A DNA stretch of 64,000 nucleotides from Siphonobacter curvatus. Lineage in GTDB: Bacteria; Bacteroidota; Bacteroidia; Cytophagales; Spirosomataceae. Below, piece after piece: positions 1 to 64,000 of this stretch. Each line of letters starts with the position of its first letter. Within the stretch, counting starts at the first letter, position 1. The position numbers were made by a program, and so were the translations under genes. The stretch spans positions 186,001 to 250,000 of the forward strand of contig NZ_PTRA01000003.1 in assembly GCF_002943425.1 (NCBI RefSeq). The letters run 5' to 3'. The notes beneath the pieces are model-generated. The model was not told the DNA's origin. It searched no databases and saw only the letters and a list, made by a program, of their open reading frames with translations.

Positions 1-501
1 CTTTCCAAGTATTCGGGTTATAACACAAGTGAGAATTTTAGTAATCCTCTGCCCACGAATAACCTAAACCTAAGCCAGGTGGTGTTTATCACTACCGGAG
101 AAACGGCTTCCGCTAGTGAATTACTGATTAACGTACTCAAGCCCTACATGACGGTGAAGCTAGTAGGGGAGACGACCTACGGAAAACCAGCGGGTTATTA
201 CCCTCTTCCGGTTATGAATTATTACGCATTCCCACTCGCCGTCAAGCAAGTAAATGCCAGCAACTACGGTGAATATTACGAGGGACTCCCAGTAGATCGC
301 CAGCAGGCGGATGATGTGACCCGCAACTGGGGGGATCCGCAGGAACTATGCATTAAAGATGCGTTGAGTTTTATTACGACGGGGCAATTCCCGGCTTCAA
401 GCGGAAGGTTAGCTAATTTCAATCCGTATGCCATTCGGGCACATCAGGTTGTGGATTTGCCCGGCGTACTCCTGCGAAAGCCCAATACGCCAAAACTATA
501 A
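1..501 (+). CDS. S41 family C-terminal processing peptidase, C-terminal part
   Basis: The reading frame is open from the first base of the window, so only the last 166 residues are present. The serine protease core is recognisable: the nucleophile lies in the segment TGETASASELL and the general-base lysine in GETTYGKPAGY, the usual Ser/Lys dyad of tail-specific (CtpA/Tsp-like) S41 peptidases. In Bacteroidota such proteins are usually exported and cleave periplasmic or surface proteins. The N-terminal signal and any PDZ domain lie outside the window. A terminator follows the stop codon. Confidence 0.85.
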   Translation, partial: LSKYSGYNTSENFSNPLPTNNLNLSQVVFITTGETASASELLINVLKPYMTVKLVGETTYGKPAGYYPLPVMNYYAFPLAVKQVNASNYGEYYEGLPVDRQQADDVTRNWGDPQELCIKDALSFITTGQFPASSGRLANFNPYAIRAHQVVDLPGVLLRKPNTPKL

Positions 502-522
502 GGGGTAGCCATTTTTAAATAG

Positions 523-554
523 AAAACCTCCAGGCAACGCCCGGAGGTTTTTTC
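523..554. terminator. Bidirectional Rho-independent terminator
   Basis: Inverted repeat aacctcc/ggaggtt at 525-531 and 543-549, followed by six T on the plus strand and preceded by four A, so it can stop both the S41 gene and the convergent outer-membrane protein gene. Confidence 0.8.
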
Positions 555-610
555 ATTAACCTGAAAGTTATCTGTTGTACTGAAAATAAAAGGACGAGTG
601 GGGGAAATGC

Positions 611-1246
611 TTAAAATTTATATCCTACGGAAAGTTGTACCGTCGAATTGCGTAACTGAACCAAGTCGTTGAAGGACATGTCTGAGTTTTTACTGAATGT
701 AAAGTCTTTATTCAGGTTATTGAAGCCATAATTATAGCGACCCCCTACGACGAAATTACCCGCTTCAAATTCCAGTCCGGCTACGCCATCAACCCCTACT
801 TTCTGGAAGGCGTTATTGTAGTTAATGGCAAACCAGCTATTTAAGCCAATCCGGGCATTGGCCAGGTAACTTACCTGAGGACCAGCCACAATTGATACAT
901 TAGGCGTCACGTGAATCTTCGCTAATACGGGTACACTGATCGTGTTCATCGTCACGGAACCAATTCCATTCAAGACCCGAAAGCCCTGACGTGAGTACAA
1001 TAACTCCGGCTGAATACTGAATTTTTCGGCCACGGGAATGTCCGCAAATAGACCCGCGTGGAAATCCGTCCGTCCGTTGACCAGGTTACCCGGCCGGGGC
1101 GATACGATGACATTTGCCAGGTTCACCCCGCCTTTAATTCCAAAGCGAACGCCCTCGGGCTCGCTCGTCGGGCGGTAGCGATAGGACTGGGCATAGGTTA
1201 CAATCATGGAAAGAACAAAGGCTGAAGTGAAGAATAATTTTTTCAT
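611..1246 (-). CDS. Outer-membrane beta-barrel protein (porin-like, PF13568 type)
   Basis: 211 residues. A typical signal peptide (MKKLFFTSAFVLSMIVTYAQ, cleavage after the Ala-Gln region) is followed by the signature GIKGGVNLANV and alternating hydrophobic strands, ending in an aromatic residue (SVGYKF), as expected for a small outer-membrane barrel recognised by the BAM machinery. Family members are abundant in Bacteroidota and mostly of unknown substrate. It is transcribed alone and converges with the S41 gene. Confidence 0.8.
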   Translation of the reverse strand: MKKLFFTSAFVLSMIVTYAQSYRYRPTSEPEGVRFGIKGGVNLANVIVSPRPGNLVNGRTDFHAGLFADIPVAEKFSIQPELLYSRQGFRVLNGIGSVTMNTISVPVLAKIHVTPNVSIVAGPQVSYLANARIGLNSWFAINYNNAFQKVGVDGVAGLEFEAGNFVVGGRYNYGFNNLNKDFTFSKNSDMSFNDLVQLRNSTVQLSVGYKF

Positions 1247-1440
1247 GGCTTATCAGGGAAATACCCGTTTTATTGTTTTCGATGCAAGGTCCGTTAGACG
1301 ATTCAAAAGTGGCTTTGATTTGAATATTTCAAGAATTTCCTGCGTTAAAGAGTGTTAAGCCATTTCTGAAAAAATGTTAAGGAAAAAAGGGAGTTCTGAA
1401 ACTGAGGCGCTAAGCGAAAGGAAACGTTTCAAAAGAACCC

Positions 1441-1477
1441 CAAAAAAGAAAGGGAGTCCATCGATTGATGGACTCCC
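1441..1477 (-). terminator. Terminator of the GDP-fucose synthase gene
   Basis: Arms gggagtccatc (1452-1462) and gatggactccc (1467-1477) form an 11-bp stem with a short loop. On the minus strand the stem is followed by a T-rich tract (1441-1450). Confidence 0.75.
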
Positions 1478-1505
1478 TAGTCAGAATGAGAAAGGAAAAG
1501 CTGCC

Positions 1506-2456
1506 TTAGAGGACGCGAATTTCTTCGTGCTCGACAAATTTTTCGTATACCTTACGAATCCCTTCGGGCAGATCTACGCGGTGCTTCCAGCCTAAGCCAT
1601 GCAGTTTGCTTACATCCATGAGCTTGCGCGGCGTACCGTCGGGTTTCTCGGTATTCCAAACCAGTTCGCCTTCAAAGCCTACGGTTTCTTTCACCAGTTC
1701 AGCCAGGGCTTTAATCGACAAGTCTTCACCCGTACCCACGTTGACAAACTCTTCGCCATCATACTGTTGCATGAGGAAGTAGCAGGCATCAGCCAGATCA
1801 TCCGCGTACAAAAATTCGCGTAAGGGCGAGCCCGTACCCCATACTTCCACCGTGGGGGAGCCATTCACTTTGGCTTCGTGGAATTTGCGGATCAACGCGG
1901 GCAGTACGTGCGAGTTCTGTAAATCGTAGTTATCGTTGGGACCGTAGAGGTTGGTGGGCATGACCGAGATAAAGTTGCGGCCGTACTGACGACGATACGA
2001 TTCGCACATTTTGATGCCCGCGATTTTGGCAATGGCGTAGGGTTCGTTGGTTGGTTCGAGTTCGCTGGTGAGCAGGTACTCCTCCTTCAAAGGCTGAGGA
2101 GCCATTTTCGGATAAATACAGGACGAGCCCAGGAACATTAATTTCTTTACGTCCGTTACGTGAGCCGAGTGGATGACGTTATTCTGGATCATCAGATTTT
2201 CGTAAAGAAAATCAGCTCGGTAGGTGTTGTTGGCCACGATGCCCCCCACTTTGGCGGCGGCTAGAAAGACGTACTCCGGGCGTTCTTCTTCGAAAAACTG
2301 CTGAACGGCTTCTTGGTTACGCAGATCCAGCTCTTTCGAGGTGCGCAGGGCGAAATTAGTGAAGCCCTCCTGCTGGAGTTTGCGAAGAATGGCCGAGCCA
2401 ACCATGCCCCGATGGCCAGCAATATAGATTTTTGCGTTTTTTTCCACGATAGTCAA
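1506..2456 (-). CDS. fcl: GDP-L-fucose synthase
   Basis: 316 residues, the usual length. It is an extended short-chain dehydrogenase that epimerises and reduces GDP-4-keto-6-deoxy-D-mannose to GDP-L-fucose with NADPH, supplying fucose for surface glycans. The Rossmann motif GHRGMVG is at 14-20, the active-site serines at 111-112 (LGSSCIYP), and the YxxxK pair at Tyr140/Lys144 ([10 protein letters not shown]). The partner GDP-mannose dehydratase gene is not in the window. The gene is monocistronic with its own terminator. Confidence 0.93.
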
Positions 2457-2605
2457 CGATTATAATTGGCGGGAAGAGTTACATTTTTCTGCAAAAAACG
2501 AAAACTTTCCTATCTCTGCGTAATTCTTTCGCATTTTTGTATTAGATAATCAGCACGTTAAGAAAATAATTCCCGCAAGTCTGCGTTCCAACCCCTGTAG
2601 AATCT

Positions 2606-3673
2606 ATGCGTATGAGCGTTGATACAACGATAACTAAAATTTCCAGCTTCTGGTTTGTCGCCGGATTATGCGTGTGTCTAAGTCAGACGACTTTCGCCCA
2701 GAATGATTCCATCTTTACGACGGCTAAGAAGCCCCTCATCGAGAAAAGCGGCCGCAAAACGATTCTGGACGAACTGAGCGAAAAAAAGAATAAAATCAAG
2801 GAGGCTTTCAGCAGTAAGGAAAATTTGAAAAAGGCCGCTCTGGAAGGGGTATCGGCTAGTGCAGGTGTGAACTCTCCACTCGGGGAACTTAACAGTGACG
2901 GATTACCGGCCGATCTGGGATTGAAAGTATCGCACCGAACGAAGAAAAGCGGGAAAAAGAAAATCAACAAATTCGCGGCTAGCGAGTACGAGGGCATTCC
3001 CATTACCCATATTACCAATCGACTGGGCTCAGGCGAACGCGTAACCATTGAAGAGTTTTTTGTACTTAAAACCTACCAGGCTCCCAGCGTCTACGTTCGA
3101 GATATTCACTGGTTTGACTACCGGGCACACCGGATTCTGACGACTTTGATCAAAGACAAAGAATACGCCCAGATTCTGCACGGTCCCTACCGACGATTCC
3201 GGGGTGAACACCTGGAAGAAGAGGGTTATTATTATATGGGCACCAAACACGGTCGCTGGGAAAAGTACGGTAAGGATGTGGACGGAGATGAGGGACTGTC
3301 GGATAAACAGATCTATGAAAAAGGTTTTCCCAACGAATCGGTTATCACGTATTACGATGCGAATCAAACCAAAATCAAGGAAGTGATTCCCAAAATGCAC
3401 GGAAAGTACAGTGGCCTGTACCGTTCGTTTTACGAGGGAGGGCAGCTCAAAGAAGAGGGGACGCTGGATGATTCCGTACGCGTGAAACTTTGGCGGGAGT
3501 ATCATCAGTTCGGTTCGGGTGGGCGTACCAAACGGGATATTCAGTACGGAAAAGACAAGTACGAAGCTATTGAAGGCACGGTGCTGCGGGAGTATGACAA
3601 CCGGGGTAAACTGGTGTACGAAAACAAAAACAAGGGCAAAAAAGAGGAGGAAGTGGAAGGAGACCGTTTCTGA
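2606..3673 (+). CDS. Secreted protein with MORN-like (YwqK-type) repeats
   Basis: 355 residues. An N-terminal signal peptide ends near ALFAQN-type residues 28-32 (TTFAQN). Residues about 200-330 carry repeated Gly-Trp/Tyr segments of the MORN-variant type (HGRWEKYG, HGKYSGLYRSFYEGGQLKEEG, YDNRGKLVYENK). Such repeats are typical of the YwqK family and probably serve in binding. Residues 70-130 are Lys-rich and low in complexity. The ATG six bases further in (2612) is an equally good start. No function can be assigned. A second protein in this window (26944-28755) ends in similar repeats. Confidence 0.7.
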   Translation: MRMSVDTTITKISSFWFVAGLCVCLSQTTFAQNDSIFTTAKKPLIEKSGRKTILDELSEKKNKIKEAFSSKENLKKAALEGVSASAGVNSPLGELNSDGLPADLGLKVSHRTKKSGKKKINKFAASEYEGIPITHITNRLGSGERVTIEEFFVLKTYQAPSVYVRDIHWFDYRAHRILTTLIKDKEYAQILHGPYRRFRGEHLEEEGYYYMGTKHGRWEKYGKDVDGDEGLSDKQIYEKGFPNESVITYYDANQTKIKEVIPKMHGKYSGLYRSFYEGGQLKEEGTLDDSVRVKLWREYHQFGSGGRTKRDIQYGKDKYEAIEGTVLREYDNRGKLVYENKNKGKKEEEVEGDRF

Positions 3674-3850
3674 AACAGCCTTGGGTGGTACGCCAATTTA
3701 GCCCTAAATGAACGTGAGAGGATACGGTTCTGAGGCTGAAAATTAACTCGTGGGAGAGCGGGAAGCCTGGAACAAAGTCCGATTTTACGCATAGAAACCC
3801 TTAAATATTCACGAAACTAGGCTGTTCTGGAAAAAATGATTTTTCTACCG

Positions 3851-3881
3851 TTGTAAAAATCAGCAGATTGGCCTAACTTTG
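3851..3881 (+). promoter_or_regulatory. Bacteroidota-type promoter of the DUF177-rpmF operon
   Basis: TTG (3851-3853), 20 bp, then TAACTTTG (3874-3881), a full match to the -7 TAnnTTTG element. The predicted start lies only about 15 bases before the DUF177 start codon. Confidence 0.6.
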
Positions 3882-3899
3882 CGAGCCTTTTTGACAGAG

Positions 3900-4463
3900 A
3901 TGAGTAATCCAAAGGAATTACGCCAATACGATATTGATATTCTCCAGCTCGAAAACAAGCATTACGACTTTCATTTCGAGGGAGGTAACGAATTTTTCGC
4001 TGCTCTGGATCAGAATCTGATTTCAAAAGGAGCTTTTAAAGCGAAAGTAGGTCTGGACAAATCGTCCACGATGCTGCAACTGAGTTTTGATATTGCCGGT
4101 AGCTACGAACTCATCTGTGACCGTAGTCTGGATCCTTTCGAGGAACCGTTTCAGACGAAGGAGAAGCAGATTCTAAAGTTTGGAGATAAGGCAGAGCAAC
4201 TCTCGGATGAAATCGAAATTATTCCCTGGGAAACGGCTACCGTAAACATCGCCCGCTTCCTGTTTGATTTCATCGGCTTAACCGTCCCCATGAAAAAGCT
4301 ACATCCCCGGTTTCGTACCGCAGAGAGCGATGAAGAGGACGAAGAAGCTACCGCCGAAATTCTGGTGTATTCATCGGCTAAGCCCGAAGAAAACGCCGAA
4401 CCCGAGGTAGATCCCCGCTGGGAAGCCCTGAAAAAGTTGAAAAATGGTTCGAAAGGATCCTGA
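3900..4463 (+). CDS. DUF177 (YceD-like) family protein
   Basis: 187 residues from the ATG at 3900. A TTG 21 bases upstream is inside the predicted -7 promoter element and is unlikely as the start. The acidic protein (N-terminus MSNPKELRQYDIDILQLE; C-terminal DEEDEEA) belongs to the YceD/DUF177 family that is nearly always encoded directly upstream of rpmF. In other bacteria YceD has been linked to 23S rRNA accumulation. The family's usual cysteines are reduced here to one (YELICDRSLDPFEEPF). It is probably cotranscribed with rpmF, 80 bp downstream. Confidence 0.8.
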   Translation: MSNPKELRQYDIDILQLENKHYDFHFEGGNEFFAALDQNLISKGAFKAKVGLDKSSTMLQLSFDIAGSYELICDRSLDPFEEPFQTKEKQILKFGDKAEQLSDEIEIIPWETATVNIARFLFDFIGLTVPMKKLHPRFRTAESDEEDEEATAEILVYSSAKPEENAEPEVDPRWEALKKLKNGSKGS

Positions 4464-4510
4464 TTTCAGCCCTGATTAAGCGTATTCATATCGATCAATA
4501 GCTAACAAAC

Positions 4511-4527
4511 AGCCGCCTGTAGCGGCT
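4511..4527 (+). promoter_or_regulatory. Small hairpin in front of rpmF
   Basis: AGCCGC (4511-4516) and GCGGCT (4522-4527) pair around a 5-base loop 16 bases before the rpmF start codon. There is no T tract, so it is not a terminator. It may protect the mRNA end or affect translation; a role is not shown. Confidence 0.35.
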
Positions 4528-4543
4528 CATAATTAAGAACAAC

Positions 4544-4738
4544 ATGGCACACCCTAAACGCCGTCACTCCAGCACCCGTCGTGACAAACGCCGGACTCAT
4601 GATAATCTGACCGTAAAACAATTGGCAACGGATGCCACTACGGGCGAAGTACACCTTTACCACCGGGCTCACGTACACGAAGGAAATCTGTACTACCGCG
4701 GTAAAGTGGTAGTTGAGAACTACAAAGCCAACGCCTAA
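4544..4738 (+). CDS. rpmF: 50S ribosomal protein L32
   Basis: 64 residues, very basic, beginning [20 protein letters not shown], the classic L32 start. It is a large-subunit protein near the peptidyl-transferase region. The zinc-binding cysteines of some L32 proteins are absent, so this is the Cys-minus form. The DUF177-rpmF-plsX-fabH order links ribosome and membrane-lipid synthesis, as in many bacteria. Confidence 0.96.
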
Positions 4739-4860
4739 GTACGGGCGTTAGAAATGGTTAATTGCTGGGTATTCATTGGAGATGAGAGGTTTGACCACTC
4801 CGGTCAACTTCTACCGGTGAACTATCGGCAATTAACCATTTATTTTTTTGGCGAATCCCT

Positions 4861-4868
4861 TAATTTTG
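4861..4868 (+). promoter_or_regulatory. Possible -7 promoter element for plsX
   Basis: TAATTTTG matches TAnnTTTG 25 bases before the plsX ATG. No clear TTTG lies 19-21 bp upstream, so only the -7 half is supported. Confidence 0.4.
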
Positions 4869-4893
4869 CCCGCCACCAAAATTGGTTACCTGG

Positions 4894-5829
4894 ATGAAGA
4901 TTGCTGTTGATGTTATGGGGGGTGATTTTGCCCCAAAAGCGATTGTAGAAGGAGCATTGCTGGCTGCTAATGAATTAACCGAGCAAGTTCGAATCGTATT
5001 GATTGGAAATCAGGCGGATATTCAGGAAGTCTTAGGTGAACGAACGTTACCGGCTACGATCGAAATTGTACATACCACCGAAGTGATTGCCATGGGCGAG
5101 CATCCTACCAAGGCCCTTTCTCAGAAGCCCAATTCCAGCATTGGAGTTGGGTTTAAACTTTTGAAAGAGCGAGTCGTAGATGCTTTCTGCTCGGCTGGCA
5201 ATACGGGAGCGATGCACGTAGGGGCTCTCTTTAGCGTGAAAGCTGTTGAAGGACTCATTCGGCCCGCTATCGTGGGTTTTGCTCCGCAGGTTTCGGGTAA
5301 AATGGCCGTTTTGCTGGATATTGGTGCCAATGCCGACTGCAAGCCCGAAATGCTTGAACAATTCGGTGAAATTGGTTCCCTATATGCACAGTATACCCAC
5401 GGTGTCGATAATCCTCGCGTAGCACTGGTGAATATTGGTGAAGAAGAACAGAAAGGATCACTCGTAGCTCAGGCGGCTCATCAGTTGATGAAAGCCACCA
5501 AGAAGTACAACTTTATCGGTAACCTCGAAGGTAAAGAGCTGTTTACGGATAAGGCAGATGTGATTGTTTGTGATGGATTTACCGGAAACGTCATTTTAAA
5601 AATGGGCGAATCCATTTATGATATTCTCAAAAGCCGGGGTGTGGACGACGAATTTGTCAACCACATGAATTACGAAGCCGCGGGCGGAAGCCCTATTTTA
5701 GGCGTGAATGGAAACGTCATTATTGCTCACGGTATTTCTTCCCCGCTAGCGATTAAGAGTATGATTCTATTAGCCAAACGGCAAGTCGAATCAGACGTAT
5801 ATACGAAGATCAAGCAAGCGTTAAGTTAG
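4894..5829 (+). CDS. plsX: Phosphate acyltransferase PlsX
   Basis: 311 residues from the ATG at 4894 ([20 protein letters not shown], the family's diagnostic N-terminus). PlsX turns acyl-ACP into acyl-phosphate, the donor for PlsY in phosphatidic acid synthesis, at the inner face of the membrane. Conserved segments [17 protein letters not shown] and [13 protein letters not shown] are intact. An upstream TTG in frame at 4882 is less likely as the start. A terminator-like hairpin separates it from fabH. Confidence 0.95.
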
Positions 5830-5837
5830 CAAAGTGA

Positions 5838-5880
5838 GCACGAATCCGCCGACGTATGGGCAGTGGCTTCGTGCTTTTTT
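5838..5880 (+). terminator. Terminator-like hairpin between plsX and fabH
   Basis: GCACGAA (5838-5844) pairs with TTCGTGC (5868-5874) and is followed by six T. It ends 16 bases before the fabH ATG, so it would either end the rpmF-plsX transcript or attenuate readthrough into fabH. Confidence 0.55.
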
Positions 5881-5895
5881 GCTTTAGAATACACT

Positions 5896-6882
5896 ATGAA
5901 AATCACTGCAGCGATCACGGGCGTTCACGGATACGTGCCTGACTACATATTGACGAATGAAGAACTTTCGACAATGGTAGATACTTCAGACGAATGGATT
6001 ACGAGTCGTACGGGCATCAAGGAGCGTCATATTCTCAAAGGCGAAGGACAAGGTACTTCGGTCATGGGCATTGAAGCAGTGAAGGGCTTACTGGCCAAAA
6101 CGAATACGAAGCCGGAAGAAATAGATTTGTTGCTGTGTGCAACGGTTACTCCCGATTACGTATTTCCTTCAACGGCCAATCTGATTGCAACGGCTTGTGG
6201 TCTGGGTCACGTACCCAGCTTCGATTTAGGAGCGGCTTGCTCGGGCTTTGTCTATGCACTGACCATTGGCTCTCAGTTCATCGAAACCGGTAAATACCGC
6301 AAAGTCATTGTTGTGGGAGCGGATAAAATGTCATCCATCGTTGATTATCAGGATCGGACGACGTGTGTGCTGTTTGGTGACGGAGCCGGAGCTGTTTTGC
6401 TCGAACCCAATGCCGATGGATATGGTATTGTAGACTCGAAAGTTTATTCGGATGGAGCCGGTGTGCAACACCTGTACCAAAAGGCGGGGGGGAGTAAGTA
6501 TCCACCCACGCTAGAAACGGTACAGAACCGCGAGCACTTTGCCCGTCAGGAAGGGCAGGCGGTATTCAAATTCGCCGTGGTACGAATGGCCGAGGTAGCC
6601 GCCGAAATCATGGAGCGAAATCAATTGACCAGCGAAGAGATTGCCTGGCTGGTACCTCACCAAGCCAATAAACGCATCATCGATGCGACGGCTCAACGCA
6701 TGGGCATTGGGCCCGAAAAGGTAATGCTTAACATTCACAAGTACGGTAATACCACCGCAGCTACGATTCCACTGTGTTTGTGGGATTACGAAAGCCAACT
6801 CAAGAAAGGCGACAATCTGGTACTGGCTGCCTTTGGCGGTGGGTTTACCTGGGGTGCCGCTTTAGTAAAGTGGGCGATCTAA
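5896..6882 (+). CDS. fabH: 3-oxoacyl-ACP synthase III
   Basis: 328 residues from ATG 5896. FabH condenses acetyl-CoA with malonyl-ACP and so starts fatty-acid elongation. The catalytic triad is visible: Cys115 (GAACSGFVY), His255 (VPHQANKR) and Asn285 (GNTTAATIP). The C-terminal [13 protein letters not shown] segment is also typical. The start 33 bases upstream lies inside the preceding terminator and is rejected. Confidence 0.95.
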
Positions 6883-6930
6883 CTTTCTGTACGCATCTTT
6901 CCTGATGTTCATCAGGCTTTGAATACGAAG

Positions 6931-6966
6931 AAAGTAGCCAGCAGAAATCCTGGCTACTTTTATTAT
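6931..6966 (+). terminator. Terminator after fabH
   Basis: AAAGTAGCCAG (6931-6941) and CTGGCTACTTT (6950-6960) form an 11-bp stem with an 8-base loop and a T-rich tail. Confidence 0.75.
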
Positions 6967-7039
6967 CAAATACCTTGGTTCCGGTTCACGGAATATCCGT
7001 TTGGAATCCAGCAACTCAAGCATTCAAAAATTCTCCTTC

Positions 7040-7603
7040 ATGGCAACGACCGCAGACATTAAAAACGGCCTGGTCATTAATTACAATAACGACCTGTTCC
7101 AAATTGTCGAATTCTTACACGTGAAACCCGGTAAAGGCCCTGCTTTCGTACGTACGAAACTGCGAAACCTCACCACGGGTCGGGTTATTGATAACACGTT
7201 CAACTCCGGCGTAGCGATTTATCCAGTACGGGTAGAACGTCGTACGTTCCAGTTTCTTTACAAAGACGAGACGGGTTACAACTTCATGGATAATGAAACG
7301 TTCGATCAGATTACGCTGGACGAAAAACTCGTGGAAGGGGCTGATCTGATGAAAGAAGGCCAGAACGTTGAAATTCTGATCAATACGGAAACGGAAGCTC
7401 CCTTAACGATGGAATTACCTCCCTTTGTTGAACTGGAAGTAACCTACGCTGAGCCCGGTATCCGCGGGGATACGGCCAACTCCCCCAAGAAACCCGTAGA
7501 AGTAGAAACGGGTGCTAAAATCATGGTACCTCTGTTTATCGAGCAAGGTGAAAAAATCCGGATCGATACCCGTACCTACGATTACGTAGAACGCGTAAAG
7601 TAA
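7040..7603 (+). CDS. efp: Elongation factor P
   Basis: 187 residues from ATG 7040. EF-P relieves ribosome stalling at polyproline stretches. The KOW-like N-terminal domain carries Lys32 in the loop KPGKGPAF, the residue modified in many bacteria. OB-type domains follow, ending in RIDTRTYDYVERVK, a typical C-terminus. No epmA/epmB-like modification gene is seen nearby. It directly precedes accB and accC, a common arrangement. Confidence 0.95.
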   Translation: MATTADIKNGLVINYNNDLFQIVEFLHVKPGKGPAFVRTKLRNLTTGRVIDNTFNSGVAIYPVRVERRTFQFLYKDETGYNFMDNETFDQITLDEKLVEGADLMKEGQNVEILINTETEAPLTMELPPFVELEVTYAEPGIRGDTANSPKKPVEVETGAKIMVPLFIEQGEKIRIDTRTYDYVERVK

Positions 7604-7657
7604 TACCGCCAGTCGGCCTGTACGCGTCGACTCTTCAAGACCGAAAATTCATTCACA

Positions 7658-8131
7658 ATGGAAACCAAAGACATACAACATCTACTTGATTTCATCGCCC
7701 AATCTGGATTGGACGAAGTAAACATTGAAACGACTGACCTGAAAATCAGCGTGAAGCGTTACGCGGGTGTAGCAGCCCCCGTGGCGGCTCCAGCTCCGGT
7801 AGCCGCCCCCGCTGCCGCTCCGGCTCCGGTAGCTACTCCGAGTGCTCCGGCGGCTCCGGCCCAGCCTGCAGCGGCGGCGGAAGCTTCCAACCTGATTACG
7901 GTTAAGTCGCCCATGATCGGTACGTTCTACCGGGCGGGTAGCCCCGATGCTCCGGCATTCGTGGAAGTAGGTACGGAAATCAAGCCTGGTAAAGTAGTTT
8001 GTGTGGTTGAAGCCATGAAACTTTTCAACGAAATCGAGTCAGAAGTATCCGGCCGTATCGTGAAAGTACTGGTTGAAAATGCCACGCCGGTTGAATACGA
8101 CCAGCCTCTGTTCTTAGTTGAACCTGTGTAA
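7658..8131 (+). CDS. accB: Biotin carboxyl carrier protein of acetyl-CoA carboxylase
   Basis: 157 residues. A short N-terminal domain is joined by an Ala/Pro-rich flexible linker (about 39-75) to the biotinyl domain. The biotin-accepting Lys121 lies in the canonical VVEAMKLFNEI motif, and the thumb region TFYRAGSPDAPAFVEVG is present. It carries the carboxybiotin between AccC and the carboxyltransferase to make malonyl-CoA. It is followed by accC in the same operon. Confidence 0.95.
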   Translation: METKDIQHLLDFIAQSGLDEVNIETTDLKISVKRYAGVAAPVAAPAPVAAPAAAPAPVATPSAPAAPAQPAAAAEASNLITVKSPMIGTFYRAGSPDAPAFVEVGTEIKPGKVVCVVEAMKLFNEIESEVSGRIVKVLVENATPVEYDQPLFLVEPV

Positions 8132-8134
8132 GTT

Positions 8135-8220
8135 AGTTTTCTGTTTTCAGTCGTCCGTTTTCACTAGGAGCGGGCGGTGATTTTATCGAATACAGAAAAC
8201 CGAAAACTGCAAACTGAAAA
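8135..8220. repeat. Inverted-repeat element between accB and accC
   Basis: The 90-base spacer holds a perfect 9-bp inverted repeat GTTTTCTGT (8136-8144)/ACAGAAAAC (8192-8200). It also has TTTTCAGT (8144-8151) matched by ACTGAAAA (8213-8220), which ends next to the accC start. The left half resembles that of an element in the rpmH leader (GTTATCCGTTGTCAGT, 26655). Possibly a small repetitive or translational-control element. Confidence 0.5.
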
Positions 8221-8221
8221 G

Positions 8222-9562
8222 ATGTTTAAGAAGATATTGATTGCCAACCGTGGCGAGATTGCCCTGCGGATCATCCGTACCTGTCGGGAAATGGGTATTA
8301 AAACGGTGGCTGTATACTCGACTGCCGATCGCGAAAGTCTGCACGTACGTTTTGCGGATGAGGCAGTATGTATCGGGCCTCCGCCAAGTCGCCAGTCTTA
8401 TTTAAGTATCCCCAATTTGATTTCAGCGGCTGAAGTAACCGGTGCGGATGCCATTCACCCCGGTTATGGATTCCTTTCGGAAAATGCCGAGTTTTCGCAA
8501 ATCTGCCGCGAATACGGAATCAAGTTCATTGGCGCTACTCCCGAGCAAATCAATTCCATGGGTGATAAGGCTACGGCCAAGGCAACCATGAAAGCCGCTG
8601 GTGTACCGGTTATCCCCGGTTCCGACGGTTTGCTGGAATCCCTTGAGCAGGGAATCGAGTTAGCCCGTGGTATTTACCCCGTCATCATCAAGGCTACGGC
8701 CGGTGGAGGTGGACGCGGTATGCGGGTCATTCGCAGCGAAGAAGAATTTGAAAAAGCCTGGCACGACGCTCGTACGGAATCGGCGGCGGCGTTCGGCAAC
8801 GATGGTCTGTACATGGAGAAATTCGTGGAAGAACCCCGTCACATCGAAATTCAGATCGTAGGAGATCAATTTGGTCGGGTATGCCACCTGTCCGAACGCG
8901 ATTGCTCCATCCAGCGTCGTCACCAGAAACTGGTCGAAGAAACGCCTTCTCCCATCATTACGCCGGAGTTACGGGCAAAAATGGGTGAAGCGGCCATCAA
9001 AGGAGCATCCGCCATCGGTTACGAAGGAGCGGGTACCATTGAGTTCCTCGTCGACAAACACGGTAACTTCTACTTCATGGAAATGAATACCCGTATTCAG
9101 GTTGAACACCCGATTACGGAAGAAGTAACCGATTTCGATTTGATCAAAGAACAAATCAAAGTGGCCGCCGGTGTACCCATTTCAGGTCAGAGCTACAGTC
9201 CGAAACTGTACTCCATGGAATGTCGCATCAATGCCGAAGATCCCGGACATAATTTCCGTCCGGCTCCCGGCAAAATCACGACGCTGCACCTGCCCGGTGG
9301 ACATGGCGTACGGATTGACAGCCACGTATACGCGGGTTACACCATTCCGCCGAACTATGATTCCATGATTGCCAAGGTGATCGTAACGGGTCAGAGTCGG
9401 GAGGAAGTGATTACGCGGATGAAACGGGCTCTGTCGGAATTCGTCATCGAAGGCGTAAAAACGACGATTCCTTTCCATTTGCGACTCATGGACGATCCGT
9501 CCTTCCAAAGCGGACAGTTCACGACGCAATTCCTCAATGACTTCGATTTCAGCGGACTTTAA
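8222..9562 (+). CDS. accC: Acetyl-CoA carboxylase, biotin carboxylase subunit
   Basis: 446 residues from ATG 8222 ([18 protein letters not shown]). An ATP-grasp enzyme that carboxylates biotin on AccB with bicarbonate and ATP. Visible landmarks are the glycine-rich lid [12 protein letters not shown], the [17 protein letters not shown] segment, the metal-binding [15 protein letters not shown] and the C-terminal domain ECRINAEDP. Length and motifs are standard. The upstream in-frame ATG at 8177 lies inside the repeat spacer and is not used. Confidence 0.97.
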
Positions 9563-9586
9563 GAGTCAACTGCTAGGGATACTGAA

Positions 9587-9616
9587 AAAGGCTGGAGCGA
9601 TCCAGCCTTTTTTTAT
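9587..9616 (+). terminator. Terminator after accC
   Basis: AAAGGCTGGA/TCCAGCCTTT with a 4-base loop, followed by T7. It closes the efp-accB-accC operon. Confidence 0.85.
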
Positions 9617-9739
9617 GGCTTGAAAGTCCGCAAACTGGCCGCACTTTCGTTCCAGATGATCCTATTTTCAGGCTCAATGGTAGCGGGATCGCCCTTCGCA
9701 AATTATATTTACAAAATTCCCTACCAAAAAGATAGATTA

Positions 9740-11179
9740 ATGAGCCGGATTAAGTCCATTGCTTCGCTGCAAACCGAAGCTGCCCAGCAAGGTAGTAATA
9801 CCCTAAAACGAAGCCTGAGTTCCTGGAATTTAATTGCCATTGGTATTGGCGTAATCATCGGAGCCGGACTTTTTTCGCTCACGGGTATCGCCGCAGCCAA
9901 CAATACGGGTCCGGCCGTTGTACTATCCTTTTTGCTAGCGGCTGTTGGATGTGCGTTCAGTGCCCTGTGTTACGCCGAATTTGCGGCCATGGTGCCCGTA
10001 GCGGGTAGTGCGTATACGTATGCTTACGCCACCATGGGCGAACTTTTTGCTTGGATCATCGGCTGGGATTTAATCCTCGAATACTCCGTAGGAGCGGCTA
10101 CCGTTTCGATTAGCTGGTCGCAGTACCTGATTAAATTTCTGGCTTCCTACGGGATTCATCTGCCACCGCAGTGGGTACGCGGTCCTTTTGAAGCCGTAAC
10201 GCTGGCCGACGGTAGTACGGTCAGCGGAATTATGAATGTACCGGCCCTGCTTATTCTCTGGATCATCACTGCTATTATCATTCGGGGTACAAAGGGCTCG
10301 GCCTGGGTAAATGGCATCATCGTGGCGATCAAAGTTGCGGTCGTAATTGTGTTTATTGCGTTGGGTATTCAGTACATCAAACCGGAAAACTACCATCCCT
10401 TCATTCCTGAAAACACGGGTACTTTTGGCGAATTTGGAGCGAGTGGAATCCTTCGCGGAGCCGGGGTGATTTTCTTCGTATTCATTGGTTTTGATATTGT
10501 AGCCGCAATGGCTCAGGAAGCCCGCAATCCCCAACGAACCATGCCCATTGGCATTATTGGGTCTTTAGCCATCTGTACGGTCTTATTCGTGGTATTTGGC
10601 TTTGTCCTTACGGGTATGGCTCACTATACGGAATTTAAAAATAGTGCAGCTCCCATCGCCGTAGCGATCGAAAAAACGCCGTATCAGTGGCTACAGCAGC
10701 TGATCATCCTGGGCATTCTGATTGGATATACCTCCGTAATCATGGTGGACTTGCTAGGACAGTCCCGGGTGTTTTACACGATGAGTAAAGACGGCCTGCT
10801 GCCCCGCGTCTTTTCCAGCCTACATCCGCGTTTTCAGACGCCGCATAAATCCAACGTTTTACTGTGTACATTCATCAGCTTATTCGCCGGGTTCATGCCC
10901 ATTCACATTGTAGGTGAAATGGTTAGTATTGGGACCTTACTAGCTTTTGTGATGGTTTGCCTGGGCGTAATTGTTCTCCGAAAACGACAACCCGAAACGC
11001 CTCGGCCGTTCCGTACGCCCTGGGTACCCGTCGTGCCCATTTTGGGCATTCTCACGTGCTTACTGATGATGTTTTCTCTGCCTTTAGATACCTGGATTCG
11101 TTTAATTGTATGGCTACTGATTGGCTTTGCGATTTATTTTTTATACGGAAAAAAGCAAAGTAAACTCCGAGAAAAATAG
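9740..11179 (+). CDS. Amino-acid permease (APC superfamily)
   Basis: 479 residues from ATG 9740 (MSRIKSIASL); the frame is open for 120 more bases upstream, but that part starts inside the accC terminator tail. The motif GIGVIIGAGLFSLTG in TM1 and about 12 hydrophobic segments identify a cationic-amino-acid-transporter-like APC permease (CAT/YfnA type). It probably imports an amino acid by H+ symport. The substrate cannot be told from sequence. Transcribed alone. Confidence 0.88.
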   Translation: MSRIKSIASLQTEAAQQGSNTLKRSLSSWNLIAIGIGVIIGAGLFSLTGIAAANNTGPAVVLSFLLAAVGCAFSALCYAEFAAMVPVAGSAYTYAYATMGELFAWIIGWDLILEYSVGAATVSISWSQYLIKFLASYGIHLPPQWVRGPFEAVTLADGSTVSGIMNVPALLILWIITAIIIRGTKGSAWVNGIIVAIKVAVVIVFIALGIQYIKPENYHPFIPENTGTFGEFGASGILRGAGVIFFVFIGFDIVAAMAQEARNPQRTMPIGIIGSLAICTVLFVVFGFVLTGMAHYTEFKNSAAPIAVAIEKTPYQWLQQLIILGILIGYTSVIMVDLLGQSRVFYTMSKDGLLPRVFSSLHPRFQTPHKSNVLLCTFISLFAGFMPIHIVGEMVSIGTLLAFVMVCLGVIVLRKRQPETPRPFRTPWVPVVPILGILTCLLMMFSLPLDTWIRLIVWLLIGFAIYFLYGKKQSKLREK

Positions 11180-11469
11180 AGCTAAAGAAGTCCGGGTGGA
11201 TACGATAGTCAAGTGTTTGTCCTTCCCTTTTTTAAAAAAAAACGATAGAAACACAAAGGCATGTAAATGCGGATCGGATTTGGGTAGTTAAGGTTGTGGA
11301 AATCAAATAGTTATTTAAGTTTTAAAAAATAGAGTAAAGCCTAGCAAATCACTGCATACCTACGGTGTGCGGTTGATACTAGTACCTCTGCTATGGAATT
11401 TTATACCTATCTTTTCAAACTTTTTTGACCTACTTCCCGAACTTTCGACCTTATCCTACCGCGTTTACA

Positions 11470-12180
11470 ATGTTACTATCTGTTATTGTTCCCGCATACA
11501 ACGAAGAAAAAACGATTCAACGCGTTCTTTCACGATTGGAATCCATTCAACTGTTATCCCCTTTTGAGAAAGAAATTATTGTCATCAATGACTGCTCAAA
11601 AGATCAGACGGAACGAGCCGTTAAGGAATTTCAAAGTCTGCATCCTAACCTGGATTTGACGTACTTAAAGCACGAAGTAAATCAGGGAAAGGGAGCTGCG
11701 TTACATACGGGTTTCAGAGCTGCTAAAGGAGATTATATCATTGTACAGGATGCGGATCTGGAGTATGACCCCGAAGAATTTAATCTACTGCTGAAACCGA
11801 TCATCAATGGTTATGCCGATGTAGTGTACGGTTCGCGGTTTATGGGTGGTCGCCCGCACCGGATTTTGTTTTTCTGGCATTCCATCGGCAACAAAATGCT
11901 GACTTTCGCTAGCAACATGTTCACCAATCTTAACCTCACGGATATGGAAACGTGTTACAAACTCTTTCGGGCTGATCTACTAAAAGGGCTCAAACTGGAA
12001 GAAAAACGCTTCGGCTTTGAGCCCGAAGTAACGGCCAAAATTTCCCGTATCAAAGGCATCCGCATTTATGAAGTGGGCGTTTCGTATTACGGACGCACCT
12101 ACGAGGAAGGTAAAAAAATCAACTGGAAAGACGGCTTTCGGGCCATATACTGTATTCTCAAGTACGGCTTGGGAGGCTAA
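11470..12180 (+). CDS. Family 2 glycosyltransferase (polyprenyl-phosphate sugar transferase-like)
   Basis: 236 residues from ATG 11470 ([16 protein letters not shown]). GT-A fold with nucleotide-binding [10 protein letters not shown] and the metal-binding DAD ([10 protein letters not shown]). The sequence [45 protein letters not shown] is characteristic of dolichyl/undecaprenyl-phosphate glucosyl- or mannosyltransferases without a C-terminal membrane domain. The likely role is to charge a lipid carrier for a GT-C enzyme; one such membrane protein is encoded convergently next door. The 290-bp region upstream shows only AT-rich sequence. Confidence 0.85.
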
Positions 12181-12206
12181 GCCGATCCGAAGCATACGCT
12201 TTAAAA

Positions 12207-12247
12207 AGAAAACGTTCCGAACGAATGCTTCGGAACGTTTTCTTTTT
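12207..12247. terminator. Bidirectional terminator
   Basis: AAAACGTTCCGA/TCGGAACGTTTT stem (12-bp arms) with flanking A and T tracts, placed between convergent genes. Confidence 0.85.
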
Positions 12248-12267
12248 TAATAGAACGGATACAAAGG

Positions 12268-13479
12268 TTAAGCTTCTGCGTTCTTTTGTAAGGGCCAGTA
12301 GGCATTGAACAGGGTTAGATACCACAAGATCAATACCGTAGGTAATGAATATTTATCCCAGGAAAGCTGAGCTTTGCCGAGCATCAATAGATTAATGAGT
12401 AACACCCAACTACCCAGTGAAAGCTCAGGTGTGATGAATCGCATCAACAGCAAGAGCATCAAAACGGCGTATAGCAGTTGTTTAACAAGGCCCGAAAGTC
12501 CAATTAAGGTTAAGCCCTGATCGACATAGCCCAGATACGGCCAGTCAAAATACTTGTTATTGGTTTGTTGAGCCGGGAAGAATACGGCAATAATCAGGAC
12601 CACAACCACCAGTCCAAGGAAGAGAAGGGGATTCTTGCGGGGATAAGCCAGATAGTGCCCCCAGCGGCGGGTCATCAGAGCTTCGGGAATGACAAAATAG
12701 ACGCTGATACAGGAACTGGCGTAGAGGACAAAACCCAGGTTATACATCTTTCCCGTCTCGTAATATTGACGAGCCATTTCGGCCGCCGGAGCCGCTCCTT
12801 TCCACAGTAAAACCCAAGGTACCAGACTCAGTACGGCTAATAGGTAAGCAGGCCAGGGTGTTTGCTTGAAAAAAACCGGAATAAATCCCCAACCATTTTG
12901 TTGATACGATTGCCAGACCAGGTGCATGAGGATTGCGGCTGGAAAGGCAATCATGTACTGCCGTGAACAAACCGCCGCAATAAAAAACAGACTGGCTACC
13001 AGGTGGGAATTCCGTAGGTAATAGACGAAACCCAGCAGCACGCAAATCATAGCGATAATGTCCGTGTAGTAATAAATGCTACAGAGGTAGTAGCTAGGAA
13101 ACAGGAAAATGCCGATTAGGCTCACCCACAAGCGAGCCGTAGGCCGGGGTGGGGTCCAGATAAAGAGGAGAAGGATGCCGTAACTCAATACGAAATTCAG
13201 CATCCGTAAGTAAAAAATGTCTTCACCAAACAACCGAATGATCCAGCCACCTAGAATAAAGGGGAGTGGCGTGTTCAGTTCTCCGTACGTTTCGAGTAAA
13301 CGGAGCGAAGGAATGGGTTCTTTACTAAACTGAATGGCCGTTTGCAGAAAGTGAATTTCATCCTGATACAGGGCTTCGCTGAAAAAGCGTTTATACACAA
13401 AAATCAAAGCGTATATCACCAGAAAAACCAGCGAGGCCAGGAGGGGTCGAGTCGTGGAAGAAGGAGCCGTTTGCGTCAT
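12268..13479 (-). CDS. Polytopic membrane glycosyltransferase-like protein (GT-C type)
   Basis: 403 residues if it starts at ATG 13479 (MTQTAPSSTT); an earlier ATG at 13548 would add 23 residues. About 10 membrane segments. The first extracytoplasmic loop carries the acidic YQDEIHFLQTA motif typical of GT-C enzymes that use lipid-linked sugars, with resemblance to Alg10-like proteins. Acceptor and sugar are unknown. It is convergent with the polyprenyl-phosphate glycosyltransferase and could use its product. Confidence 0.65.
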   Translation of the reverse strand: MTQTAPSSTTRPLLASLVFLVIYALIFVYKRFFSEALYQDEIHFLQTAIQFSKEPIPSLRLLETYGELNTPLPFILGGWIIRLFGEDIFYLRMLNFVLSYGILLLFIWTPPRPTARLWVSLIGIFLFPSYYLCSIYYYTDIIAMICVLLGFVYYLRNSHLVASLFFIAAVCSRQYMIAFPAAILMHLVWQSYQQNGWGFIPVFFKQTPWPAYLLAVLSLVPWVLLWKGAAPAAEMARQYYETGKMYNLGFVLYASSCISVYFVIPEALMTRRWGHYLAYPRKNPLLFLGLVVVVLIIAVFFPAQQTNNKYFDWPYLGYVDQGLTLIGLSGLVKQLLYAVLMLLLLMRFITPELSLGSWVLLINLLMLGKAQLSWDKYSLPTVLILWYLTLFNAYWPLQKNAEA

Positions 13480-13581
13480 AGAAGGGAAGAAGGTGTCTGG
13501 TACTAAGTAAAAACTAACAGAGGGCATCCATGTGGATAGCCCCTGCATACATCAGCCGAATTCGATTAGACTTTCGACGGT

Positions 13582-15561
13582 TTAATACTTCATCAATCGT
13601 TTACTTACTTTCAGACCCGTATCAGTCACCAGCGTCAGTACATAGATACCGGGTTTAAGCGTTTGCACGTTCAAGTCCGCCGATTTTTCGTCGGAAATCT
13701 CCCGTTGGGCCAGTTTTGCACCCTGCAAACTAGATAGTGTCAAGGTCCCTTTCAGCGTTGCTCCAAAGCTCAGAGAGACGTTTGTGGTGGCGGGGTTAGG
13801 CATAACCCGCCAGTTCGCCGTTAAGTACGATTCTGATAAAGCAGGACTTTGAATTTCAGCGGAAGCGTACGGTGATTCCGAAACGGCACTAATGGCCTTT
13901 AGCCGATACGTATAGGTTTGGCTGGGTTCCGTAGTTAGATCTTCGTAGGAAGTGGCCTCACCCTTGAGTTCGGCTAGTAATTCATAGGTGTTGGATGAAG
14001 CCGTCTTCCGCTCCAGCCGATAACGCTGGACATTCGTTACGGCTGGCCAGTTCAGCGAGACGACACTCCGGTTGAGTTGAGCTTTTAGGGATAACTCAAT
14101 GGCCGTTGCAATTGGAAATTCGTGAAAAGTAAATGCGCCCAGCCCCCGGCTATTTGACAAAAAGGGTCCTGGGAAAAAACGCATATCCGACCGGATGTTG
14201 TACGAAGGCAGATAATTAAGCTTCGTTGCTGCGATTGGATTTCGAAGCGTCAGTACTACCTGATTGCCGCTGGCCTGCCCCGAAGCGACGGGAGCTACGG
14301 AAGTTTCCTTGCCGTCCAGGTAAAAAAAGTCTTTTAGGCTGACGGTAACCGATTTGCCGGATAGGTCGGTTACTACCTGATCGGCGGGCCATACCATCGT
14401 CTGGTTGGCATCAAATTCCAGGACGATACTCGATTTTTCGGCGTTTCCGTAAAATACCTTCTGGATGTTAGGGGTACGAACCTGCAGTGTATCCGTGGAT
14501 TTATAGAGTTTGGGCGAAAGAAAGCGGAAAAGCCGTTCGGCGAGTTCCTGATAACCCGGTACTTCATAATGAATGCCGTCATAAGAGGGTAATCCTACGG
14601 TAGCAAAGTGGTCATTCTTCGGATACAGTATTGGGCTTTTTCGCTGCAATTCCCGAATGGCTCCTGCCGTATAATTAGCGGAAGCGAGTAGGTTGAGCTG
14701 CATAATGACGAAGCGGTCGACCAGGGGCATATCCTTTTGCCACTTCTTCTGCAACTGGTCAAACTGAGCCGGATAATTTTCCGTAAAGCCCAGGATGTCA
14801 TCTTCACCCTGGTAATAAAAATACGCCCGAATGCGATTGATGCGGGATTTTTGAATCCGGTACAGCAAATGGTCGTAAATACCGCCTAATTGCTGGTCGA
14901 TTTTTGTACCCGGAAAGGCTCCATTGACCACGCAAACGGGAATTTTATAGGTTTCGATTACTTGCCGCTGTAATTCCCGGCCCCAATAACCGACCGGAGA
15001 AACGGCCCAACCCGCGTCAATCCAGTTCGTATCGGCTTGGGAAACCCCATTCGGACTCTGAGCGGGGGTACTCGAAAAGGTGCGGGCATATTTACCGCTA
15101 TAGTTGTAAGGCTTGAGGGCATTGGCATTGGATTGCCCTTGGATTACAAAAAAATCACCCGCCACCACGTCCGATCGAGTGGCCATCAGTACCGAATCCT
15201 GCTTACGGCAGCAGTACACCTGAAAGGAATAGTCGGCGAGTTCGGCCTTGATGGTCGGCGACAACTGAAAGGTTGCCCGGGTCGTATTGGGGATAAAGGT
15301 AAAGGCCGCTTTGTGGTAGGAATACTTTTGATTGTTCCGATACGTAATTACCGACATATATTCCCAATCCGTACCCGTCGTTCGGCCTGAGATCGGTACA
15401 AGGGCCGTATTGTTATCGTCGCGGGCATAAAGCTGATTATCGCGGGGAAGCTGATCGAACGTGACCCAGCCCACTTGCTGGGCGCTCACGGAAAGCGTAC
15501 TCAATAACCCCACTAGTAAACTTAATAAAGGGGTATTAAAGGAAGGTAGAAGGTATTTCAT
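13582..15561 (-). CDS. Secreted SGNH/sialate O-acetylesterase-like hydrolase with type IX sorting domain
   Basis: 659 residues. Signal peptide (1-27), then an SGNH esterase of the sialate O-acetylesterase type: nucleophile Ser144 in VIQGQSNANA, the YYQGEDD block and the DxxH pair in YDGIHYEVPGY. A fibronectin type III-like domain spans about 500-575. The last 75 residues (from WRVMPNPATTNVSLSF to the basic KVSKRLMKY end) form a type A T9SS C-terminal sorting domain, so the enzyme is expected on the cell surface or secreted. The likely role is deacetylation of a polysaccharide. Confidence 0.82.
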   Translation of the reverse strand: MKYLLPSFNTPLLSLLVGLLSTLSVSAQQVGWVTFDQLPRDNQLYARDDNNTALVPISGRTTGTDWEYMSVITYRNNQKYSYHKAAFTFIPNTTRATFQLSPTIKAELADYSFQVYCCRKQDSVLMATRSDVVAGDFFVIQGQSNANALKPYNYSGKYARTFSSTPAQSPNGVSQADTNWIDAGWAVSPVGYWGRELQRQVIETYKIPVCVVNGAFPGTKIDQQLGGIYDHLLYRIQKSRINRIRAYFYYQGEDDILGFTENYPAQFDQLQKKWQKDMPLVDRFVIMQLNLLASANYTAGAIRELQRKSPILYPKNDHFATVGLPSYDGIHYEVPGYQELAERLFRFLSPKLYKSTDTLQVRTPNIQKVFYGNAEKSSIVLEFDANQTMVWPADQVVTDLSGKSVTVSLKDFFYLDGKETSVAPVASGQASGNQVVLTLRNPIAATKLNYLPSYNIRSDMRFFPGPFLSNSRGLGAFTFHEFPIATAIELSLKAQLNRSVVSLNWPAVTNVQRYRLERKTASSNTYELLAELKGEATSYEDLTTEPSQTYTYRLKAISAVSESPYASAEIQSPALSESYLTANWRVMPNPATTNVSLSFGATLKGTLTLSSLQGAKLAQREISDEKSADLNVQTLKPGIYVLTLVTDTGLKVSKRLMKY

Positions 15562-15677
15562 AGTTAAAACGGGGGCTTCTTCTTCGTTGGCTTTACAAAG
15601 AAAGCGTTTCTAAGAGTAGGCGAATGTAGTTCGTCTTCAAAATTACAGGATGAATGGCTTTTACTAGTAAGCGGTAC

Positions 15678-15720
15678 AAAAAATAAGGATTTCCTTCCGA
15701 TGATAAGAAGGAAATCCTTA
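15678..15720 (-). terminator. Terminator of rocD
   Basis: TAAGGATTTCCTTC (15684-15697) pairs perfectly with GAAGGAAATCCTTA (15707-15720). The minus strand continues into T6. Confidence 0.85.
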
Positions 15721-15755
15721 GGCTATGAAAAATTGAATGAAGAGATAAAGATCAA

Positions 15756-16994
15756 TTACTTCGACCGCACGGCCTGCTCAATAATAGCACAAGCCTCCTC
15801 CATCTGAGCTTCGGTAATCACCAGGGGTGGGGCAAAGCGAATTTTATTACCGTGCGTAGGTTTGGCCAGTAACCCCCGGTCTTTCAAATCCAGACACAGT
15901 TGCCAGGCGGTATTACTCGTTTCGGTGTCATTAATAACGATGGCATTGAGTAAGCCTTTTCCCCGAACCAGCGTAATCAGATCACTTTTCTGGCTGAGTT
16001 CACCCATGCGGCGGCGAAACAGTTCGCCCATTCGTTCGGCGTTTTCGGCGAGTTTTTCTTCCCGAATCACATCCAGAGCGGCCATGGTGACGGCACAGGC
16101 CAGGGGATTTCCGCCGTAGGTGCTCCCGTGTTCGCCGGGGCGAATGGTCAGCATGATCTCGTCGTCAGCCAGGACGCAGGAAACGGGATACACGCCACCC
16201 GACAAAGCTTTGCCTAGTACCAGGATGTCTGGACGAACGCCTTCGTGATCGCAGGCCAGTCGTTTACCCGTACGGCCCAGACCCGTCTGCACTTCGTCAG
16301 CAATGAAGAGTACGTTGTATTTCGTACAGAGGTCACGAACGCCCCGCAGATACCCCTCGTCGGGTACGACTACGCCCGCTTCACCCTGAATGGGTTCTAC
16401 CATAAAACCGGCGATGGTCGGATCTGCGGCCAGGGTTTCTTCCAGAGCCGTCAGATCATTGTAGGGAATAATGACATACCCGGGCAGGAAAGGTCCGTAT
16501 TCGTTCCGGCTGTCGGGATCCGTCGAGGCCGAGATGGCGGCCAGCGTACGACCCCAGAAGTTTCCGGCGGCGAATACCGTTTTGGCCTGATCGGCAGCAA
16601 CGCCTTTGACTTTATACGCCCATTTCCGGGTGAGCTTCAGAGCCGTTTCGCCGCCTTCCACGCCCGAATTCATCATCAGGGCCTTGTCGTAACCGAAATA
16701 TTCGGCCAGATACTTTTCGCATTCGCCGAGTTTATCGGAGTAAAACGCACGGGAGGTCAGCGTCAGTCGCTGGGCCTGTTCGGTTAACGCAGCAATGATC
16801 GCGGGATGGCAATGGCCCTGATTGACCGCTGAATACGCGGAAAGAAAATCGAGATACTGTTTATTTTCCACATCCCAAACGTATACGCCCTGGCCTCGGC
16901 TCAGGACTACGGGGAGGGGGTGGTAATTGTGAGCACCGTATCGCTCTTCCAGGGCAATGGCTCGCTGGGTAGGGGATTCAAACGTCGTGTACAT
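15756..16994 (-). CDS. rocD: Ornithine--oxo-acid aminotransferase
   Basis: 412 residues. A class III PLP enzyme that turns ornithine and 2-oxoglutarate into glutamate semialdehyde and glutamate, linking arginine and proline metabolism. PLP-binding Lys262 lies in [14 protein letters not shown], with Asp233 in [15 protein letters not shown]. The N-terminal [15 protein letters not shown] is characteristic of ornithine aminotransferase rather than acetylornithine aminotransferase. Monocistronic. Confidence 0.92.
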
Positions 16995-17068
16995 CGCTAG
17001 CTAGGGGTGAAAAGGAAGAAAACCGAAAGGCGGCGGCCCTTCGTTTATATAAAACCAGGAAAGCGGTA

Positions 17069-17248
17069 CTACTGCGGAATTTCACCCGCCGTGGCTATGA
17101 CGTAGAGCAGTTGATCGGAGGAGGTACGGATGCGGTGAAGCTTACAGAAATGACCGTACAAGGTACCCGCCGTAGCCGTCCGCCGGGCTTTGCTCGGGCA
17201 TAGGAAAAAGAGGGTTTGTTTGTGAAATAAATCGGCCATACTATGCAT
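17069..17248 (-). CDS. Possible small protein, 59 residues, upstream of rocD
   Basis: An ATG-started frame of 59 codons ending in TAG, with a second ATG at 17239 giving 56 residues (MADLFHKQTLFFLCPSK start; RTSSDQLLYVIATAGEIPQ end). Its codon choice resembles that of neighbouring genes and it fills part of a 489-bp gap that otherwise holds nothing recognisable. It lies on the rocD strand, 74 bp before it. I recognise no family; it contains two cysteines (CPSKA, HFCKLH). Coding status is uncertain. Confidence 0.35.
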   Translation of the reverse strand: MHSMADLFHKQTLFFLCPSKARRTATAGTLYGHFCKLHRIRTSSDQLLYVIATAGEIPQ

Positions 17249-17483
17249 GTTAGATGGCCTAAGCTACGAAAAAAAGCCCGGATTTTGGGCGGGTCACCTA
17301 AACAACAACGGAGCTTTCATGACGAAAAAGGAATAATCCTGGAAAAAAAATGACGGAACTAAGTCTTTGATTTTCTGTCAGATGAGGAGAAGCTTGCGCC
17401 TTGCCTTGGCTGGCTAATACGGACATTTTCCGGATCATTGTTTTTCTTTACCCCCTTGAAGGATGTTGTATTAAGCGAACCAC

Positions 17484-18824
17484 GTGAATTCAATAACGGA
17501 AGAACAAGTCGTTTCATTAGCTCCCGATGCTGCTTCGCTCAAAGCAGGCAAAGCCTTAGCCGTTGAGAATAAATGGCTGACGCTGGCATTCAACGACCGC
17601 GTCCTGTGGGGCGAGCTACAGGGGAGCGGCAAGGATCCCTACCGCACCCAGATAGACCTGGGGCAAATGGCCTCTAAATGCAGTTGCCCCAGCCGGAAAT
17701 TTCCCTGCAAACACGGCTTGGGCCTGTTGTTACTCTTTGCTAAATCCTCACCTGCCTTTCAGTCTCCGCCCGAAGAACCCGGTTGGGTAAGCGAGTGGAT
17801 GGATAAACGCCAGACGAAAGCCGAAAAAGCCGCTGAATCCGTGGTGGCCTCGCCCGCAACGGACGAGCAAAAAGAAAAGGATCGACAGAAACGGCAACAG
17901 GAACGCCTGCGAAAAGTACAGGGCGGCGTTACGGAGCTGGGCCAGTGGTTGCGGGATATGGTGCGAACGGGAACCCTAAACGTACCCGAACGCGGCTACC
18001 GGCATTTTGATCAGACCGCCGCCCGCATGGTCGATGCTCAGGCTACCGGACTGGCGAATGCCGTGAAAGCCTTCAATGCCATTCCGTACGCGGGCTCCGA
18101 CTGGCAGAGTCAGGTGTTGGAACAGTGTACCAAGCTGTTTGTCTGGACGGAGGCGTTCAAAAATCTGGATTCCTTGCCCATACCCGTACAGGAAGATATT
18201 AAAACGGCCCTCGGTTGGAGCCGCTCGGCCAAAGACTTGGATTCTGAAGGCGAAGTCGTCACCGATGACTGGCTGGTACTGGGTCGCCTGACGCGGGAAG
18301 AAGAGCGGATTACCGTGCAGCAAAACTGGCTCTGGGGTCACCAGACGAACCGCATCGCACTGGTACTGAATTTCGCGTATCAGAATGCGGGCATCGAAAC
18401 GCCCCTGGTACCGGGCACGAGTTCCCGGGCGGAGTTACGCTTCTTTCCCTCGGCTTTTCCTTTTCGGGCGATCGTTAGTAATCATTCCGGCTATTCCACT
18501 TTACATACACCACCGCTGGCATTTGCCAACTGGCTGGAGACAGAAGCGTTCCTGAACCAAATCTGGCTGATTCAACCCTGGGCTGATCAAATTCCGCTGT
18601 GGATAGAAAAGGTATCGTTGGTACGGGTAGGCGATCAATGGGTATTGCGGGATACTGAAAACCGGGTTGTACCGCTCTCGGATCAATTTTACGAAATGAA
18701 AATTTTCCATCTGCTGGCTCTCGGTGGCGGAAATCCCCTGACCTTATCGGTACGCTACAGCGACGGTACGGTCTATCCGCTCGGAATTTGGCTGGATGAT
18801 CAGTACCAACTCTTACCTTCTTAA
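17484..18824 (+). CDS. SWIM zinc-finger protein, first gene of the MoxR/VWA cassette
   Basis: 446 residues. Near the N-terminus the SWIM motif CxC-x6-CxH is complete: Cys66, Cys68, Cys75, His77 (KCSCPSRKFPCKHG). SWIM domains bind zinc and mediate protein or DNA contacts. A charged, coiled-coil-like segment follows (about 108-150, rich in Lys/Glu/Gln), then a long domain with no motif I recognise. It starts a five-gene run with very short spacers (5 bp to the next gene), so it should act with the downstream AAA+ ATPase and VWA protein. Confidence 0.85.
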   Translation: MNSITEEQVVSLAPDAASLKAGKALAVENKWLTLAFNDRVLWGELQGSGKDPYRTQIDLGQMASKCSCPSRKFPCKHGLGLLLLFAKSSPAFQSPPEEPGWVSEWMDKRQTKAEKAAESVVASPATDEQKEKDRQKRQQERLRKVQGGVTELGQWLRDMVRTGTLNVPERGYRHFDQTAARMVDAQATGLANAVKAFNAIPYAGSDWQSQVLEQCTKLFVWTEAFKNLDSLPIPVQEDIKTALGWSRSAKDLDSEGEVVTDDWLVLGRLTREEERITVQQNWLWGHQTNRIALVLNFAYQNAGIETPLVPGTSSRAELRFFPSAFPFRAIVSNHSGYSTLHTPPLAFANWLETEAFLNQIWLIQPWADQIPLWIEKVSLVRVGDQWVLRDTENRVVPLSDQFYEMKIFHLLALGGGNPLTLSVRYSDGTVYPLGIWLDDQYQLLPS

Positions 18825-18829
18825 GCCGC

Positions 18830-20335
18830 ATGAATACCTGGAATGAACTCGTACAAGTGGCGTTGCTGGGAACGGAGAAAGGCAGGTTTTCCCCCGAAAC
18901 CTTGCCCGAACCCCTTCAGCAGGCACTGGCTCAGGCCAATCCGCAGGACCGCGAAGGTTTTTTCTTACAGGCCGCCGCTCTTACCCATCAGTACGAGCGG
19001 GCGGGTCGCCGGGCTCCCGTACTGGAATCGCCGGGCGTACCCATTGCTGAAGCTGAAGAAAAGGCCGTTGCCTCAGCGGAGGCCGTTCGCATCCTTAAAA
19101 CCCTGCTGGATCAGCAGCCGCTGAATCCGGTGTTGTTGGGTTTATTATTACAAAAAATAGCTCAGAAGGACTGGATTGTGCCGCCCGCCTGGCTGGTATC
19201 GCTGCTGAATATCGGACTTGATTCCGTACAGGAAGCCCTGATTCCCGTGCAGGGCAAACGGGGCGAGTGGTTGCGGAATTTTTACGAACCCTGGAAAACC
19301 AAAGCTTCGCAGGCGAGCTGGGAGGAAGGCAAGATCAGTGAACGCAAGCAGGTATTAACGACCCTGCGAAAGCAAAACCCCACCGCCGCCCGCGAGCGAC
19401 TCGAACAAGCCTGGCCCGAACTCAACGCCCGCGAACGCAAGGATTTTCTGGACGTACTCTTTTTGGATTTGTCCCCCGCCGACGAGCCTTTTCTCCGGCA
19501 GGTGCAACAGGAACTCAAGGGCAATAAACCCATTCAGCAGGAAACCCGTCAACTGCTCATCCGTCTGCTGGCCACCTTACCCGATTCGCCCGAACGGCGG
19601 CTGGTGCAGCAGGAAATGCGGAAGTATGTCGTTCGCGAAAAAAAACTATTGGGACTAGTTTCTTCTGATCCCAAACTGGTACTGCCCGAAACCGAAGATG
19701 CGTTCTTTTCGATGGAACGCTTTCACCAGCACTGGGGCTTTGCGGCCCAACCTACGGATTCCTATCAGTACCAATCGCTAATCGAATACTGGTTTACCGA
19801 AGCCCTGGTACTGATCGATCCCAGGGTGTGGAAAGAAGAACTCAAAACGGACTGGCCCGGCGTAGTTACTTTTTTCACCGTAGAAAAAGCCAAAGCGGAC
19901 CGCTCGTACGCCCGCTACGTATCATTGATGGAGGCGTCCGTTCGTTTTCGCGTCCCTGAACTCTTTGGCATACTGGCGAAAGCACATATTCCGTATCCCG
20001 GCCTTACTTCCTTCACGATGGAAGAATGGGAGAAAATCTTTACCATCGTTTCGTTCCGGGAGCTGAGTATGCAACGCTCCGAATTACTGACCGCTCCCTG
20101 GTCGTCGAAATTGAGCAAACATATTTTGCGGGAATCGTTCGAGCTGGTCAGAAACTCGCACGTGTATCTGGAATTTGTTCGCCAGGCCAGTGCGTACTGG
20201 TACCCGCTGAGCGACGCGGAGATGGATGCCCTTCGGCCCTCGGATACGCCTTCGTATTACCAGTCGGGCGAAGAAAAACTCATCGTTCTACTGAAGGAAA
20301 TCCTTCAGCTTCGTCAACGCATCGAAGCCTTATAA
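18830..20335 (+). CDS. DUF5691 family protein
   Basis: 501 residues, rich in Leu, Glu, Gln and Arg, with a helical-repeat look (for example the run of KQNPTAARERLEQAWPELNARERKDFLD-type helices around 185-215). No catalytic motif is visible. I assign DUF5691 from its characteristic start (WNELVQVALLGTEKGRF) and its invariable setting beside SWIM, MoxR and VWA genes. It may be an adaptor or scaffold for the cassette. It is cytoplasmic: no signal or membrane segment. Confidence 0.75.
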   Translation: MNTWNELVQVALLGTEKGRFSPETLPEPLQQALAQANPQDREGFFLQAAALTHQYERAGRRAPVLESPGVPIAEAEEKAVASAEAVRILKTLLDQQPLNPVLLGLLLQKIAQKDWIVPPAWLVSLLNIGLDSVQEALIPVQGKRGEWLRNFYEPWKTKASQASWEEGKISERKQVLTTLRKQNPTAARERLEQAWPELNARERKDFLDVLFLDLSPADEPFLRQVQQELKGNKPIQQETRQLLIRLLATLPDSPERRLVQQEMRKYVVREKKLLGLVSSDPKLVLPETEDAFFSMERFHQHWGFAAQPTDSYQYQSLIEYWFTEALVLIDPRVWKEELKTDWPGVVTFFTVEKAKADRSYARYVSLMEASVRFRVPELFGILAKAHIPYPGLTSFTMEEWEKIFTIVSFRELSMQRSELLTAPWSSKLSKHILRESFELVRNSHVYLEFVRQASAYWYPLSDAEMDALRPSDTPSYYQSGEEKLIVLLKEILQLRQRIEAL

Positions 20336-20364
20336 CTGTTTTCTAACCTACTTTTCACGAAGAA

Positions 20365-21444
20365 ATGAACGCTTTACGCCAACACGCCGAAGAGCAATTT
20401 GCCGAAGAATTAGAAGAACTGCGGAAACAGGATAACGGTCAGCGGCCCCCCAACTGGGTCCTGACGCCGCAATCGGTCGTAACGTACCTGATGGGCGGTA
20501 CGCTGAAAAACGGATTCGAAGTAAGTCCCAAATACATTGGCAGTCGCCGCCTGATGGAAATCGCCGTCGCGACCCTGACCACGGACCGGGCTCTGCTGCT
20601 GTACGGTTTGCCAGGTACGGCTAAATCCTGGGTAGCTGAGCACCTGGCGGCTGCAGTATCGGGCAATTCTACGCTGCTCATCCAGGGAACCGCTGGTACG
20701 GGGGAAGAAGCGATTCGCTACGGCTGGAATTACGCCCGCCTGCTGGCCGAGGGACCTTCCCCGAATGCCCTCGTCGTAACGCCCATGATGCGGGCCATGC
20801 AGGACGGGAAAATTGCCCGGATCGAAGAATTAACGCGGATTGCCGCCGACGTACAGGACACACTGATTACCATTCTTTCGGAGAAAACCCTGCCCATTCC
20901 CGAGCTGAATTCGGAAGTACAGGCCACCAAAGGCTTCAACGTGATTGCCACGGCCAACAACCGTGATAAGGGCGTCAATGAATTATCGAGTGCCTTGAAG
21001 CGACGTTTCAATACGGTTATTCTGCCCGTACCCGAAAGTATGGATGAAGAAGTCAGCATTGTACAACGCCGGGTGAGTAGTCTTTCCAAAGCCTTGGAAT
21101 TACCGGCGGAGCTTCCCCACCTGACTGAAATTCAGCGACTGGTTACCATCTTCCGCGAATTACGCTCGGGGGCTACGCAGGACGGCAAAGCCAAGCTGAA
21201 AACGCCCTCGGGTACGATGAGTACCGCCGAAGCGATTTCCGTGATGAACAACGGAATGGCTCTGGCCGCTCACTTTGGCGATGGCCGGGTAACGGCGGAA
21301 GATCTGGCTGCGGGTCTGATCGGAGCCGTGGTGAAAGATCCGGTTCAAGATAAAGTAGTCTGGAATGAATACCTGGAAACGGTACTGAAGACCCGCGAAA
21401 ACTACCGCGATTTGTACCGGGCCTGCAAGGAACTGACGCTATGA
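20365..21444 (+). CDS. MoxR-type AAA+ ATPase
   Basis: 359 residues. Walker A GLPGTAKS at 81-88; the Walker B position reads ARIEEL (Glu154-Glu155), so the usual Asp is Glu. Sensor 1 is ATANNRD (195-201) and the arginine finger is in LKRRF (211-215). MoxR ATPases act as chaperone-like motors that work with a VWA partner, which is encoded two genes downstream. The stop overlaps the start of the next gene (ATGA), implying translational coupling. Confidence 0.88.
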   Translation: MNALRQHAEEQFAEELEELRKQDNGQRPPNWVLTPQSVVTYLMGGTLKNGFEVSPKYIGSRRLMEIAVATLTTDRALLLYGLPGTAKSWVAEHLAAAVSGNSTLLIQGTAGTGEEAIRYGWNYARLLAEGPSPNALVVTPMMRAMQDGKIARIEELTRIAADVQDTLITILSEKTLPIPELNSEVQATKGFNVIATANNRDKGVNELSSALKRRFNTVILPVPESMDEEVSIVQRRVSSLSKALELPAELPHLTEIQRLVTIFRELRSGATQDGKAKLKTPSGTMSTAEAISVMNNGMALAAHFGDGRVTAEDLAAGLIGAVVKDPVQDKVVWNEYLETVLKTRENYRDLYRACKELTL

Positions 21445-23666
21445 CGATTCATTTGTTGGGCATTCGCCACCACGGTGTAGGTTCGGCCCGGCGGGTGCAG
21501 CAGCGGCTCACGGAGATTCAGCCCGATTTGATTCTGGTGGAAGGGCCGCCCGAACTGACGGAGTTGCTGCACTGGACGGCTCACAAAGATTTACAGCCGC
21601 CCGTAGCCGTGCTCGCTTACGACGCCGATGAGCCGCAGAAAGCCGTATTTTACCCCTTTGTCGAGTACTCCCCCGAATGGGTGGCCGTGCAATACGCTCA
21701 TCGGCACGCGGTGCCCGTACGCATGACCGATATGCCTTTACTGCATTCGCTGGCGAAGGAGGAGGCACCCAAAATCGACTCCCTGCAAAAAGAGCAGGCT
21801 CCCGAACGGGAAATTTCGCCGCTGCATACGCTGGCTGAACTGGCGGGCTACGAAACCTATCACGACTGGTGGGAGGAACGCTTCGAACAGGACCCCCGCA
21901 TCGGGGATTCGGCGGCTTATTTCGAGGCGGTACAGCTAACCATGGAAACGGCTCGGGCCGCTTCGGCCCATCCGACGCCGCAGCAGGATGCGATCCGGGA
22001 AGCCTTCATGCGGCAACATATTCGTGAAGCTCAAAAAGAGGGATTTGCCAACATCGCCGTGGTCTGCGGAGCCTGGCACGTGCCGGCTTTGACCGATCTG
22101 AAAACGACCAAAAAGGAGGATACGCCGCTCGTCAAAGGCTTACCCAAAGCTAAAGTACGCCTGACCTGGATTCCCTGGACGAACACCCGCATGAGCTGGT
22201 GGAGTGGGTACGGGGCCGGGATTCACTCGCCGGGCTGGTACGAGCACCGCTGGTATCAACCCGAAGACCGGGGCGAACAATGGCTCACCCGCGTAGCCCG
22301 GCTCTTTCGTCGCCAGAAGATGGACGTGTCCACGGCTCATATTATCGAAGCTTTCCGACTGGCGGATTCACTGGCGACTTTGCGGAATCTCCCGCGTCCA
22401 GGTCTGAACGAATTGAATGAAGCTACGCAATCGGTGATGTGCATGGGCGACGGCATTCTGATGCGACTGGTAGAAAAGGAGTTGATCGTAGCTCACCGCA
22501 TGGGACAGGTGCCCGACGAACTACCAAAATTGCCTATTCAGACCGATTTTGAAACGATTGCCAAGAAGTTACGCCTTGAAATTCGGGAAGAGACCAAGTT
22601 TCTGGAGCTGGACCTTCGCAAAGACCTCGATCTTTCCCGGAGTATCTTTCTGCATCGCCTGCGGGTGTTGGAGGTGCCCTGGGGCAGTCTGACGGGTAGT
22701 TCCGGGAAAGGGACGTTTAAGGAAGGCTGGCAACTGCGATGGAGTCCGGAGGCGATTCTTCAGCTCATTGAAAAAGCCATTTGGGGGAACCGGATTGAAG
22801 ACGCGGCCACGCAGTATCTGCTCGACCAGACCCAACGGAGTACCTCCATTACCGAACTGGCTCAAAAACTGGAAGCAGCCATTCCGGCGGAATTGTTTGG
22901 CGTACTCGACGGCCTGATTCATAAGATCAGTGAACTGGCGACGGTGTCGGCGGATATGCAGGAACTGATGATGGCCCTGCAACCGCTGGTCACGGTGAGT
23001 CGGTACGGAAGCGTTCGGAAAACGGACTTATCCACCCTCATGCAGGTCGTGGAAGGGCTATTGACGCGAATCTGCATTGGCCTGCCTACGGCCTGTTACG
23101 GACTGGATGACGAAAACGCCCGCCGGATGCTCGGACTCATTCGTCAGGTGGATGAATCCGTACGTCTGCTCGAACGCGAATCGCTGGTGCAGGCCTGGCG
23201 GGATACCTTATGGATGCTGGCAACGAAAGAACATCTGCCCGCTCTCATTACCGGCGGAAGTACGCGATTGCTCTTTGACAGTAAAGTACTGGAAGAGGAA
23301 CAGATGACGCAGCGGTTTGAACGAGCCTTGTCGAAAGGCAACGAACCAAGCGATTCGGCGGCCTGGCTGGAGGGCTTTTTAAGCGGCAGTGGGCTGATTC
23401 TGCTCTACGATCCGGCTCTCTGGAAATTGCTGTATACCTGGGTGGCTGAGCTGGCAGGGGAAACCTTCATGGAGTTACTGCCCGTCCTGCGTCGGACCTT
23501 TGCGACCTTCGAAGTAGCCGAACGCCGCCAGCTGGGTGAAAAAGCTAAACAACCGCCCGTAACGCTGGAAACGGCCGTGCAGACGAGTTGGGCCGAAGGC
23601 GAATTCGATTGGGAACGAGCGGAAGCCAGTTTATCACCGATGAAAGCATTACTGGGACTGAATTAA
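21441..23666 (+). CDS. DUF5682 protein with TraB/TIKI-like GxxH motifs
   Basis: 741 residues, cytoplasmic. The N-terminal 215 residues show two GxxH motifs, GIRH (7-10, followed by HGVGSAR) and GAWH (210-213), an acidic LVEGPPE (Glu34) and an RMTDMP segment (Arg94). This pattern is that of the TIKI/TraB/erythromycin-esterase/ChaN superfamily of putative hydrolases; the comparison is mine from motif spacing and needs a profile search. The remaining 500 residues are helical with no recognised motif. It sits between the MoxR and VWA genes and is probably the effector or substrate-processing part. Confidence 0.75.
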   Translation: MTIHLLGIRHHGVGSARRVQQRLTEIQPDLILVEGPPELTELLHWTAHKDLQPPVAVLAYDADEPQKAVFYPFVEYSPEWVAVQYAHRHAVPVRMTDMPLLHSLAKEEAPKIDSLQKEQAPEREISPLHTLAELAGYETYHDWWEERFEQDPRIGDSAAYFEAVQLTMETARAASAHPTPQQDAIREAFMRQHIREAQKEGFANIAVVCGAWHVPALTDLKTTKKEDTPLVKGLPKAKVRLTWIPWTNTRMSWWSGYGAGIHSPGWYEHRWYQPEDRGEQWLTRVARLFRRQKMDVSTAHIIEAFRLADSLATLRNLPRPGLNELNEATQSVMCMGDGILMRLVEKELIVAHRMGQVPDELPKLPIQTDFETIAKKLRLEIREETKFLELDLRKDLDLSRSIFLHRLRVLEVPWGSLTGSSGKGTFKEGWQLRWSPEAILQLIEKAIWGNRIEDAATQYLLDQTQRSTSITELAQKLEAAIPAELFGVLDGLIHKISELATVSADMQELMMALQPLVTVSRYGSVRKTDLSTLMQVVEGLLTRICIGLPTACYGLDDENARRMLGLIRQVDESVRLLERESLVQAWRDTLWMLATKEHLPALITGGSTRLLFDSKVLEEEQMTQRFERALSKGNEPSDSAAWLEGFLSGSGLILLYDPALWKLLYTWVAELAGETFMELLPVLRRTFATFEVAERRQLGEKAKQPPVTLETAVQTSWAEGEFDWERAEASLSPMKALLGLN

Positions 23667-23672
23667 GCACAC

Positions 23673-24851
23673 ATGGCGATACACGAAGAAACGCTCAAGC
23701 GCTGGCGATTGCTGCTGGGAGGCGATCAGGCCGATGGCACAGGCGTGGCTCTCGACCCTACGGAAGCCCAGATTGACAAGGCTTTGTCGGCCCTGTACGA
23801 CTTTGAAATACGCGGCAAATTTGAGTACAGCCCCGAACGGGCGGGTGGGTCGGGCGCTTCGCAACCGAACGTAGCCCGATGGCTGGGCGATATTCGCACG
23901 TACTTTCCGGCGTCGGTGGTACAGGTGATGCAGCAGGACGCCCTGCAAAAGCCGGAATTACAAAAGAAATTACTTTTTGAACCGGAGATTTTAGAACAAG
24001 CTACGCCCGATGTACATCTGGTGGCTACGCTGATGGAACTGGGTAAGCTGATTCCTTCAAAAACCCGCGATACGGCCCGGCGGGTCGTGCAAAAAGTAGT
24101 GGATGAGTTACTGGAAAAACTGGCTCAAAATACCATTCAGTCGATTACTGGGGCTCTAAATCGGGGCGTTCGGAACCGTCGTCCGCGGTTGAGTGAAATG
24201 GACTGGCCCAGTACCATCCGCAAAAACTTGAAGTATTACCAGCCAACCTATCAGACGATCATTCCCGAAGAACTGGTTGGCTTTGGGCGAAAAACGCGGC
24301 GTTCACTAAAAGACGTGGTGCTGTGCCTGGATCAGTCGGGTTCGATGGGGAGTTCTGTCGTCTATTCCGGAATTTTCGGCTCAGTCATGGCATCCATTCC
24401 GGCCATCAAAACGCAAATGATCGTATTTGATACCGAAGTGGTCGATCTGACGGAAGACCTACGCGACCCGGTTGATTTGCTCTTTGGTGTACAACTCGGG
24501 GGCGGTACGGACATTAACCGGGCCTTGGGCTATTGTCAACAGGTCATCCAGAAACCCAACGATACGATTCTGGTTCTGATTACGGATTTATACGAAGGCG
24601 GAAATCTGGCTCAGATGCGGCTACGCGTGCAGGAAATCGTAGCTTCGGGCGTTCAGCTGATTTGCCTGCTGGCTTTGAATGACGAGGGAGCCCCGTATTA
24701 CGATCACGGAAATGCCAAGTTTTTAGGGGATCTGGGCATTCCCGTTTTTGCCTGTACGCCCGATATGTTCCCAGAAGTCATGGCCGCAGCCATTAATAAG
24801 CAGGATTTGAAACAGTGGGCGGGTGATCGGGAAATTGCCCTGAAAGGCTAA
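23673..24851 (+). CDS. VWA domain protein, partner of the MoxR ATPase
   Basis: 392 residues. The C-terminal von Willebrand A domain has a complete MIDAS: Asp220-x-Ser222-x-Ser224 (CLDQSGSMG), the GGGTDINRAL threonine and LITDLYEGG. The N-terminal 200 residues are helical. Such CoxE-like VWA proteins bind metal-dependent clients and cooperate with MoxR ATPases. It is the last gene of the tightly packed cassette, 6 bp after DUF5682. Confidence 0.88.
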   Translation: MAIHEETLKRWRLLLGGDQADGTGVALDPTEAQIDKALSALYDFEIRGKFEYSPERAGGSGASQPNVARWLGDIRTYFPASVVQVMQQDALQKPELQKKLLFEPEILEQATPDVHLVATLMELGKLIPSKTRDTARRVVQKVVDELLEKLAQNTIQSITGALNRGVRNRRPRLSEMDWPSTIRKNLKYYQPTYQTIIPEELVGFGRKTRRSLKDVVLCLDQSGSMGSSVVYSGIFGSVMASIPAIKTQMIVFDTEVVDLTEDLRDPVDLLFGVQLGGGTDINRALGYCQQVIQKPNDTILVLITDLYEGGNLAQMRLRVQEIVASGVQLICLLALNDEGAPYYDHGNAKFLGDLGIPVFACTPDMFPEVMAAAINKQDLKQWAGDREIALKG

Positions 24852-24887
24852 CCCAATCGCTGAGAATCACGTCTAAACGAAACAAAG

Positions 24888-25733
24888 GTGCAACTGATTG
24901 CAGATAGTGGATCAACGAAAACCGACTGGCGTATGCTGGCCGCCGATGGAAGCGTGTCGCAGGCCCGTACGGTGGGATTCAATCCCTTTTACCAGACCTC
25001 GGAAGAGATTTCTAAAGAACTGTCGCTGAGTCTGAAACCAAAAGTGACGGAACCCATTACGGAAATTTTCTTTTACGGAGCGGGCGTGAGCGGGCCGGAA
25101 AAGGCGGCAATCATCCAGGCGGGGCTATCGGCGGTGTTTCCCGAAGCTACGCACATCGAAGCTCATTCCGATATGCTGGGAGCGGCCCGGGCCCTATGCG
25201 GACGTGACGCAGGCATTGCGTGTATTTTGGGAACGGGTTCGAATACCTGTCAGGTCGCTAACGGAGATATTCAATACAAAGTCGATACGCTGGGTTTCTG
25301 GCTGGGCGATGAAGGGAGTGGGGGATATCTGGGCAAAACCCTGGTTCAGGCGTATCTGCACCGCGAATTACCGGAAGAACTGAAGCTAAAATTCGAGAAG
25401 CGGTATCCCACCGTCAATCGGGATACGGTACTGGAAAATGCGTATCAGAAACCTTTTCCGAATCGCTATTTCGCGGGTTTCTCCAAATTTCTGTTCGATA
25501 ATCGTACGCATCCCTTTGCCTATCAACTGGCCGCTGATGCCTTTCGACTGTTCTTCGACAAATACATTCTCAAATACCCCGACTATGCGAGTTACCGCGT
25601 GCATTTGACCGGATCGGTAGCGTTTTATTACTCCGACATTATTCGAAGAATAGCCCGGGAAAAGGGCGTAACCATCGGTGTGATTATGGAAACACCCATT
25701 GCGGGACTGACGCTCTACCATCAACCCGAGTAA
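24888..25733 (+). CDS. BadF/BadG/BcrA-type ATPase, probable N-acetylglucosamine kinase
   Basis: 281 residues starting with GTG at 24888 (MQLIADSGSTKTDWRML). It has the ASKHA phosphate loop DSGSTKTDW, a second phosphate motif LGTGSNTC, and GDEGSGGYLGK. Bacteroidota members of this family are GlcNAc-kinase-like sugar kinases used in amino-sugar recycling. It is 36 bp after the VWA gene and may share the transcript, but its function looks unrelated. A terminator follows. Confidence 0.8.
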   Translation: MQLIADSGSTKTDWRMLAADGSVSQARTVGFNPFYQTSEEISKELSLSLKPKVTEPITEIFFYGAGVSGPEKAAIIQAGLSAVFPEATHIEAHSDMLGAARALCGRDAGIACILGTGSNTCQVANGDIQYKVDTLGFWLGDEGSGGYLGKTLVQAYLHRELPEELKLKFEKRYPTVNRDTVLENAYQKPFPNRYFAGFSKFLFDNRTHPFAYQLAADAFRLFFDKYILKYPDYASYRVHLTGSVAFYYSDIIRRIAREKGVTIGVIMETPIAGLTLYHQPE

Positions 25734-25767
25734 TAAAAAAAGGCTGGTTCAACCAGCCTTTTTTTAT
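25734..25767. terminator. Bidirectional terminator
   Basis: A7-GGCTGG-TTCAA-CCAGCC-T7 between the convergent kinase and Rrf2 genes. Confidence 0.9.
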
Positions 25768-26225
25768 TACTCGATATTCGTTTGGGGTGTTTCGAGATTC
25801 ACGGCCGCTTTGTTCTCCAGTAAGTCGGCAATCGTCGTTTGCTCGAGTACGTGAAGGTTGGCGTCCCGCCAGTCCCGCATGACATTCCGTAAGGTACAGG
25901 TATGCTCATCGGCACAGTCGTCGCACTTTCCGTAGAAATACAGCGAAACGCAAAGCGTGGGTGAAATCGGACCGTCGATAATTCGCAGTACTTTGGCAAA
26001 GTTTACTTCGGCTGGTGGAATTCGTAACATGTAACCACCACCTTTCCCTTTCTGGCTTTGCAGAATGCCGTGATTCCGCAAATCGAGCAAAATGGCTTCC
26101 AGGAATTTCTTGGGGATTTTCTCCTGCTCGGCAATATAGGAAATCAGTACTGGTTTTTGGTTCCCAAACTCCTGACCCAACACTTTCAGGGCTTTGAGAG
26201 CATATTTGGCTTTTTTTGAAATCAT
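25767..26225 (-). CDS. Rrf2-family transcriptional regulator
   Basis: 152 residues. Winged-helix N-terminus of the Rrf2/IscR type (MISKKAKYALKALKVL; QKGKGGGYML wing). Cysteines at 92, 101, 104 and 110 (CVSLYFYGKCDDCADEHTC) could hold an Fe-S cluster, as in IscR/NsrR, though spacing differs from both. It probably senses iron-sulphur status, nitric oxide or redox stress. Targets are unknown. The upstream 400 bp towards rpmH is AT-rich and holds its promoter. Confidence 0.85.
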   Translation of the reverse strand: MISKKAKYALKALKVLGQEFGNQKPVLISYIAEQEKIPKKFLEAILLDLRNHGILQSQKGKGGGYMLRIPPAEVNFAKVLRIIDGPISPTLCVSLYFYGKCDDCADEHTCTLRNVMRDWRDANLHVLEQTTIADLLENKAAVNLETPQTNIE

Positions 26226-26602
26226 ATTAACGATGAAGTAAGCCGGGTAAAGGCTTGTTCAATTTTGCTTTGAATCTACAAAAAGTTTACCACATCTATC
26301 CGTTACCTAGGTTGAAAGGCAACGCGCTACGGTATTTTCTCTCGAAAAAGAATCGCAAAGAGAAGGGTTTTTGCAGGAATATGCAATGCTATTTTCCGGA
26401 CTAAAATGAGAATCCATCGGTCCGTAACTGATTAGATGCGACCTAAACAGAAACAAATCCGCAAGTATCAACCTCCTGGACTTCTACTGCAACTATCCTA
26501 TCCATAAGTCCATTCTATTCCACTGAAACCCTCTCATTCTGACCCATTTTCATTTTCTAACACCAAAAACAGAGAAAAAAATCCTTTTTTTAAGGGGACG
26601 TC

Positions 26603-26632
26603 TTGTGAAACAGAATTTTATGGCTAATTTTG
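26603..26632 (+). promoter_or_regulatory. rpmH promoter
   Basis: TTG (26603-26605), 19 bp, TAATTTTG (26625-26632): a good match to the Bacteroidota consensus. It would give a leader of about 90 bases before rpmH. The rest of the 500-bp gap (26226-26602) holds no gene that I can see. Confidence 0.65.
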
Positions 26633-26650
26633 CCGCTCGATTCTGGAAAA

Positions 26651-26706
26651 ATGAGTTATCCGTTGTCAGTTCTCAAGCTCAACGGCCTGTACGGATAACA
26701 GATAAC
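26651..26706 (+). repeat. Inverted repeat and short ORF in the rpmH leader
   Basis: GTTATCCGT (26655-26663) and ACGGATAAC (26691-26699) form a 9-bp perfect stem. CCGTTG (26660-26665)/CAACGG (26680-26685) would be a competing smaller stem. An ATG at 26651 opens a 15-codon frame (MSYPLSVLKLNGLYG) that ends inside the right arm. The left half matches the accB-accC element at 13 of 16 positions. Confidence 0.45.
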
Positions 26707-26725
26707 CAAATAAATAGATAAGGCA

Positions 26726-26884
26726 ATGAAAAGAACTTTCCAACCATCAAATCGCAAGCGTCGCAACAAGCATGGCTTCCGCGAGCGGATGAGCACTCCT
26801 AATGGACGTCGTGTACTAGCTGCCCGTCGGGCACGTGGTCGCTGGAAACTGACCGTTTCTGACGAAAAACGTCACAAGCAATAG
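26726..26884 (+). CDS. rpmH: 50S ribosomal protein L34
   Basis: 52 residues, extremely basic, starting [22 protein letters not shown] and containing [16 protein letters not shown], the universal L34 signature. In most bacteria rpmH sits with rnpA and near dnaA; here neither is adjacent, which is usual in Bacteroidota. Good promoter upstream and a strong terminator downstream. Confidence 0.97.
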
Positions 26885-26903
26885 GATTCTTCCCAATTGA
26901 GGA

Positions 26904-26939
26904 AAAGAGAGCAGCGGCAACCGTTGCTCTCTTTTTTTT
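26904..26939. terminator. Terminator after rpmH
   Basis: AAAGAGAGCAGCGG/CCGTTGCTCTCTTT with one G-T pair and a 3-base spacer, then T8. It lies just before the stop of the convergent gene and may serve both. Confidence 0.9.
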
Positions 26940-26943
26940 GCCT

Positions 26944-28755
26944 TTACTTTTGCTGACCGTTTACAAACGTAGCGGGACCCAGTACCTTACCCTGCGGATC
27001 ATAGAACGTACCTTCGCCCGTCAGCGATAGCATGCGACCGTCGCTGAACGTACCCACGAACTTGCGACCATCACCGAAGCGATACTCGCCTTTCCCAGCC
27101 GGCATGCCTTTGTCGTTGTAGGGACCGTGCCACCCCAATTCAGGATGGAAACGACAGAGAAAGGTATCCGGATTCTGCAATTGCAGGACGATCTCGAACT
27201 GATCGGGGTTGGCCTGCACGTAAGGAATCAGGTAGCGGGGGGTCGACGAATAGCCTAGAGCGTCAACTACCACAAAGTTGGTTTTGCGTTTGGTGAGATA
27301 CTCCCGAAAGTCCTTTTGGTTCTCCGTGTAGGGATACGTGGTTACGTAGCTGTTCGAGAAAACGACGAACAAGCTGGGTTTGCGGCATACCACCATGGAG
27401 TTTTGGGGAGCGTACTCCTTAATCCAGGCTGCGGCCTGAAAATAGTTTTCGTGAGCCGGGTCGTAGCTGGGAATCCGGGCCATCTGCCGTAGAAACTTGA
27501 TCCCATCGCCGGGTCGCGTTTCCGTAGCCGTTTGCCCGATAAAGCTGGGTACTAAAAACAGGAAGAGAAAGGGAACCCCCACCCGCCGAACCAGTGGGCT
27601 GGTTACCCGTACTTTTTCCAGTCCTAGTCCAATCAGGTAATACAGCCCATACAGCCCACAAAACACGAAGAAGGGGACCAGGTGTAGCATCAGTCGGTTC
27701 CCCGTCCAGACTTCCGGGTAAATCAGTAACAGAGCGAAGGTAGCCATTGCATACCCGGCCATGAGTAAGCGATACTGTCGCAAATGGAACCAACCTAACG
27801 TAATCAGAGCCAACAGCGCGAGTCCAGCCAGCCATTCCCCCGAAGAAACGGATGAAGCGTAATCCTCCACGTTCGTACTCAGTGTGGCACTGGGAATCTC
27901 ACGCGTGATATAGCGTTCGGTATTGTGCCAGAAACGCTCTACCCAGCCGCCGAAACCCTGTACCACTCCTTCTTCGGGCCGAAGCGGATTAATTCGTTGC
28001 ATATCTCTCAAGTGACTATCACCGCCCAGTTTCGAAGCCCGGATCTGCCAGGGCAACACGCCCAGTACGAAAATCACACCCATGAAAAGGATGTGTTGCC
28101 ATTTCTTCCGAACCAACAGATAGAGTCCGGCTCCGCCCAGCATCATCAGTCCCGTTTGCCGCACGTAGTACGAAGCCACCACGCCCAGAGCAAAGCCCCA
28201 GAAGTAGGGATCTTTCCAGGCTGGACGTTTGAGGTCTGACTTTACGAAGAACCACAGCGCCAGTAGCGAAATGAAGAAATACGTCATTTCACTCATCATC
28301 ATGGTCGCATACTGTAAAATGTGGAAGTTGAGAGCCACCAGTAATGCCCCGACAAAAGCCAGATGAATATTCCGGCCCATGCGGCGAAACATGTCGAATA
28401 GTAGTAACAGGGATACTACCAAGAAAAAGCCATTGAAGGCCTGAATGGTCGTCGTTTTGTCCGAAAACAACCGCATGATCAGGGCAATCACAAAGGGATA
28501 TCCCGGCGGGAAGTGATTGGCAGGTACGCGTTCCGGACCCGTGATGCCCACGTAGCCATCCCCCTGAGCAATGGCTTTACCTAACATGTAGTAATCCGTA
28601 GCATCGCCGGTTAGCGAAAGTTTCTTGTCGAAGATGTACTGAAAAACAAACCATCCAATCAAAGCTAACAAAGCGGCGTATACGTACAGGAGGATTCGGG
28701 AGGTTCCGGCAGTGGAAACGGGGGTCGGTTCAGTCGTGAGGTTTTTGTTTTTCAT
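26944..28755 (-). CDS. GT-C membrane glycosyltransferase-like protein with C-terminal MORN-like tail
   Basis: 603 residues. A cytoplasmic N-terminus is followed by about 11 membrane helices. The first periplasmic loop holds GDATDYYMLGKAIAQGDGYVG, the acidic motif of PMT/ArnT-like (GT39) enzymes. Residues about 410-540 are a soluble periplasmic domain. The last 60 residues contain MORN-like repeats (GKGEYRFGDGRKFVGTFSDG, LTGEGTFYDPQGK), an unusual addition to a GT-C enzyme. It likely transfers a sugar from a lipid carrier to a surface acceptor. Monocistronic. Confidence 0.7.
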   Translation of the reverse strand: MKNKNLTTEPTPVSTAGTSRILLYVYAALLALIGWFVFQYIFDKKLSLTGDATDYYMLGKAIAQGDGYVGITGPERVPANHFPPGYPFVIALIMRLFSDKTTTIQAFNGFFLVVSLLLLFDMFRRMGRNIHLAFVGALLVALNFHILQYATMMMSEMTYFFISLLALWFFVKSDLKRPAWKDPYFWGFALGVVASYYVRQTGLMMLGGAGLYLLVRKKWQHILFMGVIFVLGVLPWQIRASKLGGDSHLRDMQRINPLRPEEGVVQGFGGWVERFWHNTERYITREIPSATLSTNVEDYASSVSSGEWLAGLALLALITLGWFHLRQYRLLMAGYAMATFALLLIYPEVWTGNRLMLHLVPFFVFCGLYGLYYLIGLGLEKVRVTSPLVRRVGVPFLFLFLVPSFIGQTATETRPGDGIKFLRQMARIPSYDPAHENYFQAAAWIKEYAPQNSMVVCRKPSLFVVFSNSYVTTYPYTENQKDFREYLTKRKTNFVVVDALGYSSTPRYLIPYVQANPDQFEIVLQLQNPDTFLCRFHPELGWHGPYNDKGMPAGKGEYRFGDGRKFVGTFSDGRMLSLTGEGTFYDPQGKVLGPATFVNGQQK

Positions 28756-29050
28756 TCCATACAGCTTTCAAACGGTCCAAAGATACAATTGAATTACACA
28801 CAACCGGAAGCTTCTCTAATGAACCCATGGGATAGGCGTATCCCTGCGATACCGCTGAACAAAAGAACCTCATTCCATGGATTTCGCCGAAATGCTGGCG
28901 AAACTCGTCGCTAGAGCGGGACAGAATCGCGAAAAAATGGGTATACTCGCAGTAAAAAACTCCGACCGCTTGACTTTATGAGAAGGTACGCTACTCTTTT
29001 TTGCGTACGATCTTTCGTCTATTTTACTATACTCTAACTTTACATTACCA

Positions 29051-30259
29051 ATGAAGTCTACCGTTCGGATTCAACTCATGCTCATGATGTTTCTCCAGTT
29101 TTTCTGCTGGGGATCGTGGTATGGTCAAGTAACCAAGTACCTGGGAACGACACTGGGAGCTACGGGTGAACAACAAGGTGCTGCCTTTTCGACGTTTTCG
29201 ATTGCGATGCTGATTGCACCCTTTTTCGTAGGGATGATCGCGGACCGCTATTTCTCAGCTCAGAAAGTGTTGGGCGTATTAAATCTGCTGGGAGCTGCCG
29301 TTCTTTATTTTCTAACGCAGGCAACGAATCCCGATCAGTTTTTCTGGCTGATTCTGGCCTACTGCCTCACCTTTACGCCAACGCTGGCTTTGGCAACAAG
29401 CATTGCCATGAACCAGATGGCGAGCCCGGAGAAGGAATTCCCTAATATTCGTGTGGCCGGAACGATTGCGTGGATTGTCGTGGCGAACATTGTGGGCTAT
29501 CTGGGCGTAGGAGATCAGGTAACGATCTTCCAGTTTGCCATGGTTGCTTCGTTGATTCTGGGCGTCTTTTCATTTTTCTTACCCGATACGCCGCCGAAGG
29601 CAACGGGTCCGGCTAAAGCGTCCCAGATTCTCGGAACCGATGCCTTTGTACTGTTCAAAGATCGTTCTTTCGCTATTTTCTTCCTGTCTTCGATTCTGAT
29701 CTGTATTCCGCTTTCGTTTTACTACGCCATGGCGAACCCTTCGCTGACGGATTCCGGTATGACGAACGTGGAAAACAAAATGTCGCTGGGACAGGCTTCC
29801 GAAGTGATCTTCATGTTGCTGTTACCACTGTCGTATAGCAAACTGGGCGTGAAGTGGACGTTCATTGTCGCATTGATTGCCTGGATTGTCCGCTTCCTGT
29901 GCTTTGGTTTCGGCGATGCCGGTTCCGGCGAGTGGATTCTGTACCTGGCGATCATTTTGCACGGCGTTTGCTACGACTTTTTCTTCGTAACCGGACAAAT
30001 CTATACCGATAACAAAGCGGGTGAACGCATTAAAACACAGGCCCAGAGCTTGATCACGTTTGCTACCTACGGGGTGGGAATGGGCATCGGCTCGTACATT
30101 TCGGGTGTGCTAAAAGATACCTTTACGACGGAAGCGGGGGTAAACTGGAGTGGTTACTGGATGGTACCAGCGGGCATCGCGGGTATCATTCTTCTGCTGT
30201 TTATTGCCGTATTCCGGGAGAAACAATCGACGGCTTCACCGGAAAAAGTGTTGCAGTAA
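29051..30259 (+). CDS. Nucleoside permease (NupG-like, MFS)
   Basis: 402 residues, about 12 membrane helices. The N-terminus MKSTVRIQLMLMMFLQFFCWGSWYGQ and the segments PFFVGMIADRYF and FFFVTGQIYTDNKAG are characteristic of the nucleoside:H+ symporter family (NupG/XapB). It probably imports nucleosides. The 295-bp region upstream has no gene. A perfect palindromic terminator lies downstream. Confidence 0.88.
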   Translation: MKSTVRIQLMLMMFLQFFCWGSWYGQVTKYLGTTLGATGEQQGAAFSTFSIAMLIAPFFVGMIADRYFSAQKVLGVLNLLGAAVLYFLTQATNPDQFFWLILAYCLTFTPTLALATSIAMNQMASPEKEFPNIRVAGTIAWIVVANIVGYLGVGDQVTIFQFAMVASLILGVFSFFLPDTPPKATGPAKASQILGTDAFVLFKDRSFAIFFLSSILICIPLSFYYAMANPSLTDSGMTNVENKMSLGQASEVIFMLLLPLSYSKLGVKWTFIVALIAWIVRFLCFGFGDAGSGEWILYLAIILHGVCYDFFFVTGQIYTDNKAGERIKTQAQSLITFATYGVGMGIGSYISGVLKDTFTTEAGVNWSGYWMVPAGIAGIILLLFIAVFREKQSTASPEKVLQ

Positions 30260-30272
30260 GGGAATGCATTTT

Positions 30273-30318
30273 CCATAAAAAAAGCCGTATCGAACGTTCG
30301 ATACGGCTTTTTTTATGG
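30273..30318. terminator. 46-bp perfect palindrome acting as bidirectional terminator
   Basis: Arms of 23 bp (30273-30295 and 30296-30318) are exact reverse complements with no spacer. They contain A7 and T7 tracts around AGCCGTATCG/CGATACGGCT, so the element works from either side. Confidence 0.9.
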
Positions 30319-30326
30319 ACTTAACT

Positions 30327-30722
30327 TTAGGCGAAAGCAACAAATGTTGCAGCGGGAGCCGTATGCTTTTGGCGTTTGTGATACATTACGTACGAGGTCA
30401 GGAGCAATCCCAGAAAAATCAGCGGAGCTACGCTACCCGAAAGGGGATCTCCAGAAGCCGTATGGGCGATAAATGCGGAGATAAAATTGATCGTAAATCC
30501 GGCGTATACCCATTCTTTCAATCGGCCCGTAAAGGGAATCATCAAACCTACCACGCCTAATAGTTTAGCGATGGCTAGCTCTACGCGAAAGTAGGCGGGA
30601 AAACCCAGGTGTTGAAAAGCTTTCTCCATCTCTGGACTCGTCAGGTATAGATAGGCCGAAAAGCTCATCATCACCGCTACTAGTCCAGTAGTAATCCAGT
30701 AAATAAGGTTCGTTGCTTTCAT
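30327..30722 (-). CDS. DoxX-like membrane protein
   Basis: 131 residues with four membrane helices (about 10-28, 50-65, 72-92, 97-115). The segment AFQHLGFPAYFRVELAIAKLLGVVGLM is typical of DoxX-like proteins (PF13564). Some DoxX-type proteins take part in redox or thiol stress. It is transcribed divergently from an HxlR regulator, which is likely to control it. Confidence 0.82.
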   Translation of the reverse strand: MKATNLIYWITTGLVAVMMSFSAYLYLTSPEMEKAFQHLGFPAYFRVELAIAKLLGVVGLMIPFTGRLKEWVYAGFTINFISAFIAHTASGDPLSGSVAPLIFLGLLLTSYVMYHKRQKHTAPAATFVAFA

Positions 30723-30781
30723 TGTTCTGTTTTTTGAAACAAAAGTATGTACCTTTACTTACCAAAAGTTAGCAGTATACA

Positions 30782-30801
30782 AAAGGTTAGTGGTAACCTT
30801 T
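30782..30801. promoter_or_regulatory. Likely HxlR operator between doxX-like gene and regulator
   Basis: AAAGGTTA-GTGG-TAACCTTT, an 8+4+8 perfect dyad in the 110-bp divergent spacer, 32 bp before the hxlR-type start. A second GGTTAG half-site follows at 30803. A dimeric winged-helix regulator would fit this symmetry. Confidence 0.6.
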
Positions 30802-30832
30802 GGGTTAGTCTAAGGCCTCAAAATCAGCTATT

Positions 30833-31207
30833 ATGTTTCAGCTAGAAGAAGAACTTCCGTTGTCTGCTCAGGCCTGTACCAACAAGCTAGCATCCATTGG
30901 CGATGCTTTGTACGTCATTGGCGGAAAGTGGAAACTACGAATCATCCTCGCCCTGCAGGAAGGAAAAAAGCGATTTAATGAGATTCAACGGGCGGTAGAA
31001 GGAATCTCGGCCCGGGTACTTTCTCACGAGCTAAAAGAGCTGGAAATCAACGGATTCATTAAACGGGTGGTGTATACCGAAACGCCCGTGGTTATTGAAT
31101 ATGAACTGACCCAATACAGTGATACGCTGCAGGACGTACTAGAATCCCTGAGTAAATGGGGAGAAATGCACCGACGACGAATCATGCATGTACCCGTGAA
31201 TGAATAA
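30833..31207 (+). CDS. HxlR-family transcriptional regulator
   Basis: 124 residues. Winged-helix motif DALYVIGGKWKLRIILALQEGKKRFNEIQRAVEGISARVLSHELKELE is the hallmark of HxlR. A single Cys15 close to the N-terminus (QACTNKL) is often the redox sensor in this family (HypR/QorR type). It is probably a repressor of the divergent DoxX-like gene and of itself. Confidence 0.9.
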   Translation: MFQLEEELPLSAQACTNKLASIGDALYVIGGKWKLRIILALQEGKKRFNEIQRAVEGISARVLSHELKELEINGFIKRVVYTETPVVIEYELTQYSDTLQDVLESLSKWGEMHRRRIMHVPVNE

Positions 31208-31243
31208 AAAAGCCCCCGCTTATAGCTAAGCGGGGGCTTTTTT
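31206..31243. terminator. Bidirectional terminator
   Basis: A6-GCCCCCGCTTA-TAGC-TAAGCGGGGGC-T6, GC-rich 11-bp stem between convergent genes. Confidence 0.92.
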
Positions 31244-31260
31244 ATATACTACTATCCCTA

Positions 31261-32712
31261 TTAAAAGTCTTCGGCTTCGGTTCCGGCCAGCGGAAATGAA
31301 ATCGTAAAGGCCGTACCTACACCCACCTCTGATTCGACATCAATACGGGCTTTATGGGACTGGACAATACTCAGCGTAGCGGCCAGACCCAGTCCGATTC
31401 CATTGTTTTTAGACGTAAAATAAGGTTCAAACAAACGACCCAAATTCTCCGCTGGAATGCCTGATCCGTTGTCTTCAATGGTTACGTAACAGAAGTCACC
31501 GGCTACGTGGTTTTGCACGTGAAGAATACCTATTTCAGGTTCCATGGCTTCAATGGCATTGACAATGATATTGAGAATCGCAATTTTGATTTTCTCCTTG
31601 TCAACCTTTACGAAGCAATCTTCGCCGTAATCTTTCTGTAGCGTAATGTTTTTTAATTGAACCCGGTCCATCGCCAGGGCTAGCGTCTCGTCGAGAATCT
31701 GGTGGATTGAGAAATCGGCCAGATTGATTTCTGCCTGCCGGGAGGAATTCAGAAGTTCCGAAATCAAATCATTAATCCGCTGAGAGTTGCGTTTGATGAT
31801 TTGAGGATACATCAGCAAGGTATCGTCTTCCATGCCCGTGAGCAGTTCGTCCGCCGATAAATTGATGTTGGTGAGCGGATTACGTACTTCGTGAGCCAGC
31901 GTGCGTACGAGGCGGGCTGTAGCCGCCAGTTTCTCCGTAAGCAAGGTGTCTCGTTCGGCCTTCTTTCGAGCCGTAATATCGTGGACAATTCCCTGAATCT
32001 GCCGCACCCCAAAGCCATCACTCTGTACACTGGCGTATATCGTACAGTATCGTTTTTCTCCCTGACTAGTCAGTAAGGCCACCTCAAAGTCTTCGATTTC
32101 GCCGAATTGATCGAGTATGGAAGAAAAAATAGCGTAGCGTTCCGTGCTTTCGAAAAGTTCGGGCATCCGCTTTTGGGTAAAATCTTCCGGAGTATAGCCC
32201 AGTAATTCGCTACCGTTTGGATTGACGTATAAGAATTCACCCGAAGGACTCGCCAGAAAAATCATTTCCCGCAATTGATTGAACAAACTCCGGTACCGGC
32301 GTTCGCTCTCGCGCAGGGTGTTAAGCGTAGCCGCCCGCTCAAGTGCGTAGCGAATACAGCGTTCGAGTTTTTCGGCGTTCAAATCCCGTTTCACCAGGTA
32401 ATCCACAGCTCCCCGTTTCGTGGCTTCTTCATCCACTTTACGGTCTCCACGACCCGTCAGTAGTACCATGGGTGTAGACAACCCAATGGCGTGCACTTCT
32501 TCGATAAGGTCAAGGCCCGTTTTGGCTCCGAGAAAGAAATCTACGAAAGCAATTTGGGGATTACTGGTCTTGAGTTTTTCCAGGGCACTGGAATAGCTAT
32601 TGGCCCACTCTAACGCAAACTGACTGCCTGGGATGTCTCGCAGGTAGTCACTCGTGAGCAGGTAATCGTCCTCATCGTCATCCACGATTAAGACTTTCGT
32701 CACATTATTCAT
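31261..32712 (-). CDS. Receiver-PAS-histidine kinase hybrid
   Basis: 483 residues from ATG 32712 (MNNVTKVLIVDDDEDDYLL). Domains in order: an N-terminal receiver (about 1-120, phosphoacceptor in IAFVDFFLGAKTG), a PAS domain (about 140-260, with RRYRSLFNQLREMIFL) and HisKA with His274 (LAHEVRNPL). A HATPase domain follows (N box NAIEAM, G boxes DNGSGIP and GIGLGLAATL). With no membrane segment it should be cytosolic and receive phosphate from another kinase. Last gene of the minus-strand signalling run behind rpoN. Confidence 0.9.
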   Translation of the reverse strand: MNNVTKVLIVDDDEDDYLLTSDYLRDIPGSQFALEWANSYSSALEKLKTSNPQIAFVDFFLGAKTGLDLIEEVHAIGLSTPMVLLTGRGDRKVDEEATKRGAVDYLVKRDLNAEKLERCIRYALERAATLNTLRESERRYRSLFNQLREMIFLASPSGEFLYVNPNGSELLGYTPEDFTQKRMPELFESTERYAIFSSILDQFGEIEDFEVALLTSQGEKRYCTIYASVQSDGFGVRQIQGIVHDITARKKAERDTLLTEKLAATARLVRTLAHEVRNPLTNINLSADELLTGMEDDTLLMYPQIIKRNSQRINDLISELLNSSRQAEINLADFSIHQILDETLALAMDRVQLKNITLQKDYGEDCFVKVDKEKIKIAILNIIVNAIEAMEPEIGILHVQNHVAGDFCYVTIEDNGSGIPAENLGRLFEPYFTSKNNGIGLGLAATLSIVQSHKARIDVESEVGVGTAFTISFPLAGTEAEDF

Positions 32713-32763
32713 AATTTCTCCCTGCTCGCCAGAGAGCATTTAAAGGTGAAACGAAGGTATAGG

Positions 32764-33222
32764 TTATTTCGAAGGCGAAGGTAATAGAACCGTTTCAAAC
32801 CAATACCGCCCAATAGACTGGGCAACTTCGATAAAATCCTTAGCACTTATCGGTTTAGAGATGAAACAATTCACGCCCAAATTATAACTCTTGAAAATAT
32901 CTTCCTCTGCGTGCGAAGTCGTCAAAACAATAACCGGAATGCTTCGTAATTCTGGATGCGACTTGATGTGCTGTAAGGCCTGACGACCATCCATACGAGG
33001 CATATTCAAATCCAGTAAAATTAAGCCAGGTCGTGGACTGCGTTCGGGATCGACGTAGATTCCTTGACGAAACAGATAGTCGATCAAGGCCAGACCATCC
33101 GTTACCATCTGTATTTGGCTAAAAACGAAATTTCCTTCGAAAGCCTCCCGAGTCATTTCCCGGTCCTCTTCATCATCGTCGGCAATGAGTAGCACGACCG
33201 GTTTTTTGAGATTGTGTTTCAT
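32764..33222 (-). CDS. Stand-alone response regulator (Rcp1-like)
   Basis: 152 residues from ATG 33222 (five more residues if the ATG at 33237 is used). A receiver only: acidic pocket ADDDEEDREM, phosphoacceptor in PGLILLDLNMPRMDGR, conserved Thr in VIVLTTS and Lys in CFISKPIS. Such single-domain regulators, with a long beta4-alpha4 region, pair with PAS kinases carrying an SHDLQEPLRK H-box, like the one encoded 50 bp upstream. No output domain. Confidence 0.9.
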   Translation of the reverse strand: MKHNLKKPVVLLIADDDEEDREMTREAFEGNFVFSQIQMVTDGLALIDYLFRQGIYVDPERSPRPGLILLDLNMPRMDGRQALQHIKSHPELRSIPVIVLTTSHAEEDIFKSYNLGVNCFISKPISAKDFIEVAQSIGRYWFETVLLPSPSK

Positions 33223-33274
33223 GACGCTCCTAAACAAGTGGGCGGGAGGGATAAGGGTACGCTACATTCCTACC

Positions 33275-34432
33275 TCATTTAACGGATGCTTTCTGTTGTT
33301 GAGGAAAGATCAGTACGAACGAAGCACCCTGACCCGGTTCACTTTGAGCGTAAATGATTCCACCGTGATTTTCAACAATCCGTTTACAGATGGCCAATCC
33401 CATACCCGCTCCTTCGTATTCAGAACGGCCATGTAATCGTTTAAATAAAGTAAAAATCTGTTCCGACTGTCCGGGTTCAAAACCAATACCGTTATCGCTA
33501 ACCGTGATTTTATGGTATATGGTGCCCGGTACGAAGCGGTGCTCTGCTATCTCCTGACGGTTGAGTAGACTTGACAAGATCCTTAAGCGAGGCTTCCGAT
33601 CAGGACTAGTGAACTTCAGGGCGTTACTCAGTAAATTCTGAAACAACTGGTGCATTTGAGTGGGCAGGGAAGAAAGGGTCGGTAGTGGACCTACTTCGAC
33701 TTCTGCTTCCGTTTCCGTTAACCGTAATTCAAAATCACTGAGTACGTTCTTGACAACCTCATTTAGGTTGACGGGGGTAAACGGCTCCTCTGGACGCGAA
33801 ATTCTGGAGTAACCAAGCAGACTTTCAATGAGCAATTTCATTCGCTGCGTAGCTCCGAGCATTCGGGAAAGATAGTGTTTGCCTTCTTCTCCCAGATTTT
33901 CCTGATAACGGCTCGTCAGTCGTTCGCCGAAAGAAGTAATCTTGCGAAGTGGTTCCTGTAAGTCGTGTGAAGCAATATAGGCAAACTGCTCGAGTTCAAA
34001 ATTGGATCGATCCAGCGCGTCCATTTTCGACTTGAGCTCCTGCTCAAAGAGGTAATGAGCAGTGAGATCAGCCGTGATGCCTACCAAACGTACATCTGGT
34101 GTTTCAGGGCTCACAAGCACATTCCCCCGACTCATGAGTACGAGTTCATGGCCCGTATAGTCTAGAATGCGATATTGTACCTGAAAGGGGAGCTGGTGTT
34201 CAATGGCTTCTTGAATCGAGGTGACCACTTTCTCGCGATCTACTTCCAGAATCTGCTCATAAAACCAGTGTGCGGTAGGGGGCGTACGAACCTCAGACGG
34301 AAAGCTCAATACGCGGAATAAACCCTCCGACCAGTAAAATTCTTCCGTAGTAGTCGACCAATCGAAGGTACCAAATCGTAATAAAGATTCAGCTTCCCGA
34401 AGGTAGGCAGTACTATCATAAAGCTGAGACAT
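33275..34432 (-). CDS. PAS-domain sensor histidine kinase
   Basis: 385 residues, no membrane helix. PAS_3-type domain (about 10-130, RFGTFDWSTTTEEFYWSEGLFRVL), then a linker. HisKA with His156 (FAYIASHDLQEPLRKITSF) and a HATPase with N box (NLLSNALKF), DNGIGFEPG and GAGMGLAICKRIVENHGG follow. It probably senses an intracellular ligand or redox state. The adjacent receiver is its likely partner. Confidence 0.9.
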   Translation of the reverse strand: MSQLYDSTAYLREAESLLRFGTFDWSTTTEEFYWSEGLFRVLSFPSEVRTPPTAHWFYEQILEVDREKVVTSIQEAIEHQLPFQVQYRILDYTGHELVLMSRGNVLVSPETPDVRLVGITADLTAHYLFEQELKSKMDALDRSNFELEQFAYIASHDLQEPLRKITSFGERLTSRYQENLGEEGKHYLSRMLGATQRMKLLIESLLGYSRISRPEEPFTPVNLNEVVKNVLSDFELRLTETEAEVEVGPLPTLSSLPTQMHQLFQNLLSNALKFTSPDRKPRLRILSSLLNRQEIAEHRFVPGTIYHKITVSDNGIGFEPGQSEQIFTLFKRLHGRSEYEGAGMGLAICKRIVENHGGIIYAQSEPGQGASFVLIFPQQQKASVK

Positions 34433-34460
34433 ACTGATAAGCTAAAAAGAAGCGACATTC

Positions 34461-34505
34461 GTGAAAAGGGCATACGCCTGCCTAAACAGGAGCATGCCCT
34501 TTTCA
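34461..34505 (-). terminator. Hairpin after the NtrC-type gene
   Basis: GTGAAAAGGGCAT (34461-34473) and ATGCCCTTTTCAC (34493-34505) pair perfectly, and an inner CCTG/CAGG stem closes the loop. It sits directly after the stop codon. The T run is short (4), so termination may be partial. Confidence 0.55.
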
Positions 34506-34506
34506 C

Positions 34507-35994
34507 TTACGACAAGTGGTAATTTTTCATTTTGTTGTAAAGCGTTTTACGGTCAATGCCTAGCAATTGAGCAGCTTTACTTTTATTAAAATTGACCTGT
34601 TTAAGGGTCTTGAGAATCATATCGTACTCAGCCTCGAGTGCAGCCGAACGCAAATTGGGTTTTTCACCCTTAGGTACATCCGGAGCCACCAGGCTAACGG
34701 GTGGTTCACTGTAGTAGGTTTGTGGAGGAATAACCGGAATTTCCGGTACGTATACGGGCGTTACGGGTGGCGTATTGGTCTCCATGGATTGCAACTTGTT
34801 AAAGTGTACAATCTCAAAAGGAAGGTCTCTGGACTGGATAGCCTCGCTATCGGTAAGTAACGTAGCGCGTTTGATGACGTTACGCATTTCCCGAAGGTTA
34901 CCCGGCCATTCGTAACGCATGAACAAATCTACGACATCATCGGCAAAGCCGCGTACTTGCTTGCCCAGCTCGCCATTGGTGGCTTGCAGAAAGTAATCGG
35001 CAAATACCAGGATATCGGCATTACGTTCGCGAAGCGGTGGTACATCGATGCTGAATTCGTTAAAGCGATAGTAAAGGTCTTCTCGGAATTTTCCTTTTTT
35101 AGCGGATTCAATCAGACGTTCGTTCGAGGCGACAATGATGCGTACATCGATAGGCGTTTCTTTCGTACCGCCTAGTCGGCGTAGTTTCCGTTCCTGTACC
35201 ACCCGCAAAAGCGAAACTTGCACATCATAAGGTAAGTTACTCACTTCATCCAAGAAAAGAGTACCCCCGTGGGCTTGTTCAAAGTGACCAATTTTTTGGT
35301 TGAGGGCTCCGGTAAAAGCACCTTTTTCGTGCCCAAATAGCTCTGAACCCGCCAAGTCCTTGGAAATCGCTCCGCAATCCATGGCTACGAAAGGTCCGCT
35401 GGAGCGTTTACTACGTTTGTGAATTTCCTGAGCAACGGCTTCTTTGCCCGAGCCACTTTCGCCATAGATAATGACGCTATAGTTGGTTGGCGCTACCAGA
35501 TCTACCTGACGATACAGGTATTTAGATTCTGGGCCATTGCCAAAAATATACTGTTCTGATCCGGTGGGACGTTTCGGAGCAGGCGTTGAAGATCCGGCTT
35601 CTCCGTTCACACTAGGTGCGGAGGGCTGAGCCGTACTTTGATCGAGTGCCTTCCGAATGGTCACTAAAATCTCATCCGGGAACAGAGGCTTCGTTACGTA
35701 GTCATACGCCCCCTGTTTCATCACGTTTACAGCGATTTTAATATCTGAATAACCCGTGATGACAATGACAGGTACGTGCGGAAACTGTTCCTTAATGCGA
35801 ACGAGTAATTCGCCTCCGTCCATGTCTCCCAGACGGAAGTCCGTCATGACTAAGTCGGGCTTGAAATCAGTAAGGATTTCAAGACCTGAAGTTCCATTAT
35901 GAGCAATGGCGACCTCGAAGCCGTTACGCCCCAAGAATCGCCGTAGAAGCAGACAAATGTCCGTATCGTCGTCAATTACTAATATTTTCTGCAT
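34507..35994 (-). CDS. Sigma-54-dependent response regulator (NtrC family)
   Basis: 495 residues. N-terminal receiver (about 1-120; VIDDDTD, phosphoacceptor in LVMTDFRLGDMDG). A Pro/Ser linker leads to an AAA+ domain with Walker A GESGSGKE, the sigma-54-contacting loop EKGAFTGA, Walker B GGTLFLDEV and sensor/arginine finger segments. A C-terminal Fis-type helix-turn-helix (NKSKAAQLLGIDRKTLYNKMKNYHL) completes it. All parts needed to activate sigma-54 promoters are intact. It is encoded 92 bp downstream of rpoN on the same strand. Confidence 0.95.
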   Translation of the reverse strand: MQKILVIDDDTDICLLLRRFLGRNGFEVAIAHNGTSGLEILTDFKPDLVMTDFRLGDMDGGELLVRIKEQFPHVPVIVITGYSDIKIAVNVMKQGAYDYVTKPLFPDEILVTIRKALDQSTAQPSAPSVNGEAGSSTPAPKRPTGSEQYIFGNGPESKYLYRQVDLVAPTNYSVIIYGESGSGKEAVAQEIHKRSKRSSGPFVAMDCGAISKDLAGSELFGHEKGAFTGALNQKIGHFEQAHGGTLFLDEVSNLPYDVQVSLLRVVQERKLRRLGGTKETPIDVRIIVASNERLIESAKKGKFREDLYYRFNEFSIDVPPLRERNADILVFADYFLQATNGELGKQVRGFADDVVDLFMRYEWPGNLREMRNVIKRATLLTDSEAIQSRDLPFEIVHFNKLQSMETNTPPVTPVYVPEIPVIPPQTYYSEPPVSLVAPDVPKGEKPNLRSAALEAEYDMILKTLKQVNFNKSKAAQLLGIDRKTLYNKMKNYHLS

Positions 35995-36086
35995 AGAAAA
36001 TCTACCATTACCCTCACTTGAACTAGAGCCTTATGGGTGTGAAATGCTCTTTTATTAACAACAAACGATTAGTATCTGCTTAACGA

Positions 36087-37559
36087 TTAGATGCCCCGTC
36101 GGAATTGAGCGGACTGAATGCCCAGTTGATCGCGATATTTAGCGACCGTCCGACGTGAGATTTTATAGCCTTGCGTAGCCAGTAATCGCATCAGATCGAA
36201 GTCGTTGAATGGATTACGTTTGTCTTCGCAGGAAATATGCTCTACGAGTGCTTGCTGAATGGCTTTGTTTGAAACTTCGTGACCGTCTTCCGTTCGAATG
36301 CCTTCCGTAAATAAATCTTTCAGGTGAATCAGACCAAAAGGCGTTTGTACGTATTTACCCGACGTTACCCGTGAAATGGTAGAAATATCCATACCAATTC
36401 GATCTGCTACATCTTTGAGAATCATGGGTTTCAGGTTCCGCACATCACCCGTTTCGAAATAAGGCCGCTGTAACTCAACCAGCATTCGCATGGCTCGATG
36501 CATCGTATTTTCCCGTTGACGAATCGCGTCAACCAGCCATTGAGCCGATTGTAGCTTATTTTTCAGGTAAGTGGCGGCTCCGCGTTCACGACTGGTATCG
36601 ACTAAACCGATAATCGAGCTATTTACCCGAATATCAGGCCAATTGCCGCGGTTGAGGGCTACTTCAATCCGTCCATAGTCGTCGTAATGTAAAACATAGT
36701 CAGGGATAATACCACGTTTCACGACTATTGAATCGTTATTCCCACCGACGATGGGTTTGGGATTGAGTTTACCAATTTCGGCAACTGCCATTCGTAACTC
36801 GTCCTGATCAATACTCAAATGCTTACAGATCTTTTCAAAGTTACGATTGGAAAGTTCAGTAAAGCATTCGCTGACAATATCCATGGCTCGCAGCGTTGCT
36901 GCAGTAGCCCGGCGGCTTTCTAGCTGAAGAAGCAGACATTCGCGTAAATCACGAGCTGCCAAACCGGCTGGTTCAAGCTCGTCATGAATGGCTGTGAGTA
37001 CTTCTTCGACTTCTGAACCATCTACAAAAATTCCATGCCCGAACGAATAATCATCGGCTAACGCATCCGCATCGCTACGCAAGAAGCCATCATCGTCGAG
37101 GGAATCAATAATAAATTCGGCCAGAGCCCGCTGACGATCTTTCAGATTCATCCAGCGAATTTGTTCTTTAATTACTTCCCGCCAGGTTTCCTGTTCAACG
37201 ATGGGTGACGAATACAGATCGTCTTCCGCATTGGGATCCTGGCTCAGCCGCGTTTTATATTCGGGAATATCATCGTTCGAAAATTCGTCCCAATCCCTAT
37301 AGTCCTCAACGTTCGTCGGTGTTTCGTAATCGACCGTATGATCGTCCCGTTCGTCCGAGGAAAGTTCCATTTCGGCCTCATCGCTGGACTCCTTTTCGGC
37401 GGCACCTTCTTCTAGCAGCGGGTTTTCCTCTAATTCGTTGCGAAGGTGTTGCTCAAGCTCCAGCGTAGAAAGTTGTAAAAAATTTAAAAACTGTATCTGC
37501 TGAGGAGCTACCCGTAGGGTTTGTTTCTGAGTTTGAGAGAGGTTGACAGAAGTGCTCAT
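36087..37559 (-). CDS. rpoN: RNA polymerase sigma-54 factor
   Basis: 490 residues. Region I (1-55; LSQTQKQTLRVAPQQIQFLNFLQLSTLELEQHL) starts with the usual Gln/Leu-rich activator-response sequence. An acidic region II (about 55-130) follows, then core-binding and DNA-binding domains. The RpoN box is near 470 (KISRRTVAKYRDQLGI; the canonical ARRTVAKYRE is nearly kept). It directs transcription from -24/-12 promoters that need the NtrC-type activator encoded next. Confidence 0.96.
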   Translation of the reverse strand: MSTSVNLSQTQKQTLRVAPQQIQFLNFLQLSTLELEQHLRNELEENPLLEEGAAEKESSDEAEMELSSDERDDHTVDYETPTNVEDYRDWDEFSNDDIPEYKTRLSQDPNAEDDLYSSPIVEQETWREVIKEQIRWMNLKDRQRALAEFIIDSLDDDGFLRSDADALADDYSFGHGIFVDGSEVEEVLTAIHDELEPAGLAARDLRECLLLQLESRRATAATLRAMDIVSECFTELSNRNFEKICKHLSIDQDELRMAVAEIGKLNPKPIVGGNNDSIVVKRGIIPDYVLHYDDYGRIEVALNRGNWPDIRVNSSIIGLVDTSRERGAATYLKNKLQSAQWLVDAIRQRENTMHRAMRMLVELQRPYFETGDVRNLKPMILKDVADRIGMDISTISRVTSGKYVQTPFGLIHLKDLFTEGIRTEDGHEVSNKAIQQALVEHISCEDKRNPFNDFDLMRLLATQGYKISRRTVAKYRDQLGIQSAQFRRGI

Positions 37560-37846
37560 ATGTGGTTTGGATCGTTTAAGGCGGTAACTGAAGTACTATA
37601 CCTATTCATAAAGTCAAGCCACACGAGACCTATTCAGCCAAATCCTGCATCTTCGAACCGGATTTTAAGTACCTAGCACATTTTTTTTGTTGATAATCAA
37701 GCCGTTTTTGTACGAATGGGACCGACGAGTTTATTTTTTTACTTGACCTTTCTCTTTTCTTTTGGCGGAAAGCTACCTTTTTTTGCCTCCTCTTATTTCC
37801 CCAAACTGTAGAAATATAACCACTCGTCTGGTTTTCGATTTAGTAA

Positions 37847-39268
37847 ATGAAGTCTTCGAACGTCTGGCTACTCAATATTGCTGCTGCTTCTGCCATTGCC
37901 ATACTGGTACTGCTGACCTACCTGTGTTTAGATCAGGTACGATCTACGGAATGGTTTAGTGAACGGGTAGAGCATACGTATAAAACCATTAACGAAAGTG
38001 AACGGCTGTTTTCGCAGGTTAAGGAAGCGGAAGCAGGGATTCGGGGCTATCTACTTACCTCGAATGAATTATTCATCAAATCGTATAAACAGGGGCGTAC
38101 CGAGTACGAAGCTTCCGCTCAACGTCTGCAATTCCTGCTCAATGATAATGCCCATCAGTTACGGCGGCTGGCTGTATTTAAAAGTCTGGCTCGTGATAAG
38201 TGGGAAAGTATGGATCTGCAATTGAAAGGGATAGATAAAATCCAGAATCAGGATTCTATGATTCTCAAGAGCAAGGCCATCATGGATGCCATGCAAAAGC
38301 AGATCAATGAAATTCAGGACGAAGAACGTAAGCTGTTGACAAGCCGTTTAAAGGCTCGTGAACGCGAATTCAATTTGGCTCCTACGTACTTATTAACGTT
38401 GGCACTGCTGGCAGGGGGGCTGTTGATTATTTCGGCGACGCTACTCAACATCGAACTTCGACGGCGGCGTTTGATCCAGATTGATCTGGAGAAAAAAGTC
38501 GAAGCCCTCAACCGCTCGAATGCTGAGCTCGAACAATTTGCGTACGTAGCTTCGCACGATTTACAGGAACCGTTACGAAAAATTAGAGCTTTTGCGGATC
38601 GGTTGTTGATGCGACAACGCGATCAGCTCACCGAAGATGGTCAGACCATGCTGGACAAAATCGCGAATGCCGCCGAACGCATGCAGAGCCTCATTAACGA
38701 TCTGTTGACTTTCTCGCGAATGGTAAGTCGTACGGACCCATTGCAAATGGTTAATTTGAATGAAGTACTCGACGAGGTTCAACTGGATCTTTCAGAGGTA
38801 ATTACTGAACAGCAAGCTTCCGTTCATGTACAGGCTTTACCCACCATTCAAGGTTATCCTTCGCAGGTACGGCAACTTTTGCTGAACCTGCTCAGTAACG
38901 CCCTTAAATTTACTAAGCCCGATGTGCTTCCAATGGTTGAAGTCACGTATCGAAAAGTAGATGGATCTGAAATACCAACCCTAGATTCGGACCTGAAAAA
39001 AGAACAATGGTATCACTGCATACGCATCAGCGACAATGGCATCGGGTTTGAACCCGAGTATGCTGAGAAAATTTTTGTAATTTTTCAGCGGTTACACGCC
39101 AAATCGGCTTATGGGGGCACGGGGATTGGATTAGCCATTTGTCGACGGGTGGTGACCAATCACGAAGGTTATATCTTTGCGGAAGGCAAACCGGGGCAGG
39201 GGGCTCTCTTTACGATCTACCTGCCCATTGAAACCACCCAACAGAATCTGACGGGTACGACAGAATAA
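37847..39268 (+). CDS. CHASE3-domain sensor histidine kinase
   Basis: 473 residues. TM1 (about 7-27), an extracytoplasmic CHASE3 domain (about 30-170; EAEAGIRGYLLTSNELF is diagnostic) and TM2 (about 178-200). HisKA with His237 (ASHDLQEPLRKIRAF) and a HATPase (NLLSNALKF, DNGIGFEP, GTGIGLAICRRVV) follow. H-box and ATPase are closely similar to the 33275-34432 kinase, so these are paralogues. It pairs with the receiver 66 bp downstream and is divergent from rpoN. The 287-bp divergent spacer is T-rich. Confidence 0.92.
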   Translation: MKSSNVWLLNIAAASAIAILVLLTYLCLDQVRSTEWFSERVEHTYKTINESERLFSQVKEAEAGIRGYLLTSNELFIKSYKQGRTEYEASAQRLQFLLNDNAHQLRRLAVFKSLARDKWESMDLQLKGIDKIQNQDSMILKSKAIMDAMQKQINEIQDEERKLLTSRLKAREREFNLAPTYLLTLALLAGGLLIISATLLNIELRRRRLIQIDLEKKVEALNRSNAELEQFAYVASHDLQEPLRKIRAFADRLLMRQRDQLTEDGQTMLDKIANAAERMQSLINDLLTFSRMVSRTDPLQMVNLNEVLDEVQLDLSEVITEQQASVHVQALPTIQGYPSQVRQLLLNLLSNALKFTKPDVLPMVEVTYRKVDGSEIPTLDSDLKKEQWYHCIRISDNGIGFEPEYAEKIFVIFQRLHAKSAYGGTGIGLAICRRVVTNHEGYIFAEGKPGQGALFTIYLPIETTQQNLTGTTE

Positions 39269-39334
39269 AAAAATAGCCGTATCTTTAAAGGCAGTTAAAT
39301 AGCAATAGCGTATGGCTCTGAGCCTGGTGCAGGT

Positions 39335-39775
39335 ATGAATACACAGATTCCCATTTTAGTGGCTGATGATGATGAAGATGATCGTTTTTTAATCCGAACC
39401 GCTTTTCGGGACAGCCAATTAACCAACGATATATTTTTTGTAGCCGATGGCGTAGAGTTGATGCAGTTTTTGTATCATCAGGGGCCTTACGCTGATGTTG
39501 AAAAATATCCACGTCCTGGCATTATCTTCCTGGATTTAAACATGCCCCGCAAAGACGGCTGGGAGGCCTTGTCTGAAATCAAACAAAATCCAGAGCTGAA
39601 GGCCATTCCAGTGGTTGTACTCACTACTTCAAATTCGGAGCGGGATATTCTTCGTACGTATGAGTCAGGAGCGAACTGCTACATTACAAAACCCATTTCA
39701 TTTGATCAGCTCTTGCAGATTGTCAAAAGTTTTGGTCAGTTTTGGTTAAGCATTGCTTCGATCCCTTGGAAATAA
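39335..39775 (+). CDS. Stand-alone response regulator (Rcp1-like)
   Basis: 146 residues. A receiver with acidic pocket ADDDEDDRFL, phosphoacceptor in PGIIFLDLNMPRKDGW, Thr in VVVLTTSNS and Lys in CYITKPIS. It is a paralogue of the receiver at 32764-33222 (same length class, same KPIS tail) and is the likely partner of the CHASE3 kinase. Confidence 0.92.
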   Translation: MNTQIPILVADDDEDDRFLIRTAFRDSQLTNDIFFVADGVELMQFLYHQGPYADVEKYPRPGIIFLDLNMPRKDGWEALSEIKQNPELKAIPVVVLTTSNSERDILRTYESGANCYITKPISFDQLLQIVKSFGQFWLSIASIPWK

Positions 39776-39779
39776 GATC

Positions 39780-39835
39780 GTTAACCCAACAAAAAAGCCG
39801 ATTCTTGCGAGAATCGGCTTTTTTGTTGGGTTAAC
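39780..39835. terminator. Bidirectional terminator with 26-bp arms
   Basis: Perfect inverted repeat 39780-39805/39810-39835 with loop TGCG: GTTAACCCAAC-A6-GCCGATTCT and complement. It ends three bases before the stop of the convergent gene. Confidence 0.9.
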
Positions 39836-39837
39836 GA

Positions 39838-40374
39838 TTATAGTGGCGTTCGAACGGATCGTTCCGGTTGAGCCAGGGGTAAGGACTCTACCACATGCGC
39901 CCGCGGAATGTCATCCTCGGCAGTAGCATCCTTCAACCAGCGGAAAAACCGCTCTTTCCAGTGCTTCTTCGGTTTTCCTTCGGAAATCCGAACCACTTTA
40001 GGTTCATCATCCGATACTTCTTTCACCCAAGTCAGCGATTTTTGAAGTAAGTGATTCTGGTTAGAGGACAAGTAATTGGCCGTGGCCCGTTTCAAAAGAA
40101 AACGAATAATGAACCGTAACGGCCACGCCATCCGACCAATGGGTGTATAGGCTAAGGCCATATCAATGCCCCGTACCACGCCCATCTGCAAGGCATTGTT
40201 CTTGGGTTTACTCATCAATTGAGTAAACGTCTGGACGACTTGCCGGGCGGGATTTATATCTTCTTTAATATCATCAAACTGCCGCCGGATTCCTACTCTT
40301 GACGTTTCAATCTGATTTTTCAAGCGGGCTCGTTCGGCCTGTAAGTCGGATAAACTTTCTATTCTATTGTTCAT
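39838..40374 (-). CDS. Hypothetical envelope-associated protein
   Basis: 178 residues from ATG 40374 (MNNRIESLSDLQAERARLKNQIETS); four more residues from 40386 are possible. The N-terminal 45 residues are coiled-coil-like. The middle (about 95-125; GRMAWPLRFIIRFLLKRA) is amphipathic or membrane-associated, and the C-terminal third is charged. No family recognised. It follows the holin-X-like and YtxH genes, so it is probably part of the same membrane or stress group. Confidence 0.6.
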   Translation of the reverse strand: MNNRIESLSDLQAERARLKNQIETSRVGIRRQFDDIKEDINPARQVVQTFTQLMSKPKNNALQMGVVRGIDMALAYTPIGRMAWPLRFIIRFLLKRATANYLSSNQNHLLQKSLTWVKEVSDDEPKVVRISEGKPKKHWKERFFRWLKDATAEDDIPRAHVVESLPLAQPERSVRTPL

Positions 40375-40404
40375 GGTCATTAGCAAATAAGACTAAAGTA
40401 GAGG

Positions 40405-40776
40405 CTACTTTTTAGATTGATCTTTTTCGTAATAGAAGCGTTTGATAAAGGCATTGAGAACAGGAATCTTAATAAATTTATCACGAATCATGAATAAAAT
40501 AAGGGTTAATACGGCGTATCCCAACGCTACGTAGCCAAATCCCGCGGCTACACTACCTACCGATTCACCAATCCACCAAGCCAATGCAATGCTGCCAAAC
40601 AATAAAACAAGTCCACCAAATACACTGACGATTAAACCGGCAACCACGGACGAGACAATATCAGCCGTTTTATCGGCTGTTTGCAGAACCGCCATATTCC
40701 AGCGGGCCTCTACATATTCAGTAACGCGTGCAAACAAGTCTTCGGCTGATTCGCGAAGGTCCTTTATTGATTCCAT
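40405..40776 (-). CDS. Phage-holin-X-like membrane protein (PF07332 type)
   Basis: 123 residues. An amphipathic N-terminus (SIKDLRESAEDLFARVTEYVEARWNM) is followed by two membrane helices (about 38-62 and 72-95) and a charged tail ending in KDQSKK. This is the layout of the actinobacterial holin-X family, which in free-living bacteria is chromosomal and stress-linked rather than phage-borne. 18 bp before the next gene; no phage genes nearby. Confidence 0.7.
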   Translation of the reverse strand: MESIKDLRESAEDLFARVTEYVEARWNMAVLQTADKTADIVSSVVAGLIVSVFGGLVLLFGSIALAWWIGESVGSVAAGFGYVALGYAVLTLILFMIRDKFIKIPVLNAFIKRFYYEKDQSKK

Positions 40777-40856
40777 AAGGGTTGAGAGCGATAAATAAAA
40801 GTAGATTTAAATCAAAAGACGTACAATCGATTGGAGGATATCAGGATGTAATAACA

Positions 40857-40886
40857 AACGGGGAACTCAACCGTGAGCTCCCCGTT
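40857..40886 (-). terminator. Hairpin after the YtxH gene
   Basis: AACGGGGAACTC (40857-40868) pairs with GAGCTCCCCGTT (40875-40886) with one mismatch. On the minus strand a T-rich tail TTTGTTATT follows. Confidence 0.6.
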
Positions 40887-40924
40887 GATCATCGACTAAT
40901 CGGTGACTGATCTAGCCAGCGAGA

Positions 40925-41239
40925 TTAACCGAGTTGCTCGTTCACTTTCTGCTTAGCAGTTTGTTTTGCTTCCTCAGCCTGATCTTGCAGGTCTTCGAAT
41001 TTCGAGCGTGCTTTATCTTTTAAGTCACCAGCTTTTGAAACAGCTTGACTCTTTAGGTCTTCCAAAGAGATTTTACCTTTCTGGATCGCTTTTAATACTT
41101 CATCGGCCAGATCTCCCACTTGCTTTTTCATCTTACCCCGCGTGTCTTCTCCTTTATCGGGAGCGAACAACAGACCGATCACTGCTCCAGCAGCAGCAGC
41201 AGTAACAATTCCTAAAAAGATTTTTCCATTATTAGACAT
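40925..41239 (-). CDS. YtxH-domain protein
   Basis: 104 residues from ATG 41239. One membrane helix (about 6-24; IFLGIVTAAAAGAVIGLLFAPDKGEDTR is the YtxH signature) and a long Lys/Glu/Ala coiled coil to the C-terminus. It has an unusually good Shine-Dalgarno, AGGAGG, 5 bases before the ATG, which decides the start over an in-frame ATG far upstream. YtxH proteins are general-stress proteins. Confidence 0.85.
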   Translation of the reverse strand: MSNNGKIFLGIVTAAAAGAVIGLLFAPDKGEDTRGKMKKQVGDLADEVLKAIQKGKISLEDLKSQAVSKAGDLKDKARSKFEDLQDQAEEAKQTAKQKVNEQLG

Positions 41240-41244
41240 GACAT

Positions 41245-41250
41245 CCTCCT
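41245..41250 (-). promoter_or_regulatory. Strong Shine-Dalgarno of the YtxH gene
   Basis: AGGAGG on the minus strand, spaced 5 bases from ATG 41239. Nearly all other genes in the window lack such a site. Confidence 0.65.
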
Positions 41251-41544
41251 GTTTAAATAGTGAAACTTTTGATTCGATTGAAAATGGAAAAACAGCCGTG
41301 CCAGCAAATGAAAAAGCAGGGGTGATTTTTTGAGTAATAAGATTTATTAGATATAAATTATCAAATGATAGTATATTTTCGGGGAAATTCAAGAAATGCG
41401 AAAAATCACCCATTCTTCCAAAAAGCTAACAGGATGACTCAAAATGGGGAAAAAAACCCTCAGAAACGCTTTGGTATATTATTTTAAAAACTTTTATCCG
41501 GATACCGCACCGTACAGGTGTTTTAGGTTAGGTGGAAGATCGGC

Positions 41545-41582
41545 ATTGGGCAAGTCCACCGGATTTGCCCAATCTTTTTTTA
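41545..41582 (+). terminator. Isolated terminator upstream of a receiver gene
   Basis: ATTGGGCAA (41545-41553)/TTGCCCAAT (41565-41572 region), extended inside by TCC/GGA, then T7. No protein gene ends nearby on this strand, and the 447-bp gap (41240-41686) holds no convincing ORF. It may end a small RNA that begins between about 41380 and 41500, or act in the leader of the receiver gene. Confidence 0.6.
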
Positions 41583-41686
41583 ACTTAATCGGTTCAGACC
41601 TAAATGATTATGATAGACTTGTTAAGTCTTGGCTATAAATTGTATAAGATATGCCCACGTATCTTCCGAGTATATACGGAGACAAT

Positions 41687-42022
41687 ATGAAGGTTTTGAT
41701 CGTAGATGATGAAGAGGATTTATGTATGCTGCTAGGAAGTTTCCTTCGCAGAAAAAAAGCAGAAGTAAGCTACGCTAATAATCTTCGCAACGGCTTGGAG
41801 CAGTTGCACCATGTCAATCCAGACGTCGTTTTTCTTGATAATAATTTACCAGATGGAACGGGCCTTGAAGCGCTGCCTAGCTGGCGACAGTTATATCCTG
41901 AAAGTCGCATTGTTATGATTAGCGCCATGAGTAATTTACGTGAACGAGCTTTGGCTAGTGGTGCTGATGCTTTTCTGGAAAAACCCTTGAGTTTTAGACT
42001 AGTGGAATCAGTTTTGGACTAA
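41687..42022 (+). CDS. Stand-alone response regulator
   Basis: 111 residues from ATG 41687 (MKVLIVDDEEDLCML). A short receiver: phosphoacceptor in DVVFLDNNLPDGTG, Ser in VMISAMS and Lys in FLEKPLS. It resembles the receiver of NtrC-type regulators more than the Rcp1-like ones at 32764 and 39335. No kinase is adjacent. It sits inside the group of stress and envelope genes and may control them through protein contact. Confidence 0.85.
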   Translation: MKVLIVDDEEDLCMLLGSFLRRKKAEVSYANNLRNGLEQLHHVNPDVVFLDNNLPDGTGLEALPSWRQLYPESRIVMISAMSNLRERALASGADAFLEKPLSFRLVESVLD

Positions 42023-42051
42023 TCGCGTACCAAACACATACTATATTTTTT

Positions 42052-42092
42052 AATAAAGCTCCGGTCATTGATAGGCCGGAGCTTTATTATTT
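42052..42092 (+). terminator. Terminator after the receiver gene
   Basis: AATAAAGCTCCGG (42052-42064)/CCGGAGCTTTATT (42075-42087), 13-bp stem followed by TATT-rich sequence. Confidence 0.7.
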
Positions 42093-42202
42093 TCCAATGA
42101 TTTTACTAATAGCTATTTCTAAAAAATAATACCCATTGGGACTTGACTAATTGGCCAATGGATGATCTAGTGAATCGATTACTATCAAAGCAGCACTATC
42201 AC

Positions 42203-42238
42203 AAAAAAGCCCTTGAGTAATATAGGGGATTTTGGGCT
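42203..42238 (-). terminator. Hairpin after the coiled-coil lipoprotein gene
   Basis: AGCCC (42208-42212) and GGGCT (42234-42238) with A/T-rich inner pairing. The minus strand continues in T6. Weak stem. Confidence 0.45.
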
Positions 42239-42253
42239 ACACAGTATTTATAC

Positions 42254-42745
42254 TTAATCCTTTAAACTCTTTTGAGCTTCGTCAATCTTTCGATTTAGGT
42301 CTCTCTTGAATTCTTTCCAGTCCGCTTTCGCATTGTTTTGAATCTTTTTTAATGAAGCATCTAGTTCATCTCGCTTCACTTCTAATTTTGCTTTTCGCTG
42401 CTGCCAGCGGATTTTTTCTTTGTTTTTGGCTACTTTGATTTTAGCGTCTACGCGGTCAATCTCATTTTGTAGCGCCATTTTCTGATCTTCTACCTTAACA
42501 GACAACTCCGAACGTTCACGTTGCCAGTCTTCTTTACTTTCCTGTCCTGATTCTTTAACATCCGTAGCTACCTCATCAAAGGCTTCCTTAGTTTTGTCTG
42601 CGGCTCGATCCGCTGCATTTTCTATGTTGTCTTGAGCTTTCTGGGCATCTTCAGCAGCTTGGTGTTTCTCTTTTGCGGTACAACCTATTAAGAGCGAGCA
42701 ACTTAGGATTCCCAGGTTTACCCAGCAAAGCATTTGTTTTTTCAT
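42254..42745 (-). CDS. Coiled-coil lipoprotein
   Basis: 163 residues from ATG 42745. Signal with lipobox LLIGC (Cys about 22), then an almost uninterrupted Lys/Glu/Asp/Ala coiled coil (about 30-163). The usual Bacteroidota outer-membrane retention or export residues after the Cys are TAKEK. It is similar in style to osmotic-stress lipoproteins. Function unknown; it is probably a periplasmic spacer or stress protein. Confidence 0.75.
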   Translation of the reverse strand: MKKQMLCWVNLGILSCSLLIGCTAKEKHQAAEDAQKAQDNIENAADRAADKTKEAFDEVATDVKESGQESKEDWQRERSELSVKVEDQKMALQNEIDRVDAKIKVAKNKEKIRWQQRKAKLEVKRDELDASLKKIQNNAKADWKEFKRDLNRKIDEAQKSLKD

Positions 42746-42941
42746 AAGGCATTCTTCATTTAAGCGTCCATACTCAATAGCTAACAAATAAAGAAATGTA
42801 CCTAAGTTTTAATGGCCATGCTTTTTTAACCGCTTGGTGGAATCAATCGATTAAGATCGATGTGTAGAAAAGCTTAGGTTACCAATTCGAAGGAAATGTG
42901 TAGAAAAAAATACTCGAAATACAGTTGGCCTATCTGAAATC

Positions 42942-43751
42942 TTACCCATTTGAAGGGGTAGGTAGTACCGGCTGAGCCGCTTCTACGGCTACCTGTAAGC
43001 TTTTAAAATTAACGCCTCCAAAATAAGAAGCAAAGGCAACATCTGCCGCATCTCGACCGTAAGCAACCGCAATACGATTCCCGCGGGGCTGTGACTGTGT
43101 AGGATCGAACGTATACCAGCGATCGCCCACGTACGCTTCAAACCAGGCATGCAAATCCATCGGGTCCAGTTGATACAGATAACCTACTACCATCCGGGCT
43201 GGGATGTTGCAACTACGACATAGGGCAATACCCAGGTGGGCAAAGTCCCGACAAACGCCGACGCGATTGAGCGTAATGTCCATGGCTGATGTAGAAGAAT
43301 TCGTTACGCCGTATTCGTACCGGATGTTGTTATAAATCCACTGCCGAATAGCTTCTACCTGAGCGTATCCCAGCGGATAGCCCTGAATGATTTCTGCGGC
43401 TAGCCCACCGAGCTTGTCGGCTTCGCAGTACCGGCTTTGCAGCAGAAATTGCATCACTTCATCGGGTACATTGGATACGGGTACCCAGTCAGCTTCGGTA
43501 TGAACATCAATTTGGTCCGCACAATCGGCCGTTACTCTTGATTCCAGCCGAAAAGGACCGGGTGGAATCATTAAGCGTTGGCAAAGATTCCCGTAAGAAT
43601 CCGTGTATTCCGTGATCTGAACGAGCGGATCAACGATGTACTCTTCCTTGACGATAAATTGACTGGCTCCACTGCGGGGTCGAAGCATAAAAACGGCGGG
43701 AACATGAGCTAGGGCTTCTAGTTCAATCTGGCAACTGGCTTGAATAAGCAT
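42942..43751 (-). CDS. Transglutaminase-like cysteine peptidase family protein
   Basis: 269 residues, no signal peptide. Catalytic triad visible: Cys167 (RVGVCRDFAHLGIALCRS), His201 (DLHAWFEAYV) and Asp216 (WYTFDPTQ). An N-terminal beta domain (1-95) matches the bacterial transglutaminase-like N-terminal region. Family members may act as proteases or amidases on proteins. Monocistronic on the minus strand between stress-type genes. Confidence 0.88.
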   Translation of the reverse strand: MLIQASCQIELEALAHVPAVFMLRPRSGASQFIVKEEYIVDPLVQITEYTDSYGNLCQRLMIPPGPFRLESRVTADCADQIDVHTEADWVPVSNVPDEVMQFLLQSRYCEADKLGGLAAEIIQGYPLGYAQVEAIRQWIYNNIRYEYGVTNSSTSAMDITLNRVGVCRDFAHLGIALCRSCNIPARMVVGYLYQLDPMDLHAWFEAYVGDRWYTFDPTQSQPRGNRIAVAYGRDAADVAFASYFGGVNFKSLQVAVEAAQPVLPTPSNG

Positions 43752-43950
43752 GGGAATAAGACGTTAGGGAGCGGTAAAAGTCAATAAAAAGACAGTCCAG
43801 ATCAGCGTAACTTTTCGAAAGATAAGCCAGAATCTTTGGACTAGGGAAGTGGCACTACATTTTCGGTTTTAAGCAAACATTGTTTCTAAGACAATGCAAC
43901 GACAGATCTTTTCTTCTCCGTATAAACCACTCTCTCAAAGAGCAATCGCT

Positions 43951-44421
43951 ATGGACGTAAGTGAACAAAAGCAAATATTAAACTTCCTGTACGCGGTTTG
44001 TAGTGATCGCCATGAACAGTACCAAAACGCTCAGGAAGAAGCCAGAGAATCGCATTTGAAAGAAATGTTTAGCAATGGCGAACGTGAAAGTGGACAAATG
44101 ATGCAGGAAATCCGCACACTTTTGCAGGAATTAGATTTACCATGGGAAGAACAAAGTACGCTTTCGGGGGATTTGCATAATCTATGGATCGACTTCCGCT
44201 CGAAACTATCCGGTCACGATTCTAAAGCTATTTTAGAGGCCTTGTGCTGCGCCGAAGAGGCAAATCTAGAGAAGTACGAGCAGGAATGGCAGAATAACCA
44301 AAGTGGAGATGACCAGGTACAGGCGTTAATCAGCCAGCACATCGGAGAGTTAAAACATTCGCTGGAAAAACTGAAGACGCTAACGCAGGATGAAGAAAGC
44401 CACCTAAAGCTGAAATTGTAA
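43951..44421 (+). CDS. PA2169-type four-helix-bundle protein (DUF2383)
   Basis: 156 residues from ATG 43951 (MDVSEQKQILNFLYAVCSDRHEQYQNAQEEA). The all-helical sequence fits the ferritin-like PA2169/DUF2383 family. Conserved Glu/His positions in helices could hold a di-metal site, but I cannot confirm all ligands. Such proteins cluster with YtxH and stress genes in Bacteroidota. An upstream in-frame ATG (43894) is less likely. Confidence 0.75.
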   Translation: MDVSEQKQILNFLYAVCSDRHEQYQNAQEEARESHLKEMFSNGERESGQMMQEIRTLLQELDLPWEEQSTLSGDLHNLWIDFRSKLSGHDSKAILEALCCAEEANLEKYEQEWQNNQSGDDQVQALISQHIGELKHSLEKLKTLTQDEESHLKLKL

Positions 44422-44441
44422 GCTAACCATGAGGGAAAAAC

Positions 44442-44476
44442 AAAAGACCCGGCTCGTTGAACAGTCGGGTCTTTTA
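44442..44476. terminator. Terminator after the PA2169-type gene
   Basis: AAAGACCCG/CGGGTCTTT with a loop of about 14 bases and a T-rich tail; A-rich on the other side. Confidence 0.7.
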
Positions 44477-44566
44477 TTCGTTTTAGTCGCAATTGTATGT
44501 AAAACGGCGAACCCTATCTGAAAGTTTCAGGGTTGAAAAATAGTCTCATAGTTTTTTATGAAAACT

Positions 44567-45757
44567 TCAACTTTTTTTAGAACGGTACGAAAGGCTTAAA
44601 AACCCGATGGTAGCCACTAGTGAAAAGCTAATCATCAACCACCAGGCCGATGCAAAGCCGACGCGACTGATAAACTGGGTACCGAGCAGGGGAGCTGAAA
44701 TTTGAGCAATGGACCACGAGGCCGTATAAGCTGCCGTGTACTGTCCCCGATTGTGAGGTTTCGAGCGGGCAATGGCGTACGAGTTCATGAAAGGCATGGC
44801 TAACATTTCGGCCAGCGTAGCCAGGATCATGGCCACTACTAACCAGATGACACCAAAGAATACATTAAAAATTAGGTAAGATATACCCACCAGTAACGTT
44901 CCAATGGCCATGAGCCGCAAGTGTACAAAACGGTTTTCCAGTTGATGGACCAGCACCATTTCAACGGCTACAATCAGCACGCCATTCAGGGCCATGAGCG
45001 TACCAATCTGATTTTCGGGTAGGTGATACACCTGCTTATAATACAGCGGAACCGTTGAGAACAACTGAAAAAAAGTAATGGCAAACAGGGTAACAAAAAC
45101 CATGAAAACCATGAAATGCGTATCCCGATACGCGGAATCCTGACGGGATTGCTCAACGGTTTGACGGTCGTGGGAAACGAACGTTCGAGGAAGAATCAGT
45201 ACGAGCAAAAGCGTCGCGGCCAGACAGGTGCAGCCATCGGCCCAAAACAGTAGCGAGTAATCGATGGATGCTAGCCAGCCGCCTACCGCTGGGCCTACCG
45301 ACCAGCCCAGATTCAGGGCCAAGCGGTTGAGCGAGTACGAACGGGTCCGGTTTTCGGGGGTGCTGTATAGGGCTACTGCGGCCGTGACGGCGGGACGGAA
45401 CCCCTCGGCAACCAGTCCCAGTACAAACGTGCCCAGGCATAGGCTTTCGAACGTTTTGAGTTGGCCTACGACCAGAAACATCACACCACCCAGCCCCAGG
45501 CATACCCACATTACCCGGTAGGCTCCCAGGCGATCCGTAAGTCGTCCGCCGAGCAGGGTGCCCCCAATGGAACCAACCCCAAACAGAGCCATAATTACGC
45601 CAGACTGGTCAATACTTAAGTGCAGTGACTCCGTCAGGTATACCCCCAGAAAGGGAATAACCATAGTACCGCAGCGATTGATAAACATGACCAAAGCCAG
45701 CAACCATATGGATCGCGAAAGCCCGCTATAGGCGGATCGATAGAGTTGTAAAATCAT
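44567..45757 (-). CDS. MFS transporter (drug/metabolite efflux type)
   Basis: 396 residues from ATG 45757 (MILQLYRSAYSGLSRSIWLLAL). Twelve membrane helices with MFS motif A GGRLTDRLGAYR between TM2 and TM3, and the 12-TM DHA1-like WLASIDYSLLF region. Substrate cannot be told. The in-frame ATGs further upstream would add an unlikely N-terminus. It is divergent from recX. Confidence 0.82.
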   Translation of the reverse strand: MILQLYRSAYSGLSRSIWLLALVMFINRCGTMVIPFLGVYLTESLHLSIDQSGVIMALFGVGSIGGTLLGGRLTDRLGAYRVMWVCLGLGGVMFLVVGQLKTFESLCLGTFVLGLVAEGFRPAVTAAVALYSTPENRTRSYSLNRLALNLGWSVGPAVGGWLASIDYSLLFWADGCTCLAATLLLVLILPRTFVSHDRQTVEQSRQDSAYRDTHFMVFMVFVTLFAITFFQLFSTVPLYYKQVYHLPENQIGTLMALNGVLIVAVEMVLVHQLENRFVHLRLMAIGTLLVGISYLIFNVFFGVIWLVVAMILATLAEMLAMPFMNSYAIARSKPHNRGQYTAAYTASWSIAQISAPLLGTQFISRVGFASAWWLMISFSLVATIGFLSLSYRSKKS

Positions 45758-45898
45758 GGGTAGAGTGGGGGAGGAAGAATAAACTAGTGTAAGAAAGTCA
45801 AAGGTAAGCATTCCCTGTTTTCTCCCGAGAAAGAAAAGAATGAAGCCTTCCAAATTCGCTAAAAAATTCGTAATTTTAAGGATTAAGCCCTTTTTGCC

Positions 45899-46351
45899 AT
45901 GAATGCAGATGCCCTACGACAGGCCGCTTCGTTTTGTGCCTACCAGGAACGAACGGTGCAGGAAGTCCGTCAGAAACTCAGTGCTTGGGATGTATCCGAG
46001 GAAGATACGGAAGCCATCCTGGCCCGATTAATTCAGGACGGGTACCTCAGCGAAGAACGCTTTGCCAAAAGTTTTTCCCGGGGAAAATTCAGAACCCGCC
46101 ACTGGGGAAAAATCAAAATCGAAATGGAAATGCGGCGGAAAGGCCTCGGCGAAACCGACCGCAAAAACGCGCTGGAAGAAATCGACCAGACGGAATACCA
46201 CGACTCGCTGAAAAGCTTACTGGCCAAGAAAGACGCTTCCCTGAAAGATACCGACCCACGGGTACGCAAGCAGAAACTGGTTCGGTACGCCCTAAGCAAA
46301 GGCTACGAGTCGGGCCTGGTCTGGAAAGTACTGGGCGAGGACTGGGACTAA
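45899..46351 (+). CDS. recX: RecX family regulatory protein
   Basis: 150 residues with the three-helix repeats of RecX (QERTVQEVRQKLSAWDVSEEDTEAILARLIQDGYLSEERFAKSFSRGKFRTRHWGKIKIEMEMRRKG). RecX binds and limits RecA filaments. recA is not adjacent, as in other Bacteroidota. A second open frame overlaps the gene (+2, 150 codons) but is a by-product of its GC-rich codons. Confidence 0.88.
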   Translation: MNADALRQAASFCAYQERTVQEVRQKLSAWDVSEEDTEAILARLIQDGYLSEERFAKSFSRGKFRTRHWGKIKIEMEMRRKGLGETDRKNALEEIDQTEYHDSLKSLLAKKDASLKDTDPRVRKQKLVRYALSKGYESGLVWKVLGEDWD

Positions 46352-46398
46352 GGTGGCCTGACTTTTTCATCGCGGATGCCACCTAATTTGCACGTATC

Positions 46399-47313
46399 AT
46401 GGACTTTGGTAAAGTTTCACCCGGTCAAATCAATACCATCAATTTTACGCTTCCCGCCGACTCGCCCCTGAATACGCAAGTATTGCCGGGCCAGCCGGTG
46501 GCTCATCCCTTGCCCGCGTATGTGGGTTGCCCCGTTTGGATGGAGAAAAGCTGGCTGGGCAAAATCTATCCTTCGGCTATGAAGGATAAAGAAGCACTGG
46601 CTCATTACACCCAGCAGTTCAATACCATCGAACTCAACGGCACTCATTACCAGATGCCTAACGACGAAACCATTGAGCGTTGGCTGGAAGAGGCTACCCC
46701 GGGTTTTAAATACTGTCCCAAGTTTCCTAAAGCCATCAGTCACGAAAAAGAATTGCTCGGCGTAGAAGAGGTTACCGCTTTTTTCTGTCGGCAATTACTG
46801 AAACTGGGCGATCACTTAGGCATTCCGTTTCTGCAACTGGGGCCGGCTTATACGCCACAGAAGGGAAAAGGACTGGTGGAGTTTCTCAAACTCATTCCGG
46901 AAGAAATGACAATTGCCGTGGAATTCCGGCATCCGGACTGGTTTGCCAATCCCCGCATCTGGGCCCGTACCTGCGAAATCCTGCGGGAGGCGGGGCACGC
47001 GGCGGTGATTACCGATGTGTCAGGTCGCCGGGATGTGCTGCATCAGACGCTGACGGTTCCTAAAGCCGTGATTCGTTTTGTGGGTAATGAGCTGCATCCC
47101 ACGGATTATACCCGTACCGACGAATGGATTCAACGCCTTAAAAAATGGCAGCAACAGGGTCTACAAGAACTCTACGCGTTCATTCACTGTGGACAGAGTG
47201 AGTGTGCTCCCGAGTTGTCTAACTACTGGATTCAGGAATTGAATACGCATCTGGGCTTGTCACTGAAGCTACCTAAGTTTTTACCGAAAGTCGATCAGAT
47301 GAGTCTGTTTTAA
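46399..47313 (+). CDS. DUF72 family protein
   Basis: 304 residues. Conserved blocks YVGCPVWMEKSWLGKIYP, FNTIELNGTHYQMP, FKYCPKFPKAISH, AVEFRHPDWF and AFIHCGQSE identify DUF72 (YecE-like TIM barrel). The biochemical function is unknown. It lies 47 bp after recX and just before the his leader region. Confidence 0.88.
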   Translation: MDFGKVSPGQINTINFTLPADSPLNTQVLPGQPVAHPLPAYVGCPVWMEKSWLGKIYPSAMKDKEALAHYTQQFNTIELNGTHYQMPNDETIERWLEEATPGFKYCPKFPKAISHEKELLGVEEVTAFFCRQLLKLGDHLGIPFLQLGPAYTPQKGKGLVEFLKLIPEEMTIAVEFRHPDWFANPRIWARTCEILREAGHAAVITDVSGRRDVLHQTLTVPKAVIRFVGNELHPTDYTRTDEWIQRLKKWQQQGLQELYAFIHCGQSECAPELSNYWIQELNTHLGLSLKLPKFLPKVDQMSLF

Positions 47314-47365
47314 AGAAAAGCGGATGTATCCCTTTCGCAAAAATGCGATTTCTGGAAAATTCTTC

Positions 47366-47373
47366 TACTTTTG
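47366..47373 (+). promoter_or_regulatory. -7 promoter element of the his operon
   Basis: TACTTTTG matches TAnnTTTG. The start of transcription would fall at about 47377-47380, at or next to the leader-peptide ATG (47378). I see no convincing -33 element. Confidence 0.55.
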
Positions 47374-47377
47374 CCAT

Positions 47378-47425
47378 ATGAATTGCACCGTATTTCATCA
47401 TCATTCCCATGTATGGCTCCGCTGA
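47378..47425 (+). CDS. hisL: Histidine operon leader peptide
   Basis: 15 residues, MNCTVFHHHSHVWLR, with four His codons (three consecutive, then Ser-His). It is followed by alternative RNA structures and a terminator, then hisH. When charged His-tRNA is scarce, a ribosome stalled on the CAT codons would leave the antiterminator free. The predicted start of transcription is almost at the ATG, so translation is probably leaderless. Confidence 0.75.
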   Translation: MNCTVFHHHSHVWLR

Positions 47426-47513
47426 ACAGGCTGATGTGATTCCGGTTTTATGGTCTAGCAAACACCGAATAACAGATACAAACGCCTGATTCACCGAATC
47501 GGGCGTTTTTTTA
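47425..47513 (+). promoter_or_regulatory. his attenuator: antiterminator and terminator
   Basis: The terminator stem is 47481-47491/47497-47507 (AACGCCTGATT, AATCGGGCGTT, one G-T pair) followed by T7. The sequence ACCGAAT occurs twice, at 47464-47470 and 47493-47499. AACAGGC (47425-47431) can pair with GCCTG at 47484-47488, and GATTCCGGT (47438-47446) with the first ACCGAAT. These two together make a nested antiterminator that takes the terminator's left arm. A ribosome at the leader stop codon (47423-47425) would cover the left part and allow termination. Confidence 0.7.
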
Positions 47514-47538
47514 TGATCGAACGTAATCGCTGAAGGTT

Positions 47539-48123
47539 ATGAAAACCGTCATTATCAAATACAACGCCGGCAATGTACAGAGCGTCATGTATGCGCTGGA
47601 ACGCATCGGGGCCTCGTACCTCTGGACGGACGATGAGGCCGAGATCCGTACCGCCGACAAAGTCATTTTTCCGGGCGTCGGCGAAGCCTCAACCGCCATG
47701 GCATACCTGCGGGAAAAGGGCCTTGACCGCGTTATTCCTACGCTCCAGCAACCCGTACTGGGCACCTGCGTGGGTATGCAGTTGATGTGCCAGTATTCGG
47801 AGGAAAACCAGACGCAGGCCCTGGGCATTTTCCCGGTAGACGTCAGACGTTTTCCGGCGGGTGAACTCAAGGTCCCGCACGTGGGCTGGAATAACCTGTA
47901 CGATTTGAAGTCGCCGCTGACGGAGGGGATGACGCCCCATCCGTACGTGTACTTTGTGCACAGTTACGCGGCTCCGGTATGTGAATACACGGTAGCCAGT
48001 TGCGATTACGTCGTGCCCTTTTCGGCGATGCTGCACAAAGACAATTTCTACGCCGCTCAGTTTCACGCTGAAATCAGCGGAAAAGAAGGGCAGCTCATTC
48101 TTGAAAACTTCCTGAAACTCTAA
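47539..48123 (+). CDS. hisH: Imidazole glycerol phosphate synthase, glutaminase subunit
   Basis: 194 residues. A class I glutaminase that supplies ammonia to HisF. Catalytic Cys77 (GTCVGMQL), His176 and Glu178 (QFHAEIS; the usual Pro is Ala) and the oxyanion strand PGVG (45-48) are all present. First gene of the hisH-A-F-I-E run; 26 bp downstream of the attenuator. Confidence 0.95.
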   Translation: MKTVIIKYNAGNVQSVMYALERIGASYLWTDDEAEIRTADKVIFPGVGEASTAMAYLREKGLDRVIPTLQQPVLGTCVGMQLMCQYSEENQTQALGIFPVDVRRFPAGELKVPHVGWNNLYDLKSPLTEGMTPHPYVYFVHSYAAPVCEYTVASCDYVVPFSAMLHKDNFYAAQFHAEISGKEGQLILENFLKL

Positions 48124-48129
48124 GTAGCT

Positions 48130-48852
48130 ATGTTTATTATTCCCGCCATCGACTTGATTGAAGGCAAAGCCGTTCGATTGACGCAGGGCGATTATTCGCA
48201 GAAAACCGTCTACAACGCCCATCCGCTGGAAGTAGCCAAGGAATTTGAAGGAGCCGGGCTGACGCGTCTGCATCTGGTGGACCTCGATGGAGCCAAAGCC
48301 AAGAAAGTCATTAACTGGAAAGTACTCGAAACTATTACTACACAGACGCGTTTGCAGGTTGACTTTGGAGGTGGGGTACAATCGGATGAAGACCTGAAAA
48401 TCGTCTTCGAAAGCGGAGCAACGCAAGTAACGGGCGGGAGTATTGCCGTAAAAAATCCCGATTTGTTTGCCAGCTGGCTCAGTCAGTACGGCGGTGAGAA
48501 GATGATTCTTGGAGCCGACGCCAAAAACGAACGCATCGCCGTGAGTGGCTGGGAAGAAGGAACGCAGTTGTGGGTGTATGATTTCGTGAAGCAGTGGGAA
48601 GAAAAAGGCATTCAGTACATCATTTCGACCGATGTGGCCAAAGATGGTCTCTTGCAGGGTCCCAGCTTTGATCTGTACCAGAAACTTCAAGAGCAGTCAC
48701 CGGCCCTGCGGGTGATTGCCTCGGGAGGCGTTAGTTCAATGGCTGATCTGGAGAAGCTGGCAGAGATGAACGTATACGGCGTTATTGTCGGGAAGGCCAT
48801 TTACGAAGGCCGGGTTTCCCTGAAAGATTTAAGTACCTTCGTTGAAAACTAG
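48130..48852 (+). CDS. hisA: Phosphoribosylformimino-AICAR ribotide isomerase
   Basis: 240 residues, a TIM barrel. Catalytic Asp8 (IPAIDLIEGKAVRL) and Asp130 (ILGADAKNERIAV) are in place, with phosphate-binding GGG at 80-82 and the C-terminal ASGGVSS and GVIVGKAIYEG. It performs the Amadori step in histidine synthesis. 6 bp after hisH and 6 bp before hisF. Confidence 0.96.
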   Translation: MFIIPAIDLIEGKAVRLTQGDYSQKTVYNAHPLEVAKEFEGAGLTRLHLVDLDGAKAKKVINWKVLETITTQTRLQVDFGGGVQSDEDLKIVFESGATQVTGGSIAVKNPDLFASWLSQYGGEKMILGADAKNERIAVSGWEEGTQLWVYDFVKQWEEKGIQYIISTDVAKDGLLQGPSFDLYQKLQEQSPALRVIASGGVSSMADLEKLAEMNVYGVIVGKAIYEGRVSLKDLSTFVEN

Positions 48853-48858
48853 GTCCCT

Positions 48859-49701
48859 ATGTTAACCAAACGCATCATTCCGTGCCTGGACATCAAGGAC
48901 GGACGCACGGTCAAAGGAACGAATTTCGTGAACCTGCGGGATGCCGGAGATCCGGTAGAACTGGGGGCTTTGTACGCCGAACAGGGAGCCGACGAACTGG
49001 TATTTCTCGACATTACGGCTACCGTCGATAATCGGAAAACGCTCGTAGATCTGGTTCGTAACGTAGCCCGCCACGTGAATATTCCCTTCACCGTTGGTGG
49101 GGGTATCAGTTCCGTAGCCGATGTATCGGCCTTACTGAATGCCGGAGCCGATAAAATTTCAATCAATTCTTCGGCCGTCCGTCGGCCTGAACTCATCGAC
49201 GAACTGGCTTTGCAGTTCGGTTCGCAGTGCATCATTGTAGCGATTGACACGCGGGAGATTTCCGTACCCAGCGACGTGGTAAGCCATCAGGAAACCACGA
49301 CCAGCCGGTTTGGCAACGAACGCGTCAGTACTCACGAGATTCGCCTGACGACTGAACACGTCGTACACACGCACGGGGGCCGTAAGCCTACTGAGTTGCG
49401 TACCTTGCCCTGGGCAAAAGAAGCTCAGGAACGTGGAGCGGGCGAAATACTGCTGACCTCCATGGACGCCGACGGTACCAAAGCCGGGTTTGCTCTGGAG
49501 CTAACGGCGGCGGTTTCCGGACAACTCAGTATTCCCGTGATTGCTTCGGGGGGAGCGGGGTTAATGGAACACTTCCATGAAGTATTTACGACCGGAAAAG
49601 CCGACGCGGGCCTAGCCGCCAGTATTTTCCACTTCCGGGAAATTGGTATTCAGCCTTTGAAAATGTACCTCCAGGAAAAGGGCGTCACGATGCGACTGTA
49701 A
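48859..49701 (+). CDS. hisF: Imidazole glycerol phosphate synthase, cyclase subunit
   Basis: 280 residues, longer than the usual 251-258. Catalytic Asp11 ([14 protein letters not shown]) and Asp130 (IIVAIDTRE) are in place, as are the phosphate-binding GGG (80-82) and ASGGAG. About 27-29 extra residues lie between Asp130 and the conserved [10 protein letters not shown] (roughly 132-166). They are rich in Ser/Thr/His and in frame. The enzyme closes the imidazole ring with ammonia from HisH. Confidence 0.94.
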
Positions 49702-49710
49702 TCAAGTCTT

Positions 49711-50025
49711 ATGAAACTGAATTTTGAAAAAGCCGGCGGTCTGATTCCGGCCATTATCCAGGACGTTCAGACGAATAAAGTGCTCATGCTGGGCTTTATG
49801 AACGAAGAAGCCTACGCTAAAACGGAGGCCGACCAGATCGTAACCTTTTTCAGCCGCACCAAAAATCGGCTGTGGACCAAGGGCGAAACCTCTGGTCATT
49901 TTCTGCACGTCAAGGAAATTCGTATCGACTGCGATCAGGATACGTTGTTGATTAAGGTAGAACCCGTGGGGCCCGTGTGTCATACGGGAGCGGATACCTG
50001 TTTTTTTGAAGAAAATCCTCGGTAG
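49711..50025 (+). CDS. hisI: Phosphoribosyl-AMP cyclohydrolase
   Basis: 104 residues. It opens the purine ring of phosphoribosyl-AMP. The metal-binding DCDQD block and the zinc cysteines (VCHTGADTCF) are visible. It is a stand-alone HisI, not the fused HisIE seen in many Bacteroidota; HisE is encoded by a separate gene 54 bp later. Confidence 0.94.
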   Translation: MKLNFEKAGGLIPAIIQDVQTNKVLMLGFMNEEAYAKTEADQIVTFFSRTKNRLWTKGETSGHFLHVKEIRIDCDQDTLLIKVEPVGPVCHTGADTCFFEENPR

Positions 50026-50079
50026 GAGCGTTTGCTTCTTCCGTCCATCCCATTTTAAAGGCAACCTTGCCCATTCTGT

Positions 50080-50373
50080 ATGGCCGTTGAATTCTTAGAT
50101 CAGTTAAAAGCTATTATCCGGGAGCGGAAACAATCCGCCAGTGAAGGTTCGTATACGGCTAAATTGTTCGCCCGTGGTACGAATAAAATTGCCCAGAAAG
50201 TGGGTGAAGAAGCCGTTGAATTGGTCATCGAAGCCATGTCCAATGACGACCAGCTGTTCAAAAACGAAGCAGCGGATTTGCTGTTTCACTATCTGATCCT
50301 GCTCGAAGACCGCAATATCGATCTCGACGAGGTCATTGCTATTCTCGAAGATCGCCATCGCGAGCGTCAATAA
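50080..50373 (+). CDS. hisE: Phosphoribosyl-ATP pyrophosphohydrolase
   Basis: 97 residues, MazG-like all-alpha enzyme. It shows the conserved EEAVELVIEA and AADLLFHYLILLEDRNIDLDEV helices with the acidic metal ligands. It catalyses the second step of histidine synthesis. Last recognised his gene here; hisG, hisD, hisC and hisB are not in the window. Confidence 0.94.
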   Translation: MAVEFLDQLKAIIRERKQSASEGSYTAKLFARGTNKIAQKVGEEAVELVIEAMSNDDQLFKNEAADLLFHYLILLEDRNIDLDEVIAILEDRHRERQ

Positions 50374-50393
50374 TAAGTACAGAGACTTAGGTT

Positions 50394-50425
50394 TTTGGTA
50401 CAAAATTTTGCATGTTGAACCTTTG
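50394..50425 (+). promoter_or_regulatory. Possible promoter of the YvlD-like gene
   Basis: TTTG (50394-50397), 20 bp, AACCTTTG (50418-50425). The first base of the -7 box differs from the consensus. It is 19 bases before the ATG. Confidence 0.4.
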
Positions 50426-50443
50426 TACTAACACCTTCTTCTT

Positions 50444-50782
50444 ATGGGCCTTATTGTCCGTTTATTAATTAATGCTGTGGTCGTGTACCTGGTGGCCAGT
50501 TTTCTGCCCGGGGTCTCGGTCGATGGCTTTACGACGGCTCTCATTGTTGCCGTTGTACTGGCTTTACTCAACACGTTCGTCAAGCCGATTTTACAACTCC
50601 TCAGCCTGCCGATTACGATTCTGACGCTAGGCTTGTTCCTTCTGGTAATCAACGTTTTGATTATCAAAATGACCGATTATCTCGTTGACGGCTTTTCGGT
50701 CGATAACTGGCTGATCGCTCTGATATTTAGCTTCATCGTTTCGCTCGTTTCCGGGGCTCTGGGAGCGGCCAGCGAGGATTAA
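50444..50782 (+). CDS. YvlD/phage-holin-family membrane protein
   Basis: 112 residues with four membrane helices. The signature LLNTFVKPILQLLSLPITILTLGLFLLVINVLI belongs to the PF04020 family (YvlD, formerly called phage holin 4-2). In Bacillus YvlD-like proteins belong to envelope stress regulons. No phage context. A strong terminator follows. Confidence 0.85.
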   Translation: MGLIVRLLINAVVVYLVASFLPGVSVDGFTTALIVAVVLALLNTFVKPILQLLSLPITILTLGLFLLVINVLIIKMTDYLVDGFSVDNWLIALIFSFIVSLVSGALGAASED

Positions 50783-50837
50783 GTTTCGTCAAAGAAAAAA
50801 GGCTATAGGTCGGCACATTAAAGCCTATGGCCTGTTT

Positions 50838-50890
50838 AAAATCCCGTTTATTAAGAAAGCACGTACTTTTCTTAATAAACGGGATTTTTT
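50838..50890 (+). terminator. Terminator after the YvlD-like gene
   Basis: AAAATCCCGTTTATTAAGAAA and its complement (arms of about 20 bp, 50838-50858/50868-50888) with a 9-base loop and T6. Confidence 0.88.
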
Positions 50891-51201
50891 ATGAATCAAC
50901 CCGTAAACAAGCGATAGAAACGAATTGAAAATAAGTACTTGTTCCTTTTTATTCCTAGTTTTCTAGGCAAAAGAGAGTATATTTCGACTTTAGTACTTAT
51001 GTAGCCAATACGTGCGGACGGTAGAGGTACTCAATCACAAACTTGATGGGAAAAAGCCAGTTTTCTCATCGGTTTCTAGCAGGGTTCAACCCCACCTGCG
51101 TTGGTGTTTATCTTCGCCGCAATAGCTGCCTCTCGAAATTTATACGCTTAGTTTATGTAGCGAAGAGTACCTGTTATTGCTTTTGCTTGACCGCCAACTA
51201 T

Positions 51202-54117
51202 ATGCAAAGCTTTGCCCATTCTTCAAATCTAGACCAATCTAGATTAGTTTATTATGCCGAATTTGACCGCCAAGGAACCTACACCTATGGCAATGCCCCC
51301 TTACGGGAAGTAAGTGCTACCAACGATCCTTTTCAACTACTTTTGAAGGATCTGGATTATATCTATTTACAAAACCAGCTGAAAAGTTCAAGCCCTGCTA
51401 TTCATGAGTTTCGGGCTCAGAATACCCATCACTCCTTGCGTTTGGAGATAATGCCGCGTTTGGATGACCAAGGTATTAAACGGGGCAGCAGCGTTCTGGC
51501 CCTAGCCGAAGCGTGGCCATCCGAGCAGATCACCGGGCAGCAGCAGTTTGAAGCCATCTTGCGCTACGCACCCATTGGTATGGCCCTGCTTGAGCTCAAT
51601 GGCAAGTGGATTCGGGTCAATCAAGCCCTATGTCAGTTCATGGGTTACACGGAAGAGGAACTGCTCGAGATGGATTTTCAATCCATTACCCATCCCGAGG
51701 ATTTGGCCGAAGACCTTGCCCTGGCCAATCAAGTGATACGCGGTGAAATCGCGAGTTACGCTTTGGAGAAACGCTACTTGCATAAGAATGGCTCGGTAGT
51801 CTGGGGATTATTAACGGTTACGCTGGCCCGTCAGGGCAATATGTCCTGCTTTATTTCACAAATCCAGGACATTACGGCTACCAAACAATCGTATCAAGCC
51901 CTGAAAAAAAGTGAGGAAAAGTTTCGGCTGATGAGTGAAAACAGCCGGGATACGATGGCCTTGCTAGATCAGCAGGGAAGGTGGTTGTACGGAAATCCCT
52001 ACGTAAGCAGGCTCACTGGCTATACCTTAGACACCCTGTTGGGAAAGCCCTACGCCGACCTGGTGCATCCCGACGATCTGCCTGCGCTGACGGAGATGTA
52101 CCGGGAACTCATGGCCCATCCCGATCAAACCTTCAAAAGTCGGCACCGTATTGTCAATGCCCAGGGGCAAACCCGTTGGCTGGAAGGATACATCGTCAAT
52201 AAACTTGACTTGGAGGGTCTAAACGCCATTATTGGTAATTTTCAGGATATCACTTCTTTGGTATACAGCAGTCAAAAGATAGAGGACAGTGAAAAGCTCT
52301 TCCGCACGGCTCTGGAGTATTCAGCCAGCGGCGTGGCTTTGACTTCCAAAGAAGGCGTTTGCCTGACCGTTAACCGGGCCTTCTGTCAGATGTTGGGCTA
52401 TACGGAGCAAGAAATGCTCGGCAAAACCTTTGACTCCCTTACGTACGGCGAGAATCCTCGAACGTTTGAAAGGCTGGGTCAACAGCAAACGTATCAAACC
52501 GAAGAGCGTTACGTTCACAAGACCGGAAAAATCGTTTGGGTACTACTTTCCATCGCTCGCTTGGACCTGGAGCCGCATCATTTCATTGTGCAGGCCGCTG
52601 ATATTACGGACCGAAAACAAGCCGAAGAAGAAATTTCCCAAAAAAAGGCCCAGTTGGCCTTACTGAGCAATCACCTGTACGGACTGATGATTTTTCAGGC
52701 CGTGCAGGAGCCCGGCAAACCCATACGTTTTACGTACGTAAGTGATACGGTGCGAGAAGCTACGGGACAACCCGCTCAAGAAGTAATCCATAATGCAGAT
52801 CTATTATTCAAACGGATCCATCCGGATGACTACCAGCAGCTACGGGAAAAACTTCGAACGTCCTTAAAAAGTCGTCAACCCCTAAAGATTGAATTGCGGG
52901 TGATTAATGCGCATCAGGAGGCTCGCTGGGTTCGGGTACGGGCCACGCCGCGGCTTCTGGATGATGGCACCGTCGTTTGGGAAGGTTACCAAGTGGACGT
53001 TACGCAACGGAAGGAGGCCCTGGAGGAACTCAAACGCTCGGAAGCCAATCTACGTGTCGTCTTGGATCATACGGAAATAGGCTATGTCTTGTTGGATACG
53101 CAAGGAAGGATTCGTTTGTATAATCAACGGTTTACTGAGCTATGTCGGCCCGAGACGAAACCCCACGTGGCCCATACCGAACGATTTATCGACTTAGTAT
53201 CACCCGAGCGGCGACTGGTGGTCGAGGCCATGTTACAACAGGTGCTCACCACGGGCGAAGGTATTGGGTATGAACTCTACGATGAACAGCGGGAACTTTA
53301 TTTCTATGTGACAATCCATTTGGTTCGGGAAGAACAGGTGTTGGGTCTTTGCTTAAGTATGCAGGACATCAGTCAGCGGAAACAGGTTGAATTAGAGCAG
53401 CAACGCATGACGCAGGAAGTATTGCTGAAAAACCATAACCTCGAACAGTTCGCTTCCATTGTTTCCCATAACCTCCGGGCACCCGTGGCTAATGTGCTGG
53501 GGCTAACCGAAATATTGCAGCAACCGGATCTGCCGGAGGCCGAACGGCAGCAACTCCTGGAAGATGTGGTCCTGTGCACCCAGCGGCTGGATCAGGTAAT
53601 TAAAGACCTTAATCAGATTGTAAGCTTACGCCATGAAGTACCCACGGAGAAGGAATGGGTACATTTACCGCAACTCGTTGCCCACATACAAGCTCAATTA
53701 CAGCCCTCCTTAACGGCCAAACGTGCCCAGCTGGTGACGGATTTTTCGCAGGTAGACGAATGGTATACCGTTCGTTCGTATTTCTATAGTATTGTTTCCC
53801 AGCTCATTTCTAATGCACTTAAGTTTAGTCAGCCTGATCACGAACCCCTCATCTACATTAGTGGGGCAATGCAGGAGGACATCTTTCAGCTCGTCGTGGA
53901 AGATAATGGGCTAGGAATTGATCTACGTCGTAAATCCGAGCAAGTATTTGGCCTGTATCAACGCTTTCATCGCCCCATTGAAGGCAAGGGCATGGGTTTA
54001 TATTTAATGAAAACGCAAGTGGAATTATTAGGAGGCCAGGTTTTTGTAGAAAGTGAGTTGGGGCGTGGGTCCCGCTTTACGCTAAAATTCCCCGTGCTTT
54101 CCGCCGTTAGTATATGA
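51202..54117 (+). CDS. Five-PAS sensor histidine kinase
   Basis: 971 residues from ATG 51202 (MQSFAHSSNLDQSRLVYY); the frame is open 159 bases further up, with a Cys-rich, unlikely extension. After a 100-residue N-terminal region come about five PAS domains (ILRYAPIGMALLEL; SENSRDTMALLDQQG; ALEYSASGVALTSKEG; a PAS_3-like domain near 490-610; VLDHTEIGYVLLDTQG). HisKA with His756 (IVSHNLRAPVANVLGL) and a HATPase (ISNALKFS, DNGLGIDL, GKGMGLYLMKTQ) follow. No membrane helix. The stop overlaps the start of the receiver gene (ATGA). Confidence 0.9.
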   Translation: MQSFAHSSNLDQSRLVYYAEFDRQGTYTYGNAPLREVSATNDPFQLLLKDLDYIYLQNQLKSSSPAIHEFRAQNTHHSLRLEIMPRLDDQGIKRGSSVLALAEAWPSEQITGQQQFEAILRYAPIGMALLELNGKWIRVNQALCQFMGYTEEELLEMDFQSITHPEDLAEDLALANQVIRGEIASYALEKRYLHKNGSVVWGLLTVTLARQGNMSCFISQIQDITATKQSYQALKKSEEKFRLMSENSRDTMALLDQQGRWLYGNPYVSRLTGYTLDTLLGKPYADLVHPDDLPALTEMYRELMAHPDQTFKSRHRIVNAQGQTRWLEGYIVNKLDLEGLNAIIGNFQDITSLVYSSQKIEDSEKLFRTALEYSASGVALTSKEGVCLTVNRAFCQMLGYTEQEMLGKTFDSLTYGENPRTFERLGQQQTYQTEERYVHKTGKIVWVLLSIARLDLEPHHFIVQAADITDRKQAEEEISQKKAQLALLSNHLYGLMIFQAVQEPGKPIRFTYVSDTVREATGQPAQEVIHNADLLFKRIHPDDYQQLREKLRTSLKSRQPLKIELRVINAHQEARWVRVRATPRLLDDGTVVWEGYQVDVTQRKEALEELKRSEANLRVVLDHTEIGYVLLDTQGRIRLYNQRFTELCRPETKPHVAHTERFIDLVSPERRLVVEAMLQQVLTTGEGIGYELYDEQRELYFYVTIHLVREEQVLGLCLSMQDISQRKQVELEQQRMTQEVLLKNHNLEQFASIVSHNLRAPVANVLGLTEILQQPDLPEAERQQLLEDVVLCTQRLDQVIKDLNQIVSLRHEVPTEKEWVHLPQLVAHIQAQLQPSLTAKRAQLVTDFSQVDEWYTVRSYFYSIVSQLISNALKFSQPDHEPLIYISGAMQEDIFQLVVEDNGLGIDLRRKSEQVFGLYQRFHRPIEGKGMGLYLMKTQVELLGGQVFVESELGRGSRFTLKFPVLSAVSI

Positions 54118-54503
54118 CAATCCCTGAAACGATTATTTTGATCGACGACGATCCCCTCAATAACAAAATATGTACGTATTTACTGGGACGGTATTTTCCT
54201 CAACCCGTTCCCATTCGGGCTTTTACGAATCCTGAAGAGGGACTTGCGTATCTGCTGAGTCTGAATACGCCCCAATCAACCCTGGTCTTACTTGATTTAA
54301 ATATGCCTGAATTAACGGGTTGGCAAGTACTCGATGCCCTGGAAACATTCATGACTCAGGCACAAGCGTATATTCACATTTACATCCTTTCGTCTTCGAT
54401 AGACCTACGGGACCGGGAAAAGACCCAGCTCTATCCCTACGTGAAAGGGTCGCTGGAAAAGCCGCTGACGCGGGCTCAATTGGATGCGATATTTCAATCC
54501 TGA
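54114..54503 (+). CDS. Stand-alone response regulator
   Basis: 129 residues. A receiver with LIDDDPLNNKI, phosphoacceptor in STLVLLDLNMPELTGW, Ser in IYILSSSID and Lys in GSLEKPLT. It is translationally coupled to the five-PAS kinase (4-bp overlap) and is its likely partner. Its last codons overlap the end of the convergent pbpC by 10 bp. Confidence 0.92.
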   Translation: MTIPETIILIDDDPLNNKICTYLLGRYFPQPVPIRAFTNPEEGLAYLLSLNTPQSTLVLLDLNMPELTGWQVLDALETFMTQAQAYIHIYILSSSIDLRDREKTQLYPYVKGSLEKPLTRAQLDAIFQS

Positions 54504-56788
54504 TAGCTTACCTGTATATAGCTATCGCGGTGCCTGCCCTGATCATCGGCACAGGAAATTTTTACCCGACCCGCGGGTGGCTGGCAGAACACCGCTTGGG
54601 TAGGATCCGCCGTTTGAATGAGCTGATCATTGATATACCAGTAAACGTTCTTTACTTCATTACCTACCTGAACATGGAGCGATAACTGATTTTTCTCCCG
54701 CCGGCTCAGGCGATAGGTAGCTCCATCTACCGGATAGGTAATGATGAGCTGCTGGCTGGTTGCGGCCACCCGCGTACATGCCGGATTGTGCGGTGGGACG
54801 CGTTCATAGGCAATGTGCCGGGTCTCGTACCAGTGGATGAGTTCGGGCGGATCCTGGGCCACCCAGGTTTCTATACTTCCCTGCTCCGGCTTACAGTAAG
54901 GGCAATAGCTCATGTGCCGTTTCAGGTCCAGCCATACGCGTTTTTTATGGGTACAACGTTGCGTCGAAGAAACACCCGGCAGGTAATAATCCGGCAAGGT
55001 ATGCGTGCAGAATTCACTGGGTAACTGGCCCGTTTCAGCACAAACCTGCCGCAGGGCCAGTCCGTTGGGCGTAGGCAAGCCCTGAGCCGCTGCGTTGTAA
55101 TCAATTGTGTTGAAAATTTCGAAGAGTAGGGGCGTGGCCGTATTAGCTCCATTGAGTTCGGGCACGCCTTCCCCCGAAAAGTTACCGACCCAAACGCCAA
55201 CGGTATAATGAGCGTTGTACCCGATACTCCAGGCATCCTTCTTCCCGAACGAAGTCCCCGTTTTCCAGGCTATTTTCGGCAATCGATACGTATAGGCGTA
55301 GTTGTTGGGTAAATCCGGACGGGCTACCTGGGTTAGAATCTGCGTAATAAGAAAGCTGGCTTCCTCACTGACGAGTTCCGTTGCATTATGGAAATCCGGG
55401 TTTTTTAAAAAATACGCCTTATTGAATTGTCCCTGGTTGGCAAAACTGGCAAACAACGTGGTCAACTCTTCGAGGGTTACGCCACAACCGCCCAGAATCA
55501 GGGAAAGGCCCAGTTTTCCGGATTGCTTTTGGATGGTTTGGAACTGTGCTTTTTTGAGTTTTTCAACTAGTGTAGAAGCTCCCATTTTTTGCAACACCTG
55601 TACGGCTGGTACGTTCAGCGAATTAGCCAGGGCGTATTCAATGCTAACTTTTCCGTGAAATTGACGGTCAAAGTTTTCGGGTTCAAACCCCATGAAGTTA
55701 CTCGGCACGTCATATACTACCGATTTAGGGGTCAGTAAGCCCTGATCAAAGGCCGTAGCGTACAGGAGCGGTTTGAGCGTACTCCCCGGTGAACGCACGG
55801 CCCGAATGCCATCGACCTGACCACCGTCGGAAGCATCCCGAAAATCAGCCGAACCTACGTACGCTTCTACGGCCATGGTTCGGTTGTTAATAACCAGCAC
55901 GGCTGCGTTTTGAATGCGATTGACTTTCAATCGATTGACGTAGTTTTTGACCAGCCGTTCCAGGGCCGATTGGCGGGCGGGTACGAGCGTGGTCCGGAGA
56001 ATGGGCTGTCCGGGGAATTCTTTTTTCAAACGCAGGGCCAGATGCGGAGCCGCCTGCGGAGCATTACTGCGGCGGGCCTGTAGCGGTTCCGTAAGGGCAT
56101 CGGCTACGGTAGCTTGGTCGAACAGCTGCTCGTGCTCAAATCGCCGAAGCCAGCGGTTGCGTTCCTGAATCAGATACGCATTGCTGTGACCCGGTCGCAA
56201 ACTATTGGGGCGGTTGGGAATGATCGTCAGGGCCGTTACTTCCGCCAGACTCAGGATTTGCGGCGGTTTTTGAAAGTACAACCAGGAGGCCGATTTGATG
56301 CCCTCAATGTTGGAGCCGTAGGGCACCAGATTAAGGTACAACTGTAAGATTTCATCCTTGGAGAAATGGGCTTCCAGCTGAAAAGCCCGTACGATCTCCA
56401 AGAGCTTATTGGCGTAGGTGCGGGGACGCGGTTCCAGCAGTCGAACGACCTGCATCGTAATGGTGGAAGCTCCGGAGGTACGCCGCCCGGTCGTGGTATT
56501 GTTAAACAGAGCCCGTACAACCGCCACCGGATTCACACCCGGATGCCAGTAGAACCAGCGATCTTCTTTAAAGAGTAGGGTTTTACGTAGGGTAGGACTG
56601 ATCTCGTCAAGCTCGGTATAGAGTCGCCACTTGTCTTCTTCACTAAGAAAGGCGTGTAGCATGGAGCCATCGGTGGCTTCGATCAGCGTGGAATACGAAG
56701 GTTTTACCCGAAAGGGAAAGACAAAATCCAGGAGCAGGAGTGCCGCCAGACTTATACTGATTGCCCATACCCAGAACCGTATTCGCAT
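54494..56788 (-). CDS. pbpC: Penicillin-binding protein 1C
   Basis: 764 residues. TM anchor (about 9-25), GT51 transglycosylase (about 55-225; catalytic Glu in FKEDRWFYWHPGVNPVAVVRA, RRTSGASTITMQ) and transpeptidase (about 290-570; SxxK in SPGSTLKP, SLN, KTGTS). A C-terminal BiPBP_C domain holds a Cys pair (RHMSYCPYCKP). It makes and cross-links peptidoglycan. The partner alpha-2-macroglobulin gene usually beside pbpC is not seen. Confidence 0.93.
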   Translation of the reverse strand: MRIRFWVWAISISLAALLLLDFVFPFRVKPSYSTLIEATDGSMLHAFLSEEDKWRLYTELDEISPTLRKTLLFKEDRWFYWHPGVNPVAVVRALFNNTTTGRRTSGASTITMQVVRLLEPRPRTYANKLLEIVRAFQLEAHFSKDEILQLYLNLVPYGSNIEGIKSASWLYFQKPPQILSLAEVTALTIIPNRPNSLRPGHSNAYLIQERNRWLRRFEHEQLFDQATVADALTEPLQARRSNAPQAAPHLALRLKKEFPGQPILRTTLVPARQSALERLVKNYVNRLKVNRIQNAAVLVINNRTMAVEAYVGSADFRDASDGGQVDGIRAVRSPGSTLKPLLYATAFDQGLLTPKSVVYDVPSNFMGFEPENFDRQFHGKVSIEYALANSLNVPAVQVLQKMGASTLVEKLKKAQFQTIQKQSGKLGLSLILGGCGVTLEELTTLFASFANQGQFNKAYFLKNPDFHNATELVSEEASFLITQILTQVARPDLPNNYAYTYRLPKIAWKTGTSFGKKDAWSIGYNAHYTVGVWVGNFSGEGVPELNGANTATPLLFEIFNTIDYNAAAQGLPTPNGLALRQVCAETGQLPSEFCTHTLPDYYLPGVSSTQRCTHKKRVWLDLKRHMSYCPYCKPEQGSIETWVAQDPPELIHWYETRHIAYERVPPHNPACTRVAATSQQLIITYPVDGATYRLSRREKNQLSLHVQVGNEVKNVYWYINDQLIQTADPTQAVFCQPPAGRVKISCADDQGRHRDSYIQVSYQD

Positions 56789-56813
56789 GATTTAGTCCAT
56801 CTGAATTCGATTT

Positions 56814-57269
56814 CTACACATTATCGACTACGTACGTGCGAGCCGCCACATCGTGTATGCATTGATGAAAACGGCTGAAAAGCCCGTAGACGTACACCAT
56901 GTAAAAATAGCCACTGATTTCCTTAACGGCATTTCGAATGAAGGCGTCCTTGTAGCTGAGCGGCTCGCCAGTCGTTTTCACCACCCGTAATTTCAGGATA
57001 CGCTTACCCAGCGTGGCCTGATAGCGGGAGCTTTCCTGAAAGAAACGGTAGAAAAAACTCGTCGGTACAAGGACCATTAACAATTGCGTGTACAATTCAG
57101 AAAGGGCTTCCGGATGTGAATTGAGGTACTGAAAATCCAGATTGAAAATAGGAATGCCTACCCCATACGCAATCAACATCGTAGCGATGTTGATGAGGAA
57201 GTAATCAATTAAATTAGCCAGAAACCGGTTACCCACACTGGCCAGTACCAACTCGTCGGTCTTTTGCAT
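56814..57269 (-). CDS. RDD family membrane protein
   Basis: 151 residues from ATG 57269 (MQKTDELVLASVGNRFLANLIDYFLINI). The RDD signature is seen as RFLANLIDYF at the start of TM1 and ATLGKRILKLRVVKTTGEPLSYKDAFIRN after TM2. Two or three membrane helices. Some RDD proteins are Na+/H+ antiporters or envelope-stress proteins; the function here is unknown. 25 bp upstream of pbpC and possibly cotranscribed. Confidence 0.82.
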   Translation of the reverse strand: MQKTDELVLASVGNRFLANLIDYFLINIATMLIAYGVGIPIFNLDFQYLNSHPEALSELYTQLLMVLVPTSFFYRFFQESSRYQATLGKRILKLRVVKTTGEPLSYKDAFIRNAVKEISGYFYMVYVYGLFSRFHQCIHDVAARTYVVDNV

Positions 57270-57291
57270 ACAAACAGGAAAAATAAAGGTG

Positions 57292-57320
57292 CAAAAGTAA
57301 GTCCTTCTTTCGCTTGTCAA
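57292..57320 (-). promoter_or_regulatory. Promoter of the RDD-pbpC operon
   Basis: On the minus strand, TTG (57320-57318), 18 bp, TACTTTTG (57299-57292), 22 bases before the RDD start codon. Confidence 0.55.
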
Positions 57321-57443
57321 CGGTATGGTAACGATTTCAGCCGGAAATAAAATTATACGTATAGGGTTGACTTTTCTTTTTTCTTGTATTCTCTTTGTAT
57401 ACGAATAGTTGCTTTGCTAATTATTCGATACACTTCATCAACA

Positions 57444-57497
57444 CCCGTTCGGGTCGTACTGGGCCGGTAGGTTACGGGTCCAGTACCCACCGGACGC
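57444..57497. other. Structured region upstream of the MarR gene
   Basis: ACCCG-TT-CGGGT (57444-57455), then GTACTGG (57457-57463) paired with CCAGTAC (57481-57487), and CCGGT (57465-57469) paired with ACCGG (57490-57494). The last two cross, giving a possible H-type pseudoknot. It lies in the 315-bp spacer between the divergent RDD and MarR genes, well upstream of the predicted MarR promoter; no gene is seen there. Confidence 0.4.
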
Positions 57498-57593
57498 TCT
57501 GCTACTTGGCTTCTTGAGCTTTTGAGTAAAAAGCGTTTGTCCGCCTACCAACGCATCCTATGCCCAAAGACAAGGATTCTGTCATTTGAAGCC

Positions 57594-57601
57594 TATCTTT
57601 G
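57594..57601 (+). promoter_or_regulatory. -7 element of the MarR gene
   Basis: TATCTTTG fits TAnnTTTG 35 bases before ATG 57636. No clear -33 element. Confidence 0.4.
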
Positions 57602-57635
57602 AAGAACCAGTTTGACTCCTAATTTTCCAGTAGAT

Positions 57636-58070
57636 ATGACGGCTTCTGATCAACGGGCTTATTTTTTCAAGATTGATACTACCATTAAAAAAGTCCGTTA
57701 CGTATTTCAGAAACGCTTGGATGAAGCGGGAATGGAATTGACGGTCGATCAATGGGTATTACTCGACCACGTCTTCCATTTTCCGGGCATTAGTCAGAAT
57801 GCACTGGCGGAAAAAACGGCTAAAGACAATCCTACCGTTACGCGAATTTTGGATATTCTGGTCAAAAAAGGGCTGGTCGAACGCCGAATGGCCGAAGAAG
57901 ACCGTCGCAAGTTTAATCTCCACCTAACGCCTGCCGGAATGGAGAAATATCACATCGCGTTCCCGGTAGTGGCGGAAGTACGTAAAATCGGCTGGGCTAA
58001 TCTTTCCGATCAGGATTTCGACGATCTCGTCCGCATCCTGGATACGATCTACCTGAATATTACGGGCTAG
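57636..58070 (+). CDS. MarR-family transcriptional regulator
   Basis: 144 residues from ATG 57636 (MTASDQRAYFFKIDTTIKKVRYVFQ). Winged-helix motif GISQNALAEKTAKDNPTVTRILDILVKKGLVERRMAEEDRRKFNLHLTPAG, with the conserved DRR of the wing. It is likely a dimeric repressor answering a small ligand or oxidant. Targets are unknown; it is divergent from the RDD-pbpC operon, which it might control. Confidence 0.9.
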   Translation: MTASDQRAYFFKIDTTIKKVRYVFQKRLDEAGMELTVDQWVLLDHVFHFPGISQNALAEKTAKDNPTVTRILDILVKKGLVERRMAEEDRRKFNLHLTPAGMEKYHIAFPVVAEVRKIGWANLSDQDFDDLVRILDTIYLNITG

Positions 58071-58222
58071 GCATGTAAGGAGTGGAGGTTGAAGGAGTAA
58101 ATACGCAACCTTCGCTCTTGCCGAAAGGCATAGCCAAGCTTTCCCGCCTGATCCAAGGCTAAAAGAGCTTCCGTAGAAGTAGATAGAAACTCAAACGCAA
58201 GTGTATTGCCGTTCTAACGTAT

Positions 58223-59743
58223 CTACTGCACCTCCACGTCCGTCATGACGCCATAACTTTCATTCTGTAGTCGGTCCAGAGCCGTAACCACGTAGCGATA
58301 GTTGCCGGGCGTAGGGGGCGTATCGGCGTACGAGGTTTGGGGTACGGGAAGAATCGCCAGAATTTTAGACGTATTGTTGAGAATGATGGGTTCATTTTCC
58401 CGGAATCGATACACCACAAAACGCCGGGGTACTTCGCCGTCCACGGCGGCGGGTGGCATCTGCCAACGCATGAGTACCTGCGTTGGCGTGCGTTTGAGTT
58501 CGAACTCCTGCGGTGGGAGCGGCGGGGTATGATCTTTCCAGGGCATGGTGGGTACCAGGGCCGGAAGTCGGTACAGATCCCGGCGAAGCGTATCCTGGAA
58601 GCCTTTGTAATTATTGAGTAAGGACCGCGAACTAAAGTAAATACTACCCTGAATCTCCGAGTGCTGCCGGTTGAAGCGAATCTGGATGGGCATTTCATCG
58701 GGGCTATCCCAACCACTTTCCCCATTCATCCGGTAAGCTCCCTGACCGATGTAGAGATGTCGCCCGAAACAGTTTTTTCGCCACCAGTCTACTAAAGGTT
58801 CGTAGGGTACCCGTTTATGCCCGCGGTGAAAATAGACCTGCGGAGCAATGTAGTCGATCCAGCCCATTTGCAACCACTTCCGCGTATCGGCGTACAGATC
58901 GTCGTAGGAACTCAAACCACGGGTTTCGGAGCCGTCGGGGGCCAGCGAACTGCGATTCCGCCAGATACCAAACGGACTGATCCCAAATTTCACGTAAGGC
59001 TTAATGACTTTCACCGAATCCGAAATCTGGTGAATGAGCTGGTTAATATTATCCCGCCGCCAGTCGTGAATATTGGCGTAACCCGCTCCGTATTTGTAAA
59101 ACGTCACCTGATCGTTGAGCACTTGTCCAACCACTTTATAGGGATAAAAATAGTCGTCAAAGTGAATACCATCCAGGTCGTAGTTCCGGACCAGATTCGT
59201 GACAATGCTGGTAATGTAATTTCGTACTTCGGGTACACCGACGTTGAAGAACTTGGTGCCGTCGTAGGTCAGCATCCAGTCGGGGTGCTGGCGACTCACG
59301 TGATCGGGCGTTACGTTGGGGTGTCCTTTGAATACCGCCCGGTTCAGATTCAGCCAGGCGTGAAATTCCAGATTCCGCTGGTGCGATTCGGCAATCATGA
59401 ACTCCAGCGGATCGTAAAAAGGCTCGGGGGCTCGGCCTTGGCGGCCCGTGAGCCACTCCGACCAGGGTTCCGTAGCCCCTTTGGCGTAATAAGCATCGGC
59501 GGCATCGCGAACCTGTACGAAGATCGCATTCATTCCCGACTGGCGGTGGTTATTAAGGATTTGGCGAAAGGATTGTTGCTGCGAATTGGGGTTGTAATCA
59601 CCCGGACGCGGCCAGTCGATATTATCTACGGTAGCAATCCATACGGCCCGAAGCTCTCGCTTGGGCGAGCTCTGCTGAGCAAACGCTTGCCAACCACAAA
59701 AAACCAGAACAAGAAAGAAAAAGCGAGTACACATTACAGACAA
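58223..59743 (-). CDS. GH10-like (GHL10/DUF187) secreted glycoside hydrolase
   Basis: 506 residues. Signal peptide (about 1-22, FCGWQAFAQQ). GHL10 TIM barrel (about 28-400; ELRAVWIATVDNIDWP, FVQVRDAADAYY, GIHFDDYFYPY with acidic residues, DYIAPQVYFHRG). A C-terminal fibronectin-like segment (about 415-505) follows. Members of this family attack envelope or glycan polymers such as peptidoglycan-related chains; the exact substrate is unknown. 125 bp downstream of the RND pump gene on the same strand. Confidence 0.85.
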   Translation of the reverse strand: MSVMCTRFFFLVLVFCGWQAFAQQSSPKRELRAVWIATVDNIDWPRPGDYNPNSQQQSFRQILNNHRQSGMNAIFVQVRDAADAYYAKGATEPWSEWLTGRQGRAPEPFYDPLEFMIAESHQRNLEFHAWLNLNRAVFKGHPNVTPDHVSRQHPDWMLTYDGTKFFNVGVPEVRNYITSIVTNLVRNYDLDGIHFDDYFYPYKVVGQVLNDQVTFYKYGAGYANIHDWRRDNINQLIHQISDSVKVIKPYVKFGISPFGIWRNRSSLAPDGSETRGLSSYDDLYADTRKWLQMGWIDYIAPQVYFHRGHKRVPYEPLVDWWRKNCFGRHLYIGQGAYRMNGESGWDSPDEMPIQIRFNRQHSEIQGSIYFSSRSLLNNYKGFQDTLRRDLYRLPALVPTMPWKDHTPPLPPQEFELKRTPTQVLMRWQMPPAAVDGEVPRRFVVYRFRENEPIILNNTSKILAILPVPQTSYADTPPTPGNYRYVVTALDRLQNESYGVMTDVEVQ

Positions 59744-59767
59744 ATCATCGGATTGAAGTCACAAAAT

Positions 59768-59803
59768 AAACGGATTCTATGGCTTCGAAACCAGAATCCG
59801 TTT
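59768..59803 (-). terminator. Hairpin between the RND pump and the GH10-like gene
   Basis: AAACGGATTCT/AGAATCCGTTT, 11-bp stem. On the minus strand it is followed by ATTTTG. It either terminates the efflux operon or lies in the leader of the hydrolase gene. Confidence 0.55.
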
Positions 59804-59868
59804 GAAAAGGGTAGCTAACACTCAAAACCGCTTAAGGTACCGCAAGGTTATACGTTGCCTTTAAAAAA

Positions 59869-62800
59869 TTAAATTTCCTCCGTTGAGTCACTGGAAACGC
59901 GTTTGGGACGGCGGGCCGCCCGCTGAGCCAGGAGCAAAAATAGGGGTGGAATGAGTAGCGGGGCAAAGATCAGCGTAGACGTAAGTCCGCCAATAATGAC
60001 CGTAGCCAGGGGCCGCTGCACGTCCGAGCCAATCCCCGAAGAAGTAGCTGCCGGGACCAAACCAATGATGGCAACCAACATAATGGCCATGATGGCCCGC
60101 AGTTGTTCGAGGGAAATCTCGTAAACCATGCGGGTGAGTTCCGTTCCTTCCAGCGTAGCCCGGTTGAGGGCCGAAACCAGCAGTACGCCCGCCATCACGG
60201 AAATACCGAAAATGGAAACGAAGCCTACCCCCGCCGATACGTTGAAATTGTACCCCCGCAGCAGCAAGGCGACAATACCGCCACCCAGGGCAAAAAGAAT
60301 ACAGGTGAGCGTCAGTAAGGTGTCCTGGAAATTTCGGAAAAGGATGTACAGGAATAGGAAAACCACCACGACCGTCAGGGGAATGGTCAGTAGAAGCTGC
60401 CCACCGGCCCGTTCGAGGTTTTCGTACTGTCCGCCATAAATGACCTGATAGCCTTCGGGAATCTGGACCTGCTGCTGAATTTTTCGTTGTACTTCCTGCA
60501 CAAAGCCCCCCTGATCACGACCCCGAATGTTGGTACGCACCGTGACCATCCGTTTGCTGTCGATGCGGTAGATGTTCGTTTGACCCTGCACGTACTTGAT
60601 GTCGGCCAGCTCACTCATGGGAATCAAAGCCCCCGAAGCAGCCGGTACCTGCAATTGCCGGATGACGTCAATGGAGTTCCGGCTTTCGGGCGTGAACCGG
60701 ATGATTAGATCGTAGCGACGGTCTTCGTCGTAAATCGTACCGACGTCTTTGCCACCCACGGCGGCTTCCACCATGGTTTCCACATCACTCACATTCACCC
60801 CGTACCGGGCGGCAGCCTGCCGATTTACCTGAATGGAAAGCTGATCCTGCGGACCCTCCTGTTCGATGTTGGTGGCCGAGGCCCCCGCCGTCTGCTGTAC
60901 GATTTTCGAAATCCGATTGGCTTTTTCCCGGAGTAAATCCAGATCATTGCCCACGACCGAGATAGCCAAATCTGCCGCCGAACCCGTAACAATTTCCATC
61001 ACCTGATCGATAATGGGTTGTCCGGAAGAAAAGAAGGAACCGGGAAAGGCGTTCTGTAATTCGGTCTGAATCCGGGCGACGAGGTCTTTCTTGCGAAGAC
61101 TGTCCGTCCAGTTCGAATAATCCTTTAAACCCACCAGAATTTCCGTTCGGTTGGGGGGGAACGGATCGGTACCCGTATCGTTACGACCCGTTTGGGTAAT
61201 GACGAAATCGACCGGATAATTCTTTGCGATGATTTCCCGGATTTTCGGAGCAATCTTGGCGTTCTCCTGAATGGTCACACCCGAAGGCATAAACGACCGT
61301 AGAAAGATGGAGCCTTCATCGAGTTCAGGAAGAAATTCCGTTCCTAATTTAGCTCCGGTACCAATCATCAGCAGCACCACCGCAAAGCCCAGGGTGAGTA
61401 CTAACCTAGGACCTTTCAGCAAACGCGTCAGTAGCCAGGCGTACCCTTTTTCGAAGGGTAGTAAGAAGATATTTCGGTGTTCCTTCAAAGGCTTGGCGTT
61501 GGGATCCAGGGATTTTTTGAAGGCAAAGGAAACCAGTACTGGAATAAAGGTCAGAGCGGCTAGCATCGAACCAACCACCGCAAACGCCAGCGTGAGAGCC
61601 ATGGGGCGGAACAATTTGCCTTCTACCCGTTGCATGAGCAGAATGGGCAGGTACGCCAGAATAATAATCGTGACGGAAAAGAAAATTTCCCGCCCCACTT
61701 CCTGAGCCGCCGATAGCGTAAGGGGCACAATTCCCCGGCGTTTTTCTTCGGCGGTTGCCGAGCGGTATCGCCGCACTAGGTGCTCGACCATGACGCAGGC
61801 TCCGTCCACAATAATACCAAAATCAATGGCTCCCAGCGAAAGTAAGTTGGCCGGTATCCCCGCCAATTTCATTAACATGAAGGCAAAAAGCAGGGCAAAA
61901 GGAATGGTAACCGTAACGACCAGGGCCGCCCGGAAGCTTCCCAGAAACAATACCAGCAGAATAATGACAATGGAAATACCTTCAAAGAGGGTATGAGCAA
62001 CGGTTTCCAGCGAATGATCAATCAGAAAACTCCGGTCGTACAAAACCCGCAGGCGAACCCCTTTGGGTAATTCGCGGGCTTCCAGTTCGGCCATTTTGGC
62101 TTTCAGGGCTTCCAGCGCTTCGCTGGGGTTTTCGCCGCGTCGCAGTACCACAATGCCTTCGGTAGAACCCGTGACATCGACCTTCGCATCGCGTACGGTA
62201 TAGCCCAGAATACCCGAAGGGGCGGGTGGGGAAATTTCCACGCGGGCTACGTCGGAGAGGAAAACGGGTACGCCGTCAATGGCCGTCAATACAATGCTTT
62301 CAATGTCTTTGGGTGTTTTGAGTACCCCTAGTCCGCGTACGGCGAAGCCTTGTCCACCGCGATCAATCAAATTACCACCCGTGTTCTGATTGTTCTTACT
62401 AACGGCTTCCATCACCATGGGCAGGCTCAAATGATACTTCCGCAGTTTGGCCGGATCGGTCAGGATATGGAATTCTTTCAAAGGTCCCCCGAACGTCACT
62501 ACGTCAGCAATACCCGGCACCTGTAGCAGTTGCGGTACAATCCGCCAGTCCTGCAAATCACGCAATTGCATGGGCGTGTAGGTCGGTGGAGCTTCTACCA
62601 CATAGCGAAAAATCTCACCTACCGCCGTCGTCAGCGGGGCCAGTTCGGTCGTAACGCCGTCGGGCAATTCGGCGTCCGCAATGCGTTCGAGTACTTGCTG
62701 ACGGGCAAAATAATCCGTAACGGTTTCATCAAAATTGAGCTGTACGACCGACAAACCGAAAATGGTACGCGAACGGCGGTCCGTTACGTGAGGCGTATTG

Positions 62801-63021
62801 TTGAGCGCCCGCTCGATGGGAATGGTTACCTGCTGTTCGACTTCCTCAGCGGCCCGCCCGTCGTACTTGGCAATGACGATCACATTCGTATCCGCAATAT
62901 CCGGGTACGCTTCAATTTTGAGCGTACGGAAGCACGCGTATCCCACGCCCATCAGAGCCACCGCCAGGGCAATAACCACCCATCGATTCTTGAGGGAAAA
63001 CAATAAAAGACTGCGAATCAT
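59869..63021 (-). CDS. CusA/CzcA-family heavy-metal RND efflux pump
   Basis: 1050 residues with 12 membrane helices and two large periplasmic loops. The N-terminus is LLFSLKNRWVVIALAVALMGVGYACF. The HME-RND proton-relay signature in TM4, LGAIDFGIIVDGACVMVEHLVRR, is complete. It exports a divalent or monovalent metal ion across both membranes with the adaptor and an outer-membrane channel. The metal cannot be told; the methionine relay typical of CusA is not evident to me. Confidence 0.93.
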   Translation of the reverse strand: MIRSLLLFSLKNRWVVIALAVALMGVGYACFRTLKIEAYPDIADTNVIVIAKYDGRAAEEVEQQVTIPIERALNNTPHVTDRRSRTIFGLSVVQLNFDETVTDYFARQQVLERIADAELPDGVTTELAPLTTAVGEIFRYVVEAPPTYTPMQLRDLQDWRIVPQLLQVPGIADVVTFGGPLKEFHILTDPAKLRKYHLSLPMVMEAVSKNNQNTGGNLIDRGGQGFAVRGLGVLKTPKDIESIVLTAIDGVPVFLSDVARVEISPPAPSGILGYTVRDAKVDVTGSTEGIVVLRRGENPSEALEALKAKMAELEARELPKGVRLRVLYDRSFLIDHSLETVAHTLFEGISIVIILLVLFLGSFRAALVVTVTIPFALLFAFMLMKLAGIPANLLSLGAIDFGIIVDGACVMVEHLVRRYRSATAEEKRRGIVPLTLSAAQEVGREIFFSVTIIILAYLPILLMQRVEGKLFRPMALTLAFAVVGSMLAALTFIPVLVSFAFKKSLDPNAKPLKEHRNIFLLPFEKGYAWLLTRLLKGPRLVLTLGFAVVLLMIGTGAKLGTEFLPELDEGSIFLRSFMPSGVTIQENAKIAPKIREIIAKNYPVDFVITQTGRNDTGTDPFPPNRTEILVGLKDYSNWTDSLRKKDLVARIQTELQNAFPGSFFSSGQPIIDQVMEIVTGSAADLAISVVGNDLDLLREKANRISKIVQQTAGASATNIEQEGPQDQLSIQVNRQAAARYGVNVSDVETMVEAAVGGKDVGTIYDEDRRYDLIIRFTPESRNSIDVIRQLQVPAASGALIPMSELADIKYVQGQTNIYRIDSKRMVTVRTNIRGRDQGGFVQEVQRKIQQQVQIPEGYQVIYGGQYENLERAGGQLLLTIPLTVVVVFLFLYILFRNFQDTLLTLTCILFALGGGIVALLLRGYNFNVSAGVGFVSIFGISVMAGVLLVSALNRATLEGTELTRMVYEISLEQLRAIMAIMLVAIIGLVPAATSSGIGSDVQRPLATVIIGGLTSTLIFAPLLIPPLFLLLAQRAARRPKRVSSDSTEEI

Positions 63022-63069
63022 GGAAGAAGTAGTAGGACATCACTCGGTCCAAAATGCCGAGCAAGGGGA

Positions 63070-63372
63070 TTAGAATAATTCGACTTCGTAAGCCAGCATT
63101 AAAGCCGTGGGCGAAAACTGGCGAATCTCCCGAAGCGCATACCGAACCTGTTCGGCTTCGGCTTCGAAAAGGATCAGAATGGGCGGTTCATCGAACGAAA
63201 ACAAGGCTCCGGGCCGGAGAATTCGGTGTTGTCCAATGCCGCTGATGCCTTCCAAAACCCGGGCATTAGGCATCTGTTGTTGAACCATCCACTGCAGAAT
63301 GGTGAGGTAGAGTGGATGGCCGTGGTCATCCATTTCGTCCTTATTGAGAATAATTTGAGCCTGCAGGAGCAT
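63070..63372 (-). CDS. DUF190 (PII-like) protein in the efflux operon
   Basis: 100 residues. The block GHPLYLTILQWMVQQQMPNARVLEGISGIGQH, with DEPPILILFEAEAEQV after it, is the DUF190 signature, a PII/CutA-like ferredoxin fold. It lies between the adaptor and the pump gene, 48 bp before the pump. A cytosolic sensor or metal-binding regulator of the pump is the simplest inference. Confidence 0.75.
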   Translation of the reverse strand: MLLQAQIILNKDEMDDHGHPLYLTILQWMVQQQMPNARVLEGISGIGQHRILRPGALFSFDEPPILILFEAEAEQVRYALREIRQFSPTALMLAYEVELF

Positions 63373-63400
63373 GAGGAGGAGTAGCTAGTATTCGTGAGCG

Positions 63401-64000
63401 TTAGAAACCAAAACTGATTCCTTTGAGCTGCATGGTATTTTCAGAGACCACGGCTTCTCCCGCTTTCAGACCCGAGAGTACGATGATGGACGAACCCGTT
63501 TGTGAACCCGTAGTAACGGCCCGACGCACGAAACGGCGGGGCTGGGTTTGGACAAACACGTAGTCTTTGCCCTGAATGGTTACCACGGCCGACTGCGGTA
63601 CCGAGAGGAAATTTCCTTCGCTGATGCCAAAGCGAACCGTAGCGAACATACCCGCCTTGAGACGTCCTCCGGCGTTGGCGACCAGAATCCGTAGTTTGAT
63701 CATACGGGTTTGAGCATCGGCAATTTCATTGATGGCCTGTAAGTTGCCTTGGAATCCTTCGCCGGGATACGCCGTAAAACTGAGCTGGCAGGTTTGTCCC
63801 TGTTTGACGCGGGTGAGCTGACTTTCGGGAACCTCACAAACGACCCAGGCCGTGCGGGGACGGGCTTTCATCAATAACTCCGCCGGAAATCCGCCCATTT
63901 GCAGCCGGGCTTCGTGCTCGATTAAGGCGGCTTTTTCATTTTCCAGCTGCGTTTCGGCTTCCAGTACATCGCGGCCCGTACCGGCTCCGTTGCTGGCCAG
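63401..64000 (-). CDS. RND efflux periplasmic adaptor (HlyD/CusB-like), C-terminal part
   Basis: The frame runs to the end of the window: 34 in-frame codons precede the ATG at 63898, so the gene is cut at its 5' end. The visible part has a coiled-coil end (VLEAETQLENEKAALIEHEARLQ), the beta-barrel domain (AWVVCEVPESQLTRVKQGQ) and the membrane-proximal domain (VPQSAVVTIQGKDYVFV, GLKAGEAVVSENTMQLKG). First gene of the adaptor-DUF190-pump operon. Confidence 0.88.
   Translation of the reverse strand: MASNGAGTGRDVLEAETQLENEKAALIEHEARLQMGGFPAELLMKARPRTAWVVCEVPESQLTRVKQGQTCQLSFTAYPGEGFQGNLQAINEIADAQTRMIKLRILVANAGGRLKAGMFATVRFGISEGNFLSVPQSAVVTIQGKDYVFVQTQPRRFVRRAVTTGSQTGSSIIVLSGLKAGEAVVSENTMQLKGISFGF

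Follow-up and report, generated by a model that had tools for sequence, protein, structure and literature searches.

The locus analysed here raises the question of whether five closely spaced genes, which code for a SWIM zinc-finger protein, a DUF5691 protein, a MoxR-type AAA+ ATPase, a DUF5682 protein and a VWA protein, encode the parts of one machine, and of what such a machine would do. In the window, which is the whole stretch of 64,000 nucleotides that was analysed, these five ORFs form a run on the + strand, with spacers of 5, 29, -4 and 6 bp. This layout is as given in the first-pass annotation, and it is confirmed by the ORF positions and by Pfam, where the matches of all five proteins exceed the respective curated cut-offs. 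The features of the region are as follows.

17484-18824, + strand: SWIM zinc-finger protein, 446 residues, GTG start (Pfam SWIM, 1.3e-6)
18830-20335, + strand: DUF5691 protein, 501 residues (Pfam DUF5691, 6.1e-57)
20365-21444, + strand: MoxR-type AAA+ ATPase of the YehL subfamily, 359 residues (Pfam AAA_5, 1.6e-35)
21441-23666, + strand: DUF5682 protein of the YehM family, 741 residues (Pfam DUF5682, 4.2e-247)
23673-24851, + strand: VWA protein of the CoxE type, YehP family, 392 residues (Pfam VWA_CoxE, 1.4e-46)
24888-25733, + strand: BadF/NagK-like ATPase, 36 bp 3' of the VWA gene (profile matches below the curated cut-off)
25727-25773, + strand: terminator-like hairpin (stem of 20 pairs) where the genes of the BadF-like ATPase and the Rrf2-type regulator converge
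25767-26225, - strand: Rrf2-type regulator gene, convergent with the BadF-like gene

The BadF-like ATPase is outside the set of five conserved modules. Its gene is found 3' of the VWA gene in all five loci examined in the genus (in one of these it is split over two frames), and the genus member G004 lacks the cassette. Since the BadF-like gene is so close downstream on the same strand and is followed by the hairpin, a candidate transcript may comprise six genes, including this ATPase; a single hairpin is weak evidence, as the region has 20 terminator-like sites when 12.2 are expected. The single match of the Bacteroidota-type promoter consensus in the window, where 1.65 are expected, is distant from the cassette, and the structured RNA scan of the window gives nothing at the gathering score. 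The G+C content of the cassette is above that of its flanks, and its GC3 values (0.58-0.64) are inside the range of the neighbour genes. Base composition was rejected as evidence of horizontal transfer, because a G+C content above that of the flanks is found in 55 of the 56 relatives, by +0.038 on average, and the GC3 is ordinary for the neighbourhood.

Conservation of the five genes

All five modules occur in the same order and on one strand in 62 of the 80 relatives that were kept as the best of 585 in the genome scan, and because of this conserved order the cassette is not a chance arrangement. The tree has 79 DUF5682 rows, among which 13 phylum labels are represented. In a sample of 296 genomes of the phylum, with the window's own genome included, DUF5682 is present in seven, and DUF5691 is present in these same seven genomes, together with one match below the cut-off (Fisher p 2e-13). 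In the ten genomes where some or all of the genes lie apart from each other, the MoxR, VWA and DUF5691 genes are found in all ten and the SWIM gene in nine, being undetected in the remaining one; in G037 the five genes are on five contigs. Nine control genomes that lack DUF5682 also lack the partners, the only exceptions being a SWIM match of 27 residues and weak similarity to other MoxR proteins. In some lineages the genes are fused in pairs, with DUF5682 joined to VWA in Streptomyces, and with SWIM joined to DUF5691 in a single ORF in 3/80 loci, as confirmed by Pfam at locus L049. The DUF5691 protein is probably the partner of the SWIM protein, because in these lineages both form one polypeptide.

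The proposal that the five proteins act together is supported by this co-occurrence, also when the genes are not neighbours, and by the fusions. Kept together over the 13 phylum labels, and in the same genome when dispersed, the five proteins almost certainly belong to one machine, which looks to be ATP-driven. This is in agreement with the first-pass annotation, which treated them as one system and named isolated homologues without co-occurrence as an outcome that would speak against it; the dispersed genomes and the pairwise fusions point the other way.

The run yehL-yehM-yehP-yehQ of E. coli K-12 encodes MoxR, DUF5682, VWA and SWIM proteins, and the window cassette is, as judged from sequence, an extended form of it. 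The DUF5682 protein shares 25-28% identity with YehM over the full length, the MoxR protein 39% with YehL over 354 residues, and the VWA protein 35% with YehP over 369 residues; the SWIM protein has a weak local match to YehQ that is limited to 85 residues around the zinc motif (E 2e-4). The yehLMPQ run is near-core in E. coli, being covered by at least 80% in 5162 of 5426 genomes. The literature search found neither a functional study of E. coli yehLMPQ nor a paper naming DUF5682 or DUF5691.

A role in defence, which the first-pass annotation had offered, would make the cassette an anti-phage or conflict system related to the MoxR-vWA ternary systems. This would fit with the patchy presence of the cassette (8/59 relatives and 7/296 genomes of the phylum), with the transposases or the toxin-antitoxin pair near some of its plasmid copies, and with a match of the MoxR protein to Pfam bpMoxR, the MoxR of the ternary systems. 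However, the latter match, at 23.2 bits where the cut-off is 27, leaves the protein short of the ternary type, and Pfam finds no third component (VMAP/iSTAND), effector or adaptor domain of these systems in the five proteins. A PADLOC search with the five proteins gives no match of weight (the best is at 6e-5), a relative in IMG/VR was not found, and the near-core status in E. coli also argues against it. The PADLOC neighbourhood test covered 148 of 204 neighbour proteins, few of which match at 1e-10, a count without a background rate beside it; the two commonest matching families, with three members each, are apparently one synteny group at three Chitinophaga loci. Phage defence is thus not supported, and a defence or conflict system is considered very improbable.

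The component proteins and the fold of DUF5682

The MoxR protein has the Walker A and Walker B motifs and the paired arginines, and these motifs are conserved in 10/10 rows. Its match to RavA covers 31 residues (E 0.043), and by pairwise matches it is nearer to YehL than to RavA; the solved structures nearest to it by sequence are midasins (1.5e-26). Two genes 3' of the MoxR gene is the YehP-type VWA gene, and the MIDAS of its product is intact, with DxSxS at 220-224, T279 and D305. The CxC...CxH motif of the SWIM protein has the zinc ligands C66, C68, C75 and H77, all four of which are invariant across 31 aligned relatives. PDB sequence searches with the SWIM, DUF5691, VWA and DUF5682 proteins give no match at 0.001 or better.

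The AlphaFold2 model of the DUF5682 protein (mean pLDDT 89.6) has an alpha/beta domain of about 260 residues, which is followed by a mostly helical region that makes up about two thirds of the protein. Residues 1-310 match a TraB family protein in the viral library BFVD (Foldseek E 6.2e-6, probability 1.00), this being the only match of the N-terminal part with E<0.001 in that library. When compared with the PDB, neither the whole model nor the N-terminal part has a match with E<0.001; the EreA-type chains 3b55 and 2rad appear in that list with E above 2 only. The superpositions are poor in both libraries, with TM about 0.3. Pfam does not assign TraB to the protein, and hhalign gives no link to TraB or EreA, in a test without power, as the TraB-EreA positive control failed too.

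The residues H10, H11, E34, D97, R186, E187 and H213 are invariant in 34/34 DUF5682 relatives. The ordered pattern H, E, R-[DEN]xx[hydrophobic], H, which was drawn up after the alignments had been seen, is present in 34/34 DUF5682, 23/23 TraB and 8/8 EreA sequences, and by chance in 9/82 unrelated rows (SWIM 3/31, DUF5691 6/30). From the model and this pattern, the N-terminal domain of DUF5682 appears to be a putative hydrolase of the TIKI/TraB fold. The hydrolase-like pattern that the first-pass annotation had seen in the 741-residue protein is supported by the TraB fold match and by the motif pattern common to TraB and EreA.

It is also conceivable that DUF5682 is a scaffold and not an enzyme. 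The machine would then, like RavA-ViaA or NorQ-NorD, work purely as a chaperone in the assembly or disassembly of one protein complex. The MoxR-VWA pairs of known role serve the maturation of complexes, according to the available part of PMC3893208, and about two thirds of DUF5682 are mostly helical, the best PDB matches of the whole model being helical-repeat proteins, none of them significant. Nevertheless, a scaffold need not keep the seven invariant residues, which lie on the TraB/EreA pattern, and this alternative is considered unlikely.

By analogy with CoxD-CoxE, the cassette might be a maturation factor of a metalloenzyme, for example a molybdoenzyme, in agreement with the assignment of the VWA protein to Pfam VWA_CoxE. 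The DUF4132/WGR genes next to yehL in E. coli were once called molR. This old name, for genes adjoining yehL, also hints at such a role (available parts of PMC8533742 and PMC4245954), and a weak hint of a metal role is that yehM is among the genes mutated in copper-evolved E. coli in one study (available part of PMC12409786). However, the C-terminal domain of MoaA is found in the window's own genome but in only 15 of 20 cassette genomes, being absent from G051, G218, G081, Bacteroides cellulosilyticus and Butyricimonas synergistica, and molybdenum cofactor synthesis is therefore not a general partner of the cassette. The metal cofactor role named in the first-pass annotation, followed up for molybdenum only, thus does not hold in general, and a maturation factor seems quite unlikely.

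A further alternative is that the machine surveys or repairs damage in nucleic acids or nucleoproteins: the SWIM protein, and WGR-DUF4132 in loci that have it, would bind nucleic acid, the motor would clear the site, and DUF5682 would remove an adduct or protein. A DUF4132-type gene occurs at 9/80 loci (two of the nine Pfam-confirmed), DUF4132 with a WGR domain is inside the Agrobacterium operon, a DUF4132 gene adjoins yehL in E. coli, and the DUF4132 and WGR genes of Deinococcus respond to DdrO depletion (available part of PMC8533742). Against this, the genome of the window has no DUF4132, the SWIM protein may bind protein instead, and a search with a simple consensus for LexA-type boxes within 32 kb around yehLMPQ found none, by which SOS control was rejected. 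A repair role is accordingly given a low probability.

Proposed mechanism and comparison with known systems

In the preferred reading, considered somewhat better than an even chance, an AAA+ machine for remodelling works together with an adaptor, made of SWIM and DUF5691, and with a hydrolase of the TIKI/TraB fold. The whole cassette would encode a YehL-type machine that is located in the cytosol and driven by ATP, and in which the five proteins may form a complex. The MoxR AAA+ ring, with the VWA protein as its MIDAS cofactor, would be the motor for remodelling, and the SWIM and DUF5691 proteins would be the adaptor by which the target is recruited. The N-terminal domain of DUF5682, with its TIKI/TraB/EreA-type fold and putative active-site residues, would do the chemistry, possibly hydrolysis, and its helical remainder would dock onto the VWA protein, the two being fused in Streptomyces. 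The target would be opened or moved by the motor, and then handed over to be cut or modified by the hydrolase. The first-pass annotation had likewise suggested that the SWIM protein may recognise a target, which the MoxR-VWA pair would remodel and DUF5682 would act on. More tentatively, it is possible that this is a new class of AAA+-driven hydrolase, in which a MoxR/MIDAS motor feeds a TIKI/TraB-fold enzyme and SWIM-DUF5691 is the substrate adaptor. If so, the class would be common among bacteria, and in E. coli it would be represented by the near-core yehLMPQ run. The fold and candidate active-site residues of DUF5682, together with the E. coli relative, turn an uncharacterised operon into a testable enzyme.

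The first-pass annotation had stated that MoxR ATPases and VWA proteins form chaperone or conflict systems in many bacteria, and such pairs are described in print as chaperone-like modules or as parts of conflict systems (available parts of PMC3893208 and PMC8195603). The RavA-ViaA system of E. coli also combines a MoxR ATPase with a VWA cofactor, and a chaperone-like role has been proposed for it (PMC3893208, in the part available); however, its ATPase is of another MoxR subfamily, and the stretch inspected has no gene for a SWIM, DUF5691 or DUF5682 protein. The MoxR-vWA ternary conflict systems (VMAP, iSTAND, TERNS3) likewise have MoxR, vWA and a further component, but their third component and effector domains are not found by Pfam in the window's five proteins. 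The words SWIM, DUF5682, DUF5691 and YehL are all absent from the available part of PMC7159879.

The TIKI/TraB/EreA enzymes resemble the N-terminal domain of DUF5682 in the fold match to TraB and in the H/E/R-acid/H pattern, whereas DUF5682 differs in its long helical extension and in having no family match at the sequence level. To our knowledge, no other member of this group has an AAA+ motor partner, as proposed here for DUF5682. Midasin (Rea1/MDN1), the nearest solved sequence to the window's MoxR protein, combines an AAA+ ring and a MIDAS domain in a single giant polypeptide that acts on pre-ribosomes, and we know of no SWIM, DUF5691 or DUF5682 counterpart for it. The E. coli yehLMPQ locus differs from the cassette in having SWIM last in the order, with a YehQ that is only weakly similar to the window's SWIM protein, and the DUF4132 gene yehI upstream, with no DUF5691 detected; it is alike in its orthologous MoxR and VWA, its full-length DUF5682 and its SWIM gene, all in one gene run.

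Organization of the cassette and of its relatives

As stated in the first-pass annotation, five ORFs spaced 5, 29, -4 and 6 bp apart occupy 17484-24851; all are on the + strand, and a sixth gene follows in the 6.4-Mb genome (19 contigs) that contains the window:

17484-18824, + strand: SWIM protein gene
18830-20335, + strand: DUF5691 gene
20365-21444, + strand: MoxR gene
21441-23666, + strand: DUF5682 gene
23673-24851, + strand: VWA gene
24888-25773, + strand: BadF/NagK-like ATPase gene with hairpin, starting 36 bp past the cassette

Each of the five cassette proteins has a Pfam match above cut-off (SWIM, DUF5691, AAA_5, DUF5682 and VWA_CoxE, respectively). The ATPase motifs of MoxR, the MIDAS of the VWA protein and the zinc ligands of the SWIM protein are intact, and the solved sequences closest to the MoxR protein are midasins. 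The BadF/NagK-like gene, which has a terminator-like hairpin (20-pair stem) at its 3' end, follows the cassette at 5/5 loci examined in the genus. Elsewhere in the window (31261-39268), a sigma-54 factor gene (36087-37559) lies amid regulator and kinase genes, including an adjoining sigma-54-type response regulator (34507-35994) and sensor kinases at 31261, 33275 and 37847.

Scanning the genomes of 84,980 species gives 585 DUF5682 relatives, and because the best 80 of these 585 are analysed, the sample leans toward the window's own type. In this sample of 80, all five modules share one strand and follow the window's order at 62 loci, of which 58 have room to either side and 4 are close to a contig end, and no alternative module order is found; DUF5682 is without partners on the stretch available at 8 loci (4 with room), and the remaining 10 are partial, 9 being truncated at contig ends. 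Among more distant plasmid matches, E. coli and Agrobacterium have MoxR-DUF5682-(DUF4132)-VWA-SWIM orders, and therefore the module order is not fixed beyond the 80-locus sample. A small hypothetical gene separates MoxR from DUF5682 on a Hymenobacter plasmid (L107, 8368-8979) and on a Deinococcus plasmid (L156, 8768-9004). At locus L017 (genome G051) DUF5682 is split over two frames, and at L011 (G001) DUF5691 and the BadF-like gene are split and MoxR is shortened; these breaks may be genuine or may come from faulty assembly. A DUF5682 relative (30% identity) is also encoded on an unannotated 14-kb contig from feces (L110, MT835988.1), which is deposited as phage but may be bacterial DNA.

On the tree of 79 DUF5682 rows from the best 80 of 585, the 13 phylum labels need 18 changes (minimum 12, shuffled mean 41.1); judged from these sequences, DUF5682 appears to be mostly inherited within phyla, with some exchange between phyla being possible. 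The distance matrices of the five proteins show pairwise correlations of 0.54-0.82, at median identities of 0.72 (MoxR), 0.62 (VWA), 0.45 (DUF5682), 0.37 (SWIM) and 0.25 (DUF5691).

Co-occurrence of the dispersed genes

DUF5682 is present in 7/296 genomes of the phylum, the window's genome counted, and DUF5691 is found in the same seven, plus one (G072) below the family cut-off (Fisher p 2e-13). In one of the seven (G218) DUF5691 is also below the cut-off, yet its gene adjoins MoxR and DUF5682. Ten genomes in which DUF5682 lacks at least one nearby partner (G032, G037, G095, G234 and those of loci L024, L036, L040, L047, L075 and L082) are compared with nine control relatives without DUF5682. 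Co-occurrence of the cassette homologues, singled out earlier as a point to check, is borne out: VWA and DUF5691 are each found in 10/10 versus 0/9 genomes and SWIM in 9/10 versus 1/9, the control match covering 27 residues and the sole dispersed genome without a SWIM match being a MAG (L047). MoxR is present in 10/10 dispersed genomes (best E <=2e-145; split over contigs in one MAG), and 8/9 controls have weak matches alone (best 7e-11), which would, as expected, be other MoxR proteins. The five genes are on five contigs in G037 and on four in G095 (closest pairs >180 kb); some pairs are still close in G032 and G234, and two or three genes are adjacent in some MAGs. The L024 genome (G350) seems to have one clustered and one dispersed set; in the former, SWIM, DUF5691, MoxR and VWA are grouped on contig C16, with a 2.3-kb gap whose size would suit DUF5682.

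DUF5682 fold, gene fusions and possible function

The AlphaFold2 model of DUF5682, built on 34 aligned relatives (mean pLDDT 89.6), has an alpha/beta domain of ~260 residues followed by a mostly helical region; the N-terminal 310 residues modelled alone have pLDDT 89.6 and pTM 0.88. In a fold search of a viral model library with this N-terminal part, a TraB family protein (E 6.2e-6) is the sole match <0.001. The conserved H10/H11 and E34 parallel H48-E74 of TraB and H36-E64 of EreA, and R186-E187 and H213 parallel R248-N249/H273 and R247-D248/H276, respectively, the shared order being H, E, R-acid, H. This pattern, drawn up once the alignments had been inspected, is found in 34/34 DUF5682, 23/23 TraB and 8/8 EreA rows, and among the other four proteins of the cassette in 9/82 rows. 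In contrast, no PDB match passes 0.001 (top match a Tetrahymena complex IV chain, 2.9e-3; EreA-type chains 3b55 and 2rad at E >2), and hhalign gives no link to TraB/EreA, its TraB-EreA positive control having also failed. Because of the fold match and the shared residue order, a TIKI/TraB-type fold is likely, and we infer hydrolysis by DUF5682.

SWIM and DUF5691 form a single ORF at three of the best 80 of 585 loci (L049, L077 and L083; shown by Pfam for L049), and a 1009-aa DUF5691 protein of a Hymenobacter plasmid, whose SWIM half is not shown by Pfam at 0.01, is probably another such fusion. DUF5682-VWA is a single 1255-aa protein in Streptomyces atratus. The simplest machine would combine a motor (MoxR and the MIDAS-bearing VWA protein), a SWIM-DUF5691 adaptor and a putative DUF5682 hydrolase attached to VWA. 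A homologous ~1000-aa family occurs at nine of the best 80 of 585 loci, and the two checked by Pfam are both DUF4132, the family of E. coli YehI; Agrobacterium has a WGR-DUF4132 gene within the operon, and no match to DUF4132 is found in the genome that contains the window. The SWIM domain and the WGR-DUF4132 partners hint at nucleic acid or nucleoprotein targets.

A role in anti-phage defence is argued against by the lack of a PADLOC match of weight for the five proteins, by the near-core status of the related yehLMPQ genes in E. coli (>=80% covered in 5162/5426 genomes) and by IMG/VR, which has no relative. Neighbours of defence type, which the first-pass annotation proposed to look for, are few by raw count among 148 neighbour proteins. 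Residues 22-150 of the SWIM protein match DpdE weakly in PADLOC (4.5e-4), probably through the zinc motif common to both. AraC-type regulators are the most frequent neighbour family (HTH_18 in 7/148 proteins near 41 loci, several from the same loci). A general molybdenum role is likewise disfavoured, the MoaA C-domain being missing from 5/20 cassette genomes.

Comparison with E. coli yehLMPQ

YehL is one of the seven subfamilies into which PMC3893208 divides MoxR proteins. The literature search did not find DUF5682 or DUF5691 by name, nor YehL, MoxR and SWIM together; the SWIM, MoxR and VWA matches concern other matters in the passages retrieved (PMC10910872, PMC4858521). In such passages, yeh gene names turn up in lists and screens: yehM in copper evolution of E. 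coli (PMC12409786), yehQ in work on butanol, where it was both deleted and expressed (PMC6442406), and yehP on an array (PMC3589462). On a conjugative E. coli plasmid (L108, NZ_CP103756.1), a yehI-yehLMPQ-yehR-yehS-btsRS-mlrA block is flanked by two IS26 copies, with resistance genes adjacent.

The E. coli genes differ from the cassette in that DUF5691 is found neither at the yehLMPQ locus nor by family search of the E. coli control genome, and in that YehQ resembles the SWIM protein around the zinc motif only. The other proteins correspond more extensively: MoxR has 39% identity to YehL over 354 aa (its RavA match is limited to 31 residues), VWA has 35% to YehP over 369 aa, and DUF5682 has about 25-28% along the length of YehM (Pfam DUF5682, 2.4e-98), in which the putative active-site residues are also present. 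MoxR (yehL), DUF5682 (yehM), VWA (yehP) and SWIM (yehQ) are encoded consecutively in one gene run in K-12.
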